Assembly: GCA_030789695.1 (NCBI GenBank)
Contig: CM061141.1
Coordinates: forward strand, 274,009,655 to 274,073,654
DNA length: 64,000 bases
Direction: 5' to 3'
Source of the DNA: Scilla litardierei
Taxonomy: Eukaryota > Streptophyta > Magnoliopsida > Asparagales > Asparagaceae
In this document: one piece after another, positions 1 to 64,000 of the stretch
Layout of the letters: every line of letters starts with the position of its first letter
How positions within the stretch are numbered: position 1 is the stretch's first letter
Position numbers and translations under genes: made by a program
The notes under the pieces: generated by a model
The model's input: the letters and a program-made list of their open reading frames with translations, nothing else
Database searches by the model: none
Told to the model about the DNA's origin: nothing

Positions 1-2085
1 ACCGCTTGCTATGTTTTTAATAGAATACTTTTGAGGCCCGGCACCAAACAAACTTGCTATGAATTGTTGTTTGGTAGATTGCCTCAAGTTAAACATTTTC
101 GTGTTTTCGGCGCAAAATGTTTTATTAAAAACACATATGATAATTTGGACAAGTTTGATCCGAGATCGGATGATGGGATATTTGTTGGGTATTCCTCACG
201 TAGCAAAGCCTACCGGATATACAACAAAAGATCCTCTACTATCGAGGAATCACTTCATGTCTCTTTTAATGAGAATTTTACTAATTCTAGAATTTCAAAT
301 GACAATGATTCTATGGATGTTTTATGTGATTCGTTTGAAAATTCTAAGTCCATTGATTCAATTGATTCTATTGAGACTAACCCTACTAATGAAGTTGTTG
401 AGAATGTGCCTAGTGATCAAGGTATTCCCAAGCGGCTTCATACCGTTCGCGACCATCCCCATGAGCAAGTCATTGGCAATATTCATGATAGTGTCAAGAC
501 GAGATCGCAAGTCCACCACTTCGCCAATTGTGCCTTTGCCTCATCGATAGAGCCAAAGAATATAGTTGAAGCGTGCGAAGATAGTGCTTGGATCCTAGCC
601 ATGGAGGAGGAACTCATTCAATTCGAGAGGAATGAGGTATGGGAGCTTGTTCCTTTGCCATCGAAGAACCACACCGTCATAGGGACAAAGTGGATCTTCA
701 AGAACAAAACCGACGAAAACCAAGTCGTCGTCCGGAACAAAGCTCGGTTAGTTGCTCAAGGCTATCGCCAAGAGGAAGGTATCGATTTCGAAGAATCCTT
801 CGCTCCGGTAGCTAGATTAGAATCAATTAGACTATTATTGTCTTATGCATGCCATAAAAATTTTAAGTTATTTCAAATGGATGTTAAAAGTGCATTTTTA
901 AACGGAGATGTTGTTGAGGGAGTTTATGTTTCTCAACCTCCGGGCTTCATAAATGAAAAATTTCCAAATCATATTTTTAAACTAAAGAAAGCTCTTTATG
1001 GTTTGAGACAAGCTCCTCGAGCTTGGTATGATCGCCTAAAGAATTTTCTTTTGGATTTGAATTTTAAAATGGGCGAAGCCGATTCTACACTTTTTATTAA
1101 GCATGCGAATAATGATATTTTATTAGTTCAAATTTATGTTGATGATATCATTTTCGGTGCTACTAACTTCACTCTTTGCGAAGAGTTTTCTAATGTTATG
1201 AAGGAACAATTTGAGATGAGCCACATGGGCGAACTCAAATATTTCTTAGGTCTCCAAATTCGCCAATTGAACGATGCAATCTTCATCCACCAAACGAAGT
1301 ATACGGTGGAGTTGCTTAAGCGATTTGGAATGGAGAGTGCTTCCGGGAAAAAGACTCCAATGAGCACGACTACGCATCTTGACAAGGATACGGGCGGTAA
1401 GGATGTAGACATTCGTCTATATCGAGGTATGATAGGTAGTTTACTTTATCTTACCGCAAGTAGGCCCGATATTATGTTTGCCGTATGCATATGTGCTCGT
1501 TATCAGTCTCAACCTAAGGAGTCTCACTTAGTAGCGGTTAAACGTATTTTCCGCTATCTAAGTTACACTTTAGATTTTGGATTACTTTATCCGAAATCTA
1601 GCACATATGAGTTAGTCTCATATAGTGATGCCGATTATGCGGGATGCAAATCCGACAGGAAAAGTACTAGTGGCACTTGCCATTTTCTAGGAAATTCTCT
1701 TGTCTCTTGGTTTTCCAAGAAGCAAAATTCCGTATCACTTTCAACCACCGAGGCGGAATATATTGCCGCCGGTGCCGCTTGTGCCCAGGTTCTTTGGATG
1801 AGACACACACTGAAGGATTTTGGTATTCATTGTGATACTAGCCCTATCATGGTGGATAACCAAAGTGCTATTTGTCTTTCAAAGAATCCGGTGCACCATT
1901 CTCGATCTAAACACATAGATGTCCGACACCACTTTTTAGATGATCATGTTGCTAAAAAGGACATCATTTTAGTGTACGTTGAAACCCAAAAGCAAATCGC
2001 CGATATTTTCACGAAACCCCTAAAGGAGGACTCCTTTGTGCGGTTGCGTCGAGAATTGGGGATTATGGGTGAATCCGAGATATAG
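1..2085 (+). CDS. pol: Sirevirus pol polyprotein, C-terminal part (integrase end, RT, RNase H)
   Basis: The frame is open from the first base, so the start lies outside the window. The first ~60 residues are the integrase C-terminal region ([18 protein letters not shown]), which in the family joins cDNA to the chromosome. A variable linker follows, then reverse transcriptase: GTKWIFK near residue 230, [10 protein letters not shown] near 290, and the catalytic box YVDDIIFG near 380. RNase H follows with SDADYAG near 545, TEAEYIAAG near 590 and DNQSAICL near 620. The frame ends at TAG 2083-2085 with no internal stop. Family knowledge says these enzymes copy the genomic RNA within a particle of Gag. 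The intact frame suggests a fairly recent insertion, though the missing N-terminal half cannot be checked. Confidence 0.95.
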
Positions 2086-2326
2086 GATTCATATTTCATT
2101 CAATCATCTTGCATGCTATTATATTTCGCGATATTTCGTTCATGCTAGATTTATTGAATTTTTGGGATTTGATGTGATATGTTTGAATTTGTGCTCGAAT
2201 TCGTATTTGAATGTCGTATTTAAGATTTCGACGTTTTATGGGTAATTTAGATGACTAATGAGAGTGTTAAGATGTTTCATCCAAGTGGTTTTTGAAGAAA
2301 ACTCATTTATCAAATTTTGGACTCTT

Positions 2327-2628
2327 CTAGTCGGTTTCAGTTCATTAGTCAACCGACTAGATGCTCATCTAGTCAGTCGGCTAGTGAACTCAGACCGACT
2401 AGATCAAGCTTTTAACTTTCTCATGTCATTAACTTTCTTTAGTCGGTCACAGTACACTTACCGACCGACTAGATTGAAAACTAGTCGGTCTGTGAGTATA
2501 CTGCGACCGACTAACTCTTGCCCTAGAAATTTCTGTTTGCCTCTGTTTCGACTTAGTCGGTTCAAGCTCATTGACCGACCGACTAGATCGTAATCTAGTC
2601 GGTCAGTGCTTGAACTGTGACCGACTAA
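2327..2628. repeat. Palindrome cluster between pol and extra ORF
   Basis: About 300 bp carry repeated inverted copies of ACCGACTAG and CTAGTCGGT in ~130-bp units. The same motif fills 6022-6540 of this element's LTR. The cluster lies 370 bp upstream of the ATG of the extra ORF. Repeated palindromes in noncoding regions are known for Sireviruses. A regulatory role for this copy is my inference. The rest of 2086-2999 is noncoding, with a pyrimidine-rich stretch at 2708-2725 that could mark a start of transcription; I see no strong TATA box. Confidence 0.8.
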
Positions 2629-2999
2629 GTGTGATAGGGCAAACGTGTCATTTAGCATTCCCGACAAACTTAACTCATTTTTTATCCGACTAAACTTTGT
2701 TTTAGTTGGTATTCTTCTCTTCTCCAGCCCGCAAAAACCCAAAACCCTCTCGAGACCCTTCGACTTCCGTCGTCTCTCCGGCCAATTTTCCGGCCATCTC
2801 CGCCGTCCGCCGCCGTCGACCCCTCCTCCTAGGTCTCGTTTCCTATTCTAGGGTTTGATCTAGCTTGATTTCACGTCTAGGGTTTCGAATTTAATCCTAG
2901 GGCTTGTCGACTTTGCTTCTAGGGCTTGTTAATTTCGATTTTTTTTTCGGCTCTAGGGTTTGTGTAGCTTCGCTTGCTTGTACTCGTCGTGCCACGATC

Positions 3000-4631
3000 A
3001 TGGCAAAGACGAGGATCCCTATCACTTCCTCTGGGGCTTCCCCCATGTCTGTAGAGCCTTCTAACCCTAGGAATCCGTCTAAGCCCAAGCGCCGTGCTAA
3101 GTCTACCCAAGCTTCTCCGTCTTCGCCTCCTCTGAAGAAGCAGAGGACGGCGACCGTCAAACCCGGTAAACTATCTAAGTCTAGAAAGCCCATACTCCGC
3201 ACTCCCACTACTACTCCTGATTCCGATACTGAGTTTATTCCTGAGGATGAGCCTGGCCATAGGGAACCTACTCCTCCACTTCGTCCTAGGACTCGCCAGC
3301 CTAAGGGAAAGGGCCCAATGCCAGCGGGTGGTGTTGACATATCGTTGTGTCGCGACGACCCTATGTGTCTAGCGGCCTACAACCGTATTGAACACCACCC
3401 GATGCTATTGGAGCACTATGTTCAGTTTTCAGATTTCCTTGGCTTAGCTGACCTCCTCTCCTATAGTGGGCTCCTTGACTACCTTCGATTTGACGCTAAG
3501 GTGAACCCTAGACCATATCCTCGCCTGGTCAAATTATTCTACGCCAATCGTGTCCGAGGCCACTACGATGAGAGTCACTCCATCGAGACTACTGTCTTGG
3601 GAACTCCTATAGTTCTCACGGCAGAAATCTTGGGGGAGGTACTTGGTTGCTCATCGTCTGGTCTCCTTCCGTCGGATATTTCTGTTGATGATATCTCTTC
3701 CTTGGATCAGTCCGTTCTTTCTGATATCTTCCATGTGATCCCTCCTGCCTTCATTAGTGTTCCTTCGAAGTCGTTCAAACCAAATGCATGGGTGCTAAAT
3801 CTCATTCTGAAGTCGTGCTTGCTTCCCAAGTACGGCTCATCTTCTCTTCCATCCCAGCCGTTTTTGAAGCTGATTTACGCTCTTTTCTTGGGTTGCGAGA
3901 TTAATTGGGCTCGCGTTATACTCAATAAGATGGACTCTTTTGAGTGTATTCGCAAGACCAATAAATCTGCGCATATCCCTTACCCGTATCTGTTGACCCT
4001 GGTTTTCCGTCATTTCTGTGTCCCTCTCCCTCCTGACGATGAGCGTCCCTTGGGTCCTCCTCTGAACGCGACGACCGTTAAGAAATCTCTTGCGGCGCTT
4101 CGTCACGTGCAGAGGTCGACCACATCTGCTTCCCAGGCCACTCCCTCTGCCACATTAGATGATGTCATACGCCTACTTCGTCGGCACGAGTCGCGTTTGG
4201 CTCGTACCGAGGAGGTAGTTTGCCGTATGGCTCGTCTGATGGGCATTGAGCTTCCTCCTTCCGTGTCTGAGGACGATGAGATGGACGATGAGGAGTTTGA
4301 TGAGCTTGTCACCTCCTTGGCTCGTGGCGATGAGGCCACTGCTGCTGCTGCTGCTACCACATCTGCTCCTGGAGTTGGCACCGCTTCCGGTGCTCCAGAG
4401 ACTTCTGCACCAGTAGTTCAGACTTCTGAGGCTGCTGCTGCTCCTGCTGACGAGCCTGCTCATGTCTTACCTGCTGATACTCCTGTTGAGACCCTAGCTG
4501 TTGAGCCCGTTGTCGTTTCCACACCTGCCCCGACGATCCCGTCTGTTGACACGCCTCTCCTCCCTGCAGAGCCTGAGTCCACTCCGTCGACTGGACCCAC
4601 GGAGACTGCAGATCCAGCCACTTCCTTGTGA
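3000..4631 (+). CDS. Sirevirus extra ORF ('env-like' / putative plant transposon protein)
   Basis: I chose ATG 3000 (MAKTRIP...) although the frame stays open upstream; this gives 543 residues. Residues 10-90 are basic and Ser/Pro-rich with NLS-like runs (KPKRRAK, LKKQR). Residues ~110-330 are a helical globular domain (LAAYNRI, LLDYLRF, RLVKLFYANR, VLGTPIVLT) resembling the 'putative plant transposon protein' domain found in many plant retroelements. A short heptad-like helix follows (HESRLARTEEVVCRMARLMG), then an acidic patch and a long Ala/Pro/Thr-rich tail. I see no signal peptide or membrane segment, so the customary 'envelope-like' label is not supported. The basic N-terminus suggests a nuclear or nucleic-acid-associated protein. 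Function unknown; the frame is intact. Confidence 0.75.
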   Translation: MAKTRIPITSSGASPMSVEPSNPRNPSKPKRRAKSTQASPSSPPLKKQRTATVKPGKLSKSRKPILRTPTTTPDSDTEFIPEDEPGHREPTPPLRPRTRQPKGKGPMPAGGVDISLCRDDPMCLAAYNRIEHHPMLLEHYVQFSDFLGLADLLSYSGLLDYLRFDAKVNPRPYPRLVKLFYANRVRGHYDESHSIETTVLGTPIVLTAEILGEVLGCSSSGLLPSDISVDDISSLDQSVLSDIFHVIPPAFISVPSKSFKPNAWVLNLILKSCLLPKYGSSSLPSQPFLKLIYALFLGCEINWARVILNKMDSFECIRKTNKSAHIPYPYLLTLVFRHFCVPLPPDDERPLGPPLNATTVKKSLAALRHVQRSTTSASQATPSATLDDVIRLLRRHESRLARTEEVVCRMARLMGIELPPSVSEDDEMDDEEFDELVTSLARGDEATAAAAATTSAPGVGTASGAPETSAPVVQTSEAAAAPADEPAHVLPADTPVETLAVEPVVVSTPAPTIPSVDTPLLPAEPESTPSTGPTETADPATSL

Positions 4632-5597
4632 TCGTCTGTTTCGAGGACTCTCCACTGCTCATTGGATGATATACCTTTTTGAGAGTGTTTTTGGGTTAGG
4701 ATGGGATGGAGTTTGGGTGTTGATTTGTTGTATTTTGATATGTTGGATGTCGGTGTATGTATTGTATTTTTTTTGTTGGATGTTGATGATGGTGTTCTGA
4801 TGATGATGTTGTACCTTTTCATATTTATATCCATGGTATGTTGTATTCGATGTCCTCGATGTGATATCTTTTTGGATGTACTCATGATGTTCCTATCTAT
4901 ATTTACATCGATGTTCATGTTGTGATATTTTCTTCGTCGTGCACATTAATTCTCATTCAATGTCCATGCTATGTGAAATCGTCGCTCGACGATTGAAACA
5001 CTTGGTTAAATAGATTGAAATTCTATAATTGTATAGAATTGTTTTCCATGCACCAATTTAACCAAGAATATTGAATATTGAAGAGTATGTTTCTTTATTC
5101 AAGAACTGAATAATAATTTGGTATTTTTGATGATTTTAATTATCGCTTTTTGATAATGGACAATTTGGCACACCTTGATTTGATTTCACCACTTTTCCCT
5201 TGGTGTCAATTAGTTCCATCGTCATTGTCTACGACTCCCGATGTTGGATTTTCCGTTTCCTAGTTGTTGTCGTTGTATGCCCCCATTTTTGGGATAATGC
5301 CAAAGGGGGAGAGATAATGATAATAAATAGGTCAAATGAAAATTTAACTCAATTTCCAAGAATCTAATTTGATGTGTTAGATTCAGGGGGAGTTAAGATA
5401 TATATAAGGATTTTCAAAATCCGATATTTCAAAAATCGATTCTCATTATATATCTTACTCGTCTGATTGATGCAATTTATAAATATTCATTTTGGAATTA
5501 ACGTGTCATCAATGCAGGGGGAGTAAGTATTTTACATTTGAATCATTATTTTTGATTATTATTTATGTTGGTTTGTCATCACCAAAAAGGGGGAGAA
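4632..5597 (+). other. Sirevirus 3' noncoding region with multiple polypurine tracts
   Basis: No ORF of note. The first 300 bp are rich in GATGTTGATG-like runs. Polypurine tracts of the AGGGGGAG type occur near 5303-5313, 5385-5393, 5515-5524 and 5587-5597; the last abuts the LTR and should prime plus-strand DNA synthesis. Several such tracts before the 3' LTR is a known Sirevirus trait. Confidence 0.85.
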
Positions 5598-6021
5598 TGT
5601 TGAATATTGGACTCCCCGGATTTGGTTTTGGATGATGAGCAAACATAAATAATTCATGAACTAACAATTTGTGAGCGCAGTATTGGAGATCGTCGCAAAA
5701 ATCACGAGAACATTCAAGCGACATCTCAACACTTCTCAAAGCTCGTATTCATGCCCAAAAGCTTCGTTGAAGCTCTTGGGCCGTTTTGGAAGTTATGAAG
5801 AATTAATCGAAGCTCTCGAAGACCATTCTTTAAGGTTTTATTTATAGTCTTTTAGCTTCGATCTATAGAATGTTAAGCCTTGAGTATATCTTACGATTCT
5901 ATCTTCATAACGCTCATATCGTAGCTCTAGGATCTTAGTACAAGTTCATTCTAACTTCCTCGAAGCGTCGCGCTTCGATTCGGACTTGTTTGTGCATGTT
6001 ATTTGGTACAAGAAGAAGTAC

Positions 6022-6540
6022 TGACCGACTAGATGGTGATCTAGTCGGTCAGCAAAGCTTCTTGGACCAACTAGTTTGCTTCCTTAATTTCTTGCACCTT
6101 ACTATTTACAGTTAGTCGGTCTACGTTGACTCACCGACCGACTAGTTTGTGAACTAGTCGGTCAGTGATGCTTCTTTGACCGACTAGTTGTGATTTACTG
6201 TACATGCTAAATTTCTCCCAAGCTATTGTTTATCGTTAGTCGGTCTAAGAACGTTTGGTGACCGACTAGTTGACAATCTAGTCGGTCAACTTTTGTTCTT
6301 GGACCGACTAAGTCAATTTGTATTCAGACTATTTCACTTTGCCTCTTAGTCGGTCTACGTTCACTGACTGACCGACTAGTTGTGAAACTAGTCGGTCAGA
6401 ATGTCTTCTTGGACCGACTAGATTTCTAGGTCTGAATTTCTATCTCTTCTCAGTTCCTCACTTAGTCGGTCCATGTTGTTTGACTGACCGACTAGTTGAT
6501 GAACTAGTCGGTCAGTGGTTGTTCTTTGACCGACTAGTTT
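6022..6540. repeat. Palindrome array in Sirevirus LTR
   Basis: Four to five units of ~115-120 bp, each with inverted pairs built on GACCGACTAG and CTAGTCGGTC, for example GACCGACTAGT facing ACTAGTCGGTC. It ends about 50 bp upstream of the TATA box, so it occupies the U3 promoter region. Confidence 0.9.
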
Positions 6541-6590
6541 CCTCAGATTTCTATCCGTTGGGAATTGACCTAACTTGTTTTTATGGGACC

Positions 6591-6600
6591 CTATAAATAT
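6591..6600 (+). promoter_or_regulatory. LTR TATA box, Sirevirus
   Basis: CTATAAATAT lies just downstream of the palindrome array, with a pyrimidine-rich stretch about 30 bp further on (CATTTCTCTC) as a likely start of transcription and of R. Confidence 0.7.
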
Positions 6601-7351
6601 GAACCTAGGTCATTTCTCTCTAGGTGAGAGCTGCCATTAAGAGATTCATTGAGATAGAAAGAGATAGCCATTCACACTCTTTTCTAAAGCTCTCTTCCTC
6701 ACAAGAAACCCATTCTCTCACATTCTAGATCTAGAATCCATCTTGAGAGAAGTTTGTTCTTGGTGAGCCCTTCAAGCTCTAGCTTGATTCAAGTCTCCAA
6801 ATCACTCCTAGGCACCTATTGCTGGTCATTTCCTTGGTGCTAGGTCTTGGTGACTTCATCTTCCTCAAATCCCTCCTTTCACCTATTTGGTAAGAAAAAC
6901 TCAAGGTATAGGATTTTGTGGTAAGATTGCTTATTTCAATATAAACTCATTTATATTGCTTGTTGATTCTCTCGGTTGTGAGAGAAGGTTGTGATCCTGG
7001 GTTGTGGGATTCACTATTGCCATTGCATGTATGATTTGATCTTGTGAAGGTTTTTCACAAGATATTCATAGTGGAAATCTTGGGTTAGGGTTTCTAACCT
7101 AAGTATCCGGAGGGGATCCGGGTGGTTGGGATGTAGGATCACCGGGAACAAGTCGGGGAGACTTGGGTGGATCCGAACCCATTAACATCTCTTGTTAGCA
7201 TTGTTAATTTTGTTGTTGTCATTCAATTTAAGCTTCCACAAATTTTTTTGGTAGTTGTTTGCACTATAATTTGGTATTATACTCCTTGTTATTTTTAAAG
7301 TACTATTCACCCCCCCTCTAGTACTTGTGCAGTAGCTTGTAGGGCATTACA

Positions 7352-8407
7352 ATATCTGGACTAGTTTACTTTTTGAGATTAAACTGAGTAGATTATATTA
7401 CTCTGCTGAAAGTTGTCGTGCACGTCCTATAAAGTGAACCGAGTAATACGTTCATTTCTTTCTCCACATATCTTGAGCATTATTTCTCTACTTAAAATTC
7501 ATCGGTGAATCCTCCCCTTAGCAAGTCTATTATCGGCATTTCCCCCGCTATTAGTTTTCATGCTCCAAATCCCCAAAATCAAAAAGAAAAAAATATATAC
7601 CCGTATATCCTTCTCTCTTTTGATTTGGGATCGCTTATGTATATATCTCTATTGAAAAAAAAGAGAAAAATTGAGAAAAAGAAGAGAAAAAGAGAAAAGA
7701 AGTTTATAACGATCCCATCTCATACTATTTCTCTCTTTCTTCCTTCTTTTTGTTTTTATTTTTACTTTTTTGAGCTTTAAAAGAAATGGGGAGTGTACAT
7801 ATTGATTTGTTTATGCCACCACGCTTATGTATAAGCTTGGGGGAGAGAATCCAATGATGTGTGAGAGAGTGACTACTTGACGGTGCATGACAACCTAGGC
7901 TAAGTAATCTTCTATACTCGGTGAGATTGCTAAAGTTTCACGAAAACCAGAAATCGACACTTAGCATTCATTTCATGAAAACCATACTTTTCTATTCTTA
8001 CTATTCCATATCGTGTGATATCTCTTATACTCCTTATAGAAAGCATTTAATTGAAAAGTGTGTGATCTATGGTTATGCATACCGCTTTAGATGCTTCAGA
8101 CGATGCTAATCCTAGAATGATCCCATATTTCGTGCTATTTTGATATTTTGGGGTTTTCTATTTCGAATGCATTATTATACTATGATATCGAGATAAAAGT
8201 CTGTGACATGTGTTTTATATTCGATGTATGCTATATGAGTAAGCAAAACCCACGTCCTGAGAAGAATGATCTAGCACCCCCTCCTTCGCTTTCTATTCTA
8301 TTTTTATTTTTTATTTTTATTTTCCCTCTTTTCCATCATTTTGCCCGTCGGGCTCGCTTTCTACTCATCTTCCTTGAGGACGAGTAAGAGGTAAGCTTGG
8401 GGGATTT
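7352..8407 (+). other. Athila A1 3' noncoding region with two polypurine tracts
   Basis: No gene. It holds a long A/G-rich tract (7645-7705) followed by a T/C-rich stretch, a CTTGGGGGAGAGAATC box near 7828-7843, and the terminal polypurine tract GCTTGGGGGATTTT that abuts the LTR at 8408. The A/G-rich tract and the first box recur at 52345-52420 and 52564-52580 in the main Athila element. Confidence 0.8.
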
Positions 8408-8711
8408 TGATCACTCCATATTTTACACCCTTTTTCTGCATGTTTGCATGCCACTTTGATCGCTCATATCGCGTTTTCACGATTATTCGACAATATTGTG
8501 ATGCTTTTCACGATTTCTTGTTTTTGTCGTATTTCAGGAGATATAGAGCGATTCGGAGTGATTCTTAGATCAAGAGGATTTGCACCCACTCCGGAGTGTC
8601 ACCCAAGGCTCTTCTGAGGACTATTCGGTGATGGAAGACGAGTGGAAGGAGAAGGAACTTCGTAGGAGCGACGAGGAAGCGAAACGATGAAGATTGGGCA
8701 TCTGCAGCATC

Positions 8712-9101
8712 TCACTCGGTCGAGTGAAGCACTCACTCGGCCGAGCAAGAAGACCATTCGGTTGACCAGACGGGACACGCACCAACAGAAGGAAATCAGC
8801 GTGCACTCGGCCGAGTGACGGTAGTCCACTCGGCCGAGTATGAAGATCCCCTCGCCCGAGTGGCATGTGAAAATCCACCGTCAAAACAGGCCGACTTATT
8901 GGAATCCGTCAGTCAATTGAGGGTTCCGACTTGGCCGAGTACCTAGTGCCCCTCGGCCGAGTGAGTAAAGCCACTCGGCCGAGTGAGTAAAGCCACTCGG
9001 CCAAGTCACTTCCAAAGACAGACCCCCGAAAATCCCCGACTTACTGGAAATGTACAGGGTTTGTCACTCGGCCGAGTGACATTTGTCACTCGGCCGAGTG
9101 A
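8712..9101. repeat. CACTCGGCCGAGTG palindrome cluster, LTR A1
   Basis: About ten copies of CACTCGGCCGAGTG or one-base variants (CACTCGGTCGAGTG, CTCGCCCGAGTGG) lie in 390 bp, upstream of the TATA-like box. Confidence 0.9.
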
Positions 9102-9184
9102 GCCGCCCCGCCTGCTACGTAAAGTGCGATTTCTGGGCTGCGCAGGGGCATTTTTGTCACGAATTTCTGGGCGATTTTGAGGGG

Positions 9185-9192
9185 TATTTAAA
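9185..9192 (+). promoter_or_regulatory. TATA-like box, LTR A1
   Basis: TATTTAAA about 85 bp after the last palindrome. The equivalents in the other Athila LTRs are TATTTAA at 29357-29363 and 53526-53532. Confidence 0.6.
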
Positions 9193-9579
9193 CCCAGTTT
9201 TTGCCCTAGTTGAGAATAACTTTTTGATCCTTTGGCAGCCTTTTTAGAGAGATTTTTAGGTAATTAGATTTAGGCTTTTTGGGAGATTAGAAAGGCTACT
9301 TTTGTTGGATGCTATTGGATTCTCATTGGTTTGTCTCTCTTCTTGTCAAAAACCCTATTTTTGTTGATAATTTCTCTATTGCATTGAATTGTGTTGATTT
9401 TGCTATTGAATTTCTTATGAGTTGCATGATGATTAGTGAGTAGTTTTATTGTCCTAGGGCATAGGGATGAACCCTATGAACCCCATTTCTGGATTGTGAT
9501 GAATTGGTGAAATTCTTGCTAGAATTGATTAGGGTTAGGTTGGGATTGATAAATTACGGATAGCTAGGGATTCATATCG

Positions 9580-9870
9580 ATTGGGATTTACAAGAGATTG
9601 GGTCCCAATTGATAGGAAGCCCTAGAAATTCGATTTAGATTTACGATTGGACTCCTCTAGGATTGGTTTGCAAGAGATTGGACCAAGGCTAGGGTTTTCA
9701 ATCGTAATTCTATACCAATACCCGTTTGCAAGAGATTGGACGGGTAGGAACTATCTCAACCTAGGTCGTAACTCGAGTTTGCACGAGAGTGGGCTCGAGA
9801 TACGATTGAACGATGATGTCGATCCTAATGCTAGTGGCTTAGGCTAGGGTTTGCAAGAGATTAGGCCCTA
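9580..9870 (+). other. Five-hairpin RNA array, LTR A1
   Basis: Five stem-loops share the core TTGCAAGAGATTGG but have different stems: ATTGGGA/TCCCAAT (9580-9609), TTGGT/ACCAA (9663-9686), TACCCG/CGGGTA (9719-9746), CTCGAG/CTCGAG (9772-9799) and TAGGGT/GCCCTA (9845-9870). The core can fold as CAA-GAGA-TTG with a GNRA tetraloop. It lies downstream of the TATA-like box, so it should be in the transcribed leader. Confidence 0.8.
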
Positions 9871-10241
9871 TCCTAGGTTCGCTATAGACCGGCAATAGCG
9901 CAAGAGCGTGAGCTTGATTCCTCATCTAGTTGCGACTAGTTCACCTAAGATTCAAGTCTAGCAATGATGAAACCTACGAATCACAACGATGAGATACGGT
10001 CCATAGCGGGGATTCCCTATCCCTAGGCGTTTTTATTTTATTGATATTTCCATAGACATTCGAACGATTGTGACAATTTCACCCCGAATCATTCTCTATC
10101 ATTTTGATAGCTAGGTATTGGAAAGAGACACTGTCATTGTTCCTCCCTGAGTTCAATACCCGCTCGCCGCTACACCGTGCGCTTGCGGTATGACTATGAG
10201 TCGCTTGTCCCGGGTGCGTGTGCATACCGGGGCTACGATCA

Positions 10242-11819
10242 GCTCTAGGTTGAGTGCATAAGATTCCATATCATCAAAAGAATAACCTGCATAATCTCAT
10301 GCTCCCAATCTTTCTGGCACTTTCTTCACCCTCTTTGATCTCTGCATTTCATCATCACCTGCTTAAGTGTCAACACGTGCCTGAGATGTACCGGGTGTCT
10401 GCACATGGTCCTTAGTATGGACCTCATCATATCCCTCAACTGGAGCATCGACCATCAACTCTTTGCCTGATCGCTGAGTGGGCTGGATCGGAAGACTAAC
10501 CCCCTCCGGTGAAATCTCCTCTGCAGACGTGTCATCTTTTGAGTGAGAATGCTCCACCCTGAGCATTGCATCCTCATCAAAAGTGACATGTTGGCTCACT
10601 ATCTCTTTCTGACCCTCTGGATCCCACTAACGATATCCTTTGACGCCGTGGCCATATCCAAGAAAGACACACTTCTTTGTTCTTGGATCAAACTTGTCGC
10701 CCCTTTCATGCACGTATTTCAGGCAACCCACAATGCGCAAGTACAAGTAATCTCCAGCTTCACCACTCTACATCTCCTTAGGGATCTTGTAGCCAATCGC
10801 TACTGAAGGAACTCTGTGCACAATGTGCACAGCAGTCGAGAGTATCTCTCCCCAGAATTCCTTCCCCAAACCAGCTGAGTGCCTCAAACACCGCACTCTC
10901 TCCAACAATGTCCGATTCATCCGCTCCACCACACCATTCGACTACGGATCACCGGGTGTGCTAAAGTGGCTGTGGATCCCATGGAGTTTGCAGAAATTTC
11001 TAAACTCCCTCGAGGTAAACTCACCTCCATTGTCAGATGTAAGCACCTTCCCGTGCCTTCTGGTTTGCTTCTCCACCATGGTCTTCCACTCTTGAAACAT
11101 TTCAAAAGTCTGGTCCTTTGACTTCATCAAGTACATCCAGACTTTGCGAGAGTAGTCATCAATAAACAAGGCAAAATACTTAGCTCCCCCTCTTGACGGA
11201 ACTGGGCACGGTCCCCACACATCAGTGTGTACATAATCAAGTGGTCCTTTGCTAGTATGCTTTCCCGTGTTAAACTGCAGCTTTATCTTCTTTCCGTACA
11301 CACACGATTCGCAGAATTCTACACTCTCATTCGAGGCTTCAATTAGCTTTCTTCTTCGGTGTACATCAAGCGTTTTGTCACATGGATGACCCAAACGATA
11401 ATGCCATAACTTGGCTGAATCTCATGAAACTACGCTCGTAGTGCTTACGTCTACTTCACCTTCAACTGTGGTACCTTGAAGGGCATGTAGGTTTCCAACC
11501 TTCTTTCCCTTCATCACAACCATTCTCCTTTCGAAACACAAAGTTGGTCTTTTTCAAAGATCGACTTAAACCCATCATTGTCCAGTACGCCTATGGAGAT
11601 TAGGCTCTTCCGCAAATCTGGGACATGCCTCACATCGGCAAGTGTACGCACTATGCCATCATGCATCTTTATCTGAACGGTTCCAATACCTGCAGTTCTA
11701 CACACGGCATTGTTCTCCATGAGGATTGAGCCTCCATCTTGCTTGGAACGATATGTCGCGAACCAACTCCTATGAGGAGTCATATGATACGAGCATCCAA
11801 TGTCTATGAGCCATGCCAT
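10242..11819 (-). pseudogene. pol: Copia protease-integrase remnant
   Basis: The protease part (11514-11819) keeps LIDIGCSYHMT, where the family has D-S/T-G, so the residue after the catalytic Asp is changed. The integrase part (10942-11394) has C-x2-C zinc ligands (FCESC), HTDVWGPCPVP, FIDDYSRKVW and DNGGEF, that is two acidic residues of the catalytic triad. It then runs into a stop after HSHFSTPGDP. Codons 10363-10599 belong to the linker between integrase and RT, with an SPEGVSLPIQP-like sequence. The pieces are in different frames or split by stops. In the family the protease cleaves the polyprotein and the integrase inserts cDNA. Not functional here. Confidence 0.8.
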
Positions 11820-11829
11820 GTTGGCATCA

Positions 11830-12737
11830 CCTGCAATCCCCGCAGCAAAAATCTCGGTATCTCTACCTTCATCATGGACCTGCTCAACATCAATCCCTAA
11901 AGATGCCGAACCGGGATCCTTCTCGGTTTCCTTCCTTTCTTCCTATTCTTGATAGGACAATGGTTCGAATAATGACCCTTCTTGTGGCAATTGTAGCATG
12001 TGATGTTTGCAAACCTATCCTGCGAGTGTCTCGATTTGGAGCGGTCATTATTCTTCCTGAAGCCTCCTGTCCTTTCCTATCGACCCCTCACATGCAATGC
12101 CTCCTCGCGGTTACTCACATGATCTCTACCTTAAACCTTGCCACATAGTTGCTCTGTATGAAGCACCGCCTTCACCTCTTCCACGGTGAGAGTAGTCCGG
12201 TTGTAAATCATCGACCGAACAAACTGATTATACTCTTTAGGCAATGAACACACCAAGATAACTGCTTGATGCTCATCTTCAATCTTCACATCCATACCAC
12301 ACAACTCTAGCACAATCCTGTTCAATTCATCCATGTGGTCCTTCACCGCTGATCCAGACTTCATCTTGAGAGTATACAGCTGCTGAAGCAAATATATGTG
12401 ACTTGTGAAGGATTTCTTCATATAGAGTCCCTTAAGCTTCGTCCACATATCAAATTTCGTCGCCTCATCCAGGACTTCCCTCAGAACATTATCTGATAAC
12501 CACAACTGAATCGTGTTGTATACCTTCCTCTCCATCTCTTCCCTAGCGGATGCAGTCACCAACTTAGCGATATTCGATACACCGAATACGATCTGGTAAC
12601 ACCCCGTCTGCATAAAAACATTCTTCACCTTCTTCTGCCAAATCCGAAAATCATTCCGGCCGTGAACTTCTCAATGTTCAAAGTTTCCAAAGACACCATC
12701 TTTCCTTCGCCACTAACTTCCTTTGCAATAAAACCAC
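11830..12737 (-). pseudogene. gag: Copia gag remnant
   Basis: The longest open stretch (12131-12628) has the helical capsid fold seen in copia Gag: MWTKLKGLYMKKS, LYTLKMKSG and KEYNQFVRSM. Further down, in another frame, 11955-11998 encodes the zinc knuckle CYNCHKKGHYSNHC. The frame change between capsid and knuckle shows at least one indel. Gag would form the particle that packages the RNA; this copy cannot make a full-length product. Confidence 0.75.
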
Positions 12738-12753
12738 AAGCTCTGATACCACT
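12738..12753 (-). other. Primer binding site (initiator tRNA-Met)
   Basis: On the minus strand AGTGGTATCAGAGC directly follows the LTR end CCCAAACA. TGGTATCAGAGC is the usual copia site complementary to the 3' end of initiator tRNA-Met. Confidence 0.85.
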
Positions 12754-13198
12754 TGTTTGGGGTGGAAAAACCGAAATGCCTTGGGACCAATGCAGAAATC
12801 AACCCTAATAAACTGATCAGGAATATGGAGCAAGCAAAAATCTAATCCCAATGACCCAATAAAATTCCCAAATGACCTTGTAATAGAAAGTAGCAAATGA
12901 ATCACAGCAACAAATAAATCAATCGTAGAAACAGTAGAATTTATCCTGGTTCGGCTGTAAACAACCTACGTCCATCAATCCAATCCGAGACGATTCCACT
13001 AGTAGAGAGATCCAAACAATTAGGGTTACAAAATGCTCCCTCACGCGTGAGTAATAACTTGTCAACGGAACAAGCCTTCACGAATCCACTCAAGAGGAAG
13101 TAATCAATGGAAGAAGAAGAGAAGGAAAAAACCAAACCTTTCTCTCAAGAACACTGACGTACCCGAAACCTACACCTAGGTTCCACCTGGCGGTGTCA
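12754..13198 (-). repeat. Copia relic 5' LTR
   Basis: The inner end is fixed by the primer site. The outer end is placed at TGACACCGCC (13198) because that is the first TG before sequence resembling an Athila LTR. Length 445 bp. The outer limit is uncertain, since no partner LTR is in the window. Confidence 0.55.
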
Positions 13199-13965
13199 CG
13201 ATCGTCAGGCATGGTATGGCCCCTAGGCTTCAATTCTGGGCTCAATCTGCAAGCAGACGGTGTCGAGTTATAGTATAAATGATATAGAATCCCACAGGGA
13301 TGGTGATAGTGTGTATGGATTCTCAGTTTATTTCTAAATCTCGAAGTGGGATAGCTATCGGGATGGAGTTGTTGGTTGGGTGTTGTTGTTGTTTCACTAA
13401 TAAAAAGGACTAGGGCATTAGGGATTCCCACTAAGATCGTCGGGTTCAACGTTGGAATAGAGTCCTTACGTTTCATTAGGGTTATGGGATTAATCTCCCA
13501 ATTCATACCACTCTTGTGGGTTAGAATTGCAAGGTATTTCGGTGGCTCTCGTTGACGCAATAGCGGTAGCCGTCAACGAAGAGGTATAGTTTGTCGATGG
13601 ATCCCCTCAAGACGCGAGCCGGGCATAGTCACGAACCTTGGTTGGATCCACCAATTTCCCTATTCGAATCCTAGAGATACCCCTTAAGCACATCAATTCC
13701 ACAAACCGTGGGCATGATCTCAGTATGGGTTATCCAGGGATTTGGTAGGATCAACCGAACTACTCCTCTAAATCCCTAATTCAACGTAGAGATTCTAATC
13801 TATGTCTTCCCCATAGGATCCTAGGGCTAACCCATCAACCCTAGAATAATCTACTCACACATTGCGATAGTAACAGATAAAAACATCATTTCCAAAAAAG
13901 AAGACATCATAGAAATCAACATAATAAAAGTAGAACACTTACAACGGGAGATGAAAAAGATTTGC

Positions 13966-13974
13966 AATTTATAG
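13966..13974 (-). promoter_or_regulatory. LTR TATA box, Athila B
   Basis: CTATAAATT on the minus strand, 280 bp downstream of the palindrome cluster at 14256-14573. Confidence 0.5.
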
Positions 13975-14255
13975 ATCTAGACATAATTCCAGATTCCCAT
14001 GCATAAAAGCAATCGAGAAAAAAAGTAATAATCTCCAAGTTTCTATCCAAAATTCTCTTACAAAAATTAATCTCCAAACTCCTACAGAAATCGCCCCAAG
14101 CTGCTCCCTGCTAAAAAAACTATTCCCCTCAAATCTAAAATGAGTCGCTCCCCTGATGTCGCACAGCTCCCTCAGCATTCAGTGCAAAAGTCGCGTAATC
14201 GACGGCTTCAGAAAAACTTTCCGAAAATGGCCCTGGCATTGCCGACAGAGTAGGT

Positions 14256-14573
14256 GACTCGATCGAGCAATGCGTTGCTCGTTCGGTCGCTCGGACCGAG
14301 CAGATGAGCTGCTCGACTGAGCACTACAGAAAATCGAAAATCTTCAAAATCGTCGCTCTGCATGCCCGACCGAGTCAGCTATGCTCGGTCCGAGCATAGG
14401 TTGACTCGGTCATCGAAGAGCTGCTCGGGCCGTGTCGCTGGGATTGCTTCAGCTTTGGAATTTGACGCTGCTCGACCGAGCAGATGAACTACTCGCTCCG
14501 AGCCAGCCCGTATCAGCTTCTTTCTTTCATTTGAAGCTGCTCGGTCCGAGCAACTGAATTGCTCGACCGAGAA
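14256..14573. repeat. GCTCGNNCGAGC palindrome cluster, LTR B
   Basis: Repeated dyads such as GCTCGGTCCGAGC, GCTCGACCGAGC and GACTCGATCGAGC within ~320 bp. They differ in sequence from the A-type LTR palindromes but have the same CG-rich dyad design and U3 position. Confidence 0.85.
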
Positions 14574-14882
14574 GTCTGGGAAAAACTCTCCAGGAGCTGC
14601 TGAAGGCTCCTCTCTCTCCTCTGCTCTCTCTCTCTTCTCCTCCAATGGCTCCAAAGGTATGGATAACTCCTCCAGAGACTCACCAATGAGCTCACGAACG
14701 TGTCAGATGTGTCCATACCCAAGTGGGGTCCCAAATCGCTCCAAAATCCCTGAAAACTCATAAAACACTACGAAACTCGAATATATAGTCAGAAATGCAA
14801 TATCGTAGTAAAATGTGGGATTTGGATGCAAAAAATGGCATGAAATGATGATATGAAAATAGTGTAAAATATGGACACATCA

Positions 14883-17292
14883 AAATCCCCCAAACTTACC
14901 TCTTACTCATCCTCGTGGACGACGAATAATCGGTACGCCGGGAGGAAAACAAAAAGAAATAAGAAAATGAAAATAGAAAGAGAGGAAAAGTAAAAAGAGA
15001 AGGGAATAGAAGTGAGAGGAGAGTGCTATGGATGATCAGTCTGATCTCAGGCCTAAATAGTATATCACGATGCTCTGAATGATACACATACATGCTACTG
15101 GTAATTTCTAGTTTTACAAATCATATGACTAGCATGCAATGCAGGCAAAGGATATGGATCTACTGAAATAACACCATCAAATCATATCAATCTCACGCAA
15201 TCCCTAGAGTCTAGTATAAAGAAGTTGGCAATGCTCTTTTCAATCACAGATACACAAGGAGCATATAGAAATCACACAACATGCAGTAGAGAATAGAAAA
15301 AGTCATGACATTCAGTTATTCATTTCGATTCATGAAAAATCTCCAAAACTAAAGCATGTCATAAAGTTGAGGTATTATTAAATCTCCCCGTTATAGCGGT
15401 GGAAATTTTCGGCCCACGATAGCCCGGAACGATAAGGCCGTGCTTGGGCCAACAATTTTGGCCCGAAATCCTTATCAGACCGGGCCGGGCCGGGCCGATT
15501 CATTTTCGGGCCGGACCCGGGCCAAGCTTTTCAGCCCATGGGCGGCACGTCACTGCAGGAAAAGCATTTGATCGCCCCACTTCAATTTTGACCACACACT
15601 GATCTAAATCGGATTTCAGTAATGTGCATTCATTTATGGTGTTGAGTCCAATGTCATGAATCTTATCAGATCAAGGTCCAAATACCATAAATTTTAACAA
15701 CTTTCTGTCAGCGCCAACTTTGATGTCTTTGGATCTTGGGGGTCGATCTCATTTTCCGAGAAGAGACAAAGAACCACCAAACATGTTACTTCATCTTGCC
15801 AAATAAATGAAAATAATGTAGGACATATCACCTTATGCAAACCACTTAATCCTCTTCTTTCGTGCTCCATTTCGATGCATCTTTAAGCATATGAGACAAG
15901 TTTTTGTTTAAAAATATGATAAAATATTGTCACAATACATAATTCATTCAACCCTATCGGACCAGGCCGGACGGCCCGAATTTTTATCGGACCGTGCCCG
16001 GGCCTATCCGGAATGGCCCGAAGTCTTATCGGGCCGGGCCGGCCCAGTCCTTTAAGAAAACCGGACCGGGCCGGCATGGCCCGATAAGACCGGGCCGGCC
16101 CGAATTGCCACCCCTACCCCGTTATGCACCGTCTCCACTCTACTGGCGTGCTCACTCATGTGATCAGTTGGTTTACCCCACCAAGCTTAGCTTGAGGCGT
16201 CGCATCAAGGAATATGATATGAAATTTTTCTTTTTCTTACCAGTATAAGTGATAGCTTCTAATGAAAAGATACAGAACAATACTTATTCATTTTCTTCTC
16301 TTTTTTCTTTTCTTTTTCGCATATGAATATATACACATTTCTTTTTCTTTTCTTTTTTTTCTTTTCTTTTTTCCAATGTAGAATCTATACTTTTCCTTTT
16401 TGGGTTGGGGAAATGAGATGCGGTAAAGATAGCTGTGGGGGTGTAATCAACTAATATGTAGAGATATAAAAAGATATATGGAGAAGGAAAAATAGCAAGA
16501 CTCTCGGTTCACTCATAAGAGGGTGCACAACTGTTTGATAAAATAATACCCTAACTAAACTCATAGATAATATAGATATTTTCATTCATCTAAACGAATA
16601 CTGAAAAGGCATGCAGTAATAAGCAAAATATCAGCAGGCATGCAAACAGAAGTGACTGAGACATAAACAGATGATCCAAGTGTTCTAGTGATGCGTGAAC
16701 CTAGGTGCATTACCCAACATAGATCATACTAGATACTAATTCATGCATTCGATTTTCAATTTATTTTAAGTATTAAATCAGATAGATCAGCAATAGAAAT
16801 GCACGCATATAAATAGCAAAACTGAAATTTACCCTAATAATATGTCAATAGGAGTGAGCATCGCAAAAGACTAATAAGGCCACGAGAGACATCATCATGC
16901 GGGACATCCTTAGCAAATAAAAATAAAAAGGCGGAGAAGATAGGAAAAATAAAGGAGAAGTGATGCATGCATGATGGAAATAGAAAATATGATGCAAAAT
17001 GAGAAAAAAAACGACGTGAAAAACGGTGAAAAAGTGAAATAAAAACTGAAATAAGGGAGGAAAATGTAAAAGAAAAAAATCAAAAATAAAAGCGGTAGCG
17101 CTCATCCCCCAAGCTAAACCTAGCAGTGTCATCACTGCTAAGAAAACATTCGTGATCGGGAGATGATGCTAAAGTGGTGGGGTGGGTAGGGGAAAGAAAT
17201 AAAAATGTGTGCAAAAAGGAGAAATAAAAATAAAAACATGGAATGATGCAATGCTGAATGAAATATGATGCATGGGTGGCTCCTCCCCCAAG
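14883..17292 (-). other. Athila B 3' noncoding region
   Basis: No gene. It has a terminal polypurine tract (14885-14900), a second CTTGGGGGA-type box near 17103-17117, T/C-rich stretches at 16270-16375 that mirror the A/G-rich tracts of the other Athila copies, and the hAT element at 15394-16116. Confidence 0.7.
15394..16116. mobile_element. Non-autonomous hAT transposon
   Basis: A 723-bp element bounded by the terminal inverted repeats TAGCGGTGGAAATT and, on the other strand, TAGGGGTGGCAATT. It is flanked by a perfect 8-bp target duplication CCCCGTTA (15386-15393 and 16117-16124). TAGGGGTGGCAA ends and 8-bp duplications are typical of plant hAT elements. Subterminal regions are rich in GGGCCGGGCC. 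There is no transposase ORF, so it moves only with help. Confidence 0.9.
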
Positions 17293-19010
17293 CTATGCAA
17301 GTGTAGGGCCCCGAACAGACAGATTGGCACAAAATAAAGGGGAGGCAGAAGCAGTTAAGGACGACATCAAGCAGAGGCACACCTCTGGGGGTGGTGATGG
17401 GTCCGTGGTGAGATCAATGGTGGCAGTGGAGAGCTCAGCAGAATATAACACCAGGGCAGACAGGGGATCTAAGGTGAAGTCCAACCCAGAAGTGGTAGAA
17501 ACAGGCTCTACAGAAGCCTGTGAAAGTGAAGCACTGAGTGGTGCAGAGGGGGTCACAGTGTCTGGCCTGGGTGGTGGATCATGTGCAAGGATCACTGGAG
17601 GGGGTCCACGTGTCCTCAGGAGATCTATGATGGATGCCAAGTCTGACTCGACTCGTGAGTGGTGTGTCGCTGTCGAGCATACAAAGTCGTCGAAATCTCT
17701 CCGAAGGAGAGAAGTCGACTCCTCTAACACTGTCAAGCGACCATCTGTAGTACGGGAGTCGGATGGAGGGCAGGGGATATGTCTGTGAGTCACCACTCTC
17801 GTGAATCGGTCCCGTGCAGCTGAAGCACGGTGCCGAGCGTGGAAGGTAGGAGAGGGTAAGCTCGAAGGTAAATCAGCTGTGGCAGAAGAAAGAGATGTCA
17901 TCGACACAGAAGAGAAGACAGGCGTCGACACGCTATCAGTGAAAATGGCAGCGGATGAGGAGGATGTGGTGCCAGAAAGTGGAATGTGTGGGCCTAAAGA
18001 GATATGAACTGATGCTATAAGGTCCGAAAGAGGTAGGAGGGTGGGGGCTGGGTCATGCATGGGAGAATCAAGATCTATGGGGTCGTCAGCAAAAGGTAAA
18101 TCGGTGCCCTCCGACACCGATACAGTGGTCGAAGAAATTTGAGTCTCGGGGCAAGAGGTGGGGACAGTCCCCGAAGACTCGACGGTGGTAGATACGGTGG
18201 ATACATTGGTGGTGAAAGAAGCAGCTCCAGAAGATGATGGGTGAGCAGGTGGTACTGGGAGGCCGGTAACTAAGGCAGCAATGTCATGTAACTCAAACTC
18301 CGGGGAGCGTGGCACTGGGTCATCGACGGCTGCCTCGACCTCAGGGGTGGAAAGACATGAGGAATCATCCAGTCAAGCTGGACAGCTGGGATGTGTGTGA
18401 GGTGAGGGGTAAGATGCACCATATGGGGAGTATAGTGGGTGCCTACGAGATAAAGCTAGTGACGATCCCCGTATGGTCGGACAATATGCATATGCTTGAG
18501 CACACCGATGGTCATGCGCGTCGGGCCAACAGGGCGGGAAGGTTGTCTGGAAGGTGAATATCAAGCATCCTAGCAAAAATGGTGAAGAAACCACCGCAGC
18601 AGATATCGGTGGTGAAGTAGGTGGTGGCTGTCTAGTAAAGGCGGTGACACAACCAGTGGACTGCGTCAGAGAGCAGGAAGGGTCGTAGGGAGCCGTCAGG
18701 ATGAAATAGAAGAGGCCGGGTCATACCCATAAGATGGGTAAGCTCAGGGAGGGACATGGTCCCGACCTCAGGCCTATAGAAGAGAGTGAAAGCTAAGTGC
18801 CTCTGAGCATAACGAAGGCATGGGTGCATGATACACGACGCCTTCGCCCGACTAGGGCGATACTGAGGAAGGCCAGAAATACGCTCCCAAAAGGCTCGAG
18901 CATCAAATGAGTCAACGTCAAAGAGTGGAGAAAAGGCTGCTCTGGGCTCGGGTACGGCAGGGAAGTGAAAGTACTCGCGGATCATGCCAAATGTGATAGT
19001 GCAATCATGG
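17293..19010 (-). pseudogene. Athila ORF (extra ORF) of element B, broken
   Basis: The segment 18985-18632 encodes an Athila-type domain (FDARAFWERISGLPQYRPSRAK, MHPCLRYAQRH, THLMGMTRPL) that aligns with the plus-strand ORF at 49674 on. A stop (LCHRLY*) and frame changes follow through 18320. An open stretch from 18315 to 17293 gives the Ser/Pro/Thr-rich part, a heptad-like helix (RLTVLEESTSLLRRDFDDF) and a Pro/Thr-rich tail ending at TAG just before a CTTGGGGGAGG box. The N-terminus is lost in the gap. Known as the Athila ORF-1 family; role unknown. Confidence 0.75.
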
Positions 19011-19510
19011 NNNNNNNNNNNNNNNNNNNNNNNNNNNNNNNNNNNNNNNNNNNNNNNNNNNNNNNNNNNNNNNNNNNNNNNNNNNNNNNNNNNNNNNNNN
19101 NNNNNNNNNNNNNNNNNNNNNNNNNNNNNNNNNNNNNNNNNNNNNNNNNNNNNNNNNNNNNNNNNNNNNNNNNNNNNNNNNNNNNNNNNNNNNNNNNNNN
19201 NNNNNNNNNNNNNNNNNNNNNNNNNNNNNNNNNNNNNNNNNNNNNNNNNNNNNNNNNNNNNNNNNNNNNNNNNNNNNNNNNNNNNNNNNNNNNNNNNNNN
19301 NNNNNNNNNNNNNNNNNNNNNNNNNNNNNNNNNNNNNNNNNNNNNNNNNNNNNNNNNNNNNNNNNNNNNNNNNNNNNNNNNNNNNNNNNNNNNNNNNNNN
19401 NNNNNNNNNNNNNNNNNNNNNNNNNNNNNNNNNNNNNNNNNNNNNNNNNNNNNNNNNNNNNNNNNNNNNNNNNNNNNNNNNNNNNNNNNNNNNNNNNNNN
19501 NNNNNNNNNN
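19011..19510. other. Assembly gap (500 N)
   Basis: Exactly 500 undetermined bases, which looks like a fixed-size placeholder. The strand of the Athila sequence changes across it (minus on the left, plus on the right), so at least two elements meet here. Confidence 0.98.
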
Positions 19511-19798
19511 ACCTTAATTCAAGCCTTGCAACATTGAGATTTATGATCCACAAGGATAAGTGATGATCCGTAGTGGGGATTCCCTAGCCCTAGACACTTT
19601 TATTATATTGAATTCTATTTGTTATTTGAAAGACAGTGACATTATTATCCAAACCATTCCATTCTACCATCAATAGCTAGGTGATCGATATAGAGTACTG
19701 TCATTTGTTCTCCCTGTGTTCGATACCCGCTCGCCACTTCACCGTGCGCTTGCGGTAAGGCTACAGTCGTTTTTCGGGTGTATATCCGGGCGCGATCA
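19511..19798 (+). repeat. Athila-type LTR C, 3' end
   Basis: It ends with the conserved Athila LTR tail (TACCCGCTCGCC, CACCGTGCGCTTGCGGTAAG, then GGGCGCGATCA). No primer site follows; the next base begins satellite sequence, so this is a 3' or solo LTR inserted in the satellite. Confidence 0.8.
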
Positions 19799-20195
19799 AC
19801 ACACTCGGTGTGTAAACCACATGGAAAGTAAATGCCCATGTGGGGTTTGTTCTGTCCAACTTTATAATTCTTGGCACCCGATCTATTAGATCGGGTACCA
19901 CCTTTTCCACATCATTCTCTATAGATAGGGAATCATGTTTATCAGGTGGCAACTGATATAATAGATCAGGTGCAAGACACAATCGGCGTGTAAACCACAT
20001 GGAAAGTAAATGCTCCTGTGGCGCTTGTTCTTTCCAACTTTACATGGATTGGTACATGATCTATTAGATCTGGTGCCACCTTTTCCACGTCATTCTCTAT
20101 GGATATGTTATCATGTTTATCAGGTGGCAACTGATATATTAGATCAGGTGCAAAACACAATCGGCGTGTAACCCACTTGGAAAGTAAATACCCCT
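19799..20195. repeat. 178-bp tandem satellite, ~2.2 copies
   Basis: The box ATCGGCGTGTAAACCACATG and its variants start units at 19800, 19978 and 20156, a period of exactly 178 bp. Within each unit are two dyads around GATCTATTAGATC and GATATATTAGATC. The array is cut on the left by LTR C and on the right by a Sirevirus LTR. The length is typical of plant centromeric satellites. Confidence 0.85.
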
Positions 20196-20867
20196 TGTAA
20201 GGTCCCTGGCTATGAGGAAAACACTGGAAGGGGGTTGAATAGTGTTTATACAATTTAAAAAGATAGTTACACCAAATTAAATTCCTAACCAACAATTAAG
20301 TGCGGAATGAAAGTTAACCCAAAAATGAAACAATGCAAACGCAGAGATGTTTCAAGGGTTCGACTTACCCAAGTCAACAACCGACTTGTTCCCAGTAATC
20401 ATATGTCCCTTCCACCCGGATACCACCGGATACTCAAGTTAGAACCCTAACTTGAGGTTTCCTTAAAACCCACTTGTAGAAACCCTACAAGTGAAATCGA
20501 AGTACACTCGATTGTTCTTGACTCCCACAACTTGGGAGCAAGCAAACCACTCTCACAGCCTGAGAGTAAACCAAATAACGAAAGTTATGAAATATGACAT
20601 ACAACACTTACAATCACCTATACCTTGAAGTAGAACTTGAAGGTGAGTGTGTTGTATGTTCAATGACTCTCTTGAAAGAGAAGAAAGCCCTTTCTCTTGA
20701 CTGCACCAAATGCCTAGGAGATTTCTCTTTGGTTCTAGGTTGGAGAGCAAGCAGATGAAAGATAAGAATTCTAGGGCTTTATGATTTTGAGAGCTTTGAT
20801 CTTGGAAGATTGAAAGCTTGAATATTTGAGTGAGTTGCTAACCTCTTAATGAAACAATAGAGGTTGG

Positions 20868-20875
20868 ATTTATAG
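20868..20875 (-). promoter_or_regulatory. LTR TATA box, Sirevirus-2
   Basis: CTATAAAT on the minus strand, about 90 bp downstream of the CAGTCGACTG cluster. Confidence 0.55.
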
Positions 20876-20960
20876 TTTTCTCAAACCCCTCAAACAGAAT
20901 TCCCAAAAGGCCCTTTGAAATACATGGAGAAAAGCTCAACGGATAGAATTTACACATGCG

Positions 20961-21705
20961 ACAGTCGACTGTAGAACAAAACAAAGTCGACTGCTGCACT
21001 GTGTCAAAGGGTAGGTGAGAATTCAAATGGTAATTTACCACGTGGACAGTCGACTGATGAAGAGAAGACAGTCGACTGTTAAACCAACTTGCGATTGTAA
21101 TTCCTTCTACAGGCGACTGGTCGCAATCAGGATAAGTTGAGGAAGTCTTGGAAAATACTGGGAAGTCAGGACAGACGAATGATAAAGATAAGACAGTCGA
21201 CTGTTAAACTAACATGTGACAATAATTCCTTCTACAGTCAATTGTCACAAACACTGACATTTTCCAGAGAGTTAAGTCTGTATAGAAGCTCAAATTCAGT
21301 CGACTGTTGAAGCATCGACAGTCGACTGTGCCATTGAACAGTCGACTGTAAATACCACATCAATCGACTGGCAGTAGAATAAGAAATATTCCAGAGAGCA
21401 AGTCCTGAATAAGAATGATGGACATGCGACTATTGAAGCATTTACAATCGACTGGTCCTTGGACAGGAGACTTTAAATACAACATCAGTCTTGGGCTGAA
21501 GATCGATAGGCGACTGATTAACAAATCACAGGCAATTGTCTTTTGGACATGCGCCGGTGACATGTACAACAGTCTCCTGATAGAGTTAAAGATTAGAAAG
21601 CCCAAGGATCAACTGATAAAGTATGTGCTTAACAAGTGACTGTAGAACAAAACACAGTCGACTGGTTTAAGACAGGCGACTGTAAATCATTCAACAGTCG
21701 ACTGT
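20961..21705. repeat. CAGTCGACTG palindrome cluster
   Basis: More than ten perfect or near-perfect copies of the 10-bp palindrome CAGTCGACTG, often in pairs about 20-40 bp apart. It sits in the same U3 place as the ACCGACTAG array of the other Sirevirus, with a different core. Confidence 0.9.
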
Positions 21706-22087
21706 TGAAATCACAAAATGCACTTCATAGAAATGAATCGGAGTCTAAGGCAAGTTGATCTAATGAATTCCTAAGACTGAAATGAAGATGTGTGTGTGCT
21801 CCAACATATTTCTACTTCTAAGCTACATATCAGAAGAGAAAAAGAAGAATACATTTGTAGAACTCTCTCTTCTAACTAACGTATGAGCTTGAAGTCTTCT
21901 AGGAGCTTCAATCACCATCTTTGATCATTCAATCCTCTTTTCTTGTATTCATTGATCTTTGAGAGGCATCCCTTGCTAATTGATCTTCAAGATATGCTTA
22001 GTCATTAACTGCAAATAGGAGATTAGTCACAAGTATTTATGTTTGCTCATCATTAACACCAAGTAGGGAGAAGTCCAATACTCAACA

Positions 22088-22262
22088 TTCTCCCCATTTT
22101 TGATGATGACAAACAAACATAAACAAAAAGATAAATAATTGTGCTTAAAGAAAACTTACTCCCCCTACATAGATGCCAATCCAGTTAGTCAATGAATATA
22201 TGGGCATATATAGATCAATTGAAGCACATGAGTAAGATATGCATGAATGGATTGACTTTCTT
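22088..22262 (-). other. Sirevirus-2 3' noncoding fragment with polypurine tracts
   Basis: On the minus strand it holds GGGGGAGTAAG (about 22155-22166) and AATGGGGAGAA next to the LTR. It is cut at 22263 by the start of a family X LTR. Confidence 0.75.
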
Positions 22263-24696
22263 TGTAACAGCCGCTTTTCGACCGTTCGTATTTCTGCGTG
22301 TACGTACGTTTTCGTACATGTATTTTATTCGACTCCTTCTTGGATACGGACTATGCGATGTGATATGCCATTGTGACTGCAAGGAAGAGTAGTTATTTGT
22401 GGGATTTTTAGTGAACGACATTTCACGGGTCGTTCTCCCACAAATCGAGTTTGATTACAGGATCGACGCAGCTTTAGACGTAGTCGCCGGATCTTTTATT
22501 TTTTCTGTTTGTTTTCCATAGACCAAACGTGCGATTGACCACTGTATCCCCGAGCCTCTCTTTGTCACGGCAGTCCCCATATTTTTTTCATATTTTTCTG
22601 ACACTCCTAGCCCACCCAAATCACTAATCAAATTCAAAGCCGATTAGCCTTAATCAATTTCGAAAATTTCAATCCCTAATCAAATCTTGATAGAATCCCT
22701 CATACGTATCATGAGGGATTACTTCTTCTATCCACACTCAAAACCACACCCTCTCCTCTCACACTCTCTATCCTAGTCATCCCTAATTATACCCCCTTTC
22801 ATATGCATTTAGCAACTTCTCTCTTTTAAAAACCAAACCCATTTCCTACCCTAGCCATTCACGCATGAGAACCAGGCCGCCACTTCTTCTTCATTTTCTT
22901 GCGCCACCCTCCTGCCTCCGGTGAGCCACCGGCCACCCCAAGATCCGGCCACCCTCTCCTCCACCTTCTCCTCTCCCCTCTCCTCTCTCTCACCCATTAA
23001 AATCCTCAAGAAAAAGCTCCAAGCTGCATGTTTTGACAGCAGAATGCCGCCGCCGGAAAAGCCCATGCCGCCTCCGCTCCGACCACCCCCTCCGGCCGAA
23101 TCCTCCTCCCTCGGGTCCCCCTCGACCTCCCCTAGTCGTTGCACCCATCCTCCCTTATTCCTCACTCCTCAAAACCCCTCAAAACCGCATTGAAACACCA
23201 AGAAGCTGCCGTTTTTCCATATCTGGCGCCCGCCGGAAAACCCCAACACCCGCCACTTTCGGCGGCCTTCGGCCACCCACTCCACCACCGTCAGACTCCT
23301 ATCGAACCCCTCAATTAACTCCAACTCCTCTTACCCTCTTCCTTCATCTCTACCTCCTCGAAACATCTCTCAAACTCGACTTAACGACAGTTTTACAGAT
23401 CTGCGCCACCGCCGGGAAAACTCGCGCCCACCGGCCATCCGACCACCTACGACGACCACCCTACCACCGTTGGACTTCTATCGAAACCCCCTACCAACTA
23501 CAATTTCTCTCACGCTCATATCCCACCTGTAGCTCCTGGAAAATCCGTCGAAACCAAGCCCAGCTGCTGTTTTTGACAGATCTGTGCGCTGAACTTCGAC
23601 GCCCGCGCACGATCACCTCCGACCACCCCCAGTGACAACTCTACTGTCGTTGGCTTCGTCTTGAAGTCCTTTGCCTTTTGCAACTTCTTGTTGTCGCTGA
23701 TCATCGCTGGAATTCCGCTGAGACGTGCGACAAAGAGCGTTGCACGAATCTATCCTCTCCGGCTTCTCACGGCCACCCACCACCGTACGCTCACGTCGCC
23801 GGCCACCCACCAGGCCGAGCATCTTCCTCTGGTCCTACTTCATCCACCGACAGCCCCCTTGAACTCTCGGAGTTCATGCGCGTTGTCGCACGCACGTACT
23901 TTTAGCCGATGTCGCCGTTATTGTGAAGATCTGTTGCGCTACTCGCAACGGGAGGAGGATCGCTATTAGCTCGCTGATTTCGCGTGACTACCCCAATGTC
24001 CCAAGGTACCTCGTTGTGCTACCCACGGCCGAGGAATTCCAGACGACGTCGACGTTTCGTCGTTCAGACCCGACTTCCGCTTGTTGGACGACATCACGAG
24101 GTTGGTTTCCCTAACGAGTAGTAAAACCCACAACGTAGCTAACCAAAACCTAAACTAAAATTGGTCAACTTGAACTAAATTTATTTTCAGCATCTGTAAA
24201 ATGTTGCCACTATAGGAAAGATCGACGATCGGACGAATTTTCTGTGCACATAGGGTAGACGTCGATCTAGACTGAACAAAACAACAAAAACGTGACTTTT
24301 TGACTGTTAGGGTAGTCCCGCCAAATTTAGAAACAAACCGTATTAAGATTGACAAATAGTGCGATCTGACATCGCCGTGATCCTGTTTCAGACGGACCAT
24401 CACCGACACGACGTTTTAACGGGACGCTCCGGACAGACGACGCACTCGCCACCGCAGGCAAGTGTACTCACTTGTACTTTTGGCCGTGTCTAGGCCATAG
24501 ACTCTTAGAATTGTTAAATGTGAACAAAGAGATCCGGACGTGAAATGATAGCGTCTGGGACTCCCTTGATGGCTTAGACTTGACGACGAAGTCTAAGCGC
24601 AACAACAGCAACAATTGACACCTTAGGGTTTTTCTGTGTGTGCGTGAGTGTGGACCCCCTAGAATAACAATTTCTTGTGTGTCATGTCGTGTCCTG

Positions 24697-24917
24697 TTAC
24701 ACAAAAAGCCTCCGGGCGTTTCGGATTCTCTCCACACGAGAGTGATCCCTATTACACAAAAAGCCTCCAGGCGTTTCGGATGCTCTCCATGCGAGAGTGA
24801 TCCCTGTTACACAAAAAGCCTCCGGGCGTTTCGGATGCTCTCCACGCGAGAGTGATACCTGTTATACAAAAAGCCTCTGGACGTTTCGGATGCTCTCCCA
24901 ACGAGAGTGATCCATGT
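24697..24917 (+). repeat. 55-bp tandem repeat in X-a, four copies
   Basis: The unit begins TTACACAAAAAGCC and includes GGGCGTTTCGGATGCTCTCC and GAGAGTGATCC. Starts at 24697, 24752, 24807 and 24862, a strict 55-bp period. X-b has three copies at 58690-58855. Confidence 0.9.
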
Positions 24918-25023
24918 ACCTTCTTGTCCTGAGCACTTGGGTTGGGGTAGGGTTGAGCGTACGCATGGGGAGAGGGTCTGATCCCCCTCGAACCGTAAGG
25001 CGTGAACCCTTCGAGTCACACGT

Positions 25024-25046
25024 GTCTTGTCTTGTCTTGTCTTGTC
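25024..25046. repeat. TCTTG microsatellite
   Basis: Four to five tandem copies of the pentamer GTCTT in family X. Related runs occur at 58960-58990 and, inverted, at 27145-27163. Confidence 0.85.
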
Positions 25047-25362
25047 TCGTCTTCACGTGACCCATTTAGGTTAGTCCCATAGTCGGTAGCACACGCTACG
25101 ACTACAACGTGTCGTGTTTACTTCTCCTGCTCCGTTACTTTCTTTAAATGCCATGTTATAACCCCAGCATGTTAATCAACCAGTAAATAATTGTTCTAAA
25201 TTAAAATACACTTGCAGTAGAGTCTAACATTTTCTGTGTAGACTTTACCTGACGTACATTTCCTTTTCTCTTGGGTGATGTACGTCAAGTGTTGAACCAG
25301 AGCACGTGGACGAGCCGGACATTCCTGGGAACGTGGAGCCAGAGGACGTCGACCCGGAGTAC

Positions 25363-25717
25363 CAATCACCATCTTTGATCATCCAATCCTCTTCTCTTGC
25401 ATTCATTGATCTTTGAGAGGCATCCCTTGCTAATTGATCTTTAAGATATGCTTAGTCATTAACTGCAAATAGGGGATTAGTCACAAGTATTTATGTTTTG
25501 CTCATCATTAACACCAAGTAGGGAGAAGTCCAATACTCAACATTCTCCCCATTTTTGATGATGACAAACAAACATAAACAAAAATATAAATAATTGTGCT
25601 TAAAGAAAACTTACTCCCCCTACATAGATGCCAATCCAGTTAGTCAATGAATATATGTGCATATATAGATCAATTGAAGCACATGAGTAAGATATGCATG
25701 AATGGACTGACTTTCTT
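25363..25717 (-). repeat. Duplicated Sirevirus-2 LTR/3' noncoding fragment
   Basis: A near-copy of 21909-22262. It continues into a second X LTR exactly as the first does, so it is part of a ~3.45-kb tandem duplication rather than an independent insertion. Confidence 0.85.
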
Positions 25718-26349
25718 TGTAACGGCTGCTTTTCCACCGTTCGTATTTCTGCGTGTACGTATGTTTTCGTACACGTATTTTATTCGACTCCTTCTTGGAT
25801 GCGGACTATGCGATGTGATATACCGTTGTGACCGCAAGGAACAGTAGTTATTTGTGAGATTTTTAGTGAACGACATTTCACATGTCGTTCTCCCACAAAT
25901 CAAGTTTGATTGCAGGATCGACGTAGCTTTAGACGTAGTCGCCGGATCTTTTATTTTTTCTGTTTGTTTTCCATAGACCAAACGTGTGATTGACGACTGT
26001 ATCCCCAAGCCTCTCTTCGTCACGGTAGTCCCCATATTTTTTTCGTATTTTTCTGACACTCCTAGCCCACCCAAATCACTAATAAAATTCAAAGCCGATT
26101 AGCCTTAATCAATTTCGAAAATTTCAATCCCTAATCAAATCTAGATAGAATCCCTCATACGTATCATGAGGGATTACTTCTTCTATCCACACCCAAAACT
26201 ACACCCCTCCTCTCACACTCTCTATCCTAGTCATCCCTAATTATACCCTCTTTCATATGCATTTAGCAACTTCTCTCTTTTAAAAACCAAACCCATTTCC
26301 TACCCTAGCCATTCACGCATGAGAACCAGGCCGCCACTTCTTCTTCATT
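25718..26349 (+). mobile_element. Family X LTR, copy X-b, left piece
   Basis: Begins TGTAACGGCTGC and copies 22263-22894. It is interrupted at 26349 by the nested insertion 26350-55316 and continues without loss at 55322. Confidence 0.8.
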
Positions 26350-28235
26350 TGTCACGCTCCGCTTCCCAAAAAGGACGGAGGCGAAGCGTGAGTAAGGCCC
26401 GCTTAGGCCGGGGTTGAGAGCCCAGACCCAATAAGCGTCTGTGGTATTCCAAAACGAATGAAACAGGTCCCTACAAGTTAGTACGGAACAACAAAAGTAC
26501 CGAAAATAGATATCAATTCATTTTATTCCAAACATAATCATCCAAAGTACTGAGAGTCTAAAACACCCGAAGGGCTACATCTGCAGAAAAAGAAACTACC
26601 GGTGCAAGCACCCAACCTAGTCAAGAAAACGAAAGGTGCTACGCACCCAACTAAACTGGAACAGAACTCTGGATCAGCAACCAGAGGCCTCTAACTCTGG
26701 TCATCCTCTGGATCGTACTCCAGATCAACGTCCTCCGGCTCTCCGTCTGCTGGCAAGTCTGCCTCGTCGATGTACTCTGGCTCAACACCTGACGTACAGC
26801 ACCAAAAGAAGGAACTGTACGTCAGGTAAGGTCTACAAACAGGGTTAGACCAAACTGCAAGTGTATCAACTTTTAGACAACATTTTACTGGTTGATTAGC
26901 ATGCTGGGGTTATAACTGAGTAACAAAAAGAAGTAACGCAGCAGGAAAGTAAAGCGTAGTAAGTAGTAGTCGTAGCGTGTGCTACCAACTACGGGACTAA
27001 CCTACTGGTGTCATGACAAGTCGGGACGTGACGGGACAAGTCGAGACAAGACAAGTGAGACACGAAAGGGTTCACGCCTTACGGTTCGAGGGGGATCAGA
27101 CCCTCTTGCCGTGCGCACGCTCAACCCAACCCCAAACTCCAAGGAAGACAAGACAAGACAAGACAACAGTACAAGGGATCACTCGCTCTAGCTTGGCGAG
27201 TGCCCTATTGCCCGCAAGCTGTGTATCCGTACAAGAGATCACTCTCTCTAGCTTGGAGAGTGCCCTATTGCCCGTAGGCTGTGAATCTGTACAAGGGATC
27301 ACTCGGAGAGTGCCATATTGCCCAGCGGGCTGTGCAAGACGGGATGAGACGTGACATGACGGGAAGGGTTATTCTAGGGTGTCCACACACACGCACACAC
27401 ATGATAGCCCTACGATATCAAAAGTTGTTGTTGTCAGGCTCAGACTTCGTCGTCAAGTCTGAGCCGTCAGGGTCGTCCTGGACGCTATCATTTCACCTCC
27501 GATTCTTTTTGTTCACAATTAACAATTCTAACCAACTAGGGCCTAAGCACGGCCAAAAGTGCAAGTGGATACACTTGCCTATGATGGCGAGTGTGTCGTC
27601 CTCTCGAAGCGTCTCGTCCAAGCGTCTCGTCCAAGCGTCTCGTCCGCAGAAGTCCGTCTGAAATATCGCCACGGCGACGGTGTCAGGTCTCAATTTCATC
27701 AAATCCTATTAGCGTTCGTTTCTAGGTTATCGGGACTATCCTATTCTTCAAAAGTCACTTTTTTTTATGTTTCAGCCTAATCGACGATCTAATCCTATGT
27801 GCACAGTCAACAAAGTCCATTCGTCGATTTTTACTGGTGCTGGAAAATAAACTTTAGTTCAAGTTGTCGATTTTTAGTTTAGGATTCAGTCAGCTATTGT
27901 GGGGGTTTCTACGAGTTTCGGGGGACCAACCTGTACCGGAGTTCGTCGTAGAATGGAAGTCGCGTCTGAACGGAGAACTCCTCAGCTTCAGATCTGGTCC
28001 TCGCATGATTCCCCAAAAGTTGAAACTTGTGACGAAGGCCTACGACGTGTCGTAACGTCGTAGACGGCAAATCCGTGAAGTAGCACACCCAAGTGGGGCC
28101 CACAGCAGTGCTAGGGGTCAATGGGGGACCCACAACACCTCTGGAGAACTTGGGGGGCCCACCACAGGAGTTGGTGTGGGAGAAACCAAGTTGCGACGTT
28201 CTGTCATCGGTCGGACACCGTCGGTGTGGGGGTTT

Positions 28236-28550
28236 CTCTCGGTCAGACCGAGAGAAACTCTCGGTCGGGCGTGATGCAGCGCGGCGGAGGCGGGGGCTTG
28301 TGCGGTGCGAGGGATTCCCTCGGTCAGACCGAGCGGATCTCTCGGTCGGACGCTGCGGGTGCGGGCGTGCAGCGCTGCGGAGCGATGCGGAGCGGATCTC
28401 TCGGTCGGTGTGGAAGATCTCGTCGGTCGGGCGCTAGCGGGTGCGGGGCAGATGCAGAGCGGCTGCAACGAAGCGCTGCAGCGTGTGGACGAAGCGGGGT
28501 GCGGGCTGTTCTCTCGGTCGGAGCGGGCGATCTCCTCGGTCGGAGCGGGG
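28236..28550. repeat. CTCGGTC/GACCGAG palindrome cluster in X solo LTR
   Basis: Repeated dyads such as CTCTCGGTCAGACCGAGAG and CTCGGTCGGA, in very GC-rich sequence. The Athila element inserted in this cluster; its duplicated target CCTCG is part of one motif (CCTCGGTCAG at 54584). Confidence 0.85.
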
Positions 28551-28914
28551 GCACTATGGGTTGCAACGTTGCAACTTGCAATGAAGCGGAGCGGAGCGCG
28601 GGTGCGGGGCTTGGCCTCGTGATCACTCCATATTTTACACCTTTTTTCTGCATGTTTGCATGCCATTTAGATCGCTCAAATCGTGTTTTTCACGTTTATT
28701 CGACAATATTGCGATGCTTTTCACGATTTGTTGTTTTTGTCGTATTTCAGGAGATTTGGAGCTATTTGGAGTGATTCTGAGATGCACCCACTCCAGAGTG
28801 TCACCAACGACTCTCTTGAGGGGTATTTTGCGATTGGAGAGGAGTGGAAGAAGAAAGAACGTCGTAGGAGCGACGATGAGGCGAAAATATGAAGTTTGGG
28901 CATTTTGAGCATTT

Positions 28915-29273
28915 CACTCGGCCGAGTGAAGGAGTCACTCGGCCAACCATAGGAAGCCCGCTCGGCCGGCCAGATCAGACACGCAACAGGCGTGCACTCG
29001 GCCGAGCATCGCCAAGTCGCTCGGCCGAACCACGGACACCCACTCGCCCGAGTGGCGTCAAGACGGCGGCAGCAAAAATCCCAGACTTACTGTTTCTGTA
29101 CAGTCAATTTCTGAGTCGTCGTCCGCCCGAGTGACAATCGACGTCCGCCCGAGTGACTAAAGGTCGTCCGCCCGAGTGACCTCCGAGGAGACGACCCCCG
29201 AGACCCCCAACTCTCTGTTTCTGTACAGGGTTCGTCACTCGGCCGAGTGACATTTGTCACTCGGCCGAGTGAG
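28915..29273. repeat. CACTCGGCCGAGTG palindrome cluster, LTR A2
   Basis: About twelve perfect or variant copies, including a run of CGTCCGCCCGAGTGAC direct repeats at 29120-29180. Confidence 0.9.
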
Positions 29274-29752
29274 CCACGCTGCCTGAAGCGTAAACTGCGG
29301 ATTTGAGGCTGTGCAGGGGCATTTTTGTCAGGATTTTTTTGGGCGATTTTGGGGGGTATTTAACCCCAGTTTTTAACCTAGTTCAGAGAGCTTTTTCAGA
29401 ACTTTTTGCAGCTTTTTAGATTAACTTTTTAGGGATTAGATTTAGCTTTGAGGGAGGAGAGAAAAGTGAGATTTTGTTGGATGCTTTCTTGTTCTTCATT
29501 GGTTTGTCTCTCTCTCCCTCCAAAAACTCCATTTTTATTGATATTTTGAATATTGCTATGAATTCCATTGATTTTATTTGTGAATTTCTATTGCATTCTA
29601 TTATGAATTGTGAGTAGTTCATCGTCTTAGGGCGTAGGGATGAACCCTACGAGCCCAATTTCGAATTTGTGATGAATTGGTGAAACCATTGCTATGATTG
29701 ATTAGGGTTAGTTTGGGATTGCTATAATACGAATAGCTAGGGATTCACACCG

Positions 29753-30045
29753 ATTGGGATTTGCAAGAGATTGGATCCCAATTCGATAGGAAGCCCTAGA
29801 TATTCGAATTGGGTTGCAATTGAATTCCTTCGGAATCGGTTTGCAAGAGATTGACCCGAAACTAGGGTTTTTCGTTTGCAATTCTATACCAATACCCGTT
29901 TGCAAGAGATTGGATGGGTAGGAACTATCCCAATCTAGGTCGTAGCTCGAGTTTGCACGAGAGTGGACTCGAGATACGATTGAACGATGATGTTGTTCTT
30001 CACGCTAGTTTGCCTAGGTTAGGGTTTGCAAGAGATTGGACCCTA
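29753..30045 (+). other. Five-hairpin RNA array, LTR A2
   Basis: Stems: ATTGGGAT/ATCCCAAT (29753-29782), TCGG/CCGA (29836-29859), TACCC/GGGTA (29893-29920), CTCGAGT/ACTCGAG (29946-29973) and TAGGGT/ACCCTA (30020-30045). All enclose TTGCAAGAGATTGG or, in the fourth, TTGCACGAGAGTGG. Relative to A1 the second stem changes T-A to C-G on both sides. In the fourth inner stem CAA/TTG becomes CAC/GTG. Confidence 0.85.
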
Positions 30046-30420
30046 CCCTAGGTTGGCTATAGACCGGCAATAGCGCGAGAGCGTGAGCTTGGTTTCACAT
30101 TTAGTTGCAACTAGTTCACCCAAATTTCAAGTCTAGCAATTGTGAAACCCACGAGTCACAATGATGAGATACGGCAAGTAGCGGGGATTCCCTATCCCCT
30201 AAGCGTCTTTATTAATTTGTTAATTCTTTTATACATTTGAACGACTGTGATCGCACATTTGCGAACATCTCTCGACCCTTCCTATAGCCAGGTTACCGAA
30301 GAGGACACTGTTATCAGTGCTCCCTGTGTTCAATACCCGCTCGCCGCTACACCGTGCGCTTGCGGTAAGACTATGATCGTCGCCGCTCCGGGACGTGTAT
30401 CCGGGGCGCGATCAAGTTTT

Positions 30421-30438
30421 TGGCGCCATTGCTGGGGA
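30421..30438 (+). other. Primer binding site (tRNA-Asp type)
   Basis: TGGCGCCATTGCTGGGGA lies six bases after the 5' LTR. It matches the TGGCGCC...GGGGA site usual for Athila/Tat elements, which pairs with a tRNA (Asp) 3' end. Confidence 0.85.
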
Positions 30439-30554
30439 GGCAATAGTGTTTGATTCCTATAACCTTGCTATTTTTCTTTTTCGTTCTATTATTTTTATTT
30501 TGTTACACCCTTCCGTTGTTCTAACTATTTCTTTGAAACTCTGTTTTCCCTTGC

Positions 30555-33316
30555 ATGTACACGAGATCCTCGGTGAACCCCGAAGAGATACTATACGATC
30601 CGGAGATCGAGCGTACATTGAGGAGGATCCGAGCGGAGAGGAGACCCGTTACAGAAGGAGATTTTATGACCCATCCTGAGACACCTGAAGAATTGGCGGC
30701 GCGAATGGCGAGGATTATTTCCATAAGAGATAGGCTTCGGCCTAAGACTTCTTCCACGACCTCGTCCATCGCAATGCCGGAGTTGGCGACCGACAAAAAT
30801 TTTGAGTTGAAGACCGGATTGGTGGTCCTTATGCAACAAGATCCTTTTCATGGGAACTCCAATGAAAACCCTCATTACCACATCCAGCTCTTCTTATCAA
30901 AGTGTGCCACCTTCCAAATGCCTGGCGTCTCTGAGGATGCTATCAGACTGCGCCTCTTCCCTTTCACACTCAAGGACAAGGCATTATATTGGTTGAGAAC
31001 GCAAGCTGAAGGAATCTTCACCACTTGGGATGAGTTGGCGAGTGCCTACGTCGACAAATTTTACCCGCCCTCCAAGACGGTGAAGATTAGAAGTGCTCTC
31101 ATGTCCTTCAAGCAAGGACCTCAAGAGACTCTCTACGAAGCATGGGAGCGCTTCAAGGACTTGCAACGTCAGTGCCCTCATCATAGCATTGAGGATTGGG
31201 AGCTTGTCCATAGCTTTTACAATGGACTCCAACCGGGGACGAAGCAGATCATTGATGCCACGGCGAATGGAGCCATTTTGTCGAAGACTCCCGATGAAGC
31301 TACGGCCTTGCTTGAGGAGATGGCCTCGAACAACCAACAATGGGGGGACGAGCAATGACATTCTTCATCCTCCTTGAAGCCCACAAGTATCTATGAGGCT
31401 AAGGCCGTGGCGGAGCTTTCTAGCAAGTTTGACTCTCTCCATAAGGTAGTGGAGAGATTGGAGAAATTTATTACGGAGCCTCAGGGAGCCCCTTCTACAC
31501 CCACGCCGACAAATCATATGAGCGATTGGCAAGACCAATCCCAAGCAATGTATGTAGGAGGAGAGCAAGGAGAAGGAGCTTTGGAGCAAATCCAATACGT
31601 CACAGGGAATTCTGGATATTGGGCCAATCCGGCTGCTAGAAACCATCCGGGTTTCTCATATGCTAATAATGATGGTGCACTGAACCCCCTGTAACACCAA
31701 CCTCCTCAAGCTCGAGCTCCACCACCACAAACAAATTATCCACCAAGGGGGCCACCGCAACAAAACTTCCCACCGAGGCAACAAGTGGGACCTTATAGGC
31801 CACCCGGGTATAATCAAGGGTGGAGAAATCCCAACCCACCGCAAGCTAAACCACGTCCGGATTTTGAAGCTAAGGTGGATGAGTTTATGGTGGAACAACG
31901 AAAGATCAATGCCACATTGAAGGCGGGACAAGATTCTCTCGCCACCGTCGTCGCTTAAATTGGGGAGCAACTTACGTTGCTCAATAAAAACAATCAACAA
32001 TTGCCGGATCAACCCGAGCCGAATCCACGGGGCAACACCGGCCATATCAATACTGTCGTTACGGTTACTAAAAGAGGAGGGAAGGATACCACTCCCCCCA
32101 TGACTCAAGTCAGGAAGCCCATGGTGGAGAATCTAGAAGAAAGCGAGCCGGTAATTGAAGTGGCAAGGGAGAAGGAGCCGCAAGAAGGAGAAAAATCTAG
32201 AATGGAGGAGCTTATCGATGAGCGCCGATTTATGCCACCGGTGCCCTTCCCTCAACGGCTAGCTAGAGCCAAGATGGAGAAACAGCTAGCCAAGTTTCTC
32301 GAGTATTTGAGAGGGGTGAGCATCAATATCCCCTTCCTCGATGCTTTAGTGGAAATCCCATCTTATGCCAAGTTCTTAAAAGACTTGATCACGGGAAGGA
32401 AGAGGAAGGAGAAGATAATGCTCGCAGAGGAAGGGACTTGGTTCACAAAGAGGGAAAAGGAGCCCGCCAAGTTTAAAGATCCAGGGAGTTTCCGGATTCC
32501 TTGCACTCTAGGCGGCGTCCCCCTACAAAAGGCATTGGTAGACTTGGGGCTAGTGTTAGCCTCATGCCCCTCTCCATGTTTCGGAAGTTGAATACCGGCA
32601 CGGTTTTGAAGCCTACCGACATGCGGATTCAACTAGCGGACGGGAGGATTACAAGACCGGTTGGGATCGCAGAGGACATCCCACTCCAAGTTCCGGGGGG
32701 CATATGTTTGCCATGCGATTTCGTGATAATGGACATCAAGGAGGAGGGCGATACATCACTCATACTCGGACGCCCATTCCTCGCCACCGCCGGTGTCATC
32801 GTCGATGTGCGGGAGGGGACCCTTAACTTGAACGTCGGCAACATCGAAGTGGAGCTTCATATACCGAAGGCAATGAAGCACATGCCGTATCACGAAGAAC
32901 TATATTACATGGACCTCCTTGATGAGGTCATTGAAGAGGTGATCCCCCATTCCATCGGTGCACCCCACGAAGATAGGTTCGAAGAAGGCCTAGATTTGGC
33001 CGAGGAAGAGAAGACAGAGCACTCCCCCGATTTCTCCATGGCAATTGATGATGGCGATGCTGATGTCGCAAGAATACGGGAGCTCTACAAGCTCTCAAAG
33101 TTGAGGACTCCAAAGAAAGCTCCACCGATACGACGATCGGTGTCACCGGCAAAGAGGAAGACCGGAGCAAGCTCTAGCTTGGGGGAGACACCCCCCAACA
33201 TTGCCCGAGACAAAGGGGCGCTGAGGAAGACCACACCCCACAATGATCCAAATTCGAGCGGTCTTCCGGGAAAATTTGACGGGTGCATCTCGTATGCACC
33301 CAACATCAAGCGCTAA
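30555..33316 (+). pseudogene. gag-pro: Athila gag-protease, broken
   Basis: From ATG 30555 the Gag frame gives a typical retrotransposon capsid: HYHIQLFLSKCATF, FPFTLKDKALYWL, WDELASAYVDKFYPPSKT, RFKDLQRQCPHH and HSFYNGLQPGTK. The same frame is stopped by TGA 31356-31358, TAA 31692-31694 and TAA 31956-31958. A one-base loss at 32544-32550 shifts to the protease frame, which keeps DLGASVSLMPL-type residues (the D now in the other frame), ILGRPFLATAG and NVGNIEVELH. It ends at TAA 33314-33316. Gag builds the particle; the aspartic protease would mature it. With three stops and one frameshift it cannot make a complete product. Confidence 0.9.
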
Positions 33317-33649
33317 GTTGAAGATTTAAAGGGATCGAGCTCAAGACCTTAAACGAGCGCTTGTCGGGAGGCAACCCGACGGTTATCGCATTATTTCTAT
33401 TTTAGTTTTTATTTTTTGTTTTAGGCTTTATTATTGTTTTTGAGTCGTTTGCCCGAAAAAATTTTGACAACGAGTCCTATTTTCTTTGACAGGAGAGGAG
33501 AACGGTATATCTATCATATGGAGGATGACCAAGACAAAGAAGAGCGCTCCAGGAATGCGCTCGAGGCTTAGGAGAAGGAAGATATCAACTGGAGGAAGAA
33601 AAACAGAGATTAGAGCCAAAACGGAGCCAAACAGCAGAAAACAGGGCCT

Positions 33650-33990
33650 CACTCGGCCGAGTACCATATCCACTCGGCCGAGCAACCACCGTCGTCCGTC
33701 CGAGTGGCGCACCAACGAGGGAAGTCTGCTACACCCAACTCTCTGTTCTTTTTTTCGATTTCAGTATAAATTACCACTCGGCCGAGTATATATATTAACT
33801 CAGCCGAGTGAAACTGATACGCTCCTAGGGCGAAAATTGCCGAGTAGCTTGTGCCACTCGGCCGAATGGACTTTTTCCACTCGGTCGAGGGTGGTAAATC
33901 CACTCGGCCGATTCGTAAGCGGAGGGAGAAATTTTATAAACTTTTTCGTTACGATCACTCGGCCGAGTGACTTAGTCACTCGGCCGAGTT
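33650..33990. repeat. Internal CACTCGGCCGAGT palindrome cluster
   Basis: Nine or so copies of the motif otherwise found in U3 of the Athila LTRs, here in the middle of the element and 13 bp upstream of a TATA box. Confidence 0.9.
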
Positions 33991-34001
33991 GTAACCTCTC
34001 C

Positions 34002-34009
34002 TATATAAG
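34002..34009 (+). promoter_or_regulatory. Candidate internal promoter (TATA box) for Athila ORF
   Basis: TATATAAG in the context CTATATAAGGCGC. It follows the palindrome cluster as in the LTRs and lies 373 bp before the ATG of the Athila ORF (34382). That it drives a separate mRNA is inference. Confidence 0.55.
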
Positions 34010-34496
34010 GCGCAGCGGGTCGGCGCGGAATTCGAAACGCCAAAATCTCCCCAAATCGCCCGAACCGCATGCGACTGCTGCTCCCTCGCCCGCTGCGACC
34101 TCTCACTCGCCGACCGCCGCGCCCGCCGGTCCGACAGCCGAGCAACCGTCGGCCGACGTCGACCGCCGACCACCCCCACCGCCGGTGACTCCATCGTCGC
34201 CGACCGACCTCCGGCTATCTTGGGGAGCCTAGGGGAGCTTCTGGGCACGCTTTTGGCCTTGTGGAGTCGGCGTCTTTGCACGCATCCGATGTTTTTCTCT
34301 CGCGGCGTGTTCAAGTACCTTCATTCCATTATTTTTGACACGCCGCGTTTTATATTCGTTGGGTGATCACTCGGGGCACACATGTCGTCCCGAACACGGC
34401 CGCGCACTAGGAGAGCTTCCGCCAAGCGGAAGCGGCCGGATGAGCACGGTCCCTCCCACGAGATGGAGGACTCTCCTCCGCCTACACCACCTCACC

Positions 34497-35101
34497 TGTA
34501 GGATCCTGCCAAAACAGAGTTAGGATCGATAAAAGAAGTTGAGAATTACGCTTGCGTATGCGGCACGGTAGTCTACGAACTTCACCTTCGGATTCACCAC
34601 GACGGATCGAGTCTTCTCACGAACGGAGTAAGGCTACTAAATCCACAATCTAAATCTCTACTTTTAGATTAAGAACTTGGATAAAGAGAGAAGAAGGATT
34701 TCGGCAGAGCTTCGCTAAAATGAAATGCATGCAAGAATTCCATGCAAAAGTGTAAGTCAAATGGCTAACCCTTGGGTCTTATTTATAGCCCCCAAGGTAG
34801 TTATTTTAGGAGTAATTGTTCCTTTGGAACAATTTAACTAAGGTGTACCATCGTACATGGCATATTATAAGCTTAAGTTGTACCATATGCATGGTACAAC
34901 ATAAGCTTAAGATATTACCCCTTTATTAGCCATATGTCGCAGCACTTATGCACATATAATGTGACTTTCCCATCATTCTAGAGATCCTCTCCGCAAGGGA
35001 ACATATTCCCTTTGTACACGACTTCGTGTACGCGACGTTCGAGGTCCGTATTCCCTCGTACATCCCCTACAAGGGTGTACTAACGTCTTCCATATCCAAC
35101 A
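34497..35101 (-). repeat. Minus copia 3' LTR
   Basis: On the minus strand TGTTGGATATGG...GGATCCTACA, 605 bp. TATA box CTATAAAT near 34798-34791. Upstream of it in U3 is a long palindrome centred on ATATGCAT (TTGTACCATATGCATGGTAC, about 34874-34896) flanked by AAGCTTAAG copies. Confidence 0.92.
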
Positions 35102-35120
35102 TCTCCCACTCACACTTGAG
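35102..35120 (-). other. Polypurine tract, minus copia
   Basis: On the minus strand AGTGTGAGTGGGAGA abuts the 3' LTR. The plus copia has the same tract at 48752-48766. Confidence 0.75.
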
Positions 35121-36111
35121 GGGTTTGTAAGAGAACGTCTTTCTCTTAGTTCTTTCATCTATCATACCGAGAAATAGACCGTGCGACCGTCATACGCGTA
35201 GAGTCTATTGTTGTGCACTTGTTAGAGATACACAACGACCTCGAAGGTGCAAAGTTGAGTAGTTCAACGCATGCTTTACCCGAGATTATTTCTTCACATT
35301 TCTTATACTTTATATTCAACAATTGAATCCCATCTGGATCACAATTGGCTGGCCAGCTTTGAATCATTAAAGTCCAAATGTGAATATGAAATCAATCTTC
35401 ATCTTCTTGCGAACCTTCTGATCTTGACTTGATTCGCTTTTCTAACGTGCCCCGCCGAGCCGAATTATCATAGCCCATTAGTAACACGCTAAGATAGCGA
35501 TCATCTCGTCAAATCTAAAGGAACCAATTGGAGTCCTTGAGGGTAAGAGTTAAGGCCCATATAGCCTTTGAGTCTCACATAATAGCAAACACTATTGCTA
35601 CTAACTCAGTGGTCGTAATGCATACGTGGTATGAACACGTATTACAACATCGCTCCTTTCCAAGGGAGCGTATGTCTCAATGATGTTGTAAGGATGATGA
35701 TCAGACACCACAATGTCTGACTTTGAGTCCCTTATTCTACTCAAATAATCCTTTGGACTCACATCCCGCATTTAGACAGATAGGATTTCAAAAAAAAATC
35801 CTCTTAGATCTTCTGTAAGCATCCATATGATGCAGATCTTTCATGCGACCATTTTGTTTAAGTCATGACTCTAAATCATCCGTCTGATGATTTTGACTTT
35901 AAACATGTCTCATCTCTATTCTATCCGTCTGATAGAATAAGGCGGTTGCTCATGTGAGAGCCAACCTCAATCTGTCCGACATACTAGAATTCAGCTGAGA
36001 TTTCAAAAATGTATACAAACATTTCTCAAGAGATTCATATGCAATATTTGAAAAAGAACTTATTCTTTTATTAAATTTGATCTTTCTTAGACATGGGAAT
36101 ATTGGTACAAC
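35121..36111 (-). other. Minus copia 3' untranslated region
   Basis: About 1 kb with no gene. It matches the 3' noncoding region of the plus copia (47750-48750) in reverse. Confidence 0.8.
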
Positions 36112-38420
36112 TCAGCTCTCACGCAATCCTTGGGATGATAAGTGTTTATAAAACACATTTCTGGGGATCGCTTTCGTAAGCTGATCCTCTATCATCTCAT
36201 GCGTAGATATGTACCTTATGTCTACCTTCTTGGTTTTATCATAGTTGTTTGCAAATCTGCAGTTCCTTTAAGATACTGCATTATCCTCTTAACTGCTTTC
36301 CAGTGTTCTTGCCCTGGGTTGGATTGGTAACGACTTACCATTCCAACGGCAAAACAGATGTCCGGTCTTGTATGCATCATAGCGTACATAAGACTATCAA
36401 CTGCACTGGAATATGGAACTTTTTCCATAATTTCCTTTATCCTTTTGGTTCTTTGGACACGATTCCAGATATAAATTATCGCATATGCTTATATGAATAT
36501 CAATGGACTTGCAGTCCTGCATATTAAATCGTTCTAGAACCTTCGTTATATAAGTCTCTTGTGAAAGAGAAGAAGTTTCTTCGAACGATTCCTTGAAATC
36601 TTAATTCCAAGGATATATGTGGCTTCCCCATGTCTTTCATCTCAAAACTGATGAAAGTCAAGCCTTGATATCCATCACAAAGCCCTTGTCATTTCTGGTT
36701 AACATGCTTGCTTTTAATCCTCTTGATATATACGCAGTTATCTTCATCAAGCATGGAAAATCCATTTGATAAGACAACTTCTTGAAATCGTATATACCAT
36801 TGCCTCGAGGATTATTTAAGACCATATATGGACATACGAAGTTTACAAACCTTATGTTCGTTTCCTTCTTTTACAAACCCTGTTGGTTGTTCCATGTAGA
36901 TCTCCTCGTCCAATTCTCCATTGAGAAAGGCAGTCTTTACATCTATCTGATGTAATTCGAGGTATAAGCAAGCTACCATTGCCAGAATCAGGTGAATCGA
37001 GGTAAAACGCACAACAGGTGAGAAGGTCTCTTCGTAGTTTATCCCTTCCTGTTGCGTATAACCTTTCGCGACAAGGCGAGCTTTATATCTATCTATAGAG
37101 CCATCAGCCTTATGCTTGATCTTGAGAACCCATTTGTTCCCAATTGCTCTATGTCCTCTGGGTAAGTTAACTAAGTCCCAGACTTGGTTAATTTTCATGG
37201 ATTTCAATTCCTCCTTCATCGCTTCCATCCATTTGTCTTTTGCAGGGCAAGATACGGCATGTTTGAAAGTAGCAGGCTCGTCATCTTCTTGTAATAAAGT
37301 CATAAAGGTTTGCGGAAATTCATCCTCAAATCTTAGAGGAGCCAACCTTGTATGACTACTATGTCGTATTTGAGATTCTTTAAGTCCTTGTTGACTCGAA
37401 TTTAGAATTGGATCAATTCTAATATCACTCCCACTTGGAATGTCGTTAGAATTGCTCCCACTTGGATCATTATTCCCGTATGGAATAGGATAATCGTCAT
37501 TCGTATAATCCATTGGTGAAGGTTGAAACGTATTTTCATTTTCACCAAGAATTCTCCCACTCGAATGAGGTAATCCTTCTTGATCATAAATCTCAAATTA
37601 AAACTTATTGATTGATATTCACCGCCCCTATCGGTTCGCAAGACCTTAATCTTGCGATCTAATTGATTCTCCACTAAACTCATATAGTTTTTAAAGCAAG
37701 CCAAAGCTTCACTTTTGTGGGATATCAAATAGATATGTCCGAATCGGGTGAAATCATCAATAAAAGTGATGAAATAGGACTTTCCGCGTCTTGTCTTGAC
37801 ATTCATCGGACCACATATGTCCGAATGGATAAGCTGTAATGGAACCTCGGCCCTTGTGCCGGTTCCAAACGGCTTGCGACAAGATTTCCCCACAAGGCAA
37901 TGTTCGCAGGTCGACATTTCAACCTTTGAAACATTGGAAAGAAGGCCACGTTTGGCAAGTCTATCCATACGCGTTGGTCCAATATGACCAAGCCTTGCGT
38001 GCCAACAAATCGCATCAGACTCATAAGTCTTAGAATTTGCAATAAGGAAATTTTCATTACATGAGGAATCATACATTGTACTCATTACAATAAATCCTTT
38101 AAATACAAACCCAGTACCAATAAGAGTATTATTACAACTTAAGTCCACATTACAATCATGAAAAAACCAGTTATAGCCAAGACCCATTAATACGACCACA
38201 GAAATTATATTCCTTCGAATATCTGGAGCGAAGAGGACATCATGAAGTAGGAGAGTGTGGCCGTTGTCCAAGACTAGCTTGCAAGTTCCAACGCCTTTCA
38301 CTTCAACACGTGTGTTGTTTCCTACATAGATCCACTTCGCTCCTTGGGGTATCCGGTGATACTCCACCGAGGACCGTCTGTCCCTTGCTATGTGGTCGGT
38401 GGCACCTCGTCCCCTCCACT
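36112..38420 (-). pseudogene. pol: Minus copia pol remnant
   Basis: After the gag stop the protease frame starts at GATDHIARD; the catalytic D-S-G is missing because the preceding 85 bp are absent. Integrase keeps HARLGH, CEHC, HSDICGPM, FIDDFTRF and DRGGEYQS but loses its catalytic E in a ~490-bp deletion. RT keeps KWVLKIKHK, DVKTAFLNGE and YMEQPTGF, then has a stop where the sister has CAA (LK*SSRQW, 36812-36814). A small deletion removes YVDDIL, and a ~340-bp deletion with filler removes most of RNase H. The end HLSSQGLRES and TGA (36114-36112) is kept. Every pol enzyme is inactivated. Confidence 0.9.
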
Positions 38421-39253
38421 CGTACACGAACGAGCATAGTGACCGAGCTTGTTGCACTTGAAGCACTTGATCCTCTTCAAGTCTTTATTCTTGTGCCATT
38501 TCTTGTGCCCACCCTTATGTTTGGGTTTCTTGGTAGACTCATGTTGCTTATTATGTTCATTAGTGAACTTCGAACGATCTTTCCGTTTCTTTCCCCCGTG
38601 TGAGGAACTAGCAACCATGTGCACTTCTGCACTTGGCTTGGCAGCCGCAAGCCGCTCTTCCTCTAATTCGAGGTGCTTGGAAACATCGCTGAAGGTCTTG
38701 ATGCTCTCATTGTGAGTGAGACGCATCTTCATTTGATCCCACCCATTTGGTAGGGAACGTATAACTGCTTGGATTTGTTGCTCATCAGTGAGCACATGAC
38801 CTGCATCCTTTAACTCTGAGATAAGGTTCGCCATATGTCGCAGATGTTTCCCCATGGAATGATCTGGACGTTTCTTATATGTATCGAATCTTATAGTCAA
38901 GGCTCGAAGTTTGGACACCGATGTGCCACCAAACTTCTCCTCAAGCTTGGACCATATGTCTATGGCTAAGTCATGTTCCCGGAGGATGCGCATTATGTCA
39001 TCAGCCATACTGCTTAATAACGTAATGCGTGCTATCTTATTCTTCCGAGACCAAGCATCAAAAGCTTCCTTGTCTCGTCTGTGTTGGGCCGTAGTGCCCA
39101 ACTCGGGTTCAATCATTACGTTCTTTAGAGTTTCGAGCACTTCTTGCTCCTCTAAAACATATTGTATCTTGATGGACCAAAGTTTTAATTATCGTCGTTG
39201 AGTTTTTCACCTCTGTTTAACTCAGCGACGATATTCTTTGAAGCGGAAGACAT
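38388..39253 (-). pseudogene. gag: Minus copia gag with spliced-type end
   Basis: The start is ATG 39253 (MSSASKNIVAEL), as in the sister. A one-base loss after NDDN makes an immediate TAA, so only a start further down (39140) reads the rest. The body has the copia capsid helices (IWSKLEEKFGGTSVSKL, LPNGWDQMKMRLTHNES), a Lys-rich stretch and the zinc knuckle CFKCNKLGHYARSC. The frame ends GGDEVPPTT and TAG at 38390-38388, exactly where splicing of the sister's 85-bp GT-AG segment would end Gag. Gag packages the element RNA in the cytoplasm. Confidence 0.85.
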
Positions 39254-39254
39254 T

Positions 39255-41175
39255 TTACTTTTAAAATGCTGCAAAAGACACAAAACCGAAGGTTTGATCA
39301 AAACATTGCATAAAAATTCTTAAAATATATAACTCCCACTTGAAATGATAATAGAATATCCCATTTGGATAGTTCTAAAAATTCAAATCCCACTTGGAAT
39401 TATATTATATTTGATAAGTTACTTTCGAAAAATATTGAAGATGTTGTTCTAGAATCGAAAAGGTCTCTTCGATTCCAATCACCATTTAGAACAACCTTCA
39501 ATATTCCCCCATCACTTATCAAACAATAGTACTCTTATAGTACTAGCAGCGGAAAACGAGTTTGAAAACGTATTTTTCAGATATAATTCCCACTTGAAAT
39601 GATAATAGAATATCCCATATGGATAGTTCTAAAATCAACTCCCACTTGGAATGATATTCATAATTTGATAAGTTACTTTCGAAAAATATTGAAGATGTTA
39701 CTCTAGAATCGGAAAGGTCACTATGTTTCCAATCACCATCTAGAGTAACTTTCAATATTTCTCCCTCACTTTATCAAATGTTAGTACTCTTATAGTACTT
39801 TGCAGCGAAAAAGCGTTTTTGAAAACGTATTTTTCAAAACGTTTGAAAACGTATTTTTCAAAAAAAATGTATATTTCAACTTAGCACCCTTATGATACTA
39901 GTGAAATATTCGGCACTTCCTGACCATTTGTCGGGAATGAGCCGTAGCCGTGCCAAGGTCGGATCCCCCTTTTGGGGATTTTTCTGCAAACTATCGTCGT
40001 TGGCTCCCGTATGGATCCAGGCGTTCCCCCCCCCCCCGTATGAGAGAATTTTGGCTCAGACGACTGTCGTTTGGCCCCATATGGGCTAGTCGGCACGTTC
40101 AAGTTCGACCAAGGCCTTTTGCCGAATTGGTCTGAAACTTCTCCCGGCCAGGGCCTCTGCCCTGGCCGAGGCTGGCCAAGGGCCGGCCAGGGCCTCTGCC
40201 CTGACCGGCCAGGGGCCCTGGCCCCTCGGCCAGGGCCTCTGCCCTGGCCGAGGCCGGCCAGGCCCTGGCCGAGGCCAGGGCATTGGCCCTGGCCACTGCT
40301 AGGGCCTGGCCGGCCCTGGCAGAGGCCAGGGCGCCGGCCCTGGCCGAGGCCAGGGCCGGCCAGGCCCTGGCAGTGGCCAGGGCCGGCCAGGGCACCGGCC
40401 CTGGCCTCTGCCAGGGCCGGCCAGGTCGGCCCCTGGCCTTGGCCGGGGCCGGCCACTGCCAGGGCCGGCCAGGTCGGCCCCTGGCCTTGGCCGGGGCCGG
40501 CCACTGCCGGCCTGGCCTTGGCCGGCCACTGCCGGCCTGGCCATGGCCGGCCATGGCTTGGCCATGGCCGGTCATGGCCAAGGCCATTTTGGCCTTGGCC
40601 GGCCATGGCCCTTTGGCCATGGCCGGCCTCCCCTTGTGTGGGGTGGCCACACACCCCGCCGGAGGGGGTTGTCGTGGTGGTTATTGGCCGTAGCCAACTC
40701 CCTCCGCATGGGGAGGGGGGTGCATGGCTTTCATATCCCATTTGGCCATGGTGCACATGCACTAAAATTCATCTTCCCCGATGGGAATAACCACCACCTT
40801 CTTCTCCGGTGTAGCACCCGTTCGTCGAGGAAGTAGTTGTCCTCCAATGGTCGTGTGCCAAAAAATGAACCCACTTCAAAAATTCGTAAACTACGCGCTC
40901 CACATGAAGAGAGTTCACATTCCCTATGAATGGAGACTCAGCATCCATGAAGAGAGCGAGCTTGACGATATGAACGGTCGGTTCTTCCCGTCACGGAGAG
41001 TTCCTACCATATCCATAATGATAGGATACCCTAACGTGAAAAGAACAACCGCTGCGTTCTCTCCGTCACGAAGCGTTCCTACCATATCCGTAATGGTAGG
41101 ATACCCATTCGTGAAAAAGACAACGACTCGTTCATAGTTTTGACGGGGCGACGGTCTGACCGGAGCGAATCCGTA
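39255..41175 (-). other. Minus copia leader with GGCC-rich expansion
   Basis: Untranslated leader of ~1.9 kb, against ~1.24 kb in the sister. The extra length is mainly 40146-40632, a degenerate tandem array of CTGGCCGAGGCCAGGG-like units. Near 39790-39870 short repeats of GAAAACGTATTTTTCA occur, as in the sister at 43285-43335. Near 40924-41110 a ~65-bp unit (CGTCACGGAGAGTTCCTACC) is tandemly repeated. Confidence 0.8.
40146..40632. repeat. GGCC-rich tandem array
   Basis: Nearly 490 bp made of GGCC blocks separated by two to eight bases, with inverted versions (CTGGCCGAGGCCAG). All six frames are open over much of it because of composition. It is absent from the sister element. Confidence 0.9.
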
Positions 41176-41190
41176 TGGCTCTGATACCAA
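41176..41190 (-). other. Primer binding site, minus copia
   Basis: On the minus strand TTGGTATCAGAGCC follows the LTR end CCTACA directly; it fits initiator tRNA-Met. Confidence 0.9.
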
Positions 41191-41796
41191 TGTAGGATCC
41201 TGCCAAAACAGAGTTAGGATCGATAAAAGAAGTTGAGACTTACGCTTGCGTATGCGGCACGGTAGTCTACGAACTTCGCCTTCGGATTCGCCACGACGGA
41301 TCGAGTCTTCTCACGAACGGAGTAAGGCTACTAAATCCACAATCTAAATCTCTACTTTTAGATTAAGAACTTGGATAAAGAGAGAAGAAGGATTTCGGCA
41401 GAGCTTCGCTAGAATGAAATGCATGCAAGAATGCCATGCAAAAGTGTAAGTCAAATGGCTAACCCTTGGGTCTTATTTATTGCCCCCAAGGTAGTTATTT
41501 TAGGAGTAATTGTTCCTTTGGAACAATTTAACTAAGGTGTACCATCGTACATGGCATATTATAAGCTTAAGTTGTACCATATGCATGGTACAATATAAGC
41601 TTAAGATATTATCCCTTTATTAGCCATATGTCGCATGCACTTATGCACATATAATGCGACTTTCCCATCATTCTAAAGATCCTCACCGCAAGGGAACATA
41701 TTCCCTTTGTTCACGACTTCGTGTACGCGACGTTCGAGGTCTGTATTCCCTCGTACATCCCCTACAAGGGTGTACTAACGTCTTCCATATCCAACA
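41191..41796 (-). repeat. Minus copia 5' LTR
   Basis: 606 bp, same ends and features as the 3' LTR at 34497-35101. Confidence 0.92.
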
Positions 41797-41862
41797 TCAC
41801 CCCCACACAGCCACAGCCTGCCGATCCAATATACCCACAGCCACTCCCAGCCGAGCCCATCC

Positions 41863-42389
41863 TGTTGGATATGGACGACATGAATACACCCATGAGGGGA
41901 TGTATGAGGGTATACGGACCTCAGATGTCACGTGCACGAAGGCGTGCACGAAGGGAACCTTTTCTCGTGTGAAAAGGGCCACTCGATAAGTGGAAAAAGC
42001 CACTCGATAAGTGGAAAAAGTCACTTTATAAGTGCATAAAGGCACTTGATAAGTGAATGAAGAAGAGGATAAATGAATGCACTTTTATAGGCTAATAAGC
42101 TTATAATTGGTTATTTCCTACAATAACTACCCCTAAAGCCTATAAATAGGACCCAAGGGTAAGGCTTTCATTCCACACTTGGCATCTTATGTTCTTCTTC
42201 TCCCTTCCATTAAAATCCTCTTCTAAATAGAGATTTAGGCGGTGAAACTCTGATTCGATCCTCCGTGACGAAGTATCGACCGTTGTGGCGAATCCGATGG
42301 CAAAGTTTAGAGATTACGATGCCGCTTACGCAAACGTAAGTCTCTACTTTATTTCGATCCTAACGTCGCTGTTTTGTCAGGATCCTACA
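41863..42389 (+). repeat. Plus copia 5' LTR
   Basis: TGTTGGATATGG...GGATCCTACA, 527 bp. It lacks ~22 bp present in the 3' LTR (about 49084-49106), which include GCCATAAGTTTGC. TATA box CTATAAATAG at 42140-42149. Confidence 0.93.
41979..42055. repeat. CACTNNATAAGTG dyad cluster, plus copia LTR
   Basis: Four consecutive dyads: CCACTCGATAAGTGG twice, CACTTTATAAGTG and CACTTGATAAGTG. They lie ~85 bp upstream of the TATA box. Repeated in the 3' LTR at 48886-48960. Confidence 0.85.
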
Positions 42390-42404
42390 TTGGTATCGGA
42401 GCCA
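42390..42404 (+). other. Primer binding site, plus copia
   Basis: TTGGTATCGGAGCC directly after the LTR. It has one mismatch (A to G) from the usual TGGTATCAGAGCC, which may weaken initiator tRNA-Met priming. Confidence 0.85.
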
Positions 42405-43643
42405 TACAGGTTCGCCCCGGTCAAACCGCCGCCCCGTCGAATCGATGAACGAGGCGTTGTCTTTTTCACGAATGGGTATCCTACCATTATGGAAATGGTA
42501 GGAACGCTTCGTGACGGAGAGAACGCAGCGGTTGTTCTTTTCACGTTAGGGTCTTCTGTCATTACGGAAATGGCAGGAACTCTCCGTGACGGGAAGAACC
42601 GACCGTTCATATCGTCAAGCTCGCACTCTTCATGGATGCCGAGTCTCCATTCATAGGGAATGTGAACTCTCTTCATGTGGAGCGTGTAGTTTAAGAACTT
42701 TAAAGTATGTTATTTTTCATTTTTGGCACACGGCCATTAGAGAATAACTACTTTCTCGACGAACGGGTGCTTCTCAACGAACGGGTGCTTCATCGAGGAA
42801 GATGATGGTAGTTATCTCCATCGGAGAAGATGATTTTTGGTGCATGATCACCATTGCCAAATGGTCTATGGAGGCAACGCATCCCCCCTCCCCATGCGGA
42901 GGGGGTTGGCTATGGCCAAATGACAACGAAAACCACCCCGCCGGGGGGAAGTGTGTGCGGCAACCCCATACAAGGGGTGGCGGTCCATGATCAGTATTGG
43001 CCGCCAGGGGGTTGTCGGATCAATTCAGCCAGAGGCATTGCCATTGTTTTCGGCCCCGGCAACCTGCAAGGCTAGCCCATACGGGGCCGACAGCAGTCGT
43101 CTGCGGCAAAATTCTCCAATAAGGGGGAAACGCCTGGATCCATACGGGAGCCGGCGACGATAGCTTGCAGAAAAATCCCCAAAGGGGGGATCCGACCATG
43201 GCACGGCTACGACTCATCCCGGCAAATGGCCAGGAAGTGCCGAATATTTCACTAGTATCATAAGGGTACTAAGTTGAAATATACATTTTTTGAAAAATAC
43301 GTTTTCATACGTTTTGAAAAATACGTTTTCAAAAACGCTTTTCTGCTGCGAAGTACTATAAGAGTACTTGTATTTGATAAAGTGATGGGGAAATATTGAA
43401 AGTTACTCTAGATGGTGATTGGAAACGTAGTGACCTTTCCGATTCTAGAGTAACATCTTCAATATTTTTCGAAAGTAACTTATCAAATTATAAATATCAT
43501 TCCAAGTGGGAGTTGAAATTAGAACTATCCAAATGGGATATTCTATTATCATTTCAAATGGGAATTATATTTTAAGAATTTTCAATGCAAAGTTTTGATC
43601 AAACCTTCGGTTTTGTGTCTTTTTGCAGCATTTTAAAAGTAAA
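42405..43643 (+). other. Plus copia leader
   Basis: Untranslated leader of ~1.24 kb. It has a tandem repeat around GGTAGGAACGCTTCGTGACG (42473-42600), a G/C-rich stretch (42880-43200) and GAAAAATACGTTTTC repeats near 43290-43335. No gene. Confidence 0.8.
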
Positions 43644-44490
43644 ATGTCTTCCGCTTCAAAGAATATCGTCGCTGAGTTAAACAGATGTGAAAAAATCAAC
43701 GTCGATAATTACAAACTTTGGTCCATCAAGATACAATACGTTTTAGAGGAGCAAGAAGTGCTCGAAACTCTAAAGAACGTAATGATTGAACCCGAGTTGG
43801 GCACTACGGCCCAACACAGACGAGACAAGGAAGCTTTTGATGCTTGGTCTTGGAAGAACAAGATAGCAGGCATTACGTTATTAAGCAGTATGGCTGATGA
43901 CATAATGCGCATCTTCCGAGAGCATGACTTAGCCATGGACATATGGTCCAAGCTTGAGGAAAAGTTTGGTGGCACATCGGTGTCCAAACTTCGCGCCTTA
44001 ACTATAAGATTTGATTCATACAAGAAATTTCCAGATCATTCCATGGGGAAACATCTGCGACATATGGTGAATCTTATCTCAGAGTTAAAGGATGCGGGTC
44101 ATGTGCTCACTGATGAGCAATAAATCCAAGCAGTCATACGTTCCCTACCAAATGGGTGGGACCAAATGAAGATGCATCTCACTCACAATGAGAGCATCAA
44201 GACCTTCAGCGATGTTTCCAAGCACCTCGAATTAGAGGAAGAGCGGCTTGCGGCAGCCAAGCCAAGTGCAGAAGTGCACATGGTTGCTAGTTCCTCACAC
44301 GGGGGAAAGAAAAGGAAAGATCGTTCGAAGTCTACCAATGAACGTAATAAGCAACCTGAGTCTACCAAGAAACCCAAACTTAAGGGTGGGCACAAGAAAT
44401 GGCACAAGAAGAAAGACTTGAAGAGGATCAAGTGCTTCAAGTGCAACAAGCTCGGTCACTATGCTCGTTCGTGTACGAGTGGAGGCGACG
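43644..44490 (+). pseudogene. gag: Plus copia gag
   Basis: ATG 43644 (MSSASKNIVAEL) gives the capsid helices WSKLEEKFGGTSVSKLRAL and HSMGKHLRHMVNL, then TAA 44121-44123 where the sister has CAA. The frame continues (LPNGWDQMKMHLTHNES) to a Lys-rich stretch and the knuckle CFKCNKLGHYARSC. Without splicing it reads on into protease. With removal of 44493-44577 it would end DEVPPTT then TAG. Codon changes otherwise keep the protein, so decay seems recent. Confidence 0.88.
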
Positions 44491-47400
44491 AGGTAACTTG
44501 TAATTATACTAGTTACATATGTGTTTCTAGTTCAATATTTCTTGTGGAATCTAATCCATTTTGTATAATTGATTCAGGTGCCACCGATCACATAGCAAGG
44601 GACAGACAGTCCTTCATGGAGTATCACCGGATACCCAAGGAACGAAGTGGATCTATGTAGGAAACAACACTCGTGTTGAAGTGAAAGGCGTTGGGACTTG
44701 CAAGCTAGTCTTGGACAACGGCCGCACTCTCCTACTTCATGATGTTCTCTTCGCTCCAGATATTCGAAGGAATATAATATCTGTGGTCGTGTTAATGGGT
44801 CTTGGTTATAGCTGGTTTTTTCATGATTGTAAAGTGGACTTGTGTTGTAATAATTCCTTAATTGGTACTGGGTATGTATTTAAAGGATTTATTGTATTAA
44901 ATACAATGTATGACTCTTCATTATGTAATGAAAATTTCCTTGTTACAAATTCTTCGACTTATGAGTCTGATATAATTTGTTGACACGCAAGGCTTGGTCA
45001 TATTGGACCAACACGAATGGATAGACTTGCCAAACGTGGCCTTCTATCCAATGTTTCAAACGTTGAAATGTCGACCTGCGAACATTGCCTTGTGGGGAAA
45101 TCTTGTTGCAAGCTGTTTGGAACCGGCACAAGGGCCGAGGTTCCATTACAGCTCATCCATTCGGACATATGTGGTCCGATGAATGTCAAGACAAGACGCG
45201 GGAAGTCCTATTTCATCACTTTTATTGATGATTTCACCCGATTCAGACATATCTATTTGATATCCCACAAAAGTGAAGCATTAACCTGCTTTAAAAACTA
45301 TATGAGTTTAGTGAAGAATCAATTAGATCGCAAGATTAAGGTCTTGCGAACTGATAGAGGCGGTGAATATCAATCAACAAGTTTTAAGGAACTTTGTGAT
45401 GAAAAGGGCATAGTACATCAGGTAACTATGCCTTATACTCCTCAACAAAATGGTGTTGCTGAAAGGAGAAATAGGACTTTAATGGAAATGGTCCGTTCAA
45501 TGATGGTGCAAGCTAACTTGCCAATCATCTTTTGGGGTGATGCATTATTAACAGCCACTTTCATTTTGAACCGCGTACCCTCGAAATCAGTTAGCTCCAC
45601 TCCTTATAAGTTGTGGAACCAAAAGTCTCCTGACTTAAACATTTTAAAACCTTGGGGATGTGCATCCTACGCACATATTTCCTCCCATAAGTATGGCAAA
45701 CTTAGGCCAAGGGGAAGGAAATGTATCTTTATACGATACATAGAAAACTCCAAAGGTTATGTTTTCGTTAGTCAGGAAGACAATGGAGGTCTAATTGAGT
45801 TTGAGTCGAGGGATGTCACTTTCTTGGAAAACGAGTTTCCAAGACAGGGCGAGATAAGTCAGGACTTATCTCTATTTAAGGTTAATGATCAAGAAGGATT
45901 ACCTCATTCGAGTGGGAGAATTCTTGGTGAAGAAGAAAATACGTTTCAAACTTCACCAATGGATGATACGAATGACACTAATCCTATTCCATACGGGAAT
46001 AATGATCCAAGTGGAAGCATTTCTAACGACATTCCAAGTGGGAGTGATATTAGAATTGATCTAAATTCGAGTCAACAAGGACTTGAAGAATCTCAAATGC
46101 GACGTAGTAGTCATACAAGGTTGGCTCCTCTAAGATTTGAGGATGAATTTCCGCAAACCTTTATGACTTTACTACAAGATGATGACGAGCCTGCTACTTT
46201 TAAACAGGCCGTATCATGCCCTGCGAAAGACAAATGGATGGAAGCGATGAAGGAAGAGTTGGAATCCATGAAAGTTAACCAAGTCTGGGACTTAGTTGAC
46301 TTACCCAGAGGACGTAGAGCTATTGGGAACAAATGAGTTCTCAAGATCAAGCATAAGGCTGATGGCTCTATTGATAGATATAAAGCTCGCCTTGTCGCGA
46401 AAGGTTTTACGCAACAGGAAGGGATAGACTACGAAGAGACCTTCTCACCTGTTGTCCGTTTTACCTCGATTCGCCTGATTCTGGCAATGGTAGCTTGCTT
46501 AGACCTCGAACTACATCAGATGGATGTAAAGACTGCCTTTCTCAATGGAGAATTGGACGAGGAGATCTATATGGAACAACCAACAGGGTTTGTAAAAGAA
46601 GGAAACGAACATAAGGTTTGTAAACTTCATAAATCCATATATGGTCTTAAACAATCCTCGAGGCAATGGTATATACGATTTCAAGAAGTTGTCATATCAA
46701 ATGGTGTTTCCATGCTTGATGAAGATAACTGCGTATATATCAAGAGGATTAATAGCAAGTACGTAATTATGTCTCTATATGTAGATGACATTTTAATAGC
46801 CGGAAATGACAAGGGCTTTGTGATGGATATCAAGGCTTGGCTTTCATCAGTTTTTGAGATGAAAGACATAGGAGAAGCCGCATATATCCTTGGAGTTAAG
46901 ATTTCAAGGAATCGTTCGAAGAAACTTCTTTCTCTTTCACAGGAGACTTATATAAAGAAGGTTTTAGAACGTTTTAATATGCAGGACTGCAAGTCCATTG
47001 ATACTCCTATAAGCAAGTGCGACAATTTATGTCTAAAATCATGTCCAAAGAACCAAAAGGAAAAGGAAATTATGGAAAAAGTTCCATATTCCAGTGCAGT
47101 TAGTAGTCTTATATACGTTATGATGTGTACAAGACCGGACATCTGTTTTGCCGTTGGAATGGTAAGTCATTACCAATCCAACCCAGGGCAAGTACACTGG
47201 AAAGCGGTTAAGAGGATATTGCGGTATCTCAAAGGAACTGCAGACTATGCTTTATGCTATCAAGGAGATGCCTTGAGGCTCAAAGGCTACACTGATGCTG
47301 ATTGGGCGGGTGATCTCGATGAGCGACGATCGACCTCAGGATATGTTTTTCTACTCGGATCTGGTGCAATATCCTGGAGTAGCAAGAAACAATCCTGCAT

Positions 47401-47749
47401 CGCACTTTCAACTATGGAAGCCGAGTTTGTAGCATTTAGCATGGCAGTCCAAGAGGCTGTTTGGCTTAGGAAATTCTTAGACAGGCTAATTGATGCAAGT
47501 GACTCAGGTGATGTACCTATACACAGCGACAGTCAAGCATCTATACCCTATGTCAAAGATCCTAAATTCCATTGTAAGACCAAACACATAGATATCCGCA
47601 ACAAATTTATAAAAGACTATGATAAGACCAAGAAGGTAGACATAAGGTACATATCTACGCATGAGATGATAGCGGATCCGCTTACGAAGGCGATCCCCAG
47701 AGATGTGTTTTACAAACACTTATCATCTCAAGGATTGCGTAAGAGCTGA
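44491..47749 (+). pseudogene. pol: Plus copia pol (protease, integrase, RT, RNase H)
   Basis: Protease: IIDSGATDH (44562-44589) is intact, with a one-base loss near 44633 that shifts the frame to a stop at 44660. Integrase: HARLGH after a TGA at 44981-44983 (sister TGG), CEHC, HSDICGPM, DRGGEY and the catalytic stretch PQQNGVAERRNRT. RT: a TGA at 46334-46336 (GNK*VLKIK; sister TGG), then MDVKTAFLNGE, SIYGLKQSS and YVDDILIAGND. RNase H: YTDADWAGD, MEAEFVA, DSQASI and HIDIRNKF, ending at TGA 47747-47749. All domains are present, none can be made from one frame. The three stops are all C-to-T type changes. Confidence 0.92.
44493..44577 (+). other. Candidate intron at gag-protease junction
   Basis: Begins GTAACTTG and ends TTGATTCAG, 85 bp. 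It is A/T-rich, in frame when kept, and absent at base precision from the minus copia. Its removal shifts the frame so that Gag stops seven codons on. It contains the first part of the protease active-site codons (IIDS). Confidence 0.75.
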
Positions 47750-48766
47750 GTTGTATCAATGTAAATTCACATGTCTGTAAATGATCAAATTCAATAAAAG
47801 AATAAGTTCTTTTTTCAAACATTGCATATGAATTTCTTAAGAAATGTTTGTGTACATTTTTGAAATCTCAGCTGAATTTTAGTATGTCGGACAGATTAAG
47901 GTTGGCTCTCTCACATGAGCAACCGCCTTTATTTTATCAGACGGGTAAAATAAAGATGAGACCTGTTTAAAGTCAAAATCGTCAGACGGACGATTTAGAG
48001 TCATGACTTAAACAAAATGGTCGTATGAAAGATCTGTATCATATGGATGCTTTCAAAAGATCTAAGAGGATTTTGAAATCCTATCTGTCTTATGCGGGAT
48101 GTGAGTCCAGAAGATTATGTGAGTAGTAAAAGGGACTCAAAGTCAGACATTGTGGTGTCTGGTTATCATCCTTACAACATCATTAAGACATACGCTCCCT
48201 GGGAAAGGAGTGATGTTGTAATACGTATTCATACTACGTATGCATTTTGACCATTGGGTTAGAATAGTAATTGTGTTTACTATTATGTGAGACCCAAAGA
48301 CCACATGGGTCTTAACTCGTTACCCTTATGGACTCTAATTGGTTCCTTAAGATTTGATTGGGTGATTTCTATCTTAGCATGTTGCTTATGGACTATGGTT
48401 AATTCGGTCCGGCGGGGCATGTTAGAAAAGCGAGTCAAGTCAAGATCAAAAGGATCGCAAGAAGAGGAAGATTAATTTCATATTCACATTTGGACTTTAG
48501 AGATTCAAAGCTGGCCAGCCAATTGTAAATCCAGATGGGATTCAATTGTTGAATATAAAGTATAAGAAATGTGAAGAAATAATCTAGGGTAAAGCATGCG
48601 TTGATCTACTCAACTTTGCACCTCGAGGGGTGTTGTGTATCTCTAACAAGTGCACAACAGCGGACTCTATGCGCATGACGGTCACACAGCCTATTTCTCG
48701 GTATGATAAATAGAAGAGTTAAAGGAAAGATGTTTCCTTACAATCCCCTCAAGTGTGAGTGGGAGA
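47750..48766 (+). other. Plus copia 3' untranslated region and polypurine tract
   Basis: No gene. It ends with AGTGTGAGTGGGAGA (48752-48766), the polypurine tract for plus-strand synthesis. Confidence 0.8.
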
Positions 48767-49315
48767 TGTTGGATATGGACGACATGAATACACCCATGAG
48801 GGGATGTATGAGGGTATACGGACCTCAGATGTCGCGTGCACGAAGGCGTGCACGAAGGGAACCTTTTCTCGTGTGAAAAGGGCCACTCGATAAGTGGAAA
48901 AAGCCACTCGATAAGTGAAAAAAGTCACTTTATAAGTGCATAAAGGCACTTGATAAGTGAATGAAGAAGAGGATAAATGAATGCGCTTTTATAGGCTAAT
49001 AAGCTTATAATTGGTTATTTCCTACAATAACTACCCCTAAAGCCTATAAATAGGACCCAAGGATAAGGCTTTCATTCCACACTTTCCCTGCCATAAGTTT
49101 GCATAAGGCATCTTATGTTCTTCTTCTCCCTTCCATTAAAATCCTCTTCTAAATAGAGATTTAGGCGGTGAAACTCTGCTTCGATCCTCTGTGACGAAGT
49201 ATCGACCGTTGTGGCGAATCCGAGGGCAAAGTTTAGAGATTACGGTGTCGCTTACACAAACGTAAGTCTCTACTTTATTTCGATCCTAACGTCGCTGTTT
49301 TGTCAGGATCCTACA
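48767..49315 (+). repeat. Plus copia 3' LTR
   Basis: 549 bp, with the same ends as the 5' LTR and about ten substitutions by eye besides the ~22-bp indel. Confidence 0.93.
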
Positions 49316-51183
49316 CATCCACCCACAGCCACCACCGGCTCCTATCGTCGGGCCGCTGGGTATTACGTTCCGAAACGACGCACATCGCGTCGCTTTTGAG
49401 TGTATCACCCAGCGCTCGATAGTTCCCTCCAGGTTCGCACACCTTGCAGACCTAGACCGCCTGGGGGTACTTGAGGGGTTGCTCACGTTGTACGACAACG
49501 TGGGTTGGCGAGACTTTCTTTCTGTGTCGGCGGACACCTACGTCCGTCCGACACTTGAGGTACTTAGCTCGATCGCCTGGACCGCTGAGGGATACTCCTT
49601 CCGACTCATGGATCGAGAGTGTCAGATCACTCTCGATATGCTTTGAGCGTTCTTTCAGTGGCCCGCAGTCCACGTGCCAGACCGAGCCTACGCCCCCACA
49701 CACATTCCTCCCCCATCCTTCGATTCACACGCCTTCTGGGCCCGGATCACAGGTTTACCACAGGCCTTCGACCCTAGTAGGGCCAAGGCCTTGGCCATAG
49801 TCCACCCCTGCCTCCGCATAGCACAGTGCCTTATGGCGACCACCTTTCTAGCGAGGTACGAGCCTAGGACGATGTCTACGCATGAGCTCTATATGCTCTA
49901 CGCGATGACTCGCCACAGAGTTTTGGATAGGGATGGTGTTACGTTGGTCCCCGCCGTTGAGATTGACATCGCTAGCTGGTTTTTGGACCGCATCATCGTA
50001 TCGATGGGCGCTCGCTCCCCGATATGTTGCGGCGACCTGATCACCCTGCTAGCCCTGATGACCGGCGAGGACCTTTCGGCTGACCTTAGACGAGCCCCGA
50101 GCCCCACTGCACTATTGATAAACGTCATGGCCCAGATGAAGATGCTTCGTCCGCATGGCCAGCGGCACTGGGTATGGTTGCACGGTCCTTTCGGTGCTGA
50201 CTACATGATCCTTCCGAGCCCCGCTCGGACACACATAGGACCAGCACACGAGGACTGGCTTCCGGCGATGGATCTCCTGATCCCCACCGCCTACATGCTA
50301 GAGGCCGAGGGAGCTGAGCCTGCACCACCTGCACACCCTGCACCGCCAGTTGACCCTGTGTTCCCTCAGCCTGAGCCTGCATTTTCTGCCGCTCCTGAAA
50401 CTTCTGTCCCCACTTCTACCAGTGTCGGGAGTACACTTGTTGAGCCTACACCCACCACGTCTACCACTACCACCACCACTGCTGTGCCCTTGTCGGTTGA
50501 GCCTCTCACCTCTCTGCTACCCGAGCGTCCACCTACTATAGTTGAGAGCGGTGAGCCTTCTTTTCCTGACGTCGTACGGTCCCTGTCTGGCTTGTTGTCC
50601 GCTGGGGTATCACCTTTTGGTCCATTCACTTCCTCCCCAACGGTTGACCCCTCTGTCTCCACCGTAGCCGTCCTATCTGAGAGTGTCATGACGTCTGTTC
50701 CCACGTCTGTGTCACTGATCTCTCTTACCGCCTCGTCACCGATTTTGTCTTCCACTCCCACGGCTGCTGCTTCCACCTCACACCAGCCTGCGTCCCAGCC
50801 TCACATCGAGGATGGGCATCCACTAGTGAGCACATCACCCTTACCACCCATGCCTGCTGTCCCGATCACCTACACTGCCCGTATTAGACAGCCCCGACCA
50901 GCTCAGCCTAGACCTGTCCGTCCCTCCGCTCCACCACCCCCTGACGCCTTAGTTCAGAGCATTCGCGCTCTTGAGGGGGCATTGAGTGGACTCATGGGCG
51001 ATTTTAGGGCTTTGTCTTCCACAGTCACCGCCATGCAGTACCGCCTCGAGCTACTTCCCAGCATTCACTTTTGCCTTACCCAGATCCTCGAGCGACTGCC
51101 ACGACCACCACCCACCCAGCAGACACGTCCACCACCCCCCCACCTCCGCCTCAGGACGGAGATGGCGCAGCACCACCAGCCTA

Positions 51184-52767
51184 GGCACACCCTTAATTCC
51201 ATTGACCCTTTTTGTCGTTACGCTGCACATTCTCTGCTTGGTCCTGATGATTTTTGCCTACCCCCCTCCCATCACTATTTTTGTCCACATTTTGATCATA
51301 TCATTCTATATCCTATCTCGGGAGTGAGGGAGAGTATTTTTGGTGACACACACATTTATGCATCACTCTTTTCCTTGCATGCATCACATTAGCATCATAT
51401 TTTTCATTTTGTTATTTTTATTTCTTTTTATCATGCATGCATAGCCACCCCCCTCCCATTACACGTCTCTCGGTGTTCCACACTTCGCACATTGAGGACA
51501 CTATGCACTTTAGCTTGGGGAGTGAGTTCTCACGCTTTTTGCTTTTGTCACCTTTCATTTTTAGTTTCTCTACGTTTTTCCACTTTTGCACCCATTTTTC
51601 ATCGCCCTTTTTTTTTCATTTTTTACCATGCATCACGTTTTTCTTATTTTCCTTGTGTGCTGCATTGTAAATAGTTTTTATTTTCGTTTATCTTTATTCC
51701 TTTCATCTTTTACTAGAGATGACTTTTCTGTGATGATGATGACGTGGTGTTAGCTTTTCTCTATATGCATGCTATATTTGTCATGTCATAGTTTTTTATT
51801 TCTGATATCATATGCTATGTCCTGCCTTGCATTTAGAAATAGTAACCCACTCTCTTTTGGTGTACGAAAATGGATGAAATTCTATTATTAGCTGATGTCT
51901 GATGATTCATATGTATGCTATCATAGAAAACACACCGAGATTCACGCATTGATGCTTATATCTGGAGTACCGCTTTCTTTTCTCTCATATCACTTCTATA
52001 TGCATGATTTGTACATTTCACTTCAGGTTGAGTGGATTGTTGCTAGCAATGATAAATCTGGATTAGTTTACTTTTTGAGATTAAACTGAGTAGATTATAT
52101 TACCCTGCTGAAGTTGTCATGCACGTCCTATAGAGTGAACTGAGAGATACATTTATTTCTTTCTCCACATATCTTGAACATTATTTCTCTATTTTAAATT
52201 CATTGGTGAATCTCCCCTGAGCGATTCTATTATTGGCATACCCCCGTTATTAAAATCACATGCTCCAAATTCCCCAAACCCAAAGAAAAATACTTGTATA
52301 TCCTTCTCTTTGATTTGGGATCATTTGTGTAAATATTCCATATGAAAAAAAGAGAAAAAAGAAAAGAAAAAAAAGAAGAAGAAGAAAAAGAATTGAGAAT
52401 AAGTGAAGAAATGAGAAAAGAAGTTCGAAAACGATCCCATCTCATATCCTTTCTCTCTTTCTTCCCTCTTTTGCTTTTATTTTAGTTTTCTTTGATTTTT
52501 GGAGCTTCATAAGAAACGGGGATGTAAATATTGTTTTGTATGTGCCACCACGCTTATAGATAAGCTTGGGGGAGAGAATCCAATGATGTGTGAGAGAGTG
52601 ACTACTTGACGGTGCATGACAACCTAGGCTAAGTAATATTTTATACTCGGTGAGATTGCTAAAGTTTTACGAAATCCAGAAATCTACGCTTAGCATTCAT
52701 TTCATGAAAACCACACTTTTTCTATTCTTTCAACTCTATCGTGTGATATCTCTTATACTCTATCGTG
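51184..52767 (+). other. Athila main 3' noncoding region
   Basis: No gene. It has a GCTTGGGGAGTG box (about 51510-51523), an A/G-rich tract (52345-52420), and CTTGGGGGAGAGAATC (52564-52580). The last ~360 bp seen in A1, including the polypurine tract that should abut the LTR, are missing; the LTR follows the repeated TCTATCGTGTGAT instead. Confidence 0.8.
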
Positions 52768-54583
52768 TGATCACTCCATATTTTACACCTTTTTCTGCAT
52801 TTTTGCATGCCATTTAGATCGCTCTAATCGTGTTTTTCACGTTTATTCGACAATATTGCGATGCTTTTCATGATTTGTTGTTTTTGTCGTATTTCAGGAG
52901 ATTTGGAGCGATTTGGAGTGATTCTGAGATGCACCCACTCCAGAGTGTCACCAATGCCTCTCTTGAGGGGTATTTTGCGATTGGAGAGGAGTGGAAGAAG
53001 AAAGAACGTCGTAGGAGCAACGAGGAGGCGAAAATATGAAGTTTGGGCATTTTGAGCATTTCACTCGGTTGAGTGAAGGAGTCACTCGTCCGACCATAGG
53101 AAGCCCGCTCGGCCGACCAGATCGGACACGCAACAGGCGTGCACTCGGCCGAGCAACGCCAAGTCGCTCGGCCGAACCACGGACACCCACTCGCCCGAGT
53201 GGCGTCAAGACGGCGGCAGCAAAAATCCGAAACTTACTGTTTCTGTACAGTCAATTTCCGAGTCGCCGTCCGCCTGAGTGACAATCGACGTCCGCCCGAG
53301 TGACAAAGGACGTCCGCCCGAGTGACTAAAGGTCGTCCGCCCGAGTGACCTCCGAGGAGACGACCCCCGAGACCCCCAACTCTCTGTTTCTGTACAGGGT
53401 TCGTCACTCGGCCAAGTGACATTTGTCACTCGGCCGAGTGAGCCGCGCTGCCTGAAGCGTAAACTGCGGATTTGAGGCTACGCAGGGGCATTTTCGTCAG
53501 GATTTTTTTGGGCTATTTTGGGGGGTATTTAACCCCAGTTTTTAACCTAGTTTAGAGAGCTTTTTCAAAACTTTTTGCAGCTTTTTAGATTAACTTTTTA
53601 GGTATTAGATTTAGCTTTGAGGGAGGAGAGAAAAGTGAGATTTTGTTGGATGCTTTTTTGTTCTTCATTGGTTTGTCTCTCTCTCCCTCCAAAAACTCCA
53701 TTTTTATTGATATTTTGAATATTGCTATGAATTCCATTGATTTTATTTGTGAATTTCTATTGCATTCTATTATGAATTGTGAGTAGTTCATCGTCTTAGG
53801 GCGTAGGGATGAACCCTACGAGCCCAATTTCGAATTTATGATGAATTGGTGAAACCATTGCTAGGATTGATTAGGGTTAGTTTGGGATTGCTATAATACG
53901 AATAGCTAGGGATTCACACCGATTGGGATTTGCAAGAGATTGGATCCCAATTCGATAGGAAGCCCTAGATATTCGACTTGGGTTGCAATTGAATTCCTCC
54001 GAAATCGGTTTGCAAGAGATTGGATCGAAACTAGGGTTTTTCGATTGCAATCCTATACCAATACCCGTTTGCAAGAGATTGGATGGGTAGGAACTATCCC
54101 AATCTAGGTCGTAGCTCGAGTTTGCACGAGAGTGGACTCGAGATACGATTGAACGATGATGTTGTTCTTCACGCTAGTTTGCATAGGTTAGGGTTTGCAA
54201 GAGATTGGACCCTACCCTAGGTTGGCTATAGACCGGCAATAGCGCGAGAGCATGAGCTTGGTTCCACATTTAGTTGCAACTAATTCACCCAAATTTCATG
54301 TCTAGCAATTGTGAAACCCACGAGTCACAATAATGAGATACGGCAAGTAGCGGGGATTCCCTATCCCCTAAGTGTCTTTATTAATTTGTTAATTCGTTTA
54401 TACATTTGAACGACTGTGACCGCACATTTGCGAACATCTCTCGACCCTTCCTATAGCCAGGTTACCGAAGAGGACACTGTTATCAGGCCTCCCTGTGTTC
54501 GATACCCGCTCGCCGCTACACCGTGCGCTTGCGGTAAGACTACGATCGTCGCTGCTCCGGGATGTGTATCCGGGGCACGATCA
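52768..54583 (+). repeat. Athila main 3' LTR (A3)
   Basis: TGATCACTCC...GCACGATCA, 1816 bp. It contains one more 21-bp CGTCCGCCCGAGTGAC unit than A2. Palindrome cluster 53062-53441, TATA-like box 53526-53532. Confidence 0.92.
53922..54214 (+). other. Five-hairpin RNA array, LTR A3
   Basis: Same five hairpins as A2. The second stem here is TCGG with TCGA, three pairs plus a G-U wobble. Confidence 0.8.
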
Positions 54584-55321
54584 CCTCGGTCAGACACATC
54601 CCGATGCGGTGGTGGTTGTCGGTCGTGCACGGTGCGGCTGTCGCAACGTTGGACGAAGCTTGGGGTGGAGTTTTTGACGGCTATGGTTTTGGTGGCTGCG
54701 AAAATAAGCTAGCCTAGGGTTTATTTAAATAGAAATGAGCTAGGGTTAGGGTTAGGGTTTTAAGAAAAATAATTAAAATATTTAAAATAATTTATTTAAA
54801 ACAAATTCACTCTCCTCTCCCTCACGCAAGTTGTGTGCGGCCAAAAATTCTGAAATTTGGTCAAAAAATTCTTTAACACGTTATTATAATATAGGAATTT
54901 TATTATAATTAAAGCACTTATAAAAATTGGTTTTAAAATTATTTAAAACTTTCTAAAAAATGGAAAATAGGTCAAATTTAGCCTAAAATTTGTAAAGTAA
55001 TTATGGGGTGTTCGGGGCGACGAAAGAAAGAGAGTGGAGAAGACGGATCTAAATTTCAACGTCGAGAGACGAAACTAAAATAGAAATGTCTCGCGTCAAA
55101 ACAGAAAGTCGCGACGTCACATCAAATAAGATAGTATCGCGGAAGAACAACTCGAGATATGTCTTTCCAAAGTTGTTCCACAATCTAATACTTTCAGAGA
55201 CGATCACGTCAACATATCACACAAAAACGTTTAAAATCAAATAGAGTCTAAAATAAACACATGCACGATCAAGAGCACGTGCACAAAGAAAGTACGATCG
55301 GAAACCGACCGTTACATCATT

Positions 55322-58300
55322 TTCTTGTGCCACCCTCTCGCCTCCGATGAGCCACCGGCCACCCCAAGGTCCGGCCACCCTCTTCTCCTCCTTCTCCTCT
55401 CCCCTCTCCTCTCTCTCACCGATTAAAATCCTCAAGAAAAAGCTCCAGGCCGCATGTTTTGACAGCAGAACGCCGCCGCCGGAAAAGCCCACGCCGTCGC
55501 CGCTCCGGCCACCCCCTCTGACCGAATCGGCCTCCCTCGGGTCCCCCTCGACCTCCCCTAGTCACTGCACCCATCCTCCCTTATTCATCCCTCCTCAAAA
55601 CCCCTCAAAACCCTATTAAAACACCAAGAAGCTGCCGTTTGTCCATATCTGGCGCCCGCCGGAAAACCCCGACACCCGCCACCCACTCCACCACCGTCGG
55701 ACTCCTATCAAACCCCCCGATCATCTCCAACTCCTCTTACGCTCTTCCCTCATCTCTCTCTACCTCCTCAAAACATCTCTCGAATTCGACTTAACGACAG
55801 TTTTACAGATCTGCTCCACCGCCGGGAAAACTCGCGACCACCAGACATCCGTCCACCTACGACGACCACCCTATAGATGTTGGACTCCTATCGAAACCCC
55901 CTACCAACTTCAATTTCTCTCATGCTCATATCCCACCTGTAGCTCCTGGAAAATCCGTCAAAACCAAGCCTAGCTGCTGTTTTTGACAGATCTGTGCGCT
56001 GAACTTCGACGCCCGCACACGATCACCTCCAATCACCCCCAGTGACAACTCCACTGCCGTTGGCTACTTCTTGAAGTCCTTTGCCTTTTGCAACTTCTTG
56101 TTGTCTCTGATCATCGCTGGAATTCCGCTGAGACGTGTGACAACGAGCGTTGCGTGAATCTGTCCTCTCCAGCTTCTCACGGCCACCCACCGCCGTATGC
56201 TCACGCCGTCGGCCACCCACCGGGCCGAATATCTTCCTCTGGTCCTACTTCATCTACCGACCGCCCCCTTGGACTCTCAGAGTTCATGTGCATTGCTGCA
56301 CACACGTACTTTTAGCCGATGTCGTCGTTATCGTGAAGATCCGTTGCGCTACTCGCAACGGGAGGAGGATCGATGTTAGCTCGCTAATTTCGTGCTACTA
56401 CCCCACTGTCCCAAGGTACCTCGTTGTGCTACCTACGGCCGAGGAGTTCCAGACAACGTCGATGTTTCATCGTTCAGACCCAACTTCCGCTTGTTGGACG
56501 ACATCACGAGGTTGGTTTCCCTAACGAGTAGTAAAACCCACACCGTAGCTAACCAAAACCTAAACTAAAATTGGTCAACTTGAACTAAATTTATTTTCAG
56601 CATCTGTAAAATGTTGCCACTGTAGGAAAGATCGACGATCGGACGAATTTTCTGTGCACATAGGGTAGACATCGATCTAGACTGAACAAAACATCAAAAA
56701 CGTGACTTTTTGACTGTTAGGGTAGTCCCGCCAAATTTAGAAATAAACCGTAATAAGATTGATAAATAGCATGATCTGACATTGCCGTGATCCTGTTTCA
56801 GACAGACCATCACCGACGCGACGATTTGACGGGACGCCCCGGACAGACGACTCACTCGCCACCGCATGCAAGTGTACTCACTTGTACTTTCGGTCGTGTC
56901 TAGGCCATAGACTCTTAGAATTGTTAAATGTGAACAAAGAGATCCGGATGTGAAATGATAGCGTCTGGGACCCCCTTGACGGCTTATACTTGACGACGAA
57001 GTCTAAACGCATGGTCCGGCCACCCTCTCCTCCCCCTTCTCCTCTCCCCTCTCCTCTCTCTCACCCATTAAAATCATCAAGAAAAAGCTCCAGGCCGCAT
57101 GTTTTGACAGCAGAATGCCGCCGCCGGAAAAGCCCACGCCGTCGCCGCTCTGGCCACCCCCTCCAGCCGAATCCACCTCCCTCGGGTCCCCCTTGACCTC
57201 CCCTAGTCACTGCACCCATCCTCCCTTATTCCTCAAAACCCCTCAAAACCCCTCAAAACCACATTGAAACACCAAGAAGCTGCCGTTTTTCCATATCTGG
57301 CGCCCTCCGGAAAACCCCGACGCCTGCCACCTTCGGTGGCCTTCGGCCACCCACTCCACCACCGTCGGACTCCTATCGAACCCCTCGATCATCTCCAACT
57401 CCTCTTGCCCTCTTCCCTCATCTCTACCTCCTCGAAACATCTCTCGAACTCGACTTAACGACAGTTTTACAGATCTGCACCACCGCCTGGAAAACTCACG
57501 CCCACCGGCCATCCAGCCACCTGTAGCTCCTGGAAAATCCGTCGAAACCAAGCACATCTGCTGTTTTTGACAGATCTGTGCGCTGAACTTCGACGCCCGC
57601 GCACGATCACCTCCGACCACCACCAGCGGCAACTCCACTGCCGTTGGCTTCGTCTTGAAGTCCTTTGCCTTTTGCAACGTCTTGTTGTCGCTGATCATCA
57701 TTGGAATTCCGTTGAGATGTGCGATAACGAGCATTGCGCGAATCTGTCCTCTCCGGCTTCTCACGGCCACCCACCGCCGTACGCTCACACCGTCGGCCAC
57801 CCACCGGGCCGAGCATCTTCCTCTGGTCCTACTTCATCTACCAACAGCCCCCTTGGACTCTCGGAGTTCACGTGTGTTGCCGCATGCACGTACTTTTGCC
57901 GATGTCGCCGTTATCGTGAAGATCCATTGCGCTACTCGCAACGGGAGAAGGATCGCTGTTAGCTCGCTGATTTCGCGCCACTACCCCACTATCCCAAGGT
58001 ACCTCGCTACGCTACCCGTGACCGAGGAGTTCCAGCCGACGTCGACGTTTCGTCGTTCAGACCTGCCTTTCGCTTGTTGGACGACATCACGAGGTTGGTT
58101 TCCCTAACGAGTAGTAAAACCCACACCGTAGCTAACCAAAACCTAAACTAAAATTGGTCAACTTGAACTAAATTTATTTTTAGCATCTGTAAAATGTTGC
58201 CACTGTAGGAAAGATCGACGATCGGACGAATTTTCTGTGCACATAGGGTAGACGTCGATCTAGACTGAACAAAACATCAAAAACGTGACTTTTTGACTGT

Positions 58301-59591
58301 TAGGGTAGTCCCGCCAAATTTAGAAACAAACCGTATTAAGATTGACAAACAACACGATCTGACATTGTCGTGATCCTGTTTCAGACGGACCATCGCCGAC
58401 GCGACGATTTGACGGGACGCTCCGGACAGACGACGCACTCGCCACCGCAGGCAAGTGTACTCACTTGTACTTTCGGTCGTGTTTAGGCCATAGACTCTTA
58501 GAATTGTTAAATGTGAACAAAGAGATCCGGACGTGAAATGATAGCGTCTGGGACCCCCTTGATGGCTTAGACTTGACGACGAAGTGTAAGCGCAACAACA
58601 GCAACAATTGACACCTTAGGGTTTTTCGGTGTGTGCGTGAGTGTGGACCCCCTAGAATAACAATTTCTTGTGTGTCATGTCGTGTCATGTTACACAAAAA
58701 GCCTCCGGGCGTTTCGGATGCTCTCCACGCAAGAGTGATCCCTGTTACACAAAAAGCCTCCGGGCGTTTCGGATGCTCTCCACTCGAGAGTGATACCTGT
58801 TATACAAAAAGCCTCCGGGCATATCGGATGATCTCCCAGCGAGAGTGATCAATGTACCTTCTTGTCCTGAGCACTTGGGTTTGGGTAGGGTTGAGCGTGC
58901 ACACGGGGAGAGGGTCTGATCCCCCTCGAACTGTAAGGCGTGAACCCTTCGAGTCACACGTGTCTTGTCTTATCTTGTCTTGTCTCGTCTTGACTTGACC
59001 CGTTTAGGTTAGTCCCATAGTCGGTAGCACACGCTACGACTACAGCGTGTCGTGTTTACTTCTCCTGCTCCGCTACTTTCTTTAAATGCCATGTTATAAC
59101 CCCAGCATGTTAATCAACCAGTAAATCATTGTTCTAAATTAAAATACACTTACAGTAGAGTCTAACATTTTCTGTGTAGACTTTACCTGACGTACAGTTC
59201 CTTTTCTCTTGGGTGATGTACGTCAGGTGTTGAGCCAGAGCACGTGGACGAGCTGGACATTCCTGGGTACATGGAGCCAGAGGATGTCGACCCGGAGTAC
59301 GTACCTGACGAGGACCAGACTTAGACGTTCCGCACCGTTGCAGACTTCCAGATGTTACTAATTTTTTATTCTGGGTTGGTAGCACCACTTTACTCTCTGC
59401 CTAGGTTGGGTGCTTCACACTATTAGTTTCCTTTCCTGCAGTTTGTTTTCATGCTTAGGCTCCCTTTATTAGATTTGACGTAAGCTGGATATTATCTCTA
59501 TTTTAAATGAATGCACTCTTTTCCTTCTGTACTTTTGTTGTTCCGGATTTCATAAATGCAAGAACCTGAAAATTTTAAAATGGAACCCCTA
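55322..59591 (+). mobile_element. Family X LTR, copy X-b, right piece
   Basis: It resumes X-b at the base equivalent to 22895. A tandem duplication of 1645 bp lies within (55368-57012 and 57013 on, both starting GGTCCGGCCACC). It has a 55-bp repeat (three copies, 58690-58855) and a TCTTG run near 58965. It ends at AAAATGGAACCCC, about 100 bp short of the expected GTGACA end, where X-c begins. ORFs here are Pro-rich composition effects. Confidence 0.75.
58690..58855 (+). repeat. 55-bp tandem repeat in X-b, three copies
   Basis: Unit starts at 58690, 58745 and 58800; same unit as at 24697-24917, one copy fewer. Confidence 0.9.
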
Positions 59592-61905
59592 AGTTTTTGT
59601 CCCCGTACCCATTTCCATTTTTCTTCATACTTATTATTATTCTTTCTAATTAATATTTTAACATATCTCTCCCTAAAAGTTAGTTTAACTTTTCTAAAAT
59701 TCAATTTCAAATTCCAAGCTTTCAAAATTCAAATTTTCAAATCCACTTCCTATTAAAACCCTTTATTATTATTAAAGGCCTCTTCTTAAAATCTGTTTTA
59801 ATTTTCATTTCAAATTCAAATTCGAATTTAAGTTTTTTAAACATTTGAAAAACTTTCCAATTTAGTTCATATTAAAACCTATTGATTAACTTTTATTCTC
59901 CTAATAAAACCTATTTTCAAAAGCTTTCCTATTGAAACCTGATTAATTAGCTCTAAATCCCCCTAATTAAATCCCTTTAATACTAAACCTAATAATAAGA
60001 TTTCAAATCATTTCCTTAATAGCCTAGCCGACGTTTTGATTTCCCTTTTGGCCGATCTGCTTTTCACACACACGGCCTTTAATCACAATAAATTATATTA
60101 AAACCCAAGCTTTCAACGTGATGTACGTTGCTAGACTCCCCACCCATTAAACCCTAGGGCAACCCTATTATTCTTATTATATAATCCTAGGTTTATTTTC
60201 GTTCTCTCCCCAGCACACAGCAACCCTACATTTCCTTATAAGAACCTAGTCCACTTTTGACCTCACCCTATTAACCGTTATAAAACAAAACCCCCTATTA
60301 TAAACCTAGGTCTCTTACTTTCTCCCTAGAGCAGCACCCTACCCCTTCCCATCTTCTTCTTCGCAACACCGGACCCCCACCTTCCTCTTCCTCCCGCTCT
60401 GGCCTCCATCCCCCGCATCACACCCGCCACCCTCGCCGTGGGATACCCCCCTCTCGAACCCAGGTAGCCACAATTCTCCCGGCAGCCGTTCGACCTCCGA
60501 CTGCGCCACCTCAGCTCACGCACGATGCCGTCGATGAGGGAAGCAACCTCCAGTGCTCCGACTTTTGGCAACCCACCCGCAACAACCCCCGAAGCCCTCC
60601 GCCCAACCAACGCCTGGAGACCGCCGCCCTCTTCCCTCCAGCACCGTCACCGCGGCAGTCCGCCTCTGCCGTGAACCCCCCAGCCCTCAAGAGCCCGCCA
60701 GCACTTCACCTCGCGACCCCCAAGTCGCCGGACTCTCCTCCCTCCTTCTCCGTGCGGACCTGTCATCGCAGCGCCTCAACCACCTCCTTCGTCACCCCGC
60801 CCCCGGCGCTCTACCGACGACCCGCCATCTCCCTCGACTGCCTCCCTTCATCGCCTCAGGCGACCATCGCTGCCCTGCATCACGAGTTGCCTTCTCCACT
60901 GCGATGACGCCGCCTGAGCCTCTCCTTGATCTCCCCTCGAGCCCTGCCGTTGAAGCTGCTCAGCCTGACGTCGACCCGCGCTTCTCAGCCACCTGCATGC
61001 AATGGCAATAGAGAGGAACGACGAGCTGGGTTTAATGTTTCATACGTGAGTTTCCATTTCGTATTATATACAGGGTTCATGAGTGAACAGTACTCCTGTA
61101 GGTTGATGCCTACATGTTTACATCTTTAAAGCTTAAATAATTGAATTATTATATAAAAGTGTTACTTTTAGAAGGTAGCTAATATACACAGGTGCCTACA
61201 TGCTAGTAAGGGTAAAGTATGGGTATTTTTGGTGTGTGTGCCTTACATAAATATTGAGCAGTACATGTAATCTATAATTAATTTATGTAGGATATATATA
61301 TATGTATTCCATGTTATAAATATTGGTAAGCAAGTATGTTAGTGTATGTATTAGTGTATATATGAGAGTATGCCTGTACACACATGATAGTTACACTAAG
61401 TTAATTAGTTGGGCTTGACTTTTAATCCGATTTTGCAGATCAAATCCGTGCCTGATCTTATGATCACTGAGCACCCCAAACTCGCATCGCTTCAGGCAAG
61501 TATATTACTTTCTACAAACTTTTTCAAAGGCGCAAGTATTTACCACCCACAAGTATTTCTACGAATACCAACAGAGGTTACTACTTTTTTAGTCTGGGTT
61601 GGTAGCACCACTTTACTCTCTGCCTAGGTTGGGTGCTTCGCACTATTAGTTTCCTTTCCTGCAGTTTGTTGTCATGCTTAGGCTCCCTTTATTAGATTTG
61701 TCGTAAGCTGGATATTATCTCTATTTTAAATGAATGCATTCTTTTCCTTCTGTACTTTTGTTGTTCCGGATTTCATAAATGCAAGAACCTGAAAATTTTA
61801 AAATGGTACCCCTACAGATGCCTATTAGGTCCGAGCTTCACAGCTCCGGCCTAAGCGGGCCTTGTCACGTTTTGCTTCCGTCGTTTTGGGAAGCTGGGCG
61901 TGACA
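59592..61905 (+). mobile_element. Family X LTR, copy X-c (5' truncated)
   Basis: It matches X-d from 63268 on, so the first ~74 bp are missing. It ends in the family tail: GGCCTAAGCGGGCC, then an imperfect inverted repeat (TGTCACG at 61863, CGTGACA to 61905). Its last ~330 bp resemble the end of X-b; the interior differs. No primer site follows 61905. Confidence 0.65.
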
Positions 61906-63193
61906 GGTTTTAGTGATGGCCCACGCAGGTCATGCAAAAGTTCGGAACAATAAGAGTGCCGCATTCATTTAATATCCATGTACAAGTCTAAATTAGGTTT
62001 TCACAGTCTTAGATGGTAGGAAGACTTAGATAGGCATCTAGGTTTGATAGTTTGACGCCTTGGTTAAGATTTAGTCATCCTCGTCTTAGAGTACCTTAGT
62101 AGCCCCCACTTGACTCTGACCGTGTTAGATTTCTAGAGCCCTTTCTTTTAGTCTTCCGCTTGGGTCCATCGGCTTCGGGTCCAGCAGAACGTAACCTTGA
62201 TTCTCTTAGGAACCTTTCCCTGAGATCCTGATTACAGTCTAGCTCATTAGGAAGTCTTAGTGCCGAGTCCTCCTGATCTCTAGACGGCCCGATAATTAGA
62301 ATCCCTGACTTCTAGCATCTTTCTGATCATTACACTTCTGTGTCATTGACCGTAGGATTCCACCGTGGCTCTTCATGGGTCATCTCCTAGTCATATTTAC
62401 TTTTGGATCATTCAATTCTTTTTCTTGCCCTCGAATCACGTGATCCGTTCGTCGTTAGTCGCTAATAGTTAAATCTTTTCCATTCAGCCTCATGATCCTT
62501 CTAAAGTATTTTCAATATATATTTTTTTTCCGAATTCCTTCCCCAATTTCACTTCTTTGGAAAAAAAAGCGTGAACTTAGATTTCCTACTTTTCGGTTAA
62601 CTTGAATGCATTCTTTGAATTTCGAAAATTTTTCATCAAAAATCTCTAATTACCATCTTATAATGTTTCTAACCTATATCTTTCGAATTTCAGTTTATAT
62701 ATACATGTATATATATATATATATATAACTTTATTTTCATTTTGATAATTTAATGTATCATTGTTTTCTTTCTATACTATAAAATCTACTTTAACCACTT
62801 ATCGTACAATACTTTTAGGATATTTTTGGAGCTATAAAAAAGACTTCAAATTTTAGTATATCAGTTTGTTAATCATCATATCCGTATTTCAAAAAAAATC
62901 TGATATAAATCTATTTACATTTGTAAAACAATCGCCACCTCACCCTACCCTTCTTTCCTTCGTCTCACTCTTTTCCAGAATTGTAATTTTCTACATCTGC
63001 TCACTTTTCTACGTATTTTTTTAAGTATAAAAGTATATGATACCATATTTTGCATGAAATCCTTCTTTCATCTTTTAACCATTTAGAGCAATATCTTTGT
63101 CCCATCCAACTAGCTATCTCCTTATCCTCGCTTCATCCAAACTCGTCCTTTCCGATCTTGTTTCGTTTCGCTTTTGGTTCCGGCTTCCTTCCT
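61906..63193. other. Unassigned AT-rich stretch between X LTRs
   Basis: No ORF or known domain. The first ~70 bp weakly resemble the inner part of the inverted X LTR at 26440-26520 (AGTTCGGAACAATAAGAGTG against AGTACGGAACAACAAAAGTA). A TA microsatellite lies at 62709-62727. No polypurine tract precedes 63194. Confidence 0.6.
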
Positions 63194-64000
63194 TGTAACG
63201 ACCAGTTTTTATCGTTACGTTATATCTATATTTCTCTCGTGTATTTTTCCCGTATCTGTTGTTAGACGTTTTTGTCCCCGTACCCATTTCCATTTTTCTT
63301 CATACTTATTATTATTCTTTCTAATTAATATTTTAAAATATCTCTCCCTAAAAAATTAGTTTAACTTTTCTAAAATTCAATTTCAAATTCCAAGCTTTCA
63401 AAATTCAAATTTTCAAATCCACTTCCTATTATAACCCTTTATTATTATTAAAGGCCTCTTCTTAAAATCTGTTTTAATTTTCATTTCAAATTCAAATTCG
63501 AATTTAAGTTTTTTTAAACATTTGAAAAACTTTCCAATTTAGTTCATATTAAAACATATTGATTAACTTTTATTCTCCTAATAAAACCTATTTTCAAAAG
63601 CTTTCCTATTTAAACCTGATTAATTAGCTCTAAATCCCCCTAATTAAATCCCTTTAATACTAAACCTATTAATAAGATTTCAAATCATTTCCTTAATAGC
63701 CTAGCCGACGTTTTGATTTCCCTTCTGGCCGATCTGCTTTTCACACACACAGCCTTTAATCACAATAAATTATATTAAAACCCAAGCTTTCAACGTGTTG
63801 TACGTTTCTAGACTCCCCACCCATTAAACCCTAGGGCAACCCTATTATTCTTATTATATAAGCCTAGGTTTATTTTCGTTCTCTCCCCAGCACACAGCAA
63901 CCCTACATTTCCTTATAAGAACCTAGGCCACTTTTGACCTCACCCTATTACCCGTTATAAAACAAAACCCCTATTATAAACCTAGGTCTCTTACTTTCTC
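63194..64000 (+). mobile_element. Family X LTR, copy X-d (runs off window)
   Basis: Begins TGTAACGACCAG, where TGTAACGA and TCGTTACG form a small inverted repeat. From 63268 it is nearly identical to 59593-60325, at a constant offset of 3675 bp. Confidence 0.7.

What the first reader, a model, noticed from the sequence alone, without database searches (positions are those of the whole stretch)
29753..30045. Array of five co-varying stem-loops with a common GAGA-capped core in Athila LTR leaders
Seen: in each of three Athila LTRs (9580-9870, 29753-30045, 53922-54214) TTGCAAGAGATTGG occurs five times, and each time the bases either side are complementary but different from hairpin to hairpin (ATTGGGAT/ATCCCAAT, TCGG/CCGA, TACCC/GGGTA, CTCGAGT/ACTCGAG, TAGGGT/ACCCTA). 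The core folds as CAA-GAGA-TTG, a GNRA tetraloop on three pairs. Compensation is visible: the second stem is TTGG/CCAA in A1 and TCGG/CCGA in A2; the fourth core is CAC-GAGA-GTG instead of CAA-GAGA-TTG; other differences are A-U against G-U. A constant loop on variable stems is what selection on RNA shape leaves. The array is downstream of the TATA box and upstream of the primer site, so it should be in the genomic RNA leader. Inference: a packaging, dimerisation or translation element with five docking sites. I know of no description of it.
Basis: partly seen in the sequence, partly recalled or inferred. Interest (0 to 1): 0.9.

Follow-up and report, generated by a model that had tools for sequence, protein, structure and literature searches.

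The report
RNA hairpin array in retrotransposon leader
A family of plant retrotransposons carries, in the untranslated start of its RNA, a row of hairpins that share one tip but have differently spelled, matching stems, which points to selection on an RNA shape, most likely repeated docking sites that mark the RNA for packaging.

Summary
Each of three Athila-like LTRs has five copies of a core (TTTGCAAGAGATTGG; copy four TTTGCACGAGAGTGG) inside differently spelled complementary arms. Two of the LTRs end one element, so the window gives two lineages. Three more LTR copies, from 300 kb sampled in the same genome, carry all five. Between three diverged copies 0 of 75 core positions differ, spacers 18-25%; arms defined on the window predict the held-out L176: 9 of 10 changed pairs still pair, 44% expected. 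Of 158 chance core matches elsewhere 2 have the first five flanking pairs; of the 30 hairpins 28. G-U variants outnumber A-C, favouring sense RNA. A sixth GAGA-capped hairpin follows; a sister family keeps CAC-GGGA-GTG at a similar distance from the primer site. The GNRA reading is likely, not proven: a slipped register competes. Full compensations within the five hairpins are too few to be significant alone. Function is untested. I favour a multivalent packaging or dimerisation signal (0.45). Nine library searches listed no description.

The parts
28619..30414 (+). LTR (upstream copy of one Athila-like element) that holds the array
   Evidence: 95.7% identical to 52767-54583; primer site follows
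29357..29363 (+). TATTTAA, candidate TATA box, conserved in the three LTRs (also 9185 and 53526)
   Evidence: no transcription start was mapped
29752..29783 (+). hairpin 1; core 29761-29774
29810..29886 (+). hairpin 2 with its basal helix (29810-29824 with 29871-29886); core 29841-29854; across six copies the basal helix has 5 pairs changed on both sides
29893..29920 (+). hairpin 3; core 29900-29913
29940..29979 (+). hairpin 4; variant core CAC-GAGA-GTG at 29953-29966
30013..30052 (+). hairpin 5; core 30026-30039
30073..30084 (+). candidate hairpin 6, GCGC-GAGA-GCGT, no UUUG bulge
   Evidence: probability 0.34 here, 0.79 in L165, 0.71 in L176; loop AAGA in the 8408 LTR and a stem change in the 52767 LTR
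30421..30438 (+). primer binding site TGGCGCCATTGCTGGGGA (tRNA-Asp type from recall)
9575..9877 (+). five hairpins in the LTR 8408-10245; cores at 9588, 9668, 9726, 9779, 9851
53917..54221 (+). five hairpins in the LTR 52767-54583; cores at 53930, 54010, 54069, 54122, 54195
30555..31358 (+). gag reading frame downstream of the leader
   Evidence: Pfam Retrotrans_gag E 2.8e-20

Best explanation
It is a cis-acting element of the genomic RNA leader of an Athila-like Ty3-type retrotransposon: five, probably six, stem-loops that present the same purine-rich tip (U-UUG-CAA-GAGA-UUG-G-A) on stems whose letters are free as long as they pair. Shown: the repeated core, the matching arms, their retention in three diverged lineages, the sense-strand bias. 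Inferred from position: transcription from the conserved TATTTAA, so that the array lies about 360-660 nt into the RNA and about 370-670 nt before the primer site. Inferred mechanism: the tips are repeated docking sites for the element's Gag (or for a second genomic RNA), so that several weak contacts together single out the genomic RNA for packaging or dimerisation.
For: Fold z -6.9 and -7.1. Across 15 window hairpins (11 distinct), 91.7% of cells pair and 24 cells differ on both sides against 7.7 shuffled, 0 of 500 shuffles reach either. Three more copies with all five hairpins, in 2 of 30 stretches of 10 kb. On six copies 96.9% of cells pair, against 18-51% with partners slid; 8 of 102 pairs changed on both sides (6 of 500 shuffles reach 8). 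Arms defined on the window copies (before L176 was fetched), tested on L176: 9 of 10 changed pairs kept, null 0.44, 0 of 20,000 trials as good; on L165b 7 of 7, null 0.61, P 0.0008. Core positions 0 of 75 changed in three comparisons (52767 LTR, L165b, L176), arms 11-18%, spacers 18-25%. Of 158 chance core matches 2 have the first five pairs, against 28 of 30 hairpins. A Watson-Crick pair alternates with G-U in 22 of 102 pairs and with A-C in 8; the reverse strand folds to -98 and -95 against -124 kcal/mol. Sister family L160a/L181 has CAC-GGGA-GTG at 442 and 410 nt before its primer site, against 457-463 for hairpin 4. Constant tips on free stems, near the primer site and before gag, fit docking; retroviral leaders use purine-rich loops for protein binding (PMC5086612, passages).
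Against: No binding or packaging data. The only CX2CX4HX4C knuckles in six frames of the window lie at 11957, 38424 and 44433, none in this gag part, so a nucleocapsid partner is not identified. If R spans the array, spliced RNA would carry it too. Double changes within the five hairpins are not beyond chance (P 0.06-0.54); the clear excess comes from helices chosen on the same alignment, 5 of the 8 such pairs lie in the basal helix of hairpin 2, and hairpins 1, 3 and 5 have none. The null spreads changes over the cores too, which flatters the result. In one search the number of pairs with double changes (7 against 4.9; 35 of 500) and of pair types (161 of 500), and of pair types (435 of 500), are not unusual. 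One of four single-fold tests showed no excess (11 of 23 kept, null 0.53). Two cores of the 8408 LTR and one of the 28619 LTR are changed. None of five other primer-site-like leaders has the array.
Confidence: 0.45

Rival explanations
1. Translation element: the hairpins recruit or bypass ribosomes so that gag is reached through a leader of about 1.2 kb with upstream start codons.
For: 12 ATG triplets between the inferred start (about 29388) and gag at 30555; long leaders with upstream frames and structure control translation in plant pararetroviruses (PMC5902531, title and start of abstract in listing).
Against: Five equal tips on separate stems do not look like one large shunt stem (recall). 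The ATG count was not compared with chance.
Confidence: 0.2
2. RNA function other than Gag or ribosome binding: first strand transfer, RNA stability, export or a host protein site, the hairpins perhaps lying in R.
For: The array lies in the LTR, so it may be at both RNA ends; position before the primer site.
Against: R is not mapped; none of these calls for five identical tips.
Confidence: 0.2
3. DNA-level sites: repeated binding sites or palindromes for host factors (the core's complement begins CCAAT).
For: The same LTRs carry palindromes (ACTCGGCCGAGT) upstream of the candidate TATA box. The reverse strand also folds better than shuffles (z -5.5 twice).
Against: A DNA site does not need arms that differ between copies yet match; G-U is tolerated more than A-C (the pair list was chosen partly by standard pairing, which favours G-U); the array lies downstream of the candidate TATA box.
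Confidence: 0.06
4. Old duplication with no present function: one hairpin multiplied and decays neutrally.
For: Only three lineages were compared; several window cores are changed.
Against: 0 of 75 core changes while spacers change 18-25%, and the held-out test. Changes between the two LTRs of one insertion, which should be neutral, are too few to judge (2 of 3 changed pairs kept).
Confidence: 0.03

Closest known systems
Retroviral packaging signals with purine-rich stem-loops (MMTV SL4 purine loop; review)
   Same: 5' leader stem-loops whose purine tips bind Gag (PMC8096270 and PMC5086612, passages)
   Different: Here the same tip is repeated five or six times on unrelated stems, upstream of the primer site and inside the LTR; Gag binding untested
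GACG tetraloops of alpha- and gammaretroviruses and Maedi-Visna virus
   Same: Tetraloop hairpins tied to packaging and dimerisation (PMC516450, passages)
   Different: GAGA (GNRA-type) loop, five or six copies, plant element, a conserved bulge below the loop
Hepatitis B virus dispersed packaging signals with -RGAG- loops
   Same: Several stem-loops with one purine loop motif read by the core protein (PMC8677749, passages); the core here contains AGAG
   Different: Those are dispersed over the genome, these are clustered in 300 nt; no common descent claimed
BARE (Ty1/copia-type) packaging and dimerisation signals of barley
   Same: Plant LTR retrotransposon said to have conserved dimerisation and packaging signals (PMC3735527, passages)
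   Different: The passages seen describe no hairpin array
Sirevirus palindromic repeat boxes
   Same: Repeated LTR motifs with dyad symmetry (PMC2829016, passages)
   Different: Those lie upstream of the TATA box and the symmetric part is constant; here the arms vary and the centre is constant

Membership tests
Retroviral-type packaging signal | Lies in the genomic RNA leader between transcription start and gag | tested here: inconclusive
   Downstream of a conserved TATTTAA and upstream of primer site and gag; start not mapped
Retroviral-type packaging signal | Several stem-loops with purine-rich loops | tested here: met
   (prediction and comparison, no probing)
Retroviral-type packaging signal | Binds Gag and is needed for encapsidation | not testable with these tools
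   no experiment; no CCHC knuckle found in this gag part
GNRA tetraloop hairpin | GNRA loop closed by a helix in most copies | tested here: inconclusive
   Loop letters GAGA in the 15 window cores; register probability 0.53-0.61 in 9 of 15, 0.29 (9588), 0.17-0.23 (hairpin 4, three copies), 0.00 (29841 and 9851)
Athila lineage of Ty3-type elements | gag, tRNA-Asp-type primer site, ATHILA ORF | tested here: inconclusive
   gag met; primer site present, tRNA type from recall; Pfam ATHILA 16.9 bits, below its cut-off 20.2; hence 'Athila-like'
Known Rfam RNA family | Match at gathering score in the leader | tested here: not met
   No leader match at gathering score; best weak match MIR5565, 22.6 bits against a gathering score of 80
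Retrozyme (hammerhead in LTR) | Hammerhead ribozyme | tested here: not met
   no hammerhead family among the matches

The most novel reading that the evidence does not exclude
An Athila-like lineage carries a multivalent genome-selection signal of six GNRA-capped hairpins in its RNA leader, grown by multiplication from one ancestral CAC-GRGA-GTG hairpin that a sister family still keeps singly at about the same distance from the primer site; it would be a packaging array of a form that my nine library searches did not list for any plant Ty3-type element.
Probability: 0.3. Interest if true: 0.8.

Novelty: new variant of a known kind. Interest (0 to 1): 0.62.

Why it matters
[quoted passage not shown] passage). 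A compact element whose tip is constant while its stems vary freely predicts precisely what is recognised, in an abundant family. It separates a recognised part (tip) from a scaffold part (stem) by natural variation alone.

Tried and rejected
Viral contigs: the core pattern gave 42 stretches, one match each, read as chance; gag and ORF-1 proteins and a U5 pattern gave no relative. These 159 stretches gave the chance control: 158 matches, one too near an end dropped. A looser scan of them (up to 3 mismatches) found neighbouring cores in 4 stretches, one of them (L110) with five at 21-base spacing; not followed up. Rfam: no leader family. Covariance model: in the window the 15 known hairpins and nothing else up to E 10; in L169 one weak match, 15.6 bits, E 0.23, read as chance. 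Five other primer-site-like places (L160 twice, L181, L184, L187, found with up to 4 mismatches; L187 with only 1025 bases upstream): no repeated core with complementary arms; L187 has a 13-mer three times without matching arms. The idea that L165 could separate packaging from translation was dropped: it still carries gag, split over two frames, and a protease domain. A first pair count with hairpin 4 shifted by one column was wrong and is replaced. A scan for repeated cores with distinct complementary arms: of 18 loci on the + strand the three arrays score 3, 4 and 2, but a GC-rich repeat at 40145 also scores 3, and so does one of 16 loci on the other strand, so that scan alone is not specific. 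In one search, of 11 windows of 300 columns along the LTR, the one at columns 300-600 (U3 palindromes) also showed an excess of kept pairs in both directions.

Full report
What is there. The LTR at 28619-30414 and the LTR at 52767-54583 are 95.7% identical over 1818 columns, run in the same direction, and bracket a gag frame (30555-31358, Retrotrans_gag E 2.8e-20), copia-type reverse transcriptase and integrase frames of nested insertions (37402-47749; the label copia-type is from recall of RVT_2) and a frame weakly similar to Pfam ATHILA (16.9 bits, cut-off 20.2). A primer binding site follows the first LTR at 30421. The LTR at 8408-10245 is about 78% identical to both and belongs to another element: the stretch before it (7354-8032) matches the stretch before the 52767 LTR. 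The name Athila-like rests on the weak Pfam match, the primer site (type from recall) and the layout.

The five hairpins. Each array has five cores, with start-to-start spacing 80, 58-59, 53, 72-73 in the three copies. The 14 bases are exact in 2, 3 and 4 of five cores; copy four reads CAC-GAGA-GTG in each LTR. Outward from the core, the first five positions pair in 14 of 15 hairpins, the exception being 29841 (its counterpart 54010 pairs). The stems of the five hairpins are different sequences: at four stem positions three or four pair types occur. The arrays fold with z -6.9 and -7.1. Rfam has no family for them at gathering score. A covariance model of the 15 hairpins finds those 15 and nothing else in the window up to E 10.

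More copies. The host genome is held but its search machine did not answer in 21 tries (listed in Tried and rejected). I took 30 stretches of 10 kb from it at places chosen blindly. Two hold arrays: L165 has two, in LTRs 97.2% identical over 1565 bases (the second cut by the stretch end), and L176 has one; the other 28 have none beyond one weak match (L169, E 0.23). L165 is 90% and L176 75% identical to the 8408 LTR, and both are about 78% identical to the 28619 LTR, so there are three lineages. The six LTR copies that reach the region have all five hairpins. A fourth LTR in the window ends at 19799, but its array region falls in a run of N (19009-19510).

Tests of selection. Arms were fixed on the window copies, before L176 was fetched. 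Relative to the 28619 LTR, 10 pairs changed in L176 and 9 still pair; random placement of the same substitutions keeps 44%, and none of 20,000 trials did as well; the other three references give 7 of 8, 10 of 11 and 11 of 12 (null 0.46-0.50). For L165b relative to the 52767 LTR 7 of 7 are kept (null 0.61, P 0.0008). The null also lets changes fall in the cores, where none are seen, which flatters the result. Against: among the five hairpins alone double changes number 1-3 per comparison between lineages, not beyond chance (P 0.06-0.54). With the basal helices 2-7 double changes are kept; against L176 from the 8408 LTR or L165b it is 7 of 9 (null 1.6-1.7, P 0.0003-0.0006), from the 28619 or 52767 LTR 2 of 3 (P 0.24-0.26); those helices were chosen on the same alignment. 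On six copies 8 of 102 pairs changed on both sides (6 of 500 shuffles reach 8), 5 in the basal helix of hairpin 2, 1 in hairpin 2, 2 in hairpin 4, none in hairpins 1, 3 and 5; the number of pair types is not unusual (435 of 500). With single-sequence folds, three of four comparisons between the 8408 LTR and the other two gave an excess of kept pairs (P 0.005-0.010) and one did not; the reverse strand gave none for kept fraction, and one for double changes (4 of 4, P 0.04). Site classes among the 52767 LTR, L165b and L176: cores 0 of 75 in each comparison, arms 9 to 15 of 85, spacers 30 of 167 to 42 of 166. Cores of the 8408 LTR (two) and 28619 LTR (one) are changed. Chance control: 158 unrelated matches to the core in bacterial, archaeal and viral DNA have 0 to 6 of 7 flanking pairs, 2 with the first five formed; of 30 hairpins 28 have the first five and 21 have 7 of 7.

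Which strand. Of 102 pairs, a Watson-Crick pair alternates with G-U in 22 and with A-C in 8; the list was chosen partly by standard pairing, which favours G-U somewhat. A DNA cruciform or antisense RNA would not favour G-U on this strand. The reverse strand folds to -97.9 and -95.4 against -124.3 kcal/mol twice, though it too beats shuffles (z -5.5 twice).

The tip. The core can close as CAA-GAGA-UUG (a GNRA loop above a UG bulge) or slip to U.G, U.G, G.U with an eight-base loop. On the 11 distinct window hairpins the GNRA register pairs 91.7% of cells and the slipped one 85.1%. Predicted probability of the GNRA register is 0.53-0.61 in 9 of 15 hairpins, 0.17-0.23 in the three copies of hairpin 4 (slipped 0.76-0.82), 0.29 at 9588, and 0.00 at 29841 and 9851. 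The A-U to C-G swap in hairpin 4 supports the GNRA register; the changes at 9588 and 9851 suit the slipped one but are absent from L165 and are probably decay. The tip sequence itself is kept, which suggests that something reads it.

Sixth hairpin and sister family. Downstream lies GCGC-GAGA-GCGT (30073-30084), predicted at 0.79 and 0.71 in L165 and L176 and 0.34 here; the other two window copies differ in loop or stem. Expected GNRA-capped hairpins number 1.7, 3.4 and 3.2 in the 28619, L165 and L176 leaders, against means of 0.06-0.11 in 24 shuffles each; in other leaders 0.6 (L160a), 1.1 (L181), 0.5 (L160b), 0.0 (L184) and 0.0 (L187). None of the five other primer-site-like leaders has the array. 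Two of them, L160a (gag piece 45% identical over 83 residues) and L181, are copies of one related family, with a leader patch at the same place that folds well (z -4.5 and -4.0 with 30 shuffles) and is 93% identical (278 of 298 columns) inside a 75% alignment. It holds CAC-GGGA-GTG (predicted 0.58 and 0.99) at 442 and 410 nt before the primer site, against 457-463 for hairpin 4. Common descent of that hairpin is plausible, not shown.

Position and mechanism. TATTTAA at 9185, 29357 and 53526 is conserved; the TATAAT at 29723 is not. With a start about 30 nt downstream, the array would be some 360-660 nt into the RNA, before primer site and gag. Constant tips on free stems are what repeated docking sites look like; in retroviral leaders purine-rich tips bind Gag (PMC5086612, PMC8096270), in hepatitis B virus several stem-loops share an RGAG loop (PMC8677749), and GACG loops are involved in packaging and may help dimerisation (PMC516450); passages only were read. 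Hence packaging or dimerisation at 0.45. Against it: no CCHC knuckle in this gag part, R not mapped, no experiment.

Print. Nine searches of the held library listed no description of such an array; (LTR retrotransposon, tetraloop, plant, leader) returned none; searches matched 785 and 1,118 papers with 20 and 12 listed. Only listings and passages were seen; most subscription papers are not held.

Noticed in passing
window 31083-31189 (-); L160 8819-8927; L176 4422-4528; L165 5924-6027: Rfam RF00097 (snoR71) matches the antisense strand of Ty3-type gag in four elements above its gathering score; some of the family's plant hits may be retrotransposon gag rather than snoRNA.
   Followed up: partly
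8929-9101, 29116-29180, 53267-53349: Repeats in U3 upstream of the candidate TATA box, many with ACTCGGCCGAGT palindromes, reminiscent of Sirevirus CGG-CCG boxes; L160a/L181 have CCGATCGG palindromes instead.
   Followed up: partly
window 19009-19799: End of a fourth, more diverged Athila-like LTR (about 73% identical), its array region lost in a run of N.
   Followed up: no
L165 3444-10000: An element whose 3.2 kb between the LTRs holds gag (split over two frames) and a protease domain; it aligns only to window 30401-33558, so pol seems absent, though pol itself was not searched.
   Followed up: partly
window 24693-24917 and 58688-58850: 55-base tandem repeats, each with a potential CTCTC/GAGAG hairpin.
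   Followed up: no
L160 and L181, about 600-250 nt before the primer site: A well conserved, well folding leader patch of a sister family, with different hairpins at the same place.
   Followed up: partly
L110 (a Bacteroidaceae contig), 167-265 on the minus strand: Five core-like 15-mers (up to 3 mismatches) at 21-base spacing, perhaps a coding repeat.
   Followed up: no
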